IMG/VR virus record: IMGVR_UViG_3300050343_000035
Location: 1 to 40,541 of that record
Strand: one strand, 5' to 3'
Length of the DNA stretch: 40,541 nucleotides
DNA from: a virus
The notes beneath the pieces are model-generated. The model was not told where the DNA came from. It searched no databases and saw only the letters and a program-made list of their open reading frames with translations. Positions 1 to 40,541 of this stretch are shown in pieces. Numbering within the stretch: the stretch's first letter is position 1; the number at the start of each line of letters is the position of its first letter. Made by a program: the position numbers and the translations under genes.

Positions 1-803
1 ATGTGGTGGCTATCTTCAAATGTAACTATTGCATCTGCATCTTGTAAGTCTGAAGATGTCCAAGTTTGTTGAAATGGTGTTATACCCCATAATAATTCTA
101 CTGTTCCATTATCTCCAGATATAAACAACTGACCTTTTGCAAACCATATACCAGTAAGACCAGCAGAACTTACTTGTGCTGTGGTCAATGTACTCCAGGA
201 GCTACCATCATATTTGATTAACTGAGAACCTGTTGTAACATTTGCTGTAGTTAAGTATATTTCATTACCAACTGCTGCTATACCAGTAAAGTTGTGTGTT
301 GCTCCATTAGTACCTGCTGCAATAGGTGACCAACTATCTCCATTGTCAGAGCTTTCATATACAGTTGTAACATCTGTTACATATAACTTACCATTTGTAA
401 GTTGTGCAAGATAGTTATTTGTACCACTAAAGGTAATATTTTTTGCTGCTGTCTGATAAAGTAAATGCACATTGTAAGAGCTATCCTCATCTCCATGAAA
501 AACATCTACTCCCTTACTATCAAAAAACCTAGTAACATCTTTCTCTGCATTGTTTCTTTTATGTGCATAATCTAAACCTTGACCACCAGAGAAATCACCA
601 CGAGAAAATATTTGTCCTATGTTAGTAGTTATATCTTCTGGGTTCTGTCTTAAATCTATTTGTTGATTAGGGAACTCTGCAGTACTTATTGTTAATGGTC
701 TGTCATTAGATATAGCAGTTCTAAATAATAGATTATCTAATCTAAACCCATAACCTTTTCTTTGTGGGTTTGTTACATCTGCAGTGGTTGGTACTCTAGG
801 CAC
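1..803 (-). CDS. Tail nozzle / tail tube protein, N-terminal part (runs off the left edge)
   Basis: This reading frame starts at a GTG at 803, overlapping the stop of the adaptor gene, and stays open to base 1. It continues in the same frame from base 40541 down to a stop at 39371, for 657 residues in all. The piece here holds about 268 residues. Near residues 150-160 it has an Asp-box/BNR-like motif (SSDNGDSW) typical of beta-propeller blades, with further beta-rich segments around it. Podovirus nozzle proteins (T7 gp12 type) contain beta-propellers and are encoded just after the adaptor, as here. I infer that it forms the lower tail through which DNA exits. No enzymatic motif was seen. A tail-associated propeller of another kind is possible. 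The start is uncertain because no strong ribosome site precedes it; translational coupling to the adaptor gene is likely. Confidence 0.65.
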   Translation of the reverse strand, partial: MPRVPTTADVTNPQRKGYGFRLDNLLFRTAISNDRPLTISTAEFPNQQIDLRQNPEDITTNIGQIFSRGDFSGGQGLDYAHKRNNAEKDVTRFFDSKGVDVFHGDEDSSYNVHLLYQTAAKNITFSGTNNYLAQLTNGKLYVTDVTTVYESSDNGDSWSPIAAGTNGATHNFTGIAAVGNEIYLTTANVTTGSQLIKYDGSSWSTLTTAQVSSAGLTGIWFAKGQLFISGDNGTVELLWGITPFQQTWTSSDLQDADAIVTFEDSHH

Positions 804-1737
804 TAGGATATACCACGCTGTTTAAACTAACTGGCTCTGGGTATCTTGCTCTCAAATCTTTTCTTGCTTGTTGTATTAGTATTTGTTGATACTGCAACAA
901 GGAGTTTCTTATACTTGTAGAAGAACCAACAGGATACACACTAGCTTGTATAGAGTCTGATATATATTCTGTGGTTGCTGCAGGTATATCTTTACCTGAA
1001 ATCATTTGAGCAGCAACACCTGCCATAATAATTGGTTCGTATTCTGTTTCTAATCCTGTGTCTGATAAAGTATTTTGTTCGCTAGTTACTTCACCAAATT
1101 TTTTTCTAAAAGTACAATGTACATTTACTCCACTAGCTATCCCAGAAAACTGTACTACTTTACCTGTAGATGTTACAGTTGTTGGCACATCAATAAGCTC
1201 TATTGATACACCTCTAAATTGTATAGATGTTTGGTCTCCAGATATAGATGTATACTGTGATACTGCTTTAAGTGGTGCAACTATTCTACTGTCATCAGCA
1301 CCAGTTAACGCTACATACCCACTAGCACTTGTAATAGTTTGGGATTCCACTGCAAATAATGTAGGGTATAAATTTTCTATTTGGTCTTTGACTGCATTAA
1401 AAACATTAAGTCTTATAAAAGGTGGGTTGATTTTTATTAAATCTGTTTGAGCATGTGTCTCTGCTGTTGTTCCCCTTGCACCTCTTTTAACAGTTAAGGT
1501 TTCGTCTGCTGTATTCAATGATAGAACTAACATAAGTTCTTGATTTATTTCTATGAATGCTCCTGAACCCATAGCATCTTCTTCTTCAGTTGTAAGAAAA
1601 TCAGATTCATAAGCCACAGTTGTTGTAGTCGTATCTGTGATTGCTGTTCTTAAATTAGAAAATGACTGTATGTCATCATTAGGTTCTAAATATTCTCTGT
1701 AAACTCTATCTACTAGGTTGCCTATAGTGCTACTCAT
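796..1737 (-). CDS. Head-tail adaptor (connector) protein
   Basis: The protein has 313 residues. The N-terminus (NLVDRVYREYLEP) and the alternating helical and beta segments resemble the podovirus adaptor family that sits under the portal. I recognise this from position and general appearance, not from a decisive motif. Its place after the capsid gene and directly before the nozzle gene matches the scaffold-capsid-adaptor-nozzle order of T7-like and related marine podoviruses. A central segment (TVKRGARGTTAETHAQ) looks like the short repeat common in phage neck and tail proteins. The C-terminus carries one copy of the GTTTAAAC palindrome, read as SLN. The stop codon overlaps the GTG of the next gene by a few bases. 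A head-completion protein is the main alternative. Confidence 0.6.
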   Translation of the reverse strand: MSSTIGNLVDRVYREYLEPNDDIQSFSNLRTAITDTTTTTVAYESDFLTTEEEDAMGSGAFIEINQELMLVLSLNTADETLTVKRGARGTTAETHAQTDLIKINPPFIRLNVFNAVKDQIENLYPTLFAVESQTITSASGYVALTGADDSRIVAPLKAVSQYTSISGDQTSIQFRGVSIELIDVPTTVTSTGKVVQFSGIASGVNVHCTFRKKFGEVTSEQNTLSDTGLETEYEPIIMAGVAAQMISGKDIPAATTEYISDSIQASVYPVGSSTSIRNSLLQYQQILIQQARKDLRARYPEPVSLNSVVYPSA

Positions 1738-1754
1738 AATTATAAATTCTAACA

Positions 1755-1791
1755 GAACTTAGGACAGTGTGGTGGCACTGTCCATAAGTCC
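1755..1791 (-). terminator. Hairpin between capsid and adaptor genes
   Basis: A perfect 8-bp stem (GGACAGTG 1762-1769 with CACTGTCC 1776-1783) has a 6-base loop. It is extended outward by a nearly perfect GAACTTA/TAAGTCC stem. No long T-run follows on the minus strand, so it may be a partial terminator or an mRNA stabiliser. It lies directly after the capsid gene, where such elements commonly limit expression of downstream genes. Confidence 0.5.
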
Positions 1792-1806
1792 TAATTAAAT
1801 TATCTT

Positions 1807-2805
1807 TTAGATAACTCCTGTAATAACGCCATGGTATTCTGCTGGACCTTTGTCCAAGCCAATTTCCATGTAAACACGCTTTGATATTGCTGCTGCATCA
1901 TCATTGTCTGTATCCTCTACGAATACTGCACCCTTACCTGGGATGTTTAAGAAACAAACATCAAGGTAGGATAGGTCAAGGACGAATGCTTTAGAAGCTG
2001 GAACGAATTCGTTCACAACTAATCCAATGTTACCAAATGGTGTGATGATACTATCAATATCAACACCAGCGACATTTCTGTCTCTTGGTAATACTGCCAT
2101 TTGAGCATTTCCAGAAGCTGCTAGTCCTTGGTTTAAATCAAGGATAGAGCCTGGTCTTGCAAAAAGAACAGGGTTTTGCATTGGTGCACCATTATCGTAC
2201 ATAGCTTTAAGTATCTCTGCTACTGCATCAAAATCTAATGCTGTGTCTGCAGATGAAACTTGGTTATCAAATGTAGATGAACCATTACCTGATGCTACCC
2301 ATTCGTTAATGCCACGCATTTCCCTTGGGTTACCATCTGTTCCATCATTGAAAGTAGCATTAAAGAATTCGTACTCAACTTCTCTTGCGATTTTGCTAAG
2401 TAGTTCTTCAATTTGAAATGCCATTTCATCATTGATTGGGTTTGAACCTTCAAAAGCTGCTGTTCCAGATTCCATAGCTTGGGAGTTCAAATATCCTGTT
2501 GAACCTAAAGCAGAGTATGTTAATTTCACACCCTGATTCCAGATTTGTACACAGTCTATTGCTGAACTTCTGCTTCTACCAAAATATGCTGGAGTTCCAC
2601 CTTCTGCAACTGCTGTATAGCTGTTGACTGTAGGTGTATCCACTTTTTGGGTTTGGAATACTGGAGAACTAAGAAGTTTACCACCTGTTAAACCACCCAC
2701 CATGGATAGTAAAGGTGTTCTTCTTGCACCAACTTTAAATAGTTCACCTGTAAAGTTGTTAATCTCAGCTACTGAGATTGGGTCTGGTGAGCCTATAGCT
2801 GCCAT
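1807..2805 (-). CDS. Major capsid protein (HK97 fold, SU10-like)
   Basis: The protein has 332 residues, the normal size for an HK97-fold capsid protein without a large N-terminal delta domain. The start MAAIGSPDPISVAEINNFTG and the segment EELLSKIAREVEYEFFN (spine-helix region) resemble the SU10/DUF5309 type of phage capsid proteins. A good ribosome site (AGGAGA, 6 bases before the ATG) precedes it. Strong hairpins flank the gene on both sides (2828-2848 and 1762-1783), fitting separate control of an abundant protein. The scaffold gene lies just upstream and the adaptor just downstream. The protein would assemble the icosahedral shell. Assignment rests on family resemblance plus gene order. 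Confidence 0.8.
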   Translation of the reverse strand: MAAIGSPDPISVAEINNFTGELFKVGARRTPLLSMVGGLTGGKLLSSPVFQTQKVDTPTVNSYTAVAEGGTPAYFGRSRSSAIDCVQIWNQGVKLTYSALGSTGYLNSQAMESGTAAFEGSNPINDEMAFQIEELLSKIAREVEYEFFNATFNDGTDGNPREMRGINEWVASGNGSSTFDNQVSSADTALDFDAVAEILKAMYDNGAPMQNPVLFARPGSILDLNQGLAASGNAQMAVLPRDRNVAGVDIDSIITPFGNIGLVVNEFVPASKAFVLDLSYLDVCFLNIPGKGAVFVEDTDNDDAAAISKRVYMEIGLDKGPAEYHGVITGVI

Positions 2806-2827
2806 TTTATTCTCCTAATAAATTTTA

Positions 2828-2848
2828 TCTAGGAGCTTTTCTCCTAGA
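2828..2848 (-). terminator. Hairpin after scaffold gene
   Basis: TCTAGGAG (2828-2835) pairs perfectly with CTCCTAGA (2841-2848) around a 5-base loop. On the minus strand the stem is followed by an A/T-rich stretch lacking a clear T-run. It sits between the scaffold stop codon and the capsid ribosome site. It could weaken readthrough or protect the abundant capsid mRNA. Confidence 0.45.
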
Positions 2849-2849
2849 C

Positions 2850-3299
2850 TTACTTGTCGTCTAGCTCGTTAAGAGCCATCATTTTAGACGCAATACTGTC
2901 TCTAACTCTGCCTGTTTTCTGTGCTTGGGCTATTTGGTCAGTGACATTTGGAGTTTCGTTAATGGCTTTTGCTGATTGCTGTAAGGCATCCAGTCTATTT
3001 TGACCTTCGTTTACTGTACTACGAATACTGTCTTGTTGTCCACTAACAACCTCTTCTCCAAACTCTGCTGACAAAAACTCCTTCAAAGCATTTGCTTCAA
3101 GGTCGCCTTCGTACATCAAATCTGCAGCTTTTCCAACACCCTTAGTTCTATCTAATCCAACTTCTTTGAACAAGTTGTCTCTCTCTTTGGACTGATATGA
3201 AATCAACTCCTCTTTAAGAGCTTTGTTCTCTTCACGAATTGCTTTCCAATTCTTGTCAGATTCAACTGAACCTTCTGTGTTATCAATATTTTCAGACAT
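2850..3299 (-). CDS. Capsid scaffolding protein
   Basis: The protein has 149 residues from an ATG preceded by GGAGA at good spacing. An in-frame start 14 codons further upstream lacks a ribosome site and was not chosen. The protein is highly charged and predicted helical. A coiled-coil-like stretch (WKAIREENKALKEELISYQSKE, about residues 18-39) is followed by an acidic middle and a lysine-containing C-terminal helix, the usual make-up of phage scaffolds. No catalytic motif was seen. It lies directly upstream of the capsid gene, the normal place for the scaffold, which is needed transiently for prohead assembly. The family itself is recognised from composition and position only. Confidence 0.7.
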   Translation of the reverse strand: MSENIDNTEGSVESDKNWKAIREENKALKEELISYQSKERDNLFKEVGLDRTKGVGKAADLMYEGDLEANALKEFLSAEFGEEVVSGQQDSIRSTVNEGQNRLDALQQSAKAINETPNVTDQIAQAQKTGRVRDSIASKMMALNELDDK

Positions 3300-3468
3300 T
3301 TGCTGTCTCCTATCTATAAATAATTTTTTTGCAAGTGCCATCTATGTAATGCACTGAGCCTTATCTACTTATTATTTATTTTCCATGTCTTGTTAGTAGG
3401 CATCAAGACAGTGTTCGTATGTATCCTGGTCAAGTTTAACCCCCAGACCTAGGAATAGGGTCGTATTT

Positions 3469-3497
3469 ATTATATCATAAATTAAAAATATACAAGT
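3469..3497 (-). promoter_or_regulatory. Candidate leftward promoter for scaffold/capsid genes
   Basis: On the minus strand a perfect -10 (TATAAT, 3474-3469) lies 17 bases after ACTTGT (3497-3492), or 15 bases after TTGTAT. The region is very AT-rich. About 170 untranslated bases follow before the scaffold ATG; no gene is visible in 3342-3508. The -35 region overlaps the 16-bp palindrome at 3495-3510, which suggests direct control of this promoter. Confidence 0.5.
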
Positions 3498-3510
3498 TGT
3501 TTAAACAACT
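3495..3510. promoter_or_regulatory. 16-bp perfect palindrome AGTTGTTTAAACAACT
   Basis: This is one of two 16-bp versions of the dispersed GTTTAAAC repeat; the other is at 30613-30628. It overlaps the -35 region of the leftward promoter at 3469-3497 and lies at the stop of the 288-residue gene. It could be an operator or activator site; the binding protein is unknown. Confidence 0.6.
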
Positions 3511-4375
3511 ATTGTTCTATGATACCTGTAACAGCACCTGTTTGTGTTGTCCTAGCTCCTGCTTGTGCAGAACTACCTGCGACCTGTTGTCTAAGTATGT
3601 TAGACACTGCTTGAAAATCTTGTACATCACCTAGCTGTAATCCTTCAACTATATCTTGTACATCAGGAATATCTCTGCCTTGTGCCAGAGCTTGTTGTTG
3701 AATATTCTGAACTTGATTGAATGCTTGTCTTGCAGCTTGTGGGTCTATCCCTTGTTGCCTAAGTGCTTCAACTGCTTCTATAGATATGTTTGTTCCAGAT
3801 AATAATGCTTGACCACCAATCTGTGCTCTTACAACATTTTGTGATACAACATCTCTAGCTGCAATAGTACCTGCTAATAATTGTTGCCCTATCTTTGGGT
3901 CAATAGCACTGGCTATAATCTCTTCATCTGTTAATGTTCTTGCAAAATTTCTTTGATAAAATTCTTTTACTGCAGGTATACCAGTAAGTATATTTGTATA
4001 GACAGTATTAACCCTTGTTCCTAATTCATCTGGAGATACAACATTTTCTATTAGTTGTTTCTTCCTATCGTTAGTCAAGATTATATCTGGGTTAATTCCT
4101 ATAGCTTCAAACTTTCTACTATAACCATCAACAACTTGTGTATACTCTGCTTCATTATATTTAGTAGTAATACCATCTGGATTTAAGTTACCAGGATAAT
4201 AAGTTTGATAAGCGTTAGATGTACGAACAGCTTGTATAGCTTGTTGTTCATCATTACCTGATTCAACAAATGATGCGACATAAATATTTAATAGTTCATC
4301 TGGTAACAAATTACCATATTTTTTCTTAGCTGCATCTTTTAAATTATTTAAACCTGCTGTAGTTATGTTTGCCAT
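3509..4375 (-). CDS. Putative internal virion protein, 288 residues
   Basis: I do not recognise a named family. The protein is helical and rich in Gln and Ala. Its C-terminal half (AARQAFNQVQNIQQQALAQG and similar) looks like a coiled-coil or rod-like helical bundle. It has no signal peptide or membrane segment. It is the last gene of the large block between portal and scaffold, and its start overlaps the stop of the 611-residue gene. The block order (very large helical proteins, a transglycosylase-like protein, then smaller helical proteins) resembles ejected internal proteins of podoviruses. I infer a virion or ejection role. It ends just before the 16-bp palindrome. Confidence 0.5.
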   Translation of the reverse strand: MANITTAGLNNLKDAAKKKYGNLLPDELLNIYVASFVESGNDEQQAIQAVRTSNAYQTYYPGNLNPDGITTKYNEAEYTQVVDGYSRKFEAIGINPDIILTNDRKKQLIENVVSPDELGTRVNTVYTNILTGIPAVKEFYQRNFARTLTDEEIIASAIDPKIGQQLLAGTIAARDVVSQNVVRAQIGGQALLSGTNISIEAVEALRQQGIDPQAARQAFNQVQNIQQQALAQGRDIPDVQDIVEGLQLGDVQDFQAVSNILRQQVAGSSAQAGARTTQTGAVTGIIEQ

Positions 4376-6210
4376 TATGTACTAAATCCTCTCTGTACTC
4401 CTGTTTGAGTTACACCAACAGAATTAGCAATATTGTCTGACAATGTATCTACAACTTTTACTATGTTATTGTTTAAACCATAAGCTGTTAATTCTTGGTC
4501 TGCTGTATTTTGGTCATTAGATAATAATACATTTAACCAGTTCTGTGAAGTCTCATCCATTCTTTCACCTAAAAATTGAAATGAATAGTTTTGCCATGGT
4601 GATGCTATTTGTTTATAAGTTAGATTCTCGTCATAGATGTCTGTATTAAATAAAACTTTTCTTTGTGATTTTAAATCTTCTTGTAATAAATCTGCACCTA
4701 CATCTGGGTTCTCTGCGTTTCTAATTATTCCTGCATAGTCTTGTAATGTGGCTTCATCTAATGCACCATACACTGGACCTAACCACTCTAATGCTAATGC
4801 TCTGGCAGATGCGTAACCTGTTCTAGTTTGGTCTACTTCACCTTTGCCTTCTAACCAGTTTGTAAGTCTCTCATCTACTTGTATTCCTGATGTTACATCT
4901 GACAATGCTTGTATTTGTTCTGATGCTTTGACTGCATCAAACTCACCAAATGTAACTTTGTCTGCAAACCATTCAGCTAATGAATTACCATTAGCATCTC
5001 TTATAGTATCTGCATTAGCAATACCAGCATTTTTCATAGTTTCTAAATATAATATTCTGTTTTGGTCTAGTAGTGTTTTAGCATCAGCAGGAAAATCAGC
5101 ATCTCCAATACCTCTACCTTTAGAAGTTACTAACCAATCTCTTTCTTCTTTTGTGCTGTTGTTCCACCATTCTGTGTTAGCCCATTCTTCAGTAAGTATA
5201 TCTCTATCTTCTACATATCCTTCTACCCATAATGAAAACATTTCATCATCATCTTTCAGCCAAGGTCTACCTAATGTTGCTTTTTCAAAATTGTCTACGA
5301 ACCCTACAAAAGGACTATCACCAGTAGTAATAACCTTCTCATCTAATTCGTTGACATTTCCAAAAAATACTGAGCTTGTCCACATAGTATCTGATGCTTG
5401 TACCTCATCTGGTCTTTCTCTACCACTGTATAGGCTATCTAATTCTGAATCAGATGCAGCATAACGCATATACATCATAGTTCCTGGAACTTGCCATACA
5501 ACAAACTTGTTACCTTCATACTCCCATATCTGACTTTCTACAAAACCTGTAGTTGTATCTACATCATCAACAACAACATCATCATCATTACCAGAGCCAT
5601 TACCAGAGCCATTACCATTACCATCACCACTAGGTGGTGCTTTTGTTATTGGATTTCCTTGTGCATCTAAACCTAAATTAACTCCATCTCCTGGTGCATT
5701 GTCATAAATATATGGTCCTCCTTCTGGTGCATCTGGATTTGTTTCACCTTCTGGTCCTGGTTGTCCTAATAAATTAAATTTAGTTTCTTTAGTTGTAGGT
5801 GTAGGTGTAGGTGTAGTTGTAGGTGTTACTGTTGAATCTAAATATTTTTGTTCTTCAACATCTGGAACAAAATCAGCAGGTCTCCCACCTACATCTGTAA
5901 CAACAGTTGGTGTACTTTGAACATCTTGTGGTGGTGTTCCAAATTGATTAGTAGTAGAACCTCTAGTAGTTGTGTCAATAGTAGATGCATCTATAACACC
6001 TTGACTATTGACTGTTGGCATTGTTGATTGTGAAGTCCTAGTAAAAAGTCTTTTCTCTGTTTCTGTTAATGGATTAGGTGCTTTGTTACTAGCTGTTCTT
6101 AAATCTCTAACTCTTTGATTATATAAAACTTCATCATATTCTGCTTTTGATATACGACCACTAACTAAATCTATCAACAACTGTCTATTCTCTTGTGGTG
6201 TTAGTGCCAT
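4375..6210 (-). CDS. Putative internal virion protein with low-complexity linker, 611 residues
   Basis: No family was recognised. The first 70 residues include a short helical segment (LLIDLVSGRISKAEYDEVLYNQR). A long disordered stretch follows at about residues 75-220: a Thr/Pro repeat (TPTTTPTPTPTT), then Gly/Asn/Ser repeats (GNGNGSGNGSGN) and an Asp run. The C-terminal 380 residues look globular and rich in Trp and acidic residues. At the DNA level the linker shows short tandem repeats near 5585-5635 and 5798-5825. It overlaps the next gene by one base and is co-directional with the rest of the virion block. A structural or ejected protein is inferred from context only. Confidence 0.5.
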   Translation of the reverse strand: MALTPQENRQLLIDLVSGRISKAEYDEVLYNQRVRDLRTASNKAPNPLTETEKRLFTRTSQSTMPTVNSQGVIDASTIDTTTRGSTTNQFGTPPQDVQSTPTVVTDVGGRPADFVPDVEEQKYLDSTVTPTTTPTPTPTTKETKFNLLGQPGPEGETNPDAPEGGPYIYDNAPGDGVNLGLDAQGNPITKAPPSGDGNGNGSGNGSGNDDDVVVDDVDTTTGFVESQIWEYEGNKFVVWQVPGTMMYMRYAASDSELDSLYSGRERPDEVQASDTMWTSSVFFGNVNELDEKVITTGDSPFVGFVDNFEKATLGRPWLKDDDEMFSLWVEGYVEDRDILTEEWANTEWWNNSTKEERDWLVTSKGRGIGDADFPADAKTLLDQNRILYLETMKNAGIANADTIRDANGNSLAEWFADKVTFGEFDAVKASEQIQALSDVTSGIQVDERLTNWLEGKGEVDQTRTGYASARALALEWLGPVYGALDEATLQDYAGIIRNAENPDVGADLLQEDLKSQRKVLFNTDIYDENLTYKQIASPWQNYSFQFLGERMDETSQNWLNVLLSNDQNTADQELTAYGLNNNIVKVVDTLSDNIANSVGVTQTGVQRGFST

Positions 6211-6213
6211 AAT

Positions 6214-9147
6214 TTACCTACTCTCTTGCATTGTAGCATACTGTTCAAAGGCATAATCAATTATAGGTTCACTTATCTTCCATGACAACGACCATGTATC
6301 AGAAACTTCACCAAATTCTTGCCATGAATCTTTGCCTAATTGTCTCCAATCATAGTCTATGTAATTTGGTTCTTCACCTTCTAGTGTTTTACCACCCATA
6401 AATGATGGTACAAAATCATTTTGTCCACCTTGTTTCTCTATTGCTTTATTAAATGCTTGACCTGCATCTATAGCAAGTACTGACAATTCATATCCTACAT
6501 AAGCTGCTAGTGCTGCAGGTGCTATTGCTGCTGCACCTAACCTAGGTAGTATCCTAGATATTCCTGTAGTTATTGCTAAATCACCTGGGTCTAATACAGT
6601 TCCTGCTGCACCAAACACTTTACCTACAACCTTCTTAGCAGATTTAAAGATGCCATCTACAACCTCTGGTTGTGCATTAGCTAATTCTTTTACCTTGTTT
6701 AAACTGTCACTATCTACAAGTTCAGCAGCATCTTCTACTACAGTACCAGCAACATCAATTATTTCTTCTGGCATCAATGCTACTTTTTGTGGAGCAAATG
6801 GTCTATCAGCTGGTCTAATATAATTAGGGTCTCCAGCCTTTATTAAGTTACCATCTACATCTCTCATGTGTTGTCCATAATTTGTATATGTGTTCTGACC
6901 TAATGTTTCTGTAGTCATAATTCTTCTAGCGTCTGGAGAATACATCTCTTTATGAGCTAACCATGCGTTGTACTCACCTATTGGACCAAAGGTATTACCT
7001 CTCATACCATGTCCAAATGTGTCATGTACAGCTCTAAAGACATCATTCTCTAACATTATTCTTCCATTTATATCTGTGTATCTTGATGCAGCTAACATAG
7101 GGTTTCTTACATCACCTTTAACAATGCCTTCTGGAGTAGCTAATGGATAACCAAAAGCTGTATCTGTAGCTAATACTTTTAGAGTTCCAGATTCCATATC
7201 AGCTATCATTTGTTGATGACCAGCTTTATTAGGTGTATAAGGGTCTACATCTACTATTTCAAAATTCATACCTGAATCTAACAATACTTGATATTGCATA
7301 TTAGTTTCCCCTATAAACTTCTTGTAATAAGGTATTGCAGTGTCATCAAACATAGGTAGTCTTTCAAATATATCTGCTGCTATTGCACCCACCTCATCAT
7401 TAAATACCATAGCTGGTTTAAACTGTGGGTCAGAGTATCCCATTATTTGGTGATAATCTTGTGCTATTTGTCTAATCCTGTCACTGTGTACAGATACACT
7501 AGCATCATCCATAACTCTTAATGTACCTCTAGTAGTTTGTGCTCTGTATCCACGACTACCATCACCCATATCTATACTTATTAAATCTTTAGGAACAAAT
7601 AATTCTAAAGTACCATTTACAGGTATTCCTCTTTTTAAAATACCTGTTAATCCTACTTCTTTTAAAACTCCATCTTCCATTAGGATTAGTTTTAATCCTT
7701 GACTCTGTAAGTCATTAAGTAAACCTGCAGCAGGTCTTGCATGTAATCCTGCAGGGTCTGTTACTTCTAAAGTAAAAGGTTTATAATCATCTATATTAAG
7801 AGTTTCTACATTAGGTACTACATTTGTAGGTGTGTCTGCTACACCTATAGTTGTGTCTAATTCATTGACATTACCTTGTAGGGTATTAGTAACATCAATT
7901 CTATTTTTAAAAAGTTGTGTTTCTAATACTGGACCATTCAGACTTTCGTATATTGTGGTGCTTGGATACATATTAGTCATTCCACCTATTTGTACTTCAG
8001 GATAAATAACTGGTAACAAGTCATCAGAAGCACTTGAATTAGCTTCAATAAATTCTATTATCTTTTCTTTTGTAAGTTGTTTAACTGCTTCACGACTACC
8101 ATCTCCCAACTTTTCATAAACATCCAAATCATTAGGAGCTAACCCAGCATTACTACGCATCTCATCAAACACTTCAACACCATATTTTCTGGTTAACTCT
8201 TGCAAAAACTCTGATAATTTCTCATCTATTAATTGCACAATAGGAGGAGCAGGTGTATTCCTTTGACCCATACCTGCGTATTGATAATAGGCATCATTAT
8301 TAATTATGTTCTCAGTCAAGTCATCCATTAATAAAAATACATTGTCTCCCAATACAAACTCTTTAGCTTTTTTATTAAATTCGTTTGTCCACCAAGTATG
8401 GAGTTCACGCAACTGACTTAGATTTTCAGGTGGAGTATATAACCTGTTACCTTTAAAATTTTCTTGGGGTACAGCAATTCTATTCCAATCTATTTCTACA
8501 TCAAGTTCATCTGGATTATAAAGTTCTCCTTCAGCATTTTGTAAAAATTCAATTATGTCTAAACCATGATTCATCAACACTCTCTGTTCAAGACTTTCAG
8601 GAAAGACATGTCTGATACCCATTGAAATTTCTCTTCTGTTTACATTATTTGTAAGACTGTCAAGTATTTGTCCTGCAGCGTATCTGTAATTATCTTTATT
8701 TTTAACGAATACATTCCCAGTTTGAGGGTCTTTTATGTTAGTTTCTTTTAAACTATTTATAGTAAACTTAACATATTTTTTAAATTTATCTGCACCATCT
8801 CTTGATGCTTTTGATAAGAGTCTATTGATACCTTCACCTTGCAGTTCAAAAACTCTTTCACCTTCTAAATCTATTGAGTCAATGTTTAACTGAGCTGCGT
8901 CTGTAAAAAAGTCTGTAAGTCTTTTCTCTATTTCTTTTGTTGAAAGTTTTGACCATGCTTCTGTAGCGAGTTTGGTCATTTCATTACCTAAATCATTATG
9001 GTGTAAATTATTACCATACATCATTAAGCTCAAAGCCTTTTGTCTATATGTTTGTATTACTGAATTACCAGGTACAGTGTCTAATATACCTTCTAAAAGA
9101 TTACTAAGAATCCTATCTTTCTCTTTAATAATCTGTTGTCTATTCAT
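6214..9147 (-). CDS. Large polyvalent virion protein with HPr-like and His-rich domains, 977 residues
   Basis: The N-terminal 400 residues are helical and unrecognised. At about residues 458-520 there is a clear HPr-like domain. It opens EVTDPAGLHARPAAG, with the HPr phosphorylation-site signature GLHARPAA and His469 in the catalytic position, and ends in an HPr-like G-x-L-x-L-F-V strand. Residues about 700-760 contain FRAVHDTFGHG followed by GEYNAWLAHKEMYS and TTETLGQN. This His/Asp/Glu-rich block resembles one I recall from large polyvalent phage proteins; it may bind a metal, but its function is unknown to me. A hydrophobic stretch (about 845-890) could be membrane-active. The gene lies in the putative ejected-protein block, so it may be delivered into the host. 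Whether the HPr domain is phosphorylated, or mimics host HPr, cannot be read from sequence. TAATG links it to the 38-residue gene. Confidence 0.6.
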   Translation of the reverse strand: MNRQQIIKEKDRILSNLLEGILDTVPGNSVIQTYRQKALSLMMYGNNLHHNDLGNEMTKLATEAWSKLSTKEIEKRLTDFFTDAAQLNIDSIDLEGERVFELQGEGINRLLSKASRDGADKFKKYVKFTINSLKETNIKDPQTGNVFVKNKDNYRYAAGQILDSLTNNVNRREISMGIRHVFPESLEQRVLMNHGLDIIEFLQNAEGELYNPDELDVEIDWNRIAVPQENFKGNRLYTPPENLSQLRELHTWWTNEFNKKAKEFVLGDNVFLLMDDLTENIINNDAYYQYAGMGQRNTPAPPIVQLIDEKLSEFLQELTRKYGVEVFDEMRSNAGLAPNDLDVYEKLGDGSREAVKQLTKEKIIEFIEANSSASDDLLPVIYPEVQIGGMTNMYPSTTIYESLNGPVLETQLFKNRIDVTNTLQGNVNELDTTIGVADTPTNVVPNVETLNIDDYKPFTLEVTDPAGLHARPAAGLLNDLQSQGLKLILMEDGVLKEVGLTGILKRGIPVNGTLELFVPKDLISIDMGDGSRGYRAQTTRGTLRVMDDASVSVHSDRIRQIAQDYHQIMGYSDPQFKPAMVFNDEVGAIAADIFERLPMFDDTAIPYYKKFIGETNMQYQVLLDSGMNFEIVDVDPYTPNKAGHQQMIADMESGTLKVLATDTAFGYPLATPEGIVKGDVRNPMLAASRYTDINGRIMLENDVFRAVHDTFGHGMRGNTFGPIGEYNAWLAHKEMYSPDARRIMTTETLGQNTYTNYGQHMRDVDGNLIKAGDPNYIRPADRPFAPQKVALMPEEIIDVAGTVVEDAAELVDSDSLNKVKELANAQPEVVDGIFKSAKKVVGKVFGAAGTVLDPGDLAITTGISRILPRLGAAAIAPAALAAYVGYELSVLAIDAGQAFNKAIEKQGGQNDFVPSFMGGKTLEGEEPNYIDYDWRQLGKDSWQEFGEVSDTWSLSWKISEPIIDYAFEQYATMQESR

Positions 9148-9263
9148 TACTTGTCGTTTAGTTGTACTTCATCAGGTTCTTCATAATCAAAATCAAGTAA
9201 GTCATAATTTTTATATTCTTCTAAGACTATTTGTAAAACACTTTTTTCTTTATTAGGTGCCAT
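9147..9263 (-). CDS. Small acidic protein, 38 residues
   Basis: This short frame runs from an ATG at 9263, overlapping the preceding stop (TAATG), to a TAA overlapping the start of the 977-residue gene, again as TAATG. The perfect coupling on both sides argues that it is translated. The protein begins MAPNKEKSV, has one short helix and then a strongly acidic C-terminal half (DFDYEEPDE). No family was recognised. It may be a small chaperone or assembly partner for one of its large neighbours; that is a guess from position. Confidence 0.55.
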   Translation of the reverse strand: MAPNKEKSVLQIVLEEYKNYDLLDFDYEEPDEVQLNDK

Positions 9264-10120
9264 TATCTTGACAACAACTTTAGTGCAGCTTTTACACTAT
9301 CACTTAGATTAGGTTTAGGAACAACTGTATTAAGAGGTTCCTGTCCAACTGCTTTCTTTTGTTTATTAACTTGTGCTTCTAACATCTGTCTGACTCTACC
9401 ATACATTTTACTTTGTGCTTGTAGTGGAACTTGTGTTGTATACTGTGTCATCTCAGGTGGTGTTAGAAAAGGAGTCCTCTGTGGTTTAGGTTGTCTTGGG
9501 TCAAAACCATCTTCTGGCTCTGGTATACCTCTGTCAGGTGCATTATCATCTGTAGGAGAACCAGCCATAATTTCTTTTACTTCACTTTCTATTTCTTGTT
9601 TTAATTTTTGTGCGTCTGTATTGTTAGGGTCATTAAACTTATCAATAGTTAAAACATATAACTCTTTCATAGCTTCTTTGTAGTCATCTGAGTTTATATC
9701 TTTTAACTTTTGTTCTAACATATATTTAAATACAAGTGCATTATCTTTTAAATTTGCTTGTGTCTTAAACCATTCAGCAGCAAACTTCTTTTGTTCACTA
9801 GAAAATTTAAGTAAACTTTCTTGCCCTGGTTGTGCGACATTACTTAACAAAACTTTGTCTTGTTCATCTGTAACTGCTGGTAATTTAACACCAAGTTCTT
9901 TCATGGCTTTATAAATAGCAGGAGCCATTGAATTTAAGTTAGCTTGGAATATACCCCATGAAGGAGATTCTTTATCTAGTGCATCTCTAGTAAAAGGTAC
10001 ACCACCAACTCTTGATTCATAACCAGCTATTGGAACAACATACTCTATAACTTCTTCTGCTATGCCAACACTTTGTAGTGCTTCAATAACTTCTTCTACT
10101 GTATAGTTTGTTTCTTCCAT
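9263..10120 (-). CDS. Lytic transglycosylase-like virion protein, 285 residues
   Basis: The N-terminal third has the layout of a lysozyme-like transglycosylase. YESRVGG (about residues 29-35) places a candidate catalytic Glu, followed by SPSWGIFQANLNSM (about 49-62), like the S-x-G-x-x-Q-x-N signature of soluble lytic transglycosylases. Helical segments follow to about residue 150. The C-terminal half is Pro/Gln-rich and probably extended. No signal peptide was seen, which fits a virion-carried wall-degrading enzyme that opens peptidoglycan during DNA entry rather than a lysis enzyme. It sits between other putative ejected proteins, as T7 gp16 carries its transglycosylase. The start overlaps the preceding gene by one base. 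Loss of activity cannot be excluded. Confidence 0.6.
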   Translation of the reverse strand: MEETNYTVEEVIEALQSVGIAEEVIEYVVPIAGYESRVGGVPFTRDALDKESPSWGIFQANLNSMAPAIYKAMKELGVKLPAVTDEQDKVLLSNVAQPGQESLLKFSSEQKKFAAEWFKTQANLKDNALVFKYMLEQKLKDINSDDYKEAMKELYVLTIDKFNDPNNTDAQKLKQEIESEVKEIMAGSPTDDNAPDRGIPEPEDGFDPRQPKPQRTPFLTPPEMTQYTTQVPLQAQSKMYGRVRQMLEAQVNKQKKAVGQEPLNTVVPKPNLSDSVKAALKLLSR

Positions 10121-11136
10121 TATCCTATCCTTGGTACTGGTTGTGCTTCAGCAGTTTTAAGCCCTGCTAAATTTCTTTGCATTCTATAGAAAGTCTCATC
10201 TTCTACATCTGCTTGTCTTTGTAACTCTTCTCTTGGTTCAAATATTTCATCTAATACATTTTCTCCACCTTCTGTAAGTATATCTACATCTGGTTCTTCT
10301 GCTTCCATACCAGGTGTTTGTATCGCTTGACCTGTTGTAACATCATAACTAAGTGAAGGTGCAGTACCTGCTCCTAATCCTGTTAGTGATTGTTTAAACT
10401 CTTCTGCTGGTCCTTGTACTAATTTTCCTGTAATGTATTGTTTCTCATAATCTGACAAAGGAGCACCTTTTCTGGCTTCTGCTTTTTTCTTTAAATCTTC
10501 TACATACTCGTCTAGGGCTTCATCACCAAATGTATATCCTCCACCTAGTCCACCTAAAGCTGCAGCTTGTGTTTGACCTGCTAGTACTTTTAGTCCTGCA
10601 GTCCATGTAAAGGTACCACCATTATTCATACTAAATTCCATAGCTGCTTTAAGTCCTTTAAGAAACTCATCATCTATTTCAGCTCCTACAGTTTTGTTTA
10701 AATCTATAAGACCTGCAGCAGATAATAAATTTTTTGTTTGTACTCTAAGATAAGGAGTTAACTGTCTTGCTTGTGCTCCTATATCTGTAGGAAAATAAAC
10801 ATAACCATAAGCAGCACCTGTTCCTAATATATCTCTTCGTTGTGTTTGCCATTCATCACTTGTTAAAAACTCTTCAGCAGAAATTACCTTAACTACTGGT
10901 CCTTCTTCTGGGTCAGTAATTCCTGTTTGTACTTCATACTCTTTAAGATAACCATTACCTAATGGTGTCTTAGTTGTTGCACCTGCAGTATCTAAGATAC
11001 TAGCAATCCTCACATAAAAATCTTCATCTATAGAACTATTGTTTGCTGCTCCAGTTCCACTTCCTACTCCTCCAAATGGTCCTTGTGGAACAGTTGTATT
11101 TGTAGTTGTGTCGTAATGTCCTGGTATATGTACCAT
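10120..11136 (-). CDS. Putative internal virion protein, 338 residues
   Basis: I do not recognise a family. The protein starts with a Gly/Thr/Asn-rich stretch (residues 8-35). A mixed globular region follows, containing a glycine cluster (LGGLGGGYTFG, about 195-205). It ends in a charged, probably helical tail (EELQRQADVEDETFYRMQRN). No signal peptide or clear transmembrane segment was seen. It is separated by one base from the 2280-residue gene and overlaps the transglycosylase-like gene, so the three are almost certainly co-translated. By position it is a virion component. One GTTTAAAC copy lies inside it, read as EFKQ. Confidence 0.5.
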   Translation of the reverse strand: MVHIPGHYDTTTNTTVPQGPFGGVGSGTGAANNSSIDEDFYVRIASILDTAGATTKTPLGNGYLKEYEVQTGITDPEEGPVVKVISAEEFLTSDEWQTQRRDILGTGAAYGYVYFPTDIGAQARQLTPYLRVQTKNLLSAAGLIDLNKTVGAEIDDEFLKGLKAAMEFSMNNGGTFTWTAGLKVLAGQTQAAALGGLGGGYTFGDEALDEYVEDLKKKAEARKGAPLSDYEKQYITGKLVQGPAEEFKQSLTGLGAGTAPSLSYDVTTGQAIQTPGMEAEEPDVDILTEGGENVLDEIFEPREELQRQADVEDETFYRMQRNLAGLKTAEAQPVPRIG

Positions 11137-11137
11137 A

Positions 11138-14100
11138 TTATCCTTCTAATCCAAATCTGGTAAGCTCGTAAGAGAATACCTTATCAAATATTACCAAAAA
11201 TTTAGGATTATTTCTTCCTATTTCCTGTGCTTTAGTATACAACTGATTACGAACTTCTTGTGCTTGTATAGTATCACTTGTACTAATCCATCTCATAGCA
11301 TCTTTTTCTATAGGATAACCTCTAGTATCTGCTACAGCATCTATTGCCTGTGCTCTGTAATTAAGATATAAAGCTATTTCATTTCTGTTATCAAAGTTAT
11401 CTAGTCTTGGGTCCTTAACAGCTCTTTCTAAATAATCTATAAGTACATCATTAGGTACACCTGTTTCATAATCAGAACCTAAAACTTTGTTTAACTCTGA
11501 AGAATTACCATAAGCCATTGGAAACATTTTTGCCAAATCAGCTTCTATTAATGCGAACTTAGCTTTCTTTCTAGCAACTCTTTCTCCTGGGTCAGCAGTG
11601 CTATTGTCTATAACTTTAGACCAGTAATCTTTTGTTGCTACTTCTATTGCACTGGCAAGGAATGTTTGTGTAGATACATAAAACTCATCTGGTGTTTTTG
11701 GTGAAAACAATCCTAAGTTAGATATATAACTAACTCCACCATAATCAACATTACCCTCATCTAATCCTGGAGCAAACAATGTTAGGACTGGTCCATAATC
11801 AGCAGCTAGTTCTGGGTTATCTAAAACAAAATCATACTCTGGTGTAGTTCTTGGTAAGATACCACCTTGTGATATATTCTTACCTTTTAGTTGTAAAGCA
11901 GTAGAAGTAAAACCTTCTGACAAATCTCTATTGTCTAAACCTAATAGTTTAGCTACTTCTAGCAACGCATAGAACTCACCTTGTGGTCCTAGTGTCATTA
12001 CATACTCATCTTTAATATCTTGATAGAAACCATGTATAACAGAAAGCTCTACAAAGTTGTTGTACACTAATCCACTATCTTCACCTTTAGTTCCATACCA
12101 TTCTCCAAATGCAACTTCGTTACCTTCTATTGCGTACATAATAGATAGCCTTGGTATGAATGGGTTTACAAATCTATCCCATGCTTTAAGTTGAAAGAAG
12201 TTAGCTGCTAGTGTCATAGCAACAGTTTCTAATGCTTGTTGGTCATCTGCTAAATCTGGTCTCAACATACCTGCTACTTGATACCCAGTGTTTATAGATG
12301 ATAACCATTGGTCCTCATCTAAACCTTGTGTATCTAAATTTGTAGCAAGTTGATTTAAAAGGTTCTTACCAACTGATGGTATTGTAGTTTCTAATAATAT
12401 TCCTGGAATATCTTCTAGCGAATCATACCTTGCACCTGTTAGTTCAAATCCACCAAATACATATTTTTCTAAATTCTTTTTAGCTTTAGGTTTATCCTTA
12501 ACTAAAACACCTATAGGTAATGCTATTGCAGGTCCTACTGGTGGGAATAATCCTCCACCACCAACATTTAATGCACTAAGTGGTATTCCTCTTTTAGCAA
12601 TAATCTTAGAATCAGCAAGTGACATATCATCAGTAAACGCACCTCTACCTTCAGTCTTTACATAATCTTCAAATGGTGTTCCACCTACTGGTACTATTAA
12701 GTACTTTTCCCCAGAAGGGTCTTCGTATATAAAGTTATGTTCTATACCTTTTCTGTAACCAAATCCTATTTGTCCTATTGCTTTAGGATTAGCTAAACCT
12801 AGGTTGTAATATCTACCTAACACTTCTCGCCATGCTTCAAAGAAAGCAAAGCCTACTCTATATGCTTGTGAGAAAAACCCTCGTTCTGTTAGGTTATATA
12901 ATAACCTAGAGTGTAACTCAAAAGCATACTCCACAGCTCTTTCATGTAAATCTTCCATAGACATAACTCTTGGAGTAGATGCAGATTTTATATCTGACAA
13001 ATCTAACATAGATTGATAGTCTCCACTAAATGTTCTTTGATTTAAAATTGGATTAGTTTGTGGTTTTAATATTTTAACAATACCTGCTTTTTCATCTACA
13101 ATCGCTCTGATTCCTGCAGCTTGTAATACATCATTACCAATAACTGCTCCTGCTCTTGGAGAGGTGATAGCTCTATTAGGCTTCAGTACTTTTTTATTAG
13201 AACCTATAAGTAAATCTTGACCTGCTCTTCTTATAACATCAAATGCTCCTGCAGTATTGCTAGGTATAGCTCCTTGATAACCAGCAGTAGTTATATTACC
13301 TATGGCTTTTTGGTCTGCTAGTATCGCTATGTATTGTGCTTTAGCAAGTGCTTCATCTGTTCCATCTATTACTTGTGCAGCAACACCCTTTTTAATTTTT
13401 ACAGAAACATCTAAATACAATTTGTTATTTTCTATCCAACCACCCAATACATGGTCTTCTTTCTTTAACAATGTTTTATTCTTAGTAATAAATTTTTCTA
13501 TTTGTTGTCTTGTTACAGGAGTATCTAATATTAACTCTCTAGTTTTATATGGTGAAACATAATAACCAGGTATGTTTGTATTATTTTTTCTTCCTAAATC
13601 TATACTCCATCCTTGTGGATTAGCATTTATGTATTCGTATGCTCTATCTATAGCATCTTCTACATCTGCTTTTTTTCTAAGTATTGGTCTTGCTATTTTC
13701 TTACCTAATACTCTATTTAATGTAGTAACACCTACATCATGTGTTATTTCACCTTGTGCATTTTTAACTTTTTTAGTTGTCTTACCTTTTTGTAATTTTA
13801 CTTTTAATCCAACAACATTAGGTGTAGAACCATCTATACCTAAAACTTCAAACAATTCTTGTTTAGTTATTGTTTTATCAAACTTACCCTGACTACTAGC
13901 TAAATATTCTATAGCATCATCTACTAATGCTTCTGCATCTACGCTCTCATCAAGTGCATTAGTTACTGCTCTAACAAGTGTATCTCTATTTGGTATAGAA
14001 CCATTAATAATAGCTTCTGATTTATTAACAGAAAAATTATATACACCTATAGCATCACCATCATCACCTAATCTGTAATCAGCTACAGCAGATTGTTTTT

Positions 14101-17100
14101 TAAATACTTTAAGTTCTGTGTTGTATAAGTTTAAATCAAAAGTCAGTTCATTATTAAATGTATCTAATCTTTTTAATGATGTAATTTGTTTTTGTCCATT
14201 ATCACTATAAGCAATTATGGATAACGAGTCACCATTATCAAATACTTTAACTGGTACAGTTCTTTCTGTTACAGCTAAATCAGGTGCTAAGTTTTTAATA
14301 GCATTATATTCTTCTTGAACTGATTTAAATATTTCATCACTAAGTTTGATAGAAGACTCTGGGTCTTTATGTGCATTCATTATTTTATTAAGACCTTGTT
14401 TAGAAGTAAATGGTATACCTGCTTCTATAAAATGTTCGTAACCTTGTTTAAACAAAGGTACTCTAATTAAATCAGCTTCCATTTGTGCAGTAGCAAAAAA
14501 CAAAGAGTCTAATCCTTTTTGAAATGCAGTTCTTTCATCTAATTCTGGTTTCTGTTTTGGCATTTGATTAGGCATATTAGTTTGATTTTTAAGTGTAAGT
14601 TTTTTAATTTTTGCATTATAAATAGCTAGGTTTTCTGGTGTCATAGAATCTGGACTACGCAAATCAACTCTTCCTACTTTACCTGTAGCAATAATATCTA
14701 TCATATCTGCACTTCCACCAGTCACATTGTTTATGCTTTGTACATAATGTTTAGCTAACTCATCAAAATCTTGTGTTCTATACGCAATAGGTAGTGTTCC
14801 TTTTGCATACACATTTCTTGACTGCATCATTTTATTTGCTTCTTCTATAATTGCTTGTACTGAAGGAGTCTCTTGATAAAACTTAGCAATATCTGTGTAA
14901 TCTAAACCTTGTTTCATCAATGCTGCTGTAATCATAGCTAAATCATCATCAATATATTCAAAGAAATATTCTTGTACAGCTTCTATATACTCATCTGACA
15001 ATTTAAAATCTAACACGCCATCAGGCATAGGAACATTTTTTGTTCCCACTTTATTAATTAAGTCATAACCAGTATCTGGAAATCTTCTACCAAATGCAAA
15101 TGTTGGTGATGCAGATGACAATGATTGTAATTCTGGTATACCATACTCTGCACTATCTTGTAAGACACCTAATGCTTTTCTTACAGGCATAGGTAACTTT
15201 TCATTTAATCCTTGTAATTTTTGATTTTGAAATTCTAGTGGTCTAGTTATTTTATATGGACCAACTAAAGATGTTTCTGGTGTATATCCCAATGCTCTAG
15301 CTAATGCACCATTTGCATCATTTAATAAGAACCTAAGAAATTTTAAAGGACTTCTAAATGCAGACCTGACACCTAATAACGCTGCTCTTAAATGTCCATC
15401 TACTGTAAGTTTTGCTGGATAAGAAAATCTACCTAACAACTGTAGTGGGTAAAATACACCTCTTACTAATCCAAATGTTCCTTTTTCTATAGCTGACAAA
15501 GCCCCTTCTTGACCTTTAAACAATATTCCTGGGTCTCCTAGACCTTTAGCAATAGCTGCTATCTCTGCACCCATAGGAGTCTCTTCATCCCAAAAAGTTC
15601 CTCGTTTACCATCTTCAAATGCTTTTCTAGCTTTATCAAATACTTTATCAATACCTTCTTTTTCAATCAATGCTTTAGCTCTTAATCTTCTTCTTTGTGA
15701 TGTAGTTTTAATTATTCCTACTACATCTGGTATCTCTATGCTGTAACCTCTAAATTGATTTAAAAGTTCTATAGAGTGTTGAGTAAATTCTTGTGGTACT
15801 TCTATACCTTCTACTTGTCCAGCAAATTGTTTTCTTGTAAGTACATCTATTTCCTCTACTGGGTAAAACATATCTGTTCTTGATGGTGTTACGAAATCAG
15901 CTGTATCATCACTAAACATTCTTGGACCTTGTTTCATTTTTCCAAAAAACTCTGTTATTTCTCCATCTGATAATCCATACAAATACCTAAGTTGTAATGC
16001 ACCCTCTGTTCTGAGCAAACCATCATAATAAATATCTTGTGCTTTTGTGTACAGACCTTCGTCTACTGCATCATAAAAATCTATTAACAACTTGTTTAAA
16101 CGAGTTTCTGGTACTTTAAATACATTTCCAACTCTTGAAAATATAACAGCAGCTTCTTGTATGTTTCTTAAATCTATTTGTCCACGATTAGGTAATCTTA
16201 CATCAGTACCATTAATTAATTCTTTAAGTGTTCCACCTCTTCTGCCTGTTGCAGTAATACTATTATCTAAATCTTTATCTCCAAATGCTCTAATTAAATT
16301 ATCTGATATAACTTTTGCTTGTATTCTAAATTGACCTGTTTTACCTAGCGAAGATTTTCCAAACACCATATCTGATACATATTGTTTATTAAATCCATCT
16401 ACAAGACTTTCTTTAATAATTGCAGGGTCAGTTGCATCAGCTATAGTCTTTGCAAACTTATGATTAAATCCTGAGTTAATCATATTTAAAAATGTAGGTT
16501 GATTTGAATTGTTAGCTTCTACAAGAACAGTAGATATACCATCTAGTATCTCATCATTGTTTTGCCAAAACTCTGCTACAGTTCCACCTTCATCAATAAA
16601 TCTTTTCATTTCTTTTTGTGCACCAGCAAGTACTTCATCAAATTTCTCTGGAACTTTACCTCCCATTCCTACACCTTTAGCAGCCATAACAACTGGGTCT
16701 GTAAAATACATAGCAACTAAATTCATAGCACCACCCATAATTCCTGCTATACCTTTGTTAGGTTCAAATGCTATCTTAGTTAATTCTTCATCTCTTTCAT
16801 CTTCTAATTCATCAACAAGTTTATTTTTTTGTGTAATAGATATTTGACCTGTATCAAATGCTTGTTCTGCTTGTAATATTTTTAAATCATATAGTTCCTG
16901 TGTTTCTTCATAAATTACATTTTCAGGTGCATATCTACCTGGCATATTTCCTGTAACTAAGTAACTAGCAAAATCTCCTAGGTTGGAAGATATTTGTGCT
17001 TTTTCATAACCTTCTCTTAACTTTCTATTTTCTGCTACTGGTGTAGATTCACCTAATATATTTAATAAAGGATTTGTTGCTGTTTCTTCTGTAACAATGT

Positions 17101-17980
17101 CATACCAGTTATTTAAAGCTAAACTAGCTTTTTCTGTTTGTGTGAGTTCTCTTTGCAATTCTTTTTCTTGTATTCGTATTTCATCAAGAGTATTTTCTTT
17201 TGTTGCTGCGATAGCAGCTTCTATATCAGTTTTCTGAAGGTATCCTTCTCCATCAGCATCTACTACACCTTGTGTAGCTAACCATGATTTTGTGTTTTCG
17301 TTTACATCTTTGATTGATTCCATTCCTGTATCTAAACCAAAAAGATTTAATAATGATTCACTACCTGCATCATTTAATTTAGAAAGCATTCTTGAAAATG
17401 CTCGTACTTGTATTCCTTTTACTTTCCATTCATCTTGGTTTTCATTACGACCTTTTTTTTCAAACTCAATTATGTCTTGTCTAGTAAGACCATCTTCAGC
17501 AAGTATTTCTTCTTCTATCTCAAAATAAACATTAGCTGCATTATTGACACCTCCTCTTTGTAAAACATCAAAAATACTATTAAGAGCCATAAAAAGAGTG
17601 CCTGTCATAAACTTATTACCTTTGTCGTAACCTAAATCTTTGCTTGTTTGTTCTAGTATCTTATTGTTATCACGAACTATTTTTTGTACTTTCTTTAGAT
17701 AATCTGTAATAGCATTTGGTTTGCCATTAGTTAAATTAACTTGTATAGGTTTAGTAGTTTTATATAAGTCATAATATTGTTCTGGTGTAACATCTAGCTC
17801 TGCTGCTGATACTACTAACTCATCCATTTCTAATGAGTTTAAATCTTTTAAGTCTTGGAAGTTTTGAGTAAGTGCATCTAAATCAGTATTAGCTTTAGTA
17901 GCATCTTTCTTTTTAGTATATGCAATACTTTCGTTTTGTTTCTCAAAGAAGTCTTTGTTCCATTTATGATAAATGCTCAT
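11138..17980 (-). CDS. Giant putative ejected virion protein, 2280 residues
   Basis: This gene takes up about one sixth of the genome. No full-length family was recognised. The N-terminal 400 residues are helical and charged. A more hydrophobic stretch near residue 415 (GIAGIMGGAMNLVAMYFTDPVV) and another near 855-870 could be membrane-interacting. The C-terminal 700 residues include hydrophobic and Pro/Gly-rich segments (SALNVGGGGLFPPVGPAIALPIG). Giant helical proteins next to a transglycosylase are typical of podovirus ejection machinery (functional analogues of T7 gp15/gp16). I infer that it forms part of the internal core or trans-envelope channel. I saw no polymerase, nuclease or protease signature. 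A polyvalent effector protein is the alternative. Two palindrome copies fall inside it (LFKQ, RLNK). Confidence 0.55.
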   Translation of the reverse strand: MSIYHKWNKDFFEKQNESIAYTKKKDATKANTDLDALTQNFQDLKDLNSLEMDELVVSAAELDVTPEQYYDLYKTTKPIQVNLTNGKPNAITDYLKKVQKIVRDNNKILEQTSKDLGYDKGNKFMTGTLFMALNSIFDVLQRGGVNNAANVYFEIEEEILAEDGLTRQDIIEFEKKGRNENQDEWKVKGIQVRAFSRMLSKLNDAGSESLLNLFGLDTGMESIKDVNENTKSWLATQGVVDADGEGYLQKTDIEAAIAATKENTLDEIRIQEKELQRELTQTEKASLALNNWYDIVTEETATNPLLNILGESTPVAENRKLREGYEKAQISSNLGDFASYLVTGNMPGRYAPENVIYEETQELYDLKILQAEQAFDTGQISITQKNKLVDELEDERDEELTKIAFEPNKGIAGIMGGAMNLVAMYFTDPVVMAAKGVGMGGKVPEKFDEVLAGAQKEMKRFIDEGGTVAEFWQNNDEILDGISTVLVEANNSNQPTFLNMINSGFNHKFAKTIADATDPAIIKESLVDGFNKQYVSDMVFGKSSLGKTGQFRIQAKVISDNLIRAFGDKDLDNSITATGRRGGTLKELINGTDVRLPNRGQIDLRNIQEAAVIFSRVGNVFKVPETRLNKLLIDFYDAVDEGLYTKAQDIYYDGLLRTEGALQLRYLYGLSDGEITEFFGKMKQGPRMFSDDTADFVTPSRTDMFYPVEEIDVLTRKQFAGQVEGIEVPQEFTQHSIELLNQFRGYSIEIPDVVGIIKTTSQRRRLRAKALIEKEGIDKVFDKARKAFEDGKRGTFWDEETPMGAEIAAIAKGLGDPGILFKGQEGALSAIEKGTFGLVRGVFYPLQLLGRFSYPAKLTVDGHLRAALLGVRSAFRSPLKFLRFLLNDANGALARALGYTPETSLVGPYKITRPLEFQNQKLQGLNEKLPMPVRKALGVLQDSAEYGIPELQSLSSASPTFAFGRRFPDTGYDLINKVGTKNVPMPDGVLDFKLSDEYIEAVQEYFFEYIDDDLAMITAALMKQGLDYTDIAKFYQETPSVQAIIEEANKMMQSRNVYAKGTLPIAYRTQDFDELAKHYVQSINNVTGGSADMIDIIATGKVGRVDLRSPDSMTPENLAIYNAKIKKLTLKNQTNMPNQMPKQKPELDERTAFQKGLDSLFFATAQMEADLIRVPLFKQGYEHFIEAGIPFTSKQGLNKIMNAHKDPESSIKLSDEIFKSVQEEYNAIKNLAPDLAVTERTVPVKVFDNGDSLSIIAYSDNGQKQITSLKRLDTFNNELTFDLNLYNTELKVFKKQSAVADYRLGDDGDAIGVYNFSVNKSEAIINGSIPNRDTLVRAVTNALDESVDAEALVDDAIEYLASSQGKFDKTITKQELFEVLGIDGSTPNVVGLKVKLQKGKTTKKVKNAQGEITHDVGVTTLNRVLGKKIARPILRKKADVEDAIDRAYEYINANPQGWSIDLGRKNNTNIPGYYVSPYKTRELILDTPVTRQQIEKFITKNKTLLKKEDHVLGGWIENNKLYLDVSVKIKKGVAAQVIDGTDEALAKAQYIAILADQKAIGNITTAGYQGAIPSNTAGAFDVIRRAGQDLLIGSNKKVLKPNRAITSPRAGAVIGNDVLQAAGIRAIVDEKAGIVKILKPQTNPILNQRTFSGDYQSMLDLSDIKSASTPRVMSMEDLHERAVEYAFELHSRLLYNLTERGFFSQAYRVGFAFFEAWREVLGRYYNLGLANPKAIGQIGFGYRKGIEHNFIYEDPSGEKYLIVPVGGTPFEDYVKTEGRGAFTDDMSLADSKIIAKRGIPLSALNVGGGGLFPPVGPAIALPIGVLVKDKPKAKKNLEKYVFGGFELTGARYDSLEDIPGILLETTIPSVGKNLLNQLATNLDTQGLDEDQWLSSINTGYQVAGMLRPDLADDQQALETVAMTLAANFFQLKAWDRFVNPFIPRLSIMYAIEGNEVAFGEWYGTKGEDSGLVYNNFVELSVIHGFYQDIKDEYVMTLGPQGEFYALLEVAKLLGLDNRDLSEGFTSTALQLKGKNISQGGILPRTTPEYDFVLDNPELAADYGPVLTLFAPGLDEGNVDYGGVSYISNLGLFSPKTPDEFYVSTQTFLASAIEVATKDYWSKVIDNSTADPGERVARKKAKFALIEADLAKMFPMAYGNSSELNKVLGSDYETGVPNDVLIDYLERAVKDPRLDNFDNRNEIALYLNYRAQAIDAVADTRGYPIEKDAMRWISTSDTIQAQEVRNQLYTKAQEIGRNNPKFLVIFDKVFSYELTRFGLEG

Positions 17981-18315
17981 TAGAACCTTTGAGTAGTTAC
18001 TGGTGCTTTTTCCTTAATTAACTCTATAAGTATTTGAGTATCTGAACCTACTGGCAAACTAACTGTTTGTTGTGGGTTACTATCAAATGTTCCTGATTCA
18101 TCTTGCCTTTCAGTACCTTTAGCAAATATATCTTCTGGTGTATATTGCATAGGTGTTCCACCTTGTGGCAACGCTTCTGTTGTAGGAGGTTGACCTACTG
18201 CAGCTATCTGTTCTTCTTGTTGTTTGTATCCACCAAATTCATCAGAACCTGGTATAGGTTTTAAAACTACATCTTGATATGCTCCATCTATTTTAGGTTT
18301 TCTACCACCTGGCAT
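17980..18315 (-). CDS. Unknown small virion-region protein, 111 residues
   Basis: I chose the ATG at 18315 because a GAGGA ribosome-site-like sequence stands 7-8 bases before it; an upstream in-frame ATG at 18330 has none. The protein begins MPGGRKPKIDGAYQDVV. It is rich in Pro, Gln and Gly, probably mostly disordered, with a short hydrophobic helix near the C-terminus (TQILIELIKEKAP). No family was recognised. It overlaps the 78-residue gene upstream and ends one base into the giant gene, so it belongs to the same translated cluster. A head or connector accessory protein is possible from position. Confidence 0.5.
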   Translation of the reverse strand: MPGGRKPKIDGAYQDVVLKPIPGSDEFGGYKQQEEQIAAVGQPPTTEALPQGGTPMQYTPEDIFAKGTERQDESGTFDSNPQQTVSLPVGSDTQILIELIKEKAPVTTQRF

Positions 18316-18538
18316 TGTTATCATCCTCATCTGGTTCTTCTATTTCAAACCCCATACTTATACTAAACCATACACCAGGTAATGGTGTAGGTAAAATAAA
18401 TGCACCTAAAGGAACATCCCCTTGTACAAATAAATCTCTAACCATTGTTGAGTCAGATTCTATTTCTGGAATATCCCAATCTTCGTTGTTTATAATATTA
18501 AAAAATCTTGCATTGACATCTGCTGGGTTCTTAGCCAA
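18302..18538 (-). CDS. Unknown small protein after portal, 78 residues
   Basis: The frame starts within the last codons of the portal gene and ends inside the start of the 111-residue gene, so it is tightly coupled on both sides. The middle (VPLGAFILPTPLPGVWFSISMGFE) is hydrophobic and beta-like, followed by an acidic C-terminus (IEEPDEDD). No motif or family was recognised. Short hypothetical genes directly after the portal are common in marine podoviruses. The opposite-strand frame over this stretch was judged a shadow. Confidence 0.5.
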   Translation of the reverse strand: MAKNPADVNARFFNIINNEDWDIPEIESDSTMVRDLFVQGDVPLGAFILPTPLPGVWFSISMGFEIEEPDEDDNNARW

Positions 18539-20315
18539 GAGGTCCTCCTGGTGGGAGTCCTGGTCCTGCTGCTAATTGTTCAGGTGGTAATCCTCCACCT
18601 AGTTGTGCTAAAACAGAAGCAATATCTGGTTCACCTTGTGGAACCTGTGGTCCACCTGCACCACCTAAAGCAGCTTCTTGTGGTGTCATTTCTGGTTCTT
18701 CTGGTGTATAAAACTTATCAAGTATCTCTGACATATTTTGTGGGTTTTTTCTTATCTCTATAGCTGCCATAGTTGCTTTACTATCTCCCTGTGCAGCTTG
18801 TGCCATTAATGATTCAAATAATACATTCTCTGCTTTTTCAGAGTTAACTCTGTTTTGCACTTGGGATATATTATCTATACCATCAAGGTTTTCTTGTAAT
18901 GTTTGCATATCTATTACGCCTTGTTGTTTTAGTTGCAGCCCTGTTATTATTTTTTGTGGTTCATCAAATCCTGCCATAACACCATAGACTCTTCTAGTCT
19001 TGTACATTTCAGCAATATCTGTTCCTGGGTCATAAGATTCTTTAAATGCAGTTCCTTTTCTAAATCCTGCAATAGGTTTTCTTTGACCTTTATACATAAT
19101 CTCATCCCACTCTAATCTTTTAGCATCTACTTCTTCTAGTGCATCAACTAATACTGTTTGATATTCTCTCACATGTAATGATGCTGATTGTCCTAGTTCT
19201 TCTAATCCTCTACCAGTAACAAAAGCATTAGGACTTTGTCCATCATCAGATACTGGATAAGACGCACCAAGTCTTAAATGTCTTTCAAGTCTATCTATTT
19301 GTTGAAACAACTGATAAGGCAAATTATTAGTTGGTTTGCTCACTTGCGAACCAGGTGTCAAGTAATTGACAGCGAATCTACCTTTTCTATATTGTCCAGA
19401 TTCTATCTCGCCAATGATGTTGGTTTCTGTGAACACAGCATCTTCCATAGCAATAACAGATAGAACATTAATTTTTGCCATATTTGACATCAAGCCAATT
19501 ACATGATGAAACTGACTTTGCATTTGGTCAAAGCTGTAACGCTTTGCTATGACAAATCTTGGTCCTGATTTAAGAGGGTTAGGAATGAAATCTAATATTA
19601 TTCTATTTTCAGGTAAGAACACATAAGTACCTTCGTTGTCATAATATTCTGCAACTACTTTACCTGTACCATCTGCGTTAGCCCATCCTTCATCATAACT
19701 AGAAGCATACGCCATAGTATTATATTCTGTACTTACTTCATCAAGTATTACATTTTTGTGTTTTGGATACATCTCTGCAAGTGTTTTATGAGGTACTCTT
19801 TGTACTACAGCCAACTCTGTTGGTTGTTGGTCTACGCCAAAGTATCCTGGATAACATAGATAAGGGTCTCTTATCTCTGCTACTGGATATGGTATTCCAT
19901 TAGCATCTTTTTTTTCTTTTAGTATCCATACAGCAAAACCATAACCAGGTAACCACCTACCTATTTGTGGTAGTTGTTTTTCTAGTTTTTGCATATCATC
20001 ATACGCATGTACGATTCTCTCTAGTTTCTCTGCTCTCTTAGTAGCTCTCTCTGAATCTTTATCATTGTATATATCTACTTTTAAATCTGGGGCTCTTCCT
20101 AATTTTTGTGCGAATCTTTCTAATGCAGACATCAACAAGTTAGGTGCTGGTAATTGTTTGTAGTCCATATCACGCATATCTTTACCTAGTAATGCTTTTA
20201 ATCCATCTGCACCACCATTCATGATTGCTCTTATGTTTGCTTTATCAGATACAAAATCTGAGTGCATAGCTCTAAGTTCATACACTCTTGAATAAAGCTC
20301 GTCAACTGTTTTCAT
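18531..20315 (-). CDS. Portal protein
   Basis: The protein has 594 residues from the ATG at 20315, which overlaps the terminase stop as ATGA; a TTG three codons upstream is possible but less likely. The sequence has the general features of podovirus-type portals: a helical N-terminus (VDELYSRVYELRAMHSDFV), a mixed wing domain around residues 100-300, a long helical stem-like stretch, and a Gly/Pro/Gln-rich disordered tail over the last 50 residues. It lies directly after the terminase gene, the expected position. The protein would form the 12-fold ring at one vertex that docks terminase and adaptor. Assignment is by context, size and general resemblance; no single diagnostic residue was used. 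Confidence 0.75.
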   Translation of the reverse strand: MKTVDELYSRVYELRAMHSDFVSDKANIRAIMNGGADGLKALLGKDMRDMDYKQLPAPNLLMSALERFAQKLGRAPDLKVDIYNDKDSERATKRAEKLERIVHAYDDMQKLEKQLPQIGRWLPGYGFAVWILKEKKDANGIPYPVAEIRDPYLCYPGYFGVDQQPTELAVVQRVPHKTLAEMYPKHKNVILDEVSTEYNTMAYASSYDEGWANADGTGKVVAEYYDNEGTYVFLPENRIILDFIPNPLKSGPRFVIAKRYSFDQMQSQFHHVIGLMSNMAKINVLSVIAMEDAVFTETNIIGEIESGQYRKGRFAVNYLTPGSQVSKPTNNLPYQLFQQIDRLERHLRLGASYPVSDDGQSPNAFVTGRGLEELGQSASLHVREYQTVLVDALEEVDAKRLEWDEIMYKGQRKPIAGFRKGTAFKESYDPGTDIAEMYKTRRVYGVMAGFDEPQKIITGLQLKQQGVIDMQTLQENLDGIDNISQVQNRVNSEKAENVLFESLMAQAAQGDSKATMAAIEIRKNPQNMSEILDKFYTPEEPEMTPQEAALGGAGGPQVPQGEPDIASVLAQLGGGLPPEQLAAGPGLPPGGPLG

Positions 20316-22234
20316 GTTCTCCAAACATCTATATCTATGTCTAGCCCTGAGTATCCACTAAAGCTAGGTTCATATTCCATACCCATTGTAGCAAGTCTTT
20401 CCTTTTGTAAACGCCTTATTGTTTTCATTGGAAACCAACTTGCCATAACTAAATCAGATTTCTGTCCAACGCTTCTACTCTTGTTTTGTGCAGAACTAAA
20501 ATATACTAACTGACTTGTATATAAGTTTACCTTTTCTTGTGCTTCAAAGCTACGATAAGGTAAATTAATTAGCTTTTGTTCAAACAGTGGTCTCATAGCT
20601 GTAACACCATATACTGGGTCATGCTTATTACCATAAGTTTGCGTACCTTCTAAAAAGATACCATGCTTACCTGCGAACTCTCTAATTGATTTATCTTGTC
20701 GTATCGCTCTTTGAAATCCATTCTCTTCAATAACCCAGTGTGCTAAGTTATATTTTTGAAACCAACTCTTTATTATTTCTAATGCTACTGGAATACCTCC
20801 ACCTAAACTATTCTCCATATCTATCATAAATAGTTTATCTGTCTGTTGGTCATACCCCCACAAAAACGCAGCTTGGTATCCTGTTGACGCAGGGTCAAGT
20901 CCTGCAATAAGTCTGACATTATTTGGTATGTGTCCTATGTCTCTGTTTTGGTCTCTACATTCTTCTATCTCTGGTCTGTCAAATAAACTCATACCATCTG
21001 GCATAGCTACATTAAGATACACCATCTCATAGATTGCTCTACCACCTGTAGTCTCTGCAGCTTTCTTTCTATCCATAAGCCATTTGTATGTTCTCTTCTT
21101 AGCCCACAACATACACTCTTGATGTGCGTCATTATCCCAATCAGATTTTGTACAAGCAGTATCATGTGCTTCTTCTACAATAGTTAACCATGATTCGTTG
21201 TCTAACAAATGTGAATACAAATCGTCATAGTGTTGTCTTGAACCTATTACAACCATAGCTGTATGTTCCTCTTTACGACTTGATAATGTTGTAGTCCACC
21301 AGTTTCTTGTGTTATCTCTTGATGCAGGTTGCATAGTAGAACTGTGGTCCTCAATGTCATCTGCAATAATTATGTCACAGTCTCTTGATAAAATTTTACC
21401 ACCTCTACCAATACCTACCATAGTAGGAGATTTAATACCAGTAACAGTACGAGTACCAACAGTAAAACCATTCTGTGACCAAGACTTACCAGTTCTACTT
21501 GTAGGTTTAAACTTAGGTCCAGGTCCACATATCTCTTCTATTAATAATTCGTTACTCTCTAGTTGGTCAAGTACAGAACTGACTGCGTTCTTTGAAATCT
21601 CTTCGTTACCACCAACCCATAATATTCTTATGTTTGGTTTTGTGCATATTAACCATACTGCAAAATGTATTAACAAATCAGTTTTACCATGTCGTGGTGG
21701 TGATAATATCATTTGCTGATTACCATGCTCTATTGCTTCTAAGATAGAATTAATCCATTTGATGTGAAAGTCTGGTGTTTCGTATGGGTCGCCTGTTTCT
21801 GTTTGAAAATATCTGTCTCTAAAATTTCTAAAGTCTTCTAGTGATTTCTCTGCTACCTGTGGTAACTCCCAGGTCTTTCTTGCTTCTTCTTGTTCTAAAT
21901 CTTCTATGTATGCTTGATACGCCATAGATACTGCTGCTACAGAAGTTTCAAGTATCTTTGCTACATCTTTTATAGTTGTTTTTTCTCTAAGTATATCTTT
22001 ACCTAAACCTGATTCTTTGAGGTCATTATAAACTACACCTCTACGACTTTGTACATTTTGTTTACTAGGTATAACTAATTCGTCTTCTGTTTGAATCCAT
22101 TCAACACCTTTAGCTTTAGCTCTTTTCTTTTGTGTTTGTATTCTGTTAGCACATCTATCGCTACAATATTTTGTACGCTTACCACTAAGAACTCTTTTAC
22201 ATCCTGCAGCGTAACATAATTTTCTATCTGACAT
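20312..22234 (-). CDS. terL: Terminase large subunit with N-terminal zinc finger and HTH
   Basis: The protein has 640 residues. The ATPase part shows a variant Walker A (SPPRHGKT, about 178-185), Walker B IIIADD (about 288-293) and a coupling-like segment (MVVIGSRQHYDDLY). The nuclease half has AGLDPASTGYQAAFLWGYD, WVIEENGF and DLVMASWF, giving candidate acidic metal ligands. Unusually, residues 7-28 hold a four-Cys zinc-finger pattern (C7, C12, C24, C28). Residues about 86-110 form a helix-turn-helix (TTIKDVAKILETSVAAVSMAY). A small-terminase-like DNA recognition module may thus be fused to the motor; no separate small terminase gene is obvious. It cuts and packages DNA into proheads. It overlaps the portal start (ATGA) and the end of a small zinc protein. 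Confidence 0.85.
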   Translation of the reverse strand: MSDRKLCYAAGCKRVLSGKRTKYCSDRCANRIQTQKKRAKAKGVEWIQTEDELVIPSKQNVQSRRGVVYNDLKESGLGKDILREKTTIKDVAKILETSVAAVSMAYQAYIEDLEQEEARKTWELPQVAEKSLEDFRNFRDRYFQTETGDPYETPDFHIKWINSILEAIEHGNQQMILSPPRHGKTDLLIHFAVWLICTKPNIRILWVGGNEEISKNAVSSVLDQLESNELLIEEICGPGPKFKPTSRTGKSWSQNGFTVGTRTVTGIKSPTMVGIGRGGKILSRDCDIIIADDIEDHSSTMQPASRDNTRNWWTTTLSSRKEEHTAMVVIGSRQHYDDLYSHLLDNESWLTIVEEAHDTACTKSDWDNDAHQECMLWAKKRTYKWLMDRKKAAETTGGRAIYEMVYLNVAMPDGMSLFDRPEIEECRDQNRDIGHIPNNVRLIAGLDPASTGYQAAFLWGYDQQTDKLFMIDMENSLGGGIPVALEIIKSWFQKYNLAHWVIEENGFQRAIRQDKSIREFAGKHGIFLEGTQTYGNKHDPVYGVTAMRPLFEQKLINLPYRSFEAQEKVNLYTSQLVYFSSAQNKSRSVGQKSDLVMASWFPMKTIRRLQKERLATMGMEYEPSFSGYSGLDIDIDVWRT

Positions 22235-22322
22235 AACCAGTACATTCTTTATTTTTACACTTCATGTTGTCCTTGGGTAGTAACACCTCTCCACATTTTG
22301 GACAGGGTATAGTAATGGTCAA
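22224..22322 (-). CDS. Tiny zinc-ribbon protein, 32 residues
   Basis: The frame starts at a TTG immediately after the TAA of the Lys-rich gene and ends 11 bases into the terminase gene. The protein has CPKC and C-x4-C pairs (CPKCGEVLL, then CKNKEC), a compact zinc-ribbon pattern. The tight spacing and the conserved-looking cysteines argue for a real gene. The start is uncertain because TTG is a weak initiator, but it directly follows the preceding stop. Function is unknown. A DNA- or terminase-binding accessory role is possible from position, since the terminase itself begins with a zinc finger. Confidence 0.55.
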   Translation of the reverse strand: MTITIPCPKCGEVLLPKDNMKCKNKECTGYVR

Positions 22323-22463
22323 TTATTTTTTCTTCTTTTTAGGAAAGCCTTTTTTCATGTTAGCGTAAGCCTTTGGACTAATTGTAGAATTCTTTTTAGA
22401 CCTACTTGTTCCTGCTTTTTTACGCTTGTTCATGTTGTAATATAAACCTTTTTTAGCTGCCAT
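22323..22463 (-). CDS. Lysine-rich small phage protein, 46 residues
   Basis: The protein begins MAAKKGLYYNMNKRKKAGTS, continues with a serine/lysine segment and SPKAYANMKKGFP, and ends in a run of lysines. This 'KKGLY.N...K+K.G' type of small basic protein is one I recall as common next to terminase genes of marine podoviruses and myoviruses, where its role is not established. The extreme positive charge suggests DNA or RNA binding. A ribosome-like AAGGATAAG precedes the ATG. The gene is too short to be found by length alone; coding is supported by family resemblance and by its fit between neighbours. Confidence 0.7.
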   Translation of the reverse strand: MAAKKGLYYNMNKRKKAGTSRSKKNSTISPKAYANMKKGFPKKKKK

Positions 22464-22472
22464 AACTTATCC

Positions 22473-22730
22473 TTACCACATTTTACAAGACCAATATCTT
22501 GGACTTGTTTTATCTTTTGCTGTATCACATTTATGTCTTGCTCTAAATGATTTTCTAGCTTCTGGGTTATCTTTACGAATCTCCATGTTGGGGTCTCCAA
22601 ACATAACCTTTTTAACTTTGCCACCATCCTGTACAAAGACTTTAAACTTTTTACGACCATGACCTGGCTCACCCTTACCAATCCTAGAAGGACTGTTGAG
22701 TTTGACAGATTTACCTTGATATTCAGCCAT
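22473..22730 (-). CDS. Conserved small phage protein, 85 residues
   Basis: The protein starts MAEYQGKSVKLNSPSRIGKG, is strongly basic, and contains VMFGDPNMEIRKDNPEARKSF, then RHKCDTAKDKTSPRYWSCKMW. The pattern 'FGDP.M.I...P.+RKSFRARH.C......YWSC..W' is one I recall as widespread in marine phages and some giant phages. Its function is not known to me. The two cysteines and the His could bind zinc. A frame on the same strand shifted by one base in this region was rejected in its favour. It lies in the run of small basic genes that opens the leftward late operon. Confidence 0.75.
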   Translation of the reverse strand: MAEYQGKSVKLNSPSRIGKGEPGHGRKKFKVFVQDGGKVKKVMFGDPNMEIRKDNPEARKSFRARHKCDTAKDKTSPRYWSCKMW

Positions 22731-22732
22731 AC

Positions 22733-22804
22733 TTACTTCTTTTTCTTTTTACCTTTTTTGGATTTCTTCTTCATCCCTTTTGGGTAGCCTATACCTTTTG
22801 GCAT
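22733..22804 (-). CDS. Lys-rich micro-protein, 23 residues
   Basis: A very short frame begins MPKGIGYPKGMKKK and ends in a nearly pure lysine tail. It has an excellent ribosome site (TTAGGAG, 5 bases before the ATG) and sits as the first gene of the leftward operon, two bases before the next ATG. Similar 'MPKG.GY....KKK' micro-proteins near terminase genes are familiar from marine phages. It may bind nucleic acid; its function is otherwise unknown. Confidence 0.65.
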   Translation of the reverse strand: MPKGIGYPKGMKKKSKKGKKKKK

Positions 22805-22826
22805 ATTAACTCCTAACTTATAATCT

Positions 22827-22916
22827 TTATAATAACACAAAACGCCACACATGGTGGCGTTCTGTTCGTACAGTTGTCCAAACTGTTATGAAAAATATAA
22901 CAATCCACAAAAACAT
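22827..22916 (-). CDS. Possible small membrane peptide, 29 residues (weak)
   Basis: A frame from the ATG at 22916 reads MFLWIVIFFITVWTT and then a basic tail. This gives one strongly hydrophobic segment followed by positive charge, typical of a one-pass membrane peptide. Its 3' end runs through the hairpin at 22841-22861, and only a weak ribosome site (AGAGA) precedes it. AT-rich non-coding DNA often yields hydrophobic frames, so this may be spurious. Listed as a candidate only. Confidence 0.25.
   Translation of the reverse strand: MFLWIVIFFITVWTTVRTERHHVWRFVLL
22841..22861 (-). terminator. Leftward hairpin before the late operon
   Basis: AACGCCAC (22841-22848) pairs perfectly with GTGGCGTT (22854-22861) around a 5-base loop. 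On the minus strand the stem is followed by TTTTGTGTTATTAT. This fits an intrinsic terminator reading leftward, placed just upstream of the first late gene. It may separate the small zinc-finger genes at 23.1-23.3 kb from the late operon, or act as an attenuator that late expression must pass. Confidence 0.5.
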
Positions 22917-22973
22917 TTCTCTATTACACTGTACACCACATACTGTTTCCTAGATGAAAAGTTTTCCTTTCTT

Positions 22974-23038
22974 ATTATAAATAGAAGCGTATCCTCATAC
23001 GCTGCCCCTGGATTTTCCAGGTATAAGTACTATAGTAC
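22974..23038. promoter_or_regulatory. Candidate leftward -10 and three adjacent dyads
   Basis: In the gene-free stretch 22917-23068 there is a minus-strand TATAAT at 22979-22974. Next to it stand three inverted repeats: GCGTAT/ATACGC (22987-22992/22997-23002), CCTGGA/TCCAGG (23007-23012/23016-23021) and the 12-bp palindrome GTACTATAGTAC (23027-23038). No good -35 was found. The cluster may control the leftward late operon, or the hairpins may end transcription of the zinc-finger genes. Confidence 0.35.
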
Positions 23039-23068
23039 GCCCCCTGATTTAGTAGTGAAAAAAATTTT

Positions 23069-23173
23069 TTATATATGCCCTCTGTTGCAGTCGTAACATA
23101 GATTAGTTTTGCCATCAAGTAAAGTAACCTTGTAGCAGGATTCACAAGTGTATTGGTCCTTTGATTTGCTCAT
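23069..23173 (-). CDS. Tiny zinc-finger protein, 34 residues
   Basis: The frame starts at the ATG at 23173, overlapping the stop of the 35-residue gene as ATGA, which implies coupled translation. The protein begins MSKSKDQYTCESCYKV and later has LCYDCNRGHI, two C-x2-C pairs typical of a small zinc ribbon. Nothing else can be assigned. With its partner it forms a two-gene leftward unit between the early and late regions, a position that suits a regulator of the switch between them; this is inference only. Confidence 0.6.
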   Translation of the reverse strand: MSKSKDQYTCESCYKVTLLDGKTNLCYDCNRGHI

Positions 23174-23277
23174 TCTTCTTCAAACTCTCTGCAACCTACA
23201 CACATACCTTCAATGAGCTCATCCTCCCAGTAGGGATGTAAGCATATATCACAATCAGTAACATAAATGAAATCCAT
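23170..23277 (-). CDS. Tiny acidic zinc-finger protein, 35 residues
   Basis: The ATG at 23277 has AGGA about 8 bases upstream. The protein starts MDFIYVTDCDICLHPYWEDE and has CDIC and CVGC pairs, again a four-Cys zinc-binding pattern, with an acidic tail (EFEEE). The run of Glu codons also serves as the ribosome site for the next gene, a pattern seen elsewhere in this genome. A candidate -10 lies about 95 bases upstream. Function is unknown; small acidic zinc proteins of phages are often partners of host polymerase or nucleases. Confidence 0.6.
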   Translation of the reverse strand: MDFIYVTDCDICLHPYWEDELIEGMCVGCREFEEE

Positions 23278-23297
23278 GTTTGTATCCTAACAGATAA

Positions 23298-23317
23298 ACC
23301 CTCTATTGCTAGAGGGT
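23298..23317. other. Hairpin in leader of zinc-finger genes
   Basis: ACCCTCTA (23298-23305) and TAGAGGGT (23310-23317) form a perfect 8-bp stem with a 4-base loop. It lies about 20 bases before the ATG at 23277 on the leftward transcript. It could be an mRNA leader hairpin, a weak terminator or an operator; no T-run follows in either direction. Confidence 0.5.
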
Positions 23318-23372
23318 CTATACTGAACAAACAATCAGGAGGGTTTCCTGAAGCTACGAATGTAGCATAAAC

Positions 23373-23378
23373 ATTATA
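23373..23378 (-). promoter_or_regulatory. Candidate leftward -10 for zinc-finger genes
   Basis: A perfect TATAAT on the minus strand (23378-23373) is preceded by AT-rich DNA without a recognisable -35 at 17 bases. It lies just downstream of the strong leftward terminator at 23401-23466, a place where a fresh promoter would be expected. The predicted leader carries the hairpin at 23298-23317. Confidence 0.4.
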
Positions 23379-23400
23379 TCACATTAATTATTTAATAGAT

Positions 23401-23466
23401 AAAAAAAGGGGGGTTACAAGGTGTAGGCGAAAGGAGGAAACTCCTACTTGTAATACGCAACCCCCT
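23401..23466 (-). terminator. Strong leftward terminator with branched stem
   Basis: On the minus strand GGGGGTT (from 23465-23459) pairs with AACCCCC (from 23415-23409), immediately followed by seven T residues (complement of 23401-23407). Inside, TTACAA pairs with TTGTAA and GTAGG with CCTAC. An alternative inner hairpin (AGGAG, GAAA loop, CTCCT) competes for the same CCT. The shape is an intrinsic terminator on a large structured stem. No protein gene is visible on the minus strand just upstream (23467-24100), so it may end a leftward non-coding RNA. Confidence 0.65.
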
Positions 23467-23521
23467 AAAGTAATACTACCATTAAATCTTGTGGTATGAT
23501 AAGATACAGATAACAAGCAAG

Positions 23522-23556
23522 AGGTTCTTCCTGCTTTAAGAAAAGAACCTTTGACA
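23522..23556 (+). promoter_or_regulatory. Hairpin next to a consensus -35
   Basis: AGGTTCTT (23522-23529) pairs with AAGAACCT (23543-23550) around a 13-base loop. A perfect TTGACA (23551-23556) follows directly, with only a weak -10 (TGGATT) 17 bases later. This may be an early rightward promoter with an upstream dyad, but the weak -10 makes it uncertain. The stretch 23278-24103 holds no protein gene that I can support. Confidence 0.3.
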
Positions 23557-23600
23557 ATATACAGTCAATCAAGTGGATTAGCAGGACCATGGTAACTAGC

Positions 23601-23725
23601 GTAATAGGCTATTACTTCACACATTTAAATGTTCACTATATAGTTCATTCTGGTTTTTGGGAGGGAGTGACACAGGGTTAGCTGTACTCATTCATAGTTT
23701 TAATAGACTTACTTTTAAAAAGTAA
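23601..23725. promoter_or_regulatory. Cluster of operator-like dyads
   Basis: Four symmetric sites lie within 125 bases: GTAATAG-G-CTATTAC (23601-23615), ACATTTAAATGT (23621-23632), ACTATATAGT (23635-23644) and TTACTTTT-A-AAAAGTAA (23709-23725). The first and last have 7- and 8-bp half-sites around a single central base, the geometry of repressor operators. The position between divergent transcription units fits a control region or replication origin. Confidence 0.4.
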
Positions 23726-23745
23726 TACTATATCTAGTAACAAAT

Positions 23746-23878
23746 GGTACACCACAATATGTAGTACCACTATATCTTGTACCTACTTAACAGCATATAT
23801 CTAAGGGGTACATCAACTGTAACTATGGGGTGCAGATTAAACCCCCCCAATGTTATATGCCTATATTATTGGTGTACC
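23746..23878. ncRNA. Candidate structured RNA or origin element with nested stems
   Basis: There is no gene here, but inverted repeats nest in order. P1 is GGTACACCA (23746-23754) with TGGTGTACC (23870-23878). Inside it are a side hairpin GTAGTAC/GTACCTAC (23761-23767/23779-23786), P2 GCATATA/TATATGC (23793-23799/23854-23860) and P3 GGGGT/ACCCC (23827-23831/23841-23845). This ordered, non-crossing set suggests a folded transcript of about 133 bases with a multibranch loop. The strand is not decided. If read leftward, the terminator at 23401-23466 could end it. A replication-origin structure acting as DNA is an equally open reading. Confidence 0.35.
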
Positions 23879-24068
23879 CAGTATAAGAATAATTCAGTAT
23901 GACTAAGACTGTTTAAACAATTACCTAGGTATGAATAACTATTGACTAGGTTTGTACCAGATTAATTTTAAACAAAGAGGGGGTAGCCCATTAATTAATA
24001 TCCAGTATTTAATATCCAGTGAATAAGAAAGAAGCTGGAAGAGTGGGAAAAAATAATTAAAAGAAATA

Positions 24069-24097
24069 CACAGTTTAAACAGAGGTTGTCTTATAAT
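24069..24097 (+). promoter_or_regulatory. Candidate rightward early promoter overlapped by GTTTAAAC
   Basis: A perfect TATAAT (24092-24097) has ACAGTT at the -35 position (24069-24074, 17-base spacer). The palindrome core (24073-24080) covers the end of the -35 and the spacer, 11 bases before the -10. Transcription would be expected to begin about 7 bases after the -10, at the ATG at 24104, giving a leaderless message. Protein binding at the palindrome would block the polymerase. Confidence 0.55.
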
Positions 24098-24103
24098 GGA
24101 CTC

Positions 24104-24238
24104 ATGACATATACAGTAGACCACCCACTACATATAGTGGTAGCGACATCTAGTAGGTCCTTAACAAGAGGAGACCAAATGACTAACCTACCAATAAGTG
24201 GAATAATACTAAGTAGACGACCTAAGCGAGTTGAATGA
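24104..24238 (+). CDS. First early gene, 44 residues, possibly leaderless
   Basis: The frame starts at the ATG at 24104, six bases after the TATAAT at 24092-24097, so the message probably begins at or next to the start codon. An internal in-frame ATG at 24179 has a strong ribosome site (AGAGGAGA) and could give a 19-residue form. The protein (MTYTVDHPLHIVVATSS..., ending RRPKRVE) matches no family I know. Its 3' end overlaps the next frame (+1), which lacks a good start of its own. The two may therefore be one gene joined by frameshifting, or separated by a mutation or sequence error. It may alternatively act as a leader peptide. Confidence 0.45.
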   Translation: MTYTVDHPLHIVVATSSRSLTRGDQMTNLPISGIILSRRPKRVE

Positions 24239-24527
24239 CCATGAGCTTGAAGTCCTATCTAATTCAGTTAGAGAACAGAAGGATGCGAGACAGAAAAGAT
24301 TCATGAGCCAATTCCATGCAGGTATGCCAATAGCTATTACAACTGCTAGTGGAGAGACTTACCCAGCTTATATCTACAAGACTAAGAAAGCATCCATAGA
24401 TTACAAATACACTGTGGATTCTGATTATGTAGAATCATATCAAGCTATGAGAACAGTTACAGAGAAAGACCTAAGAACACTGGGTAGAAGTTGGATACAT
24501 CAATCCAGCAGTTCCTTCATCCTTTGA
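24231..24527 (+). CDS. Early protein, 98 residues, probably the middle part of a frameshifted gene
   Basis: The best start here is a TTG at 24231 overlapping the stop of the 44-residue frame, but the frame is open from 24213. The sequence is protein-like: an acidic helix (DDLSELNDHELEVLSNSV), then a small beta-rich region (MPIAITTASGETYPAYIYKTKK). The last 13 residues look non-native (serine run), while the +1 frame from 24484 to 24570 reads plausible protein (YINPAVPSSFEGKDTYNFKV) up to a TAG. The gene thus appears broken at both ends in the +1 sense. Programmed shifting, decay or sequence errors are all possible. No family was recognised. Confidence 0.45.
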   Translation: MNDHELEVLSNSVREQKDARQKRFMSQFHAGMPIAITTASGETYPAYIYKTKKASIDYKYTVDSDYVESYQAMRTVTEKDLRTLGRSWIHQSSSSFIL

Positions 24528-24656
24528 AGGTAAAGATACTTATAACTTCAAGGTGGTAACTACTGGCTAGAGTTATAATATTCTAGGAGGGTGTTTAAAC
24601 AGGCACCCTTTAGGAATCTTATAAGATTCAAACAAACAAAGAAAGAGGGAAACGAA

Positions 24657-25391
24657 ATGACTACTAAGAAAAAAACACTGAATGCAAAAGATTATCCAGC
24701 ATGGGTAAGTGAGTTAAAAGTAAGTAAGAAATCTCCTGAAGATTATCTGACTTCATTCGCTAACTGGTGTGTGAAGTATGCCATCAAGAATGGTGTTGGA
24801 GATACTGATAATCTAGGAGATAAGTTAAGCGTTCACATATCTAATACCAGAGGAAGAAAAACTACTAGTAATCACAATCAAGGTAAAGCAATAGGATTAT
24901 GTTACTCAACTGAATACTCTGAAGGTAATAGCATAAGAAGAATAGAGATAGATAGAGAGACCAGCGACCCACTTCAGGTCTTACAGATTGTTGCCCATGA
25001 AGTAAGTCATGCAGTGTTAGATGCTGGTGTAGGTCACAAGGGTAAATTTGTTGATGCAGTTTACTCAGTGTTTAAACTGGGAGGTATTCCAACTGCCACT
25101 ACTGTAACAGAGGAGTTCACTGAACTGATTCAATCATGGCTAGAGAAAGCTGGGAGCTATCCATATATTAAGTTTGTTGATGTACAAAGAAAGCAAACTA
25201 CAAGAATGGTTAAGCTCTACTGTCCAGATGTAGAATGTGATGGAGCAACTAAGAAATCTATAGAGCAAGGTCAAGGTACAATCTTTAGACTTTCATCATC
25301 TGTGGTAGACAAGAATGATTACTTCTTCTGCCCAGTGTGTATGAACAGAGCTTATGTAGATTCTCCAGTTCTTACTAACATCTATGTTTAA
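24657..25391 (+). CDS. SprT-like zinc metalloprotease, 244 residues
   Basis: I chose the ATG at 24657, which has AGAGGGA upstream; a GTG at 24591 lies too close to its AGGAGG and would begin inside the palindrome. The catalytic motif is VAHEVSHAVLD, with His114, Glu115 and His118, and a third candidate ligand His127 in GHKGKF. The C-terminus has a zinc ribbon (YCPDVEC and FFCPVC). This layout of HExxH plus a C-terminal ribbon is that of the SprT/Spartan-like family, which I recall from many actinophages. The role could be cleavage of DNA-protein crosslinks or of host DNA-bound proteins during early infection. The stop codon lies inside a GTTTAAAC copy, and an intrinsic terminator follows 35 bases later. 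Confidence 0.75.
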   Translation: MTTKKKTLNAKDYPAWVSELKVSKKSPEDYLTSFANWCVKYAIKNGVGDTDNLGDKLSVHISNTRGRKTTSNHNQGKAIGLCYSTEYSEGNSIRRIEIDRETSDPLQVLQIVAHEVSHAVLDAGVGHKGKFVDAVYSVFKLGGIPTATTVTEEFTELIQSWLEKAGSYPYIKFVDVQRKQTTRMVKLYCPDVECDGATKKSIEQGQGTIFRLSSSVVDKNDYFFCPVCMNRAYVDSPVLTNIYV

Positions 25392-25425
25392 ACAACTATA
25401 ACACTATCCCCCTAGTGTGCGAGAG

Positions 25426-25452
25426 CCCCAGAGAAATCTGGGGTTTTTGTTT
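25426..25452 (+). terminator. Intrinsic rightward terminator
   Basis: CCCCAGA (25426-25432) and TCTGGGG (25437-25443) form a 7-bp GC-rich stem with a GAAA tetraloop, followed by TTTTTGTTT. It ends the first early unit after the SprT-like gene. The gap 25453-25730 then holds two palindrome copies and a candidate promoter, but no gene. Confidence 0.85.
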
Positions 25453-25610
25453 ATGCCTAAGCCCACGATACAGAGGATTTAAGAGCACCATATTGATTGT
25501 GGAACTGACACCCATAGTTGTCATATACTATTGACACAGAGCAAATAAGGACACACAATATATAGTATGTTATTTCTTACCCTGTTTAAACAGAGAGAAA
25601 ATCAATAGGT

Positions 25611-25635
25611 GTTTAAACAAGTCAAGAACTATTAT
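25611..25635 (+). promoter_or_regulatory. Candidate second early promoter with palindrome
   Basis: The core at 25611-25618 is followed after 11 bases by TATTAT (25630-25635). This is the same core-to-minus-10 distance as at the 24092 promoter. A second core lies at 25584-25591, 27 bases from the first (start to start), giving a tandem pair like a cooperative operator. A TTGACA at about 25536 belongs to no good -10. The promoter would drive the operon from 25731 to 30647. Confidence 0.45.
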
Positions 25636-25730
25636 TAAAATAATTGTAAATAGATGTTGTATAAATCTGATAGGTAGTAATGTAGGTAATAGTTAATGAA
25701 CGATATTCATTGGCTCCTTTAGTTAGGAGG

Positions 25731-25877
25731 ATGGAGAGGAATGTTACTAAGGTTGCGAAGTCTAGTGCAGAAATGTTAGCTAGATATAAAGTGCATATAA
25801 ACAGATTAGTTCCAGTTTGCACCACTAACTCTCCAGATTCCTTGAAGGTAAACAAACAAGAAAGAGGTAAACAATGA
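25731..25877 (+). CDS. Small basic protein, 48 residues
   Basis: The frame ends in TGA overlapping the ATG of the next gene (ATGA), which supports translation. AGGAGG stands directly against the ATG at 25731, unusually close. The same frame is open further upstream, with a TTG at 25710 and protein-like residues (NERYSLAPLVRRM), so the true start may be earlier. The protein is basic and helical at first (VAKSSAEMLARYKVHINRL), with a Ser/Lys-rich tail. No family was recognised. An antisense frame over it was rejected as its shadow. Confidence 0.5.
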   Translation: MERNVTKVAKSSAEMLARYKVHINRLVPVCTTNSPDSLKVNKQERGKQ

Positions 25878-26806
25878 GTGAGATTAAAGAAACAATTACG
25901 AAAGGACAGGCAGTAGATATTGCAGATGCAAATATCTATAACGCTTCTGATAAAGCAGTGTCTCTATCAGGTAATAAAGAAAGAGAAGGACATAGTGCAG
26001 TAGTACATGTTCCAAAGAGAGAGGTAGACTTTGATGCTGACTTAGATTTTCTAAGTGTAGATGTCAATGGTGTCCATTCATATAGAGATGAGTTGTTTAA
26101 ACAACGAGTCAAGGTAACAGATAGTAGATACGAAGAGGGTGTCCAAGTATATGGTTACGCTTGTAAGACTACAAGAAGTGATAACAACAGAAAAAGCTAT
26201 GAAGATTCTTATTTCTCTATTGGTTTCAAGAACAGAGAACAAGTTATACAGTTCGCTAACAAATGTTTAGACATGTTGTTAGTAGTAGAAGAAACCAAAG
26301 CACTTGAAGAAAGATATGGAGGACAGTGGTGCGACCATCCAGATGCACTAGCTCACTTCCCAAGTCTATTAGAACAAACCAGATGCAAGACTGGTAGATA
26401 CTATTGGGATAGTAGTTTAAACAAGGCAGTAGAAATTAATAAGTCTACTGACCCAGATATTCTGGAAGCACACCAAGACTTCAACACTGATGAGGATGGT
26501 AACTTCACGCAAGACTGGACTAACGATAACGCAGAAGAATTGTTAGCAGGAATGGAAGAAGGTATCAAGTCTGGCTGGGATAATGATAACTTCAATGGTA
26601 TCAGGGTAGCTGACTTACAGACTGGTGTTGGTAGCTATGGAGCAGGACAAGGTATCGTAAGAAGCAAAGGTAAAGACCCAGCAGATAAAAGAAAGAAGCA
26701 GTGGACAACAACATTCTATTACACAGATGGAACTACTGATACAAGGATAGGTTACTGGGAGAGACACTCCCATGGAAATGTCCAGAGATTAGAGTGGAAG
26801 GAATAA
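25874..26806 (+). CDS. Unknown early protein, 310 residues
   Basis: It starts with ATGA coupling after a short basic gene. The protein is acidic and soluble, without membrane segments. The middle contains VYGYACKTTRSDNNRKSYED and GFKNREQVIQFANKCLDMLLVVEE, then a Cys/His-containing stretch (GGQWCDHPDALAHF). The C-terminus is beta-rich and ends with aromatic and basic residues (TTFYYTDGTTDTRIGYWERHSHG). I do not recognise a family. Two palindrome copies lie inside it, read as LFKQ and SLNK. It is the largest gene in the middle of the early operon and a candidate for a replication or host-takeover function, but nothing in the sequence proves this. Confidence 0.55.
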   Translation: MSEIKETITKGQAVDIADANIYNASDKAVSLSGNKEREGHSAVVHVPKREVDFDADLDFLSVDVNGVHSYRDELFKQRVKVTDSRYEEGVQVYGYACKTTRSDNNRKSYEDSYFSIGFKNREQVIQFANKCLDMLLVVEETKALEERYGGQWCDHPDALAHFPSLLEQTRCKTGRYYWDSSLNKAVEINKSTDPDILEAHQDFNTDEDGNFTQDWTNDNAEELLAGMEEGIKSGWDNDNFNGIRVADLQTGVGSYGAGQGIVRSKGKDPADKRKKQWTTTFYYTDGTTDTRIGYWERHSHGNVQRLEWKE

Positions 26807-26820
26807 AAGTAAGGAGTAGC

Positions 26821-26846
26821 AGGGAGATGTGCAACACCATCTCCCT
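26821..26846 (+). terminator. Hairpin before the 67-residue gene
   Basis: AGGGAGATG (26821-26829) pairs perfectly over 9 bp with CATCTCCCT (26838-26846) around an 8-base loop. No T-run follows; instead a GTTTAAAC copy starts 5 bases later (26851). It may be a partial terminator or an mRNA-processing hairpin inside the early operon. Confidence 0.45.
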
Positions 26847-26869
26847 GACTGTTTAAACAAGGAGTAAAC

Positions 26870-27073
26870 ATGGCGATAAATAAAAAAGATAACAAAGTAA
26901 GTGAGATAACAAAAGAAGTACAAAGTAGTTACGACTTTTTAGAGCAAGGATATCACATGCTATCCAGTTCTAAATTAAAAGATAACAACGAACTTGATAA
27001 CAAATTCTACGACCTTATGACTTCTATTGAGGAGCTGAAGGATGAAGTAGAACTACTAGAGGAGGATGAGTAA
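26870..27073 (+). CDS. Small acidic coiled-coil-like protein, 67 residues
   Basis: The ATG at 26870 is preceded by AAGGAG, the end of a palindrome copy (GTTTAAACAAGGAG) that therefore doubles as ribosome site. The protein starts MAINKKDNKVSEITKEVQSS. A long helical acidic C-terminal half (MTSIEELKDEVELLEEDE) probably forms a coiled coil. Its stop overlaps the next ATG (TAATG). No family was recognised; a small regulator or partner protein is possible. Confidence 0.6.
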   Translation: MAINKKDNKVSEITKEVQSSYDFLEQGYHMLSSSKLKDNNELDNKFYDLMTSIEELKDEVELLEEDE

Positions 27074-27423
27074 TGGCTAATCAAATTAAATCTTTTCAAG
27101 GATATGTGAATCAATCTTTGATGGATGCAGGTCAACATAAACCAAATGACTACTTAATAATAATGACTAGGTTGTTTAAACAAGGACACTTAAACATGGA
27201 GCAGGTCTTTATGTTTATGAGAACCCTAGTTAGAAACCATAAGCTACAAGCCTATAGAAAATATCTAGACGCCAACTACGATATGAGAAGACAACTCATA
27301 GAAACAGTAGAGTATGGATGGATAACAAAAGATGGCGAGTATACAGAGCACTGTTTAAACAAGCTAAAAGAATTAGGATATGGAGAAACTTTAGGCGAGT
27401 CAACAGTAAAGGAGGAGGAGTAA
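27073..27423 (+). CDS. Unknown early protein, 116 residues
   Basis: It is coupled by TAATG to both neighbours. The protein is helical, rich in Met, Leu, Lys and Tyr, with no cysteine cluster or membrane segment. It holds two palindrome copies read as LFKQ (RLFKQGHLNM) and CLNK, in different frames relative to the core, so the DNA word rather than one peptide is kept. The tail (VKEEE) is encoded by the ribosome site of the next gene. No family was recognised; the size and helical composition would suit a small DNA-binding or antirepressor-type protein, but that is speculative. Confidence 0.55.
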   Translation: MANQIKSFQGYVNQSLMDAGQHKPNDYLIIMTRLFKQGHLNMEQVFMFMRTLVRNHKLQAYRKYLDANYDMRRQLIETVEYGWITKDGEYTEHCLNKLKELGYGETLGESTVKEEE

Positions 27424-27755
27424 TGGTAGCACACCCAACAATATGGATAGAGGGAACTCTTACTATAAATGGTAAAGAGTATCCATTCGCAGTTGATAAT
27501 GATAGTGACAGTGGATTTGACCATGATGGATTCAGTTCACAAGCGTATAACATTGTTAATGATTTGAATGATTTAGTTAGCAAGATGGAGCTTTATAAAT
27601 CATTGATAGATGACACAATAATAGAGGAGTTAGAGGGTGTGTTTAAATGTGATGAACATACTGAAGATGTATTGGTAAAAAAATATGATGACTTATACAA
27701 AAGAGTAATCACAATATTAAAGAAGATGCAGAATGATGTTCGCAGTAACGACTAA
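27423..27755 (+). CDS. Unknown early acidic protein, 110 residues
   Basis: I chose the ATG at 27423, which overlaps the previous stop and follows GGAGGAGG. A longer frame beginning upstream inside the previous gene has no such signal. The first 45 residues look beta-rich (TIWIEGTLTINGKEYPFAV, then DSDSGFDHDGF). The rest is helical and charged (NDLNDLVSKMELYKSLIDD and DDLYKRVITILKKMQND). No known domain was recognised. Its end overlaps the start of the zinc protein gene by 23 bases. It belongs to the same early operon. Confidence 0.6.
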   Translation: MVAHPTIWIEGTLTINGKEYPFAVDNDSDSGFDHDGFSSQAYNIVNDLNDLVSKMELYKSLIDDTIIEELEGVFKCDEHTEDVLVKKYDDLYKRVITILKKMQNDVRSND

Positions 27756-27954
27756 AGAATGTATCCATTGTAGGAAGACAGGTAGCGTAATGGTGGACTC
27801 AGAAAAGTACATTGAGTTTACCCAGACACCAAGACATCAACGCAGATTGATACAAGATATATTTCCTGAACAGAGCAGAGCAGAGAGAGAGCAACTGTTA
27901 ACTGGTGTACATCCAGAATGTTTTGAAGATATGTTTAGAGGAGAAGGAGAATAA
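27733..27954 (+). CDS. Actinophage-type small zinc protein, 73 residues
   Basis: The N-terminus has CIHCRKTGSVMV, a C-x2-C pair. The later part reads RRLIQDIFPEQSRAEREQLL followed by GVHPECFEDMF. The pattern 'C..C...G.V.V ... IQ..FP....REQL..G.HP.C...LF' is one I recall from many actinobacteriophage genomes, where the protein is small and uncharacterised. The two N-terminal cysteines with the C-terminal His and Cys could bind one zinc. The start is ATG at 27733, or the ATG one codon later. The finding is mainly useful as a pointer to an actinobacterial host. The gene is followed by a palindrome copy at 27965. Confidence 0.65.
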   Translation: MMFAVTTKECIHCRKTGSVMVDSEKYIEFTQTPRHQRRLIQDIFPEQSRAEREQLLTGVHPECFEDMFRGEGE

Positions 27955-28075
27955 ATACATACATGTTTAAACAAGGTGGGAGCTTTCTTTGTTTACTTCT
28001 ACCTTGTACCTCAACAGTAGTTTACAATAGAGAAAATAAGGACTAAGATTAAATAGGAGATTACATAGGAGAACT

Positions 28076-28237
28076 ATGATTTATCAAGTACAAAGTACAA
28101 GTGTTTATGGTGGTACTGTGACATGGCAGTACGACAATGAACATGATGCGAAGTGCAAGGTAAGGGAACTCAAAGACTTAGGTGGTATGTTTATCGTTAG
28201 GTTAATTGAGATTCCAATAGAACAACAAGTAGTTTAA
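28076..28237 (+). CDS. Small unknown protein, 53 residues
   Basis: The ATG at 28076 has AGGAGA 5 bases upstream. The protein starts MIYQVQSTSVYGGTVTWQYD and continues as an alternating beta-strand/helix fold (KCKVRELKDLGGMFIVRLIE). The pattern looks like a small globular domain. The stop TAA lies inside a GTTTAAAC copy. The gap upstream (27955-28075) holds a palindrome copy and a 7-bp inverted repeat ACAAGGT/ACCTTGT (27971-27977/28001-28007), but no gene. No family was recognised. Confidence 0.6.
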   Translation: MIYQVQSTSVYGGTVTWQYDNEHDAKCKVRELKDLGGMFIVRLIEIPIEQQVV

Positions 28238-28263
28238 ACAACTATCAATAAGAAGGAGGAAGT

Positions 28264-28479
28264 ATGCCAAATGGCAAAGGGGGATTCTTTACCCCAGAAA
28301 ATCTAAAGAAGTGGAGTATGGATTTATCTAACGCCTGTGGAGGAGCAGTAGTTATTAAGTCCAAGGTGTTGAGGAAGCCAGAACCAAGAGTTGCAAACAT
28401 ATTACTAGAGGAATTCGTAGTTGCTTATAATGAACAGTTAGTAATTATGAATGAAGAAAGTAAGGAGGAAGAAGAGTAA
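28264..28479 (+). CDS. Unknown early protein, 71 residues
   Basis: It has a strong ribosome site (AAGGAGG, 5 bases before the ATG). The protein begins MPNGKGGFFTPENLKKWSMD and holds one Cys. It contains a hydrophobic beta segment (GGAVVIKSKVL) and a helix (ANILLEEFVVAYNEQLVIM), and ends in a Glu run that overlaps the ribosome site of the next gene. No family was recognised. The TAATG junction couples it to the membrane protein gene that follows. Confidence 0.55.
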   Translation: MPNGKGGFFTPENLKKWSMDLSNACGGAVVIKSKVLRKPEPRVANILLEEFVVAYNEQLVIMNEESKEEEE

Positions 28480-28673
28480 TGGAATTATTTATATGGATAC
28501 CAATAATGCTAACGACTATAACATTCTTAATTGTTCTAGTGTTGGTACTGGTTGCACACATACTAACTAATAAACCAATGAGGGTTATCAGTTTAAACAA
28601 TGATGCAATAGATTTTATTGATGAGTTACAAATAGATATTTATGAGGAGGACTATGATATTACAGACAATTAA
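28479..28673 (+). CDS. Single-pass membrane protein, 64 residues
   Basis: Residues about 2-30 form one long hydrophobic segment (LFIWIPIMLTTITFLIVLVL continuing into VLVAHIL). A short basic patch (TNKPMR) and an acidic cytoplasmic-like tail (DELQIDIYEEDYD) follow. By the positive-inside rule the tail should face the cytoplasm. It sits in the early operon, away from the lysis-type genes, so an early membrane role such as superinfection exclusion or a membrane anchor is more likely than a holin, but is not shown. One palindrome copy is read as SLNN. Confidence 0.6.
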   Translation: MELFIWIPIMLTTITFLIVLVLVLVAHILTNKPMRVISLNNDAIDFIDELQIDIYEEDYDITDN

Positions 28674-28968
28674 TGATAAAGATATTACTGGTGTAGAGGG
28701 CAAGGTATCCTACGCTAATGGTGTTGAGATGGCGTTTCATCACATACCAGAAGGTAAACATGAGGACAGAATAAACGCATTAACACTACAAATAAATACT
28801 GCTAGAGAGATTGAAAAGAATCTGTCTCTACAAAGAGCTAGACTATTAGAATATATTGTAGAAGAAAAGAAGCTATCAGTTATACAGTGTGCAAACATTA
28901 TGAAGGTAAGTAGACAAAGAGTATATAAGATAATTGAATCTAACAAAGACAAACAGGAGGAAGAATAA
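28654..28968 (+). CDS. Helix-turn-helix DNA-binding protein, 104 residues
   Basis: I chose the ATG at 28654, just after GAGGAGG; an ATG 12 bases earlier lacks a ribosome site. Residues 1-40 are mixed, and about 40-72 form a long charged helix (INALTLQINTAREIEKNLSL). Residues about 74-96 are a clear helix-turn-helix (LSVIQCANIMKVSRQRVYKI) like the recognition part of sigma-4 or RNA polymerase sigma-like domains. A protein with a dimerising helix and a C-terminal HTH is a natural candidate to bind a palindrome, and this is the only stand-alone HTH protein I see in the early region. Linking it to GTTTAAAC is inference. It is coupled by TAATG to the next gene. Confidence 0.65.
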   Translation: MILQTINDKDITGVEGKVSYANGVEMAFHHIPEGKHEDRINALTLQINTAREIEKNLSLQRARLLEYIVEEKKLSVIQCANIMKVSRQRVYKIIESNKDKQEEE

Positions 28969-29873
28969 TGGCTAAGTACGACCCAGATAAATATGAAACA
29001 GTAGAAGATAGATTAAAAAAATTCTGGAAGGATAACCCAGATGCAAGAATATCTACAGAGATACTACACATAACACAAGATGGTACTTGTGTCACTATTA
29101 AAGCAGAGGTGTTTAAACAGGAAGAAGATGCACGACCAGTTGCAACAGGTATAGCACAAGAAACTAAAGGACAAGGTGGATTCGCTAACGCTGATGCATG
29201 GATGGAGAACTGTGAAACAAGTGCGATAGGTAGAGCGTTGGCTAACTGGAAGTACCAAGGTAGCAACAAGGCTAGACCAAGCAAAGAAGAGATGTCTAAA
29301 GTGGGTGCTCAAAACAAAGTACAAGTTACTAAGGTTGACAATCGTAAGAAAGAAAACAAACCTAGTGATGAGAGCCTGTCTAGTTTAGAAGAAGCTAAGG
29401 CAAAGTTTGATGAAGACATTGGAGTTAATAAAGAAGTTACCTCTAGTAACGCAAGTCAAATAGCCAAGCTAATTGCAGGATGGGGATTGCCTAAAGCTAC
29501 AGAAGATGAAGTAAAGAAGCAATCTTTTAATGAATTTATTGGAGCAGGACACAGTAAAGATGTAGAGAGTTGGGATAACGATACCATTGGAGCGTACTTA
29601 GATTTGTTTGAATCTATTGCAAACGAACAACCTATACCTTCTGATGTAAAGATTGTTGAGGATGTATTTGGAGAAGTCAAGGACCTAACTAAAGCCTGTC
29701 CTGATTGTGGTGCGACTGAGTGGATAGAGGACAACAGACAGAAGAAACAAGATGAACCAGAAAAGTTTGGTAAGATACCAAGCTGGAGTTGTAACAAGTA
29801 TCCAGCTGGTGGTAAGAATGGTTGTGGTTGGACTGGATGGGGAGATACTGACTGCCCAACAGAATGGCTCTAG
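28968..29873 (+). CDS. Actinophage-type protein with C-terminal zinc ribbon, 301 residues
   Basis: The N-terminal 115 residues (KYDPDKYETVEDRLKKFW, later ENCETSAIGRALANWKYQGS and SKEEMSKV) match a family I recall as very common in actinobacteriophages. It is found in early or replication regions and its role is not firmly established; a DNA-metabolism function is suspected. The middle is a Lys/Glu-rich linker and a helical region. The C-terminus is a zinc ribbon (CPDCGATEW, then WSCNKYPAGGKNGCGWTGWG). The gene starts with TAATG coupling after a good ribosome site. It overlaps the following gene by 10 bases, and the nuclease gene comes next but one, which supports a joint role in DNA handling. 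One palindrome copy is read as VFKQ. Confidence 0.65.
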   Translation: MAKYDPDKYETVEDRLKKFWKDNPDARISTEILHITQDGTCVTIKAEVFKQEEDARPVATGIAQETKGQGGFANADAWMENCETSAIGRALANWKYQGSNKARPSKEEMSKVGAQNKVQVTKVDNRKKENKPSDESLSSLEEAKAKFDEDIGVNKEVTSSNASQIAKLIAGWGLPKATEDEVKKQSFNEFIGAGHSKDVESWDNDTIGAYLDLFESIANEQPIPSDVKIVEDVFGEVKDLTKACPDCGATEWIEDNRQKKQDEPEKFGKIPSWSCNKYPAGGKNGCGWTGWGDTDCPTEWL

Positions 29874-30160
29874 AAGATAACAATATATCAATTAATCTGG
29901 ATAAGTTAAAAGACAAGTTAAAGAAACGCTATCCAGATTATAACTTTGATATACAACCAGAGCCAGATACACGACACAAGTCGCCATTCATTTGTAAAGA
30001 CAATGATATATTTTATACAGATGCAGAGGGTAATAGATATTGTGGAGCAAGATACAAGCATGTAGAAGATGACAATATATACAAGTGGGAGTACAGAGTT
30101 TGTCATGCACTGGTAGAAAAAGCAGACCAAGGTGCAGACCAAGATGAACTCCCATTTTAA
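29864..30160 (+). CDS. Unknown early protein, 98 residues
   Basis: It begins inside the end of the zinc-ribbon gene. The protein has a basic helical start (NLDKLKDKLKKRYPDYNFD), then a Cys/His-containing globular part (SPFICKDNDIFY, NRYCGARYKHVE, EYRVCHALVEK). Three cysteines and two histidines could form a metal site. It ends with an acidic tail (DQDELPF), which resembles the C-terminal tip of single-strand DNA-binding proteins (acidic residues ending in PF). That tip suggests contact with host replication or repair proteins. No OB-fold was recognised, so the SSB idea is only a hint. Confidence 0.55.
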   Translation: MALEDNNISINLDKLKDKLKKRYPDYNFDIQPEPDTRHKSPFICKDNDIFYTDAEGNRYCGARYKHVEDDNIYKWEYRVCHALVEKADQGADQDELPF

Positions 30161-30161
30161 A

Positions 30162-30647
30162 ATGGAACAAAGCGATAGACCATATCAAGATAGAGTTAAA
30201 GATAAAGTAGGCAAGGAAGCAGAAGATAACTTTGAAATCTATCTAACACAACTAGGGTTAGTCAAACAAAAACAATGGATGAAGACTGGCACTAGCCCAT
30301 GGGAACATGAGATGCCACTGTTCTGGTTGTACACATTCATAGCAGTTAATCCAGACTACCTAGTGTACATTCAAAACGAACTACGATTGTGTGAAGTTAA
30401 AGGTACAACTAAGTTAAAGCTAGATGACTACCAAAAGCTATATCAAATGCACGAAAAGACTAGGTTGTTTAAACAAGTAGATGTTGGTATATATTATTAC
30501 AACAGTTTTTATAAAGGTTTTAAATGGATACCATTTGTTCAAGTACAAGAAATGTGGAACGAAATGAAACACTGGGGAACATATCCTGAAAAAGATTTCC
30601 AAGGTAACCCTAAGTTGTTTAAACAACTACCCTTTAATCGTTTATAA
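30162..30647 (+). CDS. PD-(D/E)XK nuclease, 161 residues
   Basis: I start it at the ATG at 30162, right after the stop of the previous gene; a longer form from a GTG at 30132 is possible. The core motif is NPDYLVYIQNELRLCEVKGT, giving Asp65 and Glu78-x-Lys80. The signature is PD...(D/E)xK, with an upstream acidic helix (KEAEDNFEIYL) that can supply the fourth residue. This is the fold of RecB-type, VRR and Holliday-junction nucleases. Being the last gene of the early operon next to the zinc-ribbon protein suggests a role in replication, recombination or host DNA breakdown. Two palindrome copies (LFKQ twice) lie in its 3' half. It converges with the leftward metallophosphoesterase gene. Confidence 0.65.
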   Translation: MEQSDRPYQDRVKDKVGKEAEDNFEIYLTQLGLVKQKQWMKTGTSPWEHEMPLFWLYTFIAVNPDYLVYIQNELRLCEVKGTTKLKLDDYQKLYQMHEKTRLFKQVDVGIYYYNSFYKGFKWIPFVQVQEMWNEMKHWGTYPEKDFQGNPKLFKQLPFNRL

Positions 30648-30651
30648 AGGG
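30630..30651. terminator. Convergent hairpin between early and late operons
   Basis: CCCTTTA (30630-30636) and TAAAGGG (30645-30651) form a 7-bp stem with an 8-base loop, spanning the overlapping stop codons of the two converging operons. Directly beside it is the 16-bp palindrome at 30613-30628. No strong T-run is present, so termination may depend on both elements or on a bound protein. Confidence 0.4.
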
Positions 30652-31814
30652 CAATAATTATCCCATCCCTTGTCACTTATAGTGAAAGTCAGGACTCCAG
30701 GGTGTGACCACAGTCCAGTTTGTGCAGTAAAGTCTATGCTCTGGTCTATTGATGGTGCTTGAAACCAAGTTCTATCACCTTGTTGTTTCATTCTTAGGTG
30801 ATGGTAATGAGCAGTTACTAAAATCTCTGCATCTCCTACTGGTAGCCACCCATACATTTGACCCTTCCACCACTTCTCAATCTTAGCTTCTGGATTACCA
30901 CTACCACCTCCAGTCATGTGACCATGCGTAAAGGCAACTGTCTTACCCTTTACCATTATCGTTTGATGAAAGCCAGTAGGCACATTTACTTCTACCTTTC
31001 CATATCTTTCTGGGTTAGCCTTCATAATCTCTTCACATATCTGTAAGTGCATTGTGTCAGAGTTATCTAATCTGTTTGTAGATACTTGTCCTTTACTTGT
31101 TCTTGACATCTCACCATGATTACCAGGAACACCTGCCAAGATTAACTTAGGTGCGTGAGGTAGGAAGGTATCAATCGTCTTCATTATCATTGACCTTGCT
31201 AATGCGTATTGTTCAATCAGTGACAAAGAAACATTGTGTGGTTGGCTTTCAAAGAAAAAAGGCGTACAGTTTTCTGTGAGGTCACCTAAACCTACCATAT
31301 AGATTTCATCTATTTGTACTCCAAGTTTACGCAGGTCTTTAATCCTGTTCACACCATCTTGTAACGCCCTGTCGTATCTGTTGATAGTGTTCTCAACTCC
31401 ATAATCTTTTTTTCCAAGTTGCCAGTCACTCATAAACCACATGAACGCAGTGTCACCTGGGTTAAACTTCTTAGTTATAGGAGGTTTCTTCTTAGCTTGT
31501 TTAAACAAGGCTTGAAAATATTTGTCATGTCCTGGCTTTTTCTTTTTGACTATACCTTTAAACGCATAAAAGGTTTCTGTCGCACCACCTTTAAGTTGTA
31601 CATTCCAACTAGAAGCACGAACACTACCTTCTATCTGGTAATGTTTAGGGTCAAATCCCCATTCTTTAAGTATGGAATCTAGTTTGTTTCTGTAGTGTGG
31701 GTCTGTTCCAACATGTGTGATTTCGCCCATGCCAGTCTGTTCATTGACTTCTAATCCTGGTTGCCATCCAGTCTTATAGAAATTATTTCCCCACTCTTCT
31801 GGTACTTTAGGCAT
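30642..31814 (-). CDS. Metallophosphoesterase, 390 residues
   Basis: A strong ribosome site (AGGAGG) precedes the ATG. The five calcineurin-like metal motifs are visible in order: MSDWQ (Asp130, with Gln132 in place of the usual His), GLGDLTEN (Asp178), PGNHGE (Asn232-His233), THGHM (His297, His299) and AHYHH (His336, His338). The first 110 residues are an unrecognised N-terminal domain. Phages carry such enzymes as phosphodiesterases or nucleotide/DNA phosphatases; I recall related proteins in actinophages. It is the last gene of the leftward late operon, after the lysis-type genes. The substrate cannot be told. One palindrome copy (ALFKQAKK) lies in the linker after the N-terminal domain. 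Confidence 0.75.
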   Translation of the reverse strand: MPKVPEEWGNNFYKTGWQPGLEVNEQTGMGEITHVGTDPHYRNKLDSILKEWGFDPKHYQIEGSVRASSWNVQLKGGATETFYAFKGIVKKKKPGHDKYFQALFKQAKKKPPITKKFNPGDTAFMWFMSDWQLGKKDYGVENTINRYDRALQDGVNRIKDLRKLGVQIDEIYMVGLGDLTENCTPFFFESQPHNVSLSLIEQYALARSMIMKTIDTFLPHAPKLILAGVPGNHGEMSRTSKGQVSTNRLDNSDTMHLQICEEIMKANPERYGKVEVNVPTGFHQTIMVKGKTVAFTHGHMTGGGSGNPEAKIEKWWKGQMYGWLPVGDAEILVTAHYHHLRMKQQGDRTWFQAPSIDQSIDFTAQTGLWSHPGVLTFTISDKGWDNYCPL

Positions 31815-31868
31815 TCTATCCTCCTTTGCCCTGTTAATCTCAGTATACAGGAGCAGTGTGATAGTTTT

Positions 31869-32057
31869 TTATTTAGATATTTTTTTCTTTGCGAACTCTT
31901 TGACTACTACTAATGCAGAAGAACCACCTGCGATTGCAGCTAATTGTAAAGCGTTAGCATCTACACCTACTAAAGGTGAGATAGTTAAAGCACCTATAAA
32001 TGCTTCAATAAATGTCCAAACAGTTTTCTCAATCATTGATTTTATATCATCATTCAT
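31869..32057 (-). CDS. Holin-like small membrane protein, 62 residues
   Basis: The protein has a short polar start (MNDDIKSMIEKTVWTF), two weakly hydrophobic segments (IEAFIGALTISPL and AIAGGSSALVVVKEFA) and a basic tail (KKKISK). This is the usual layout of small class II phage holins with both ends facing inwards. It overlaps the DUF5675-like gene by a few bases and precedes the metallophosphoesterase gene, within a group of small membrane proteins. I infer that it makes membrane lesions at lysis. Other small membrane genes nearby (33.1-33.5 kb) compete for this role. Confidence 0.6.
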   Translation of the reverse strand: MNDDIKSMIEKTVWTFIEAFIGALTISPLVGVDANALQLAAIAGGSSALVVVKEFAKKKISK

Positions 32058-32614
32058 TGTATTAATTTTCCTAACTTTAATTTTCTTTCTATACTCTCTA
32101 GTTTAGTAAAGATGTCATCAAGTTTCATGTAGTCTTTAGGTTTGTTATCTTCACCATCAAGGTTTATCTTTGTATATTCTATGGTGACATCATCACCTTT
32201 AAGTATTGCACCAGATACTTTAGGATAAAGTTTCTTGTAAGCGTTAGCACTACTGCCAACCATACCATTAAAGTTTACATCTAAATCTTGTTGTGAGTCA
32301 CCAATTATCAAACAACCACTGGTGTGTTCATCTGTGTTACCTTGGTGGATAAGTATATATTCAAAGCCTGGTACATCTTGTAACCACAACATACCTCTAT
32401 GAAAGGTAGGATACTTCTTGGTGTAACGAGTATTGAATCCACCAACTGTCCTAAGTTTAAGTTTGTATGTGCCTTCTGGTATGCAGGTTTCGTGCATAAC
32501 TTTGACTGCTTGATACTGGTCCTCTAAAGTATAACACTCAAACTTACCATCAATAAACAGCATCCCATTAGTTGCATCCTTACCAAATTGTGTCCTGACT
32601 ACTTGTAATTTCAT
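32054..32614 (-). CDS. DUF5675-like protein, possible lysis or wall enzyme, 186 residues
   Basis: The protein starts MKLQVVRTQFGKDATNGML and contains CYTLED, CIPEGTYKLKL, GMLWLQDVPGFEYILIHQGN and HTSGCLIIGDSQ. This string of motifs is that of the DUF5675 family, which I know from phage and bacterial genomes near lysis genes. It has an L,D-transpeptidase-like pattern of conserved His, Ser and Cys (IHxGN...SGCL). The candidate catalytic residues would be the His in LIHQGN and the Cys in TSGC. It lies between a spanin-like or coiled-coil membrane protein and the holin-like gene, so a peptidoglycan-related function is likely though not proven. No separate classic endolysin is visible. Confidence 0.65.
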   Translation of the reverse strand: MKLQVVRTQFGKDATNGMLFIDGKFECYTLEDQYQAVKVMHETCIPEGTYKLKLRTVGGFNTRYTKKYPTFHRGMLWLQDVPGFEYILIHQGNTDEHTSGCLIIGDSQQDLDVNFNGMVGSSANAYKKLYPKVSGAILKGDDVTIEYTKINLDGEDNKPKDYMKLDDIFTKLESIERKLKLGKLIQ

Positions 32615-32623
32615 ACCTTTATC

Positions 32624-33106
32624 TTAGTGGCTATGGTTGTTAGCTTCAAGGTATGCCAGTCTAGTTTTTAAATCGTTAAGTTCCCACATACTATTGTTAA
32701 CAGTTTGTACTTGTGTTTCTACCCTAGTCAAAGAATCATTGAGGTCTTGGTACTCCCACTTTTCTAGTAAGTAATATCTATCTAAATCAAACCCACCATC
32801 TCTAACCTGTTGCTCTAAGTTATATAAGTTAGCTTGTAGTGTAGCCATTTCTTCATTAAACCTACCAACATTTTGTGCTGCCATTTCTAATTGCATTATC
32901 TTTTCATACAGTACAGCTATATCATTCTGTACATAAGTGCTATCTTTGAGAGTTACAAATTCATACTCAATGTTATTCATCCTCTCATCAATTCCTGTAA
33001 GAGTTATAAGTACAGCGTTAAGAGATTGAATACCTGCACCAACAGAGGACATAAGAGCTATACCTGTAACAACTAAACCTAGATTATCTTTAAGTTTTTT
33101 AAACAC
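32624..33106 (-). CDS. Membrane-anchored coiled-coil protein, 160 residues
   Basis: The start is a GTG at 33106 overlapping the stop of the Cys-rich micro-gene (TAGTG). A transmembrane segment lies at about residues 9-36 (LGLVVTGIALMSSVGAGIQS onward). The rest is a long coiled coil with heptad-like spacing (EKIMQLEMAAQNVGRFNEEM and VETQVQTVNNSMWELNDL). An N-terminal anchor plus an external coiled coil resembles spanin-like or haemolysin-XhlA-like lysis proteins, or a tail-associated membrane protein. It stands just before the DUF5675-like gene in the probable lysis cluster. Function is inferred from shape and place. Confidence 0.55.
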   Translation of the reverse strand: MFKKLKDNLGLVVTGIALMSSVGAGIQSLNAVLITLTGIDERMNNIEYEFVTLKDSTYVQNDIAVLYEKIMQLEMAAQNVGRFNEEMATLQANLYNLEQQVRDGGFDLDRYYLLEKWEYQDLNDSLTRVETQVQTVNNSMWELNDLKTRLAYLEANNHSH

Positions 33107-33159
33107 TACTTACCTATTGGACAAGTGTTGCACATACCAGTACATAATCCACAAATCAT
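33106..33159 (-). CDS. Cys-rich micro-protein, 17 residues
   Basis: The frame reads MICGLCTGMCNTCPIGK. It is coupled on both sides: its ATG overlaps the stop of the 70-residue gene (TAATG) and its TAG overlaps the next GTG (TAGTG). Four Cys in the order C-x2-C-x3-C-x2-C make up a quarter of the peptide, a pattern able to hold zinc or an iron-sulfur cluster or to cross-link by disulfides. A pure accident of sequence would not be expected to give both junctions and the four cysteines. Function is unknown. Confidence 0.55.
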   Translation of the reverse strand: MICGLCTGMCNTCPIGK

Positions 33160-33371
33160 TATCCACCTATCTTCCAGATTATCTCTGTAATCTCTGAATC
33201 AATATTCTGTATGATGTTCAATACATCACTAAGTTTGTTGTTTGAATTAATAACTTCTACTTGTAAGGCAGTAACTTCTTGTTGTAAATCATTAACTGTT
33301 TTAAATAACCAACCAACAAGAGCAGCTAAACCACCTTGTAATACTTGACTTAAATTTACTTGTGCTTTCAT
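33159..33371 (-). CDS. Small membrane/coiled-coil protein, 70 residues
   Basis: The protein has a moderately hydrophobic segment near the start (VLQGGLAALVGWLFKTV, about residues 10-26). A leucine/valine heptad-like helix follows (LQQEVTALQVEVINSNNKLS) and the C-terminus is mixed. The shape is similar to small phage holin or XhlA-like proteins. It is one of three consecutive short membrane proteins in this cluster, so which one is the true holin cannot be decided from sequence. It ends in TAATG at the Cys-rich micro-gene. Confidence 0.5.
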   Translation of the reverse strand: MKAQVNLSQVLQGGLAALVGWLFKTVNDLQQEVTALQVEVINSNNKLSDVLNIIQNIDSEITEIIWKIGG

Positions 33372-33377
33372 ATATCC

Positions 33378-33545
33378 CTACATACTTAGGCTACCAACAA
33401 TTAATATAACTGTGGCAACTAATCCTAATACTTTATAAAATTCTGATTTATCTAACTTCTCATCTAGCTTCTTATCTATGTCATCTAACTTATCAAATAT
33501 CATTTGATTCAATTCTTTCTGTGTAAAGCCATTGGAAGCTGTCAT
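33378..33545 (-). CDS. XhlA-like membrane protein, 55 residues
   Basis: The protein begins MTASNGFTQKELNQMIFDKL. An acidic/lysine coiled coil follows (DDIDKKLDEKLDKSEFYKVL), then one C-terminal transmembrane segment (GLVATVILIVGSLSM). A helical coil followed by a terminal membrane anchor is the shape of haemolysin XhlA and related lysis accessory proteins. Its ATG overlaps the stop of the 48-residue gene (TAATG). I infer a membrane role in lysis or in holding another phage protein at the membrane. Confidence 0.55.
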   Translation of the reverse strand: MTASNGFTQKELNQMIFDKLDDIDKKLDEKLDKSEFYKVLGLVATVILIVGSLSM

Positions 33546-33691
33546 TATGGAAGGTCATCTTGTGTTAAGAAATCCCAGTCCTCATCAAAGTCGTGGGCAA
33601 GGATTAAAGTTTCAGCTGTTGCAAGATACTTAATTAACTTGTACATTTCTTTGCAACAATAGCCAACAATAAAACCTATTAAATAATCCAT
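33545..33691 (-). CDS. Small protein from a leaderless promoter, 48 residues
   Basis: The ATG at 33691 has no ribosome site. It stands seven bases after a perfect TATAAT (33704-33699), so the message would begin at the start codon. The protein has a short hydrophobic start (MDYLIGFIVGYCCKEMYKLI) that may anchor it in the membrane. An acidic tail follows (HDFDEDWDFLTQDDLP). The stop couples to the next gene (TAATG). No family was recognised. It opens the small-membrane-protein cluster, which may therefore be expressed separately from the tail-fibre genes. Confidence 0.5.
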   Translation of the reverse strand: MDYLIGFIVGYCCKEMYKLIKYLATAETLILAHDFDEDWDFLTQDDLP

Positions 33692-33698
33692 AACAAGG

Positions 33699-33727
33699 AT
33701 TATATCATACTTGTTTAAACAGGTTTA
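33699..33727 (-). promoter_or_regulatory. Candidate leaderless promoter for the lysis-type cluster, with palindrome
   Basis: On the minus strand TATAAT occupies 33704-33699, and a GTTTAAAC core (33713-33720) lies 8 bases upstream, inside the -35/-10 spacer. No consensus -35 is present (TAAACC at 17 bases). Transcription would begin close to the ATG at 33691. The core also contains the stop codon of the upstream 99-residue gene. Confidence 0.5.
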
Positions 33728-34014
33728 GGATTATCTGATTTAACTTTAGCTATGTGGTCAGCCCAGGTAGTTGTACCATTGACACCATCCCAGTACTGCA
33801 TATCTAGTTGGTCTGGAATACTAGGGTATTCATTAGCTCTAGCAGTCTTATAACCATTAGCTTCTTTATCTAATTGTTTAGCTAATTCGTTATCAGCCCA
33901 AGTATTTAAAGTTGCTTCTATTTCATCAGCAGTTAAATCTACTTGAACACCATCAACTACTATATGAGTTGGTGCTTCTAGACCTGCTTTAATTTCTTCT
34001 ATTGATTGTGCCAT
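33715..34014 (-). CDS. Tail-fibre assembly-like protein, 99 residues
   Basis: The N-terminal half (EEIKAGLEAPTHIVVDGVQV) resembles small proteins encoded after tail fibres. The segment EYPSIPDQLDMQYWDGV in the C-terminal half is a familiar pattern ('YPS..DQLD..YWD') in XkdW-like or fibre-associated proteins of marine phages. It lies at the end of the fibre gene set. A role as fibre chaperone or tip protein is likely. The stop codon lies inside a GTTTAAAC copy (33713-33720). It starts directly after the 220-residue gene. Confidence 0.6.
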   Translation of the reverse strand: MAQSIEEIKAGLEAPTHIVVDGVQVDLTADEIEATLNTWADNELAKQLDKEANGYKTARANEYPSIPDQLDMQYWDGVNGTTTWADHIAKVKSDNPKPV

Positions 34015-34677
34015 TTATTTTTTAACCCCATAAATATAAAAATTACCACTTGCTATATTTCCACTTGAAGATACTAGTTTTATACCAGTTGCATTTACAC
34101 CACCATATCTCGCAGCCCATACTGTAACCCCAAAAGCATTTCCATTACTTGTAGCAGAGAATATTAAATTATTTCCTATTGCTGAACATATACCCTTAGT
34201 ACCATCATTCATTGTTAAATCAAAACTAAGTTGATGTGCATAACTTCCACCATTACTTCTTAAATTGAACGCAATATCTACTTCACCAGTTTGTGATTGA
34301 TTTACACCTTCGTATGAAGATGTGTTATTTACACCTTGTAAGTTATACGCTTTATAATATGTTCCAGTAATATTAGCTGGAGTATCTCCACCAGATTGAA
34401 AAGTTAATCTTAGTTGTGTGTCATCAGTAGCCATTATTAAATCTTGTATTACTAACTTGTAAGAAGCATAAGTTGTATTATCACGAAAATTATTTAGTTG
34501 TACAGCAGCAGAACTACTAGCTGTTGCAGATTTTAATAATACGAAGTTATTATTATCTGTTAATCCACTAATAAAAGAACTAGCAATAGCACCATCTTTA
34601 ACTAAGACACCATCAATGGTTACACCAGAAGTAGGTGTCTTTTCATCTATTGTATCTACCTTAATTATACTAGACAT
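34015..34677 (-). CDS. Tail-fibre/tip protein, 220 residues
   Basis: The first 40 residues (MSSIIKVDTIDEKTPTSGVT, then VDGAI-like KDGAIASSFISGL) are of the short attachment type seen at the start of phage fibre accessory proteins. The rest is beta-rich and Ser/Asn-rich, as in receptor-binding or fibre-tip domains (DTQLRLTFQSGGDTPANITG). No enzymatic motif was seen. It lies between the 129- and 99-residue fibre genes with TAATG coupling. A virion surface role in host recognition is inferred. Confidence 0.55.
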   Translation of the reverse strand: MSSIIKVDTIDEKTPTSGVTIDGVLVKDGAIASSFISGLTDNNNFVLLKSATASSSAAVQLNNFRDNTTYASYKLVIQDLIMATDDTQLRLTFQSGGDTPANITGTYYKAYNLQGVNNTSSYEGVNQSQTGEVDIAFNLRSNGGSYAHQLSFDLTMNDGTKGICSAIGNNLIFSATSNGNAFGVTVWAARYGGVNATGIKLVSSSGNIASGNFYIYGVKK

Positions 34678-35066
34678 TATTCAGCCAGTTCTTCCCAAGC
34701 TCCTGTGTTCTCATTCCAAACATATTGCTTACCATCATCTGGCATAGCAACTGGTGCTTCCCAACTCCAAGTACTTTCATTAAGTACCCACTGACTATAA
34801 GGTTTAGGTGCTATGAATACATCATTAGTTGCATCATAAGTATATCCTATACCTGCATAGTTACCTCTAAAAGGAGTTCCCTCTCCACTGTGTGCATTAG
34901 CACTGGTGTTATAGGAAGTTCTTTTACAAGTCTGTCCTCTAAAATCTCCATACCACGCTTCCCAATCAGCAAAGCCATCTGGTAAGTCAGTTGTATTGTC
35001 CTCATTGATACCAACAATGACTTCTGTCACTGTGTTGTTATCGTTTATAAATGCGTAATGTGCCAT
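34677..35066 (-). CDS. Conserved tail-fibre-associated protein, 129 residues
   Basis: The protein starts MAHYAFINDNNTVTEVIVGI and includes CKRTSYNTSANAHSGEGTPF, NYAGIGYTYDATNDVF and PKPYSQWVLNESTWSWEAP. This set of motifs ('MAHYAF.D....V..V..G.....', 'GYTYD...D.F..PKPY.SW.L') is very common beside fibre genes of marine podoviruses and myoviruses. It is probably a receptor-side or fibre-tip protein with a small beta domain. Its exact role is not established. The gap to the next gene upstream (35067-35121) holds no gene. Confidence 0.7.
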   Translation of the reverse strand: MAHYAFINDNNTVTEVIVGINEDNTTDLPDGFADWEAWYGDFRGQTCKRTSYNTSANAHSGEGTPFRGNYAGIGYTYDATNDVFIAPKPYSQWVLNESTWSWEAPVAMPDDGKQYVWNENTGAWEELAE

Positions 35067-35121
35067 ATCTATCTCCTATTATATCAGCTAAATGTGATTG
35101 TACCTGTGTTAATTCTTTTCA

Positions 35122-36231
35122 TTATGCCCAGCTCACTGTTCCAGTTGTTTGTATTTCAATGTATTTATCAGTACCATTTGTTTGTTCTCCAGCAGTTGAT
35201 GATGCACCACCAGCTAATGTGATTGTATAATCATTTGAATATCTAAGGATAACAATTCCAGAACCACCAGTTTTACCACTATAAGCGTTTGTATGTAGTG
35301 AAGTACCTCCACCACCACCTCCACCAGTATTTACAGTACCAGCAGAACCAGAACCTTGTGATGAACCAGTTGAATTTTTACCATTACCACCACCACCTTG
35401 ACCAGTACCACCAGAACCTTGGAAGCCACCACCACCACCACCACCTGCTCTTGTGACTGGTGTTCCAGTTATAGATGATGCAGTACCATTACCACCATTA
35501 CCACCACTTGTGCCAGAACCATTACCACCATTACCAGCAGAACCCCCACCACCACCAGCAGGAATATTACCAGATGTTCCAATTCTTACACAGTAACCAC
35601 CATTTTTACCTTGATTTCTAGCACCCATACCTCTTTCGTGAAACCTAACAGCAGCTCCATCATTATAAGCATCTGGGTCTAAAGCAGCACCTTGACCACC
35701 ACCAGAGCCACCAGGGTGTGGTTTGTCCTCTCCAGAACCTCCACCACCACCACCACCAATAGCAACTACTGTATCAAACTGACTATCTCCTCCATAACCA
35801 CCTGTACCATTGTACGCATTAGCTCCAGCAGTACCACCACCACCTACTGTTACTGTATAACTTTGTCCAAGAAATACTTTTGATTTAGGTGCAGTAGAAC
35901 TACCACCACCAGAGTTTTCAGAAGCATAAGAATTAATGTAGCCACCAGCACCACCTCCACCAGAACCACCACCTCTAGCACCAGCAGAACCTCCACCACC
36001 AGCTATTACTAAATATGAAACTTCTAATGGGTCAGCACTTCCAACATCTTCCCACGCTGAACCATTGTGTACCTGTACTTTACTGTCTGATGTATTGTAA
36101 ATCATATCACCAGCAACAGAAGTTAAAGCATTTCTACCAGCTGTATCGTATGACTTTAATCCAAGTGCATTATCTATTGCTACATTGTTCTGGTCATTTG
36201 TTGAAATCTTATTTGTTTTTAATTCACTCAT
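35122..36231 (-). CDS. Glycine-rich tail-fibre adhesin A, 369 residues
   Basis: I start it at the ATG at 36231, which overlaps the stop of the upstream paralogue (TAATG); an extra five codons upstream are unlikely. The N-terminal 75 residues (MSELKTNKISTNDQNNVAID...) form an attachment module shared with its two neighbours. YLVIAGGGGSAG then opens a long glycine-rich region (about 80-345) with GGGGG runs. Such regions can form polyglycine-II sandwiches like the distal adhesins of T-even-type phages (S16 gp38). The C-terminus is a short beta segment (TDKYIEIQTTGTVSW). It is likely a receptor-binding tip. Opposite-strand Thr/Ser-rich frames here are shadows of the glycine codons. Confidence 0.65.
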   Translation of the reverse strand: MSELKTNKISTNDQNNVAIDNALGLKSYDTAGRNALTSVAGDMIYNTSDSKVQVHNGSAWEDVGSADPLEVSYLVIAGGGGSAGARGGGSGGGGAGGYINSYASENSGGGSSTAPKSKVFLGQSYTVTVGGGGTAGANAYNGTGGYGGDSQFDTVVAIGGGGGGGSGEDKPHPGGSGGGQGAALDPDAYNDGAAVRFHERGMGARNQGKNGGYCVRIGTSGNIPAGGGGGSAGNGGNGSGTSGGNGGNGTASSITGTPVTRAGGGGGGGFQGSGGTGQGGGGNGKNSTGSSQGSGSAGTVNTGGGGGGGTSLHTNAYSGKTGGSGIVILRYSNDYTITLAGGASSTAGEQTNGTDKYIEIQTTGTVSWA

Positions 36232-37250
36232 TATCCCAATACCCAACTTACTGTTCCAGAAGATTGTATTTCTATATACTTTCTGTTATTTGCAGCATCA
36301 GTTTGCTCACCAGCAGAACTTGCAGCACCACCAGCTAATGATATTGTGTAATCACTTGGATAGCTTAAACATATAAAACCAGAACCACCAGCAGTAGCAC
36401 CACCTGTAATGTTACCACCACCTCTACCTCCACCACCAGTAGATGCAGTTCCACCACCACCATCTGTTTGAGAACCTAAAGTTAAACCACTATAGTTTGC
36501 ACCACCACCTGCACCACCACCTGCTCTACCTACAGTAGGACCTGTAATTGCACTATCTAAACCATTACCACCAGAGCTTGTCACATCTCCAGAACCTTGT
36601 ACACCAGAACTACCTGCTCCTCCTCCACCACCACCATAAAATCTTGGGTTAGCATCTCTACCACCACTACCATTAAAACCTTGACCAGATATTCCAGAAC
36701 CACCACTAGAAGCGTGTCCACCTCCACCACCAGAGCCACCACTAAGACCAGAACTTTGATTAGAATAACCAGCTCCTCCACCACCACTTGATGTAACAGT
36801 TGCAAATACAGAAACACTTCCAGTTGCACCAATATTGTGACTACCTGCACCACCACCACCACCTATTGTTACTGTATAGCTTGTACCAGTAGCAAGGAGT
36901 AAAGCATCTTCTGATGAACTATTACGACCAGATGTTTCATTGTTATAAGAATTTCTATAACCACCTGCTCCACCACCACCAGAACCTCTAACTCCAAAAT
37001 AAGAACCACCACCACCACCTGCTATAACAAGATAATCTACACCTAAAGCTGGAATATCTTTCATAATTTTCCAAGCTGTACCATTGTAGTAAAAAGGTGC
37101 TGCTTCATCTGTGTCGTATACTATGTCTCCAGCAACTGATGTAAGAGCATTCTTTTGTGCTGTTGTATAGTTTTTAAGCCTTAGTGCATCATCAACTGAT
37201 ACATTGTTACCAGAGTATTTACCTATAGCGTTAGTTTCAAGAGTTGACAT
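36231..37250 (-). CDS. Glycine-rich tail-fibre adhesin B, 339 residues
   Basis: This is a paralogue of the gene that follows. The N-terminal module (MSTLETNAIGKYSGNNVSVD, then NALTSVAGDIVYDTDEAAPF) aligns well with that of the neighbour. The junction YLVIAGGGGG leads into a glycine-rich array, and the C-terminal end (KYIEIQSSGTVSW) is nearly the same as in gene A. The glycine-rich middle differs, as expected for variable receptor-binding regions. It overlaps both neighbours by TAATG. The two genes probably arose by tandem duplication and could give two receptor specificities or form a hetero-oligomeric tip. Confidence 0.65.
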   Translation of the reverse strand: MSTLETNAIGKYSGNNVSVDDALRLKNYTTAQKNALTSVAGDIVYDTDEAAPFYYNGTAWKIMKDIPALGVDYLVIAGGGGGSYFGVRGSGGGGAGGYRNSYNNETSGRNSSSEDALLLATGTSYTVTIGGGGGAGSHNIGATGSVSVFATVTSSGGGGAGYSNQSSGLSGGSGGGGGHASSGGSGISGQGFNGSGGRDANPRFYGGGGGGAGSSGVQGSGDVTSSGGNGLDSAITGPTVGRAGGGAGGGANYSGLTLGSQTDGGGGTASTGGGGRGGGNITGGATAGGSGFICLSYPSDYTISLAGGAASSAGEQTDAANNRKYIEIQSSGTVSWVLG

Positions 37251-37435
37251 TATAAATCATTCCAACTTGTTGAGTAAAATTTTACTTTGTTACTTGTTGT
37301 ATTGTAATAAATATCTCCTGCTGAACTTACATTAGCAGCAGGGTCAGAAGATAAATTCTTTAAATTTAAAGCACACTGCATAGCAACATTGTTAGTTGTG
37401 CTTGTGCTTATTGTGTTTACTTTAACATTAGCCAT
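37250..37435 (-). CDS. Short fibre attachment-module protein, 61 residues
   Basis: The protein (MANVKVNTISTSTTNNVAMQ..., then SSAGDIYYNTTSNKVKFYST) corresponds to the N-terminal module of the two glycine-rich adhesins and ends where their glycine-rich part would begin. It could be a truncated third copy, a capping protein or a spacer. The ATG at 37435 is at the edge of a palindrome copy (37436-37443) that also contains the stop of the 643-residue fibre gene. It couples to adhesin B by TAATG. No frameshifted remnant of a glycine-rich extension follows. Confidence 0.6.
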   Translation of the reverse strand: MANVKVNTISTSTTNNVAMQCALNLKNLSSDPAANVSSAGDIYYNTTSNKVKFYSTSWNDL

Positions 37436-37437
37436 GT

Positions 37438-39369
37438 TTAAACAACTACCATTGTTCCATTGTTTGTAACTGTACCTGTGATTGTGATTGGTCCAGCTAA
37501 AACAGCTCCTTCATTTGTAGCAACTGTATATGTTGCAGCTTGTGTTTGATGATGTCTAAATATACCACCACTAGTTGTAAGTGCTATACCACCAGCTTCC
37601 CAACTACCTACATCTGTACCACTGATGTCATAATCTAAACCTGTACCATCTGTAATAGTTAAGTCTGATGTACCATCAATAAGTGCATTAGCAGAACCAG
37701 AAGCTATCTGGTCTGGATTAACTTTATAAACTGTACCACCTGCATCTTCTAAGATAAGTAAGTCATTAGCTGTATTTACTGTAATACTTGTACCATCAGT
37801 TAAGTTAGATGGGTCAACTGTAAGACTTGCATCTCCAGTAGTTTGACCACCTGCTAAACCTGAATTAGCTGCAGTGTTTACTGCTGTAATATCTCCTGAA
37901 CCTTTAGCATTTAATTGTGTTTGTATGTCTGATGTAACCCCATCTAGTCTTTGAAACTCTGCATTACTTACTGAGCCATCTGCAATTTTAGAAGCATCAA
38001 TAGCAGCAGCAGCTTTGATATTGGCATCTTCAATATTTGTTATTGAGTTACCAGTACCATCTGCATCAATAGTTTTATTTGTAAATGTATCTGTAGATGA
38101 AGCTGTTACATCTCCAATCTTAGCATCTAGCTGTGTCTGTATATCTGAAGTTACTCCATCAAGTCTTTGAAACTCTGCGTTACTAACACTTCCATCTGCA
38201 ATCTTACTTGCATCTATTGCTGCAGCAGATTTGATATTAGCATCTTCAATGTTTGTAATACTGTTTCCTGTGCCATCAGCATCTATTGTTTTGTTAGTTA
38301 AAGTGTTTGTAGTAGATGGTGTAATAAATCCACTGTCGTTTGTAAGAGTAGAAATATTATCACTAGGTTGTGTAGCACTATCTGCCAAAGCACCTTGTGC
38401 TGATGTAGCTAATCCTGCTTCACTAGCTGTTTGATTTATAAATTCACTTGTTCCATTGTCGTATGCTATTACTTCGTTATCTGCAACTGAAGTAATAGTT
38501 ACATCATCTAGTTCTGCAAGAGTATCTTTAGTATCTACTTGTGCATCAACATAACTTTTTACAGCTTTAGCTGATGGTATTGTAGTATCAGTACCTGCAA
38601 CAGAACTTATATCTGTATCTAATACACCTGACTTTAGGTTATCTACTTCAATGTTTTGTACTGTAGCTTCATCTGCGTCTACAGTTATTGTATTGTTAGC
38701 ACTATCTATTGTTTTATTAGTAAGTGTATCTGTAGAACTTTCAGTAACAACTGTGCTGTCAATATTTATTTGTACTTGATTTCCTGAACCTACAGTTTCA
38801 ATACCTGTTCCACCTGCAACAGTGAGTGTCTCACTATCTAAATCTATATTTAATGCACCACCACTATCTGCTTGAAAATCTAAGTCTTGTGCAGTAACTG
38901 TATCATCTACATATTTTTTAATTGATTGCTGTGTAGCGAGATGTGTAGCACTATCAGATGCCATGTTATCTTCGTCTTTAACTACACCAGTTGCAGTGTT
39001 TAAACTGCTACCATCTGTGCTAATAATCTTATCTACTCTGTCATGGATGTCATCAAAGTGTTGTGCTTGTGCTGTTTGTCTAATCTTTGCACCAGCTGCA
39101 TGAGTTCTTAATCCTCCACCACCAGTGTCAATGTTTCTAGTTACTGTTAAAGTTGTGCCAGATATGTTCGTTACTTTTACATATTCTCTTTGACTATCGC
39201 TATCTGGGTCTAAAACTAAATACATTACAACAGCCCCAGATATAGCTGTATTAGTGCTATCTGTTGGTGCTGTATCTACTGCTATAGTTATGCTACTTGC
39301 ATCTGCAGTTAACGCACTTGTTATTGTGCTCTCATAACCATTACTTAATTTACTTTCTTGTGCTGTCAT
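37438..39369 (-). CDS. Tail fibre protein with internal repeats, 643 residues
   Basis: The N-terminal 120 residues (MTAQESKLSNGYESTITSAL, later GGLRTHAAGAKIRQTAQAQHF) look like a virion attachment domain. The shaft holds repeats of the type 'TNKTIDA...GNSITNIEDANIK.AAAIDASKIADGSVSNAEFQRLDGVTSDIQTQL'. Two copies lie 72 residues apart and two looser ones (TDTLTNKTIDSANNTITV) lie earlier. Such repeats are typical of marine phage fibres and fold as trimeric beta or coiled shafts. The C-terminus (TVATNEGAVLAGPITITGTV) resembles short beta-helix ends. It follows the nozzle gene as expected. The stop codon lies in a palindrome copy, and another copy (SLNT) lies in the N-terminal part. Confidence 0.75.
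   Translation of the reverse strand: MTAQESKLSNGYESTITSALTADASSITIAVDTAPTDSTNTAISGAVVMYLVLDPDSDSQREYVKVTNISGTTLTVTRNIDTGGGGLRTHAAGAKIRQTAQAQHFDDIHDRVDKIISTDGSSLNTATGVVKDEDNMASDSATHLATQQSIKKYVDDTVTAQDLDFQADSGGALNIDLDSETLTVAGGTGIETVGSGNQVQINIDSTVVTESSTDTLTNKTIDSANNTITVDADEATVQNIEVDNLKSGVLDTDISSVAGTDTTIPSAKAVKSYVDAQVDTKDTLAELDDVTITSVADNEVIAYDNGTSEFINQTASEAGLATSAQGALADSATQPSDNISTLTNDSGFITPSTTNTLTNKTIDADGTGNSITNIEDANIKSAAAIDASKIADGSVSNAEFQRLDGVTSDIQTQLDAKIGDVTASSTDTFTNKTIDADGTGNSITNIEDANIKAAAAIDASKIADGSVSNAEFQRLDGVTSDIQTQLNAKGSGDITAVNTAANSGLAGGQTTGDASLTVDPSNLTDGTSITVNTANDLLILEDAGGTVYKVNPDQIASGSANALIDGTSDLTITDGTGLDYDISGTDVGSWEAGGIALTTSGGIFRHHQTQAATYTVATNEGAVLAGPITITGTVTNNGTMVVV
37901..38332 (-). 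repeat. Two direct 216-bp repeats inside the fibre gene
   Basis: Two copies offset by 216 bases encode nearly the same 72 residues, while the DNA differs at many third codon positions (for example atcaatagcagcagc versus atctattgctgcagc). The duplication is therefore old and the protein sequence is kept by selection. It is not a recent assembly artefact. Confidence 0.75.
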
Positions 39370-39370
39370 A

Positions 39371-40541
39371 TTATCCTAATCTTACTACTCCTAGTGTTCC
39401 AATTCCTGCTGTATTTGTAAATTGTGATATAACATCTTCTGCTCTAACACCTCTTATTCTAACAGTACAATATTGTGTTACAGAACCTATATTAGCATCA
39501 TTTATCACAGGATAGGCAACACTTTCAACAACTCCTCTAATAACTTCTTGTGGGTCAAACAACTGCAAGGTAACACTGTCACCTTCTTTTTGTTTAAGCT
39601 CTTGATATACTGCTTCTCCTAAGTTTCTTACTTTTAATTTTTTTCTATTTGGTCTTTCTATTTGGTCAGAAATATTTACAGGTATATCTACTACCACTAA
39701 CTGTGGTCTAGGTAATGCCCTAGCAGATACACTTCTAAATACTGGTGTTCCACTAAAATCATCTGTAGCTTGTATCACTACTTTCATGTTTAGGTATCTT
39801 GCGTTTCTGTTAATCTGTACTTCTTCTCCACCAAATCCTTGTGTGCTATCATTTGATAACTCCCAGTTACTACTGTCTGGGCTGTCTATATTACCTTCTC
39901 TTGTAGAAATAAAACATTGTACTCTTCTGGTATCTACTATCTCATCATGTTCAATAGTTGTACCAACCCATTGTTTAACTTCTGATGTAAAGAAGTCTAT
40001 GTTAGGAAGTATGATGTACCCATTATCTTCATATAAATTTGTTTCTTTATATACATCAGAACCTGATACAACGACAATAAACTTTCCATTAGTATTTGTT
40101 ATACCTTCAACGAAACCTGCAGTAGTAGTTATTTTTAAATCTCTAGCTATAGATGCTGTTGGTAAATAATATCTCCATAAAAATGTTTCTGTAGAACTCT
40201 CTGCTATTCCTGTGTACACACTATCTCTTGATGCGAACATAAACTTAGGTGTTGTATCAATATTATTTATAGTCCATTCTTTTACTAACTGTCTATTAGC
40301 TATTACATAAAGGTTGTCTGCAGTGACAAGTTCTGCTCTATAGAACCTACCTACATTTCTACTAAATTCTTTTGTTCCAAAAAATACCTGACCTTCTGTT
40401 GCAGCTATACAATGTACTTCTTCAAATGGTATGTTTGTTTGACCAAACAATGTCATAGTTCCAGTTACATCTTTTATAGAGTATATATCTCCATTAGTAG
40501 AAGCTGCTAGTACAACTGCACCTGCGTCTACTACTTGTGAT
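39371..40541 (-). CDS. Tail nozzle / tail tube protein, C-terminal part (runs off the right edge)
   Basis: This part stays open up to base 40541 and continues in frame from base 1, where the N-terminal part lies (start at 803). It contributes 389 complete codons. An internal Met at 40456 was rejected as start because the frame upstream is plainly coding (VVLAASTNGDIYSIKD). The sequence shows further propeller-like repeats (VLAASTNGDIYSI, FVEGITNTNGKFIVVVSGSD). A C-terminal domain with conserved-looking basic stretches follows (ISDQIERPNRKKLKVRNLGE). It ends just before the fibre gene (gap of one base). The whole protein should form the end of the short tail and carry the fibre. Confidence 0.65.
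   Translation of the reverse strand, partial: SQVVDAGAVVLAASTNGDIYSIKDVTGTMTLFGQTNIPFEEVHCIAATEGQVFFGTKEFSRNVGRFYRAELVTADNLYVIANRQLVKEWTINNIDTTPKFMFASRDSVYTGIAESSTETFLWRYYLPTASIARDLKITTTAGFVEGITNTNGKFIVVVSGSDVYKETNLYEDNGYIILPNIDFFTSEVKQWVGTTIEHDEIVDTRRVQCFISTREGNIDSPDSSNWELSNDSTQGFGGEEVQINRNARYLNMKVVIQATDDFSGTPVFRSVSARALPRPQLVVVDIPVNISDQIERPNRKKLKVRNLGEAVYQELKQKEGDSVTLQLFDPQEVIRGVVESVAYPVINDANIGSVTQYCTVRIRGVRAEDVISQFTNTAGIGTLGVVRLG

Follow-up and report, generated by a model that had tools for sequence, protein, structure and literature searches.

Sequence features of the window

The window, by which is meant the whole 40.5-kb stretch of viral DNA that was analysed, carries a gene for an SprT-like metalloprotease, an exonuclease gene on the opposite strand and 31 exact copies of the 8-mer GTTTAAAC (Table 1). 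Approximately 1.3 copies are expected, and the count given in an earlier note on this DNA is borne out. Dinucleotide shuffles of the window contain the word 1.31 times on average and five times at most, and it ranks first among all 8-mers of the window. The Markov comparison proposed in the note gives expectations of 1.4, 1.5, 1.9, 3.8, 6.9 and 17.3 copies for orders 1 to 6 against the 31 observed, with the order-6 value inflated because GTTTAAAC itself makes up its own 7-mers. Single-mismatch neighbours show no enrichment in the window, and the unit is therefore the exact 8-mer. The extended form AGTTGTTTAAACAACT, also reported previously, is present twice, at 3499 and 30617. Eighteen of the 31 copies fall within 23911-30624, the early region in which the note had seen them concentrated (scan statistic across the window, P = 5e-5). 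When placement is scored against the ORF set of this analysis, 19 copies lie wholly within ORFs, eight between ORFs and four across a start or stop codon.

Table 1. Positions in the window of the genes, the test site and the copies of GTTTAAAC
Feature	Position	Strand	Basis or remark
SprT-like metalloprotease gene (sprT), 244 aa	24657..25391	+	PHROG 6361 match; family and motif alignment
SprT-like protein, segment for the C-terminal ribbon (residues ~180-235), candidate reader of the word	25194..25361 (approximate)	+	
Exonuclease gene, query for relatives	30642..31814	-	PHROG 284; 80 relatives
GTTTAAAC in the exonuclease gene, LFKQ codons on the minus strand	31499..31506	.	Synonymous-codon test site
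Two copies, 23911 and 24073	23911..24080	.	ORF-poor stretch preceding early genes
Copy in the leader of sprT	24593..24600	.	Exact match
Copies 25070 (within sprT) and 25386 (across the sprT stop codon)	25070..25393	.	
Intergenic pair, 25584 and 25611	25584..25618	.	
Copies 26095, 26415, 26851, 27174 and 27353	26095..27360	.	Exact match
Copies 27965, 28232, 28591 and 29111	27965..29118	.	Exact match
Copies 30467 and 30617	30467..30624	.	Exact match
Nine dispersed copies: 820, 3499, 4471, 6697, 7416, 10392, 14446, 16094 and 21505	820..21512	.	
Three dispersed copies: 33713, 37436 and 38998	33713..39005	.	Exact match

The SprT-like metalloprotease

The likely start of sprT is the ATG at 24657, and the open frame extends upstream to a GTG at 24591. 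The window protein contains an HEVSH...H zinc site and, at its C-terminus, a KQTTRMVK...C ribbon. Among 37 members of the family, the HExxH motif and third histidine (H114, E115, H118 and H127 in window numbering) are invariant. The motif of the C-terminal zinc-ribbon segment reads K-Q-x-T-R-M-x-K-x-x-C..C-G-Y..R-T-T-x-K-W..C-P. All 37 match the PHROG 6361 profile (window protein, E 7e-14), and 24 of the 37 match Pfam SprT-like (PF10263) at E<=0.01, the window protein falling under this cut-off at 0.23. AF2 models of the SprT-like proteins have pLDDT values of 78 and 89.5; across residues 181-230, within the ribbon segment, values are mostly 84-94. The top Foldseek matches of these models are mostly metalloproteases, including Wss1 and CapP, none of them significant, and searching PDB sequences with this family's profile yields weak Spartan matches only (E 0.35-0.49). 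One homologue from a Bordetella phage is labelled ‘antirestriction protein’ (annotation only). The word is in excess upstream of the gene, lying within 200 bp upstream of sprT at 25 of 51 word-bearing loci against 5.2 expected.

Presence of the word and sprT among relatives

Relatives were defined as the 80 phages that carry the same exonuclease gene. GTTTAAAC is all-or-none among them, being either abundant or absent, even though the exonucleases of relatives that differ in this way are 88-92% identical. The presence of the word depends on sprT: every long word-rich record compared, kin or not, contains an SprT gene, no other gene family is shared by all of them, and the word-free relatives G006, G007 and G010 have no sprT. 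The earlier note had regarded relatives with the same genes and no word as evidence against its proposal; word-free relatives do exist, but the objection falls because they also lack the SprT gene. In one record, L036, which is possibly chimeric, the first 5.5 kb are rich in the word and SprT was not found. Among word-rich kin, 71-75% of word sites are conserved versus 12-15% for other 8-mers (comparisons of the window with G003 and of G001 with G003), and against SprT-less kin the conserved word sites number 0 of 8 and 0 of 3.

The LFKQ site in the exonuclease gene separates the DNA word from the peptide that it encodes. The codon choice there indicates that selection targets the DNA word itself, because word-rich phages spell LFKQ with GTTTAAAC and word-poor phages mostly encode the same peptide without it. 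The word occurs at LFK in 31 of 31 word-rich versus 0 of 46 word-poor phages, with at least six independent switches between the two states. Chance, codon bias or mutation bias could draw on LFKQ being a tolerable peptide, but it is refuted by the shuffles, the Markov models, the synonymous test and the site conservation, and its probability is negligible.

Occurrence and spacing of the word in unrelated phages

Loci picked by the SprT protein alone, irrespective of the word, contain GTTTAAAC and/or GTTTACAC far above chance. Loci reached in this way include Methylophilales, Dinoroseobacter and Pseudanabaena phages with GTTTAAAC and, among phages of soil actinobacteria (Arthrobacter, Microbacterium and Streptomyces), others with GTTTACAC, which differs from GTTTAAAC in a single letter (pooled, 190 copies observed versus 0.7 expected); GTTTAAAC is palindromic and GTTTACAC is not. 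The hosts of word phages comprise alpha- and betaproteobacteria, a cyanobacterium (by label) and actinobacteria. Nothing found indicates the low-GC actinobacterial host that had been suggested for the window, whose capsid protein is SU10-like. The Micromonospora okii genome has 14 copies, 12 of them within a single 47.5-kb prophage stretch that holds sprT, and the five bacterial genomes tested show no general excess of the word.

The earlier suggestion that the word marks the early region describes the window and its kin but not R26L, Pan1, Yang, Honk and Intolerant, in which copies are spread genome-wide and more evenly than chance (spacing CV of 0.38 in R26L, P<0.001). Such even spacing would suit words that tag the phage genome for packaging, for replication or segregation, or for organisation of the nucleoid, SprT then having a structural or a clearing role; the strong clustering of copies in G001, G003, G032 and Venkman speaks against this explanation, which is unlikely.

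The word could also act chiefly in transcription. SprT or a partner would then mainly repress it or stand in its way as a roadblock, some copies being operators and others elongation blocks scattered along the genome, in the manner of mycobacteriophage L5. The likeness to the L5/cluster A system lies in one phage-encoded protein with more than 20 short sites genome-wide, a promoter site among them (PMC9283540), and the L5 repressor reads its asymmetric site as a monomer (PMC9283540). Between-gene copies are over-represented in R26L (5/11), Yang (6/12) and Venkman (13/32), many Honk copies lie within repeated promoter-like blocks, in many phages a copy lies on or close to the promoter of sprT, and the window copies cluster in the early region, all of which favour this alternative. 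L5, however, uses an HTH repressor and 13-bp asymmetric sites that lie in promoters and short intergenic gaps and are oriented with transcription, whereas here an 8-bp word is associated with a metalloprotease gene and about half or more of its copies are intragenic, on both strands. Many copies being intragenic, a promoter element only was likewise rejected. GTTTAAAC is palindromic and therefore cannot encode direction, several phages show genome-wide even spacing, and the protease domain would be superfluous. A mainly repressive role is thus possible but doubtful.

Candidate readers of the word

The earlier note had proposed either a phage-encoded regulator, with an HTH protein of ~104 residues among the candidates, or a host-methylated word. 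The idea of a phage-encoded factor is supported, but the candidate is the SprT-like protein and not the HTH protein, whose gene (28642-28968) occurs independently of the word: of the relatives in which it is found, 17 are word-rich and 10 word-poor. No HTH family is common to the word-rich phages, a LexA-like HTH considered as a general reader is confined to one GC-rich word-bearing group, and a PADLOC scan of the early proteins gave nothing informative.

Methylation or restriction of the word by a host or phage methyltransferase would accord with an exact palindromic 8-mer and with the example of cyanobacterial HIP1 (GCGATCGC), likewise an exact 8-mer iterated across a genome. HIP1, however, is a host-chromosome word tied to DNA methyltransferases (PMC4390886), whereas the present word belongs to phages and is tied to SprT. 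No cognate methyltransferase was found: there is none among the window proteins scanned, and no methyltransferase family is common to the word-rich phages. With GTTTACAC non-palindromic as well, this explanation is very improbable, and host methylation in particular is left without support because the word tracks a phage gene, the hosts vary and no methyltransferase was found.

Correspondence between word class and the C-terminal ribbon

The word tracks the C-terminal motif of the SprT-like protein. Word enrichment is found at 86 of 109 loci with the motif versus 1 of 14 motif-negative loci (Fisher P 2e-7); because the sequences are related, P values such as this one are not strict. The sole motif-negative word-rich record, G032, retains the ribbon on inspection, and the motif rule is therefore imperfect. 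The other motif-negative loci lack the word, and one of them, L367, with an altered C-terminus, bears a different one, CTTTACAG, 24 times versus 0.37 expected and on both strands. Twenty-three motif-bearing loci fall under the enrichment cut-off. Some of these are short or have few copies, five form one branch (L343, L350, L351, L355 and L399) in which three loci show ATTTAAA in place of the word and two no clear word, and others (L368, L377, L385, L395 and ep3) hold just a few copies.

With close kin excluded, word class is predicted by the C-terminal segment in 41 of 78 cases and by the protease part in 24 of 78 (control of 44 random N-terminal columns: mean 21, maximum 34), and the N-terminal part does about as well as the C-terminal one when the filter is applied to C-terminal identity. 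Residue columns for word specificity in the SprT-like proteins are inseparable from phylogeny.

These data also bear on the alternative that the reader of the word is a conserved host protein, itself cut or controlled by the phage SprT protease. The co-occurrence of sprT and word would fit, as would the proposal that phage SprT-like peptidases cleave host proteins (PMC7824862). Because the word shifts with the SprT C-terminus, the hosts span proteobacteria to actinobacteria and the five bacterial genomes tested have no general word excess, a host reader is improbable.

Proposed mechanism and comparison with known systems

Judged from sequence, the SprT-like protein is likely to bind the word directly, its C-terminal segment reading GTTTAAAC and, in other branches, GTTTACAC, CTTTACAG or ATTTAAA. 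Through the C-terminal ribbon it probably docks on its cognate word, at what would be dozens of sites in the phage genome, and acts on proteins located there. A word copy near the sprT promoter would let the protein control its own gene, and the chances of such autoregulation are about even. The docked protease would attack proteins sitting on the phage genome, for example host silencers, restriction or defence complexes and stalled complexes, and would spare the DNA of the host, in which the word is rare. Local proteolysis as the main purpose of docking is put forward only tentatively.

Spartan/SPRTN and Wss1 share an HExxH...H zinc site and a DNA-binding part with the phage protein, to which their sequence and fold similarity is weak; they attack DNA-protein crosslinks and are not known to use a sequence word. 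IrrE-DdrO and CapP-CapH couple an HExxH protease to a DNA-site system, and CapP is one of the weak fold matches noted above; in those systems the protease cuts a separate, site-reading repressor, whereas no common separate repressor was found here. ArdC of plasmid R388, which has no known iterated word, is another comparable protein. It is a mobile-element metalloprotease with a DNA-binding part and an antirestriction role, and has been compared structurally with the Spartan SprT domain (PMC7213743). ArdC differs in preferring single-stranded DNA, which its N-terminal domain binds without sequence preference, and its antirestriction does not need protease activity (PMC7213743), which counts against the docked-protease reading.

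In the literature searched, no description of the word-SprT pairing and no relevant paper on GTTTAAAC or GTTTACAC with phages was found; a survey of Microbacterium phages reports other repeats (PMC7302621). The findings suggest that viruses possess an undescribed means of marking their own DNA and of acting on it. This may amount to phage self-recognition, a reading held with some reserve, in which a metalloprotease with its own sequence-specific DNA reader would cleave host proteins only on phage DNA, guided by an 8-bp address written dozens of times and diversifying with the reader (GTTTAAAC, GTTTACAC, CTTTACAG and ATTTAAA). If true, it would show how phages distinguish their own DNA from that of the host and would give a function to PHROG 6361, a presently unexplained family. 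A genome-wide address would then be common to unrelated proteobacterial and actinobacterial phages through one enzyme family, and the co-varying words and ribbons would form a natural set from which to learn a DNA-recognition code.

Abundance of the word in the window

The window, an IMG/VR virus record, is 40,541 bases long. The earlier note reported a repeated palindrome, GTTTAAAC, with 31 copies in the window and 18 in the segment 23911-30624, and both counts are correct. Dinucleotide shuffles yield a mean of 1.31 copies and a maximum of 5, and under a third-order Markov model the word is the most over-represented 8-mer of the window (1.9 expected). The count also exceeds the expectations at order 5 (6.9) and order 6 (17.3), the latter inflated by the 7-mers of GTTTAAAC itself. 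The scan statistic for the dense segment gives P = 5e-5. No enrichment of one-mismatch neighbours was found in the window; the repeated unit is therefore the exact 8-mer. Ranking next in over-representation is the 8-mer family CCACCACC/GGTGGTGG (41 versus 6), which occurs in many places and possibly reflects glycine-rich repeats.

Features of the window and of locus L101
Feature	Position	Remark
SU10-type major capsid protein	1807-2805	Pfam SU10_MCP, E 1e-47
Segment of about 1.5 kb without convincing gene	22730-24231	separates the leftward and rightward gene blocks; possible site of the early control region
SprT-like metalloprotease gene (sprT)	24657-25391 (+)	
Exonuclease gene	30642-31814	
Word encoding exonuclease LFKQ	31499	
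Two adjacent genes	35122-36246 and 36231-37250	both match PHROG 2295; likely tandem duplication
Small LexA-like winged HTH	L101:3892-4173 and relatives	adjoins terminase; common to GC-rich word-bearing group

Relatives with and without the word

Word density is bimodal among 80 relatives gathered via the exonuclease gene: 31 loci have about 0.6-2.6 copies per kb, and 46 have no more than about 0.2. This split holds even at 88-92% exonuclease identity to the window. Full records agree, in that each of five word-rich relatives has 20-34 copies and each of five word-poor relatives has 0 or 1. In the exonuclease phylogeny, the word-rich or word-poor label changes at least six times on well-supported branches (nine times on the best tree).

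All 31 word-rich phages carry GTTTAAAC at one exonuclease site (peptide LFKQ, LFKH or LFKR) versus none of the 46 word-poor phages, 35 of which write the same LFKQ peptide with ATTTAAAC or ATTCAAAC. The word in this gene tracked the label in about six independent pairs. Word sites are conserved in 12 of 17 cases between the window and its relative G003 and in 18 of 24 between G001 and G003, versus 12% and 15% for 8-mers of equal composition, and in 0 of 3 and 0 of 8 cases versus SprT-less relatives. These comparisons show that the DNA word itself is under selection.

Pairing of the word with a SprT-like gene

Of the window's genes, sprT was detected in 11 of the word-rich relatives and in none of the word-poor ones. 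Throughout the analysis, contigs are often partial and relatedness among sequences inflates significance. It also occurs in 17 word-bearing contigs, mostly unrelated to the window, from a pattern scan whose hits served as leads only. Four word-poor contigs that extend beyond the early region (L056, L066, L068 and L083) lack it together with several neighbouring genes. In an iterative family search over long records, which may miss small or fast-changing families, SprT was the sole family common to the window's kin, a GC-rich group (G011, G017, G018, G023 and G024), G026, G032, Methylophilales phage Venkman and Dinoroseobacter phage R26L; it was not found in G006, G007 or G010. The LexA-like protein is not general to word-bearing phages, being confined to the GC-rich group. 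An exception to the pairing is L036, an 11.7-kb contig whose first 5.5 kb contain 13 words and whose other 6.2 kb contain none. SprT was sought in it and not found; it is perhaps chimeric or recombinant.

Annotated phages were also searched with SprT proteins, without the word as a criterion, and the phages reached in this way independently confirm the pairing. Copies of GTTTAAAC number 34 in Venkman, 20 in R26L (GC 63%; 0.4 expected), 17 in Dinoroseobacter phage R5C and 16 in Pseudanabaena phage Pan1 (0.2 expected). Arthrobacter phage Yang has none, its top word being the one-letter variant GTTTACAC (20 versus 0.7), which likewise occurs in Honk (33), Intolerant (40), Floof and 4A. Ten GTTTACAC genomes and loci pooled hold 190 copies versus 0.7, with one-mismatch neighbours almost absent. 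Numbers are low, at 4-6 copies, in Serratia phage MQ-4, Escherichia phage ep3, Achromobacter phage Mano and Pseudomonas phage Persinger, with one copy immediately upstream of sprT; the gene directly follows that of a single-stranded DNA-binding protein in Mano, Persinger and MQ-4. Of 85 SprT loci gathered by protein alone, the majority show strong enrichment for GTTTAAAC, GTTTACAC or both. Five SprT loci (L348, L361, L369, L388 and L396) are enriched for both, and may represent intermediate stages in a switch from one word to another. The 6.4-Mb genome of Micromonospora okii has 14 copies, 12 of them in one 47.5-kb stretch that includes sprT (P = 2.5e-24).

The C-terminal ribbon and word identity

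Word-bearing SprT proteins end in K-Q-x-T-R-M-x-K-x-x-C..C-G-Y..R-T-T-x-K-W..C-P. When loci are sorted by a simple rule for this motif, 86 of the 109 that have it are word-enriched versus 1 of the 14 that do not, and that single locus, G032, retains a ribbon on inspection. FP1, Epa43, Celaena, Armstrong and their kin have neither motif nor words. Locus L367, whose C-terminus is altered, has 24 copies of CTTTACAG versus 0.37, and ATTTAAA occurs 19-23 times versus 1.2-1.5 in three of five loci of a QPTRLVKLEC branch. With close relatives excluded by requiring whole-protein identity below 0.5, word class is predicted by 44 C-terminal columns in 41 of 78 cases and by the protease part in 24, with a mean of 21 and maximum of 34 for 44 random N-terminal columns. 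When C-terminal identity is filtered instead, the two parts predict about equally, so the result is support, not proof. AF2 models contain a fairly confident C-terminal beta unit; the compact model gave weak matches only, among them Wss1, other small metalloproteases and proteins with zinc fingers or zinc ribbons. In the simplest account, the SprT-like protein would read the word via its C-terminal ribbon and so dock along the phage genome.

Separately, under an order-3 model, the Microbacterium phages Celaena and Armstrong over-represent GCGATCGC, the HIP1 word (12 and 15 versus 1.6 and 2.4), and a CTACAATAGAAGTAT-like motif occurs six times in Armstrong.

Placement of copies and possible roles

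Intergenic copies number 5 of 11 for the annotated portion of R26L (0.6 expected), 6 of 12 for Yang (1.1 expected) and 13 of 32 for Venkman (4.2 expected); all others are within genes or span gene ends. Of 51 loci, 25 have a copy in the 200 bp preceding sprT (5.2 expected). In several relatives of the window this copy lies within a TACCTTGTTTAAACTG-like sequence with TATACTG about 15 bases further on, and by sequence it probably overlaps a -35 region. In R26L, Pan1, Yang, Intolerant and Honk the copies are spaced more evenly than expected by chance; in G001, G003, G032 and Venkman they are clustered. The main rival explanation is a stoperator-like regulatory role, which could coexist with the proposed docking of the protease. 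By defining features the arrangement is not a stoperator system, since copies occur within genes and on both strands and no HTH reader common to the word-rich phages was found (PMC9283540). Nor is it HIP1-like, as no methyltransferase is shared by the word-rich phages or was found among the window proteins scanned (PMC4390886).

Searches of openly accessible published papers gave nothing relevant on either word with phages and, on SprT with over-represented motifs, only a jumbo-phage review, in which SprT-like peptidases are proposed to cut host proteins, with no DNA word (PMC7824862). SprT/Spartan proteins are DNA-dependent proteases and offer an analogy for a docked phage protein. ArdC is a plasmid protein that overcomes restriction, for which its protease activity was not needed (PMC7213743). 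Once docked, the phage protease may serve to clear host proteins from phage DNA, a proposed purpose that fits the scattered copies, the protease active site and both analogies; host DNA would be spared where the word is rare.
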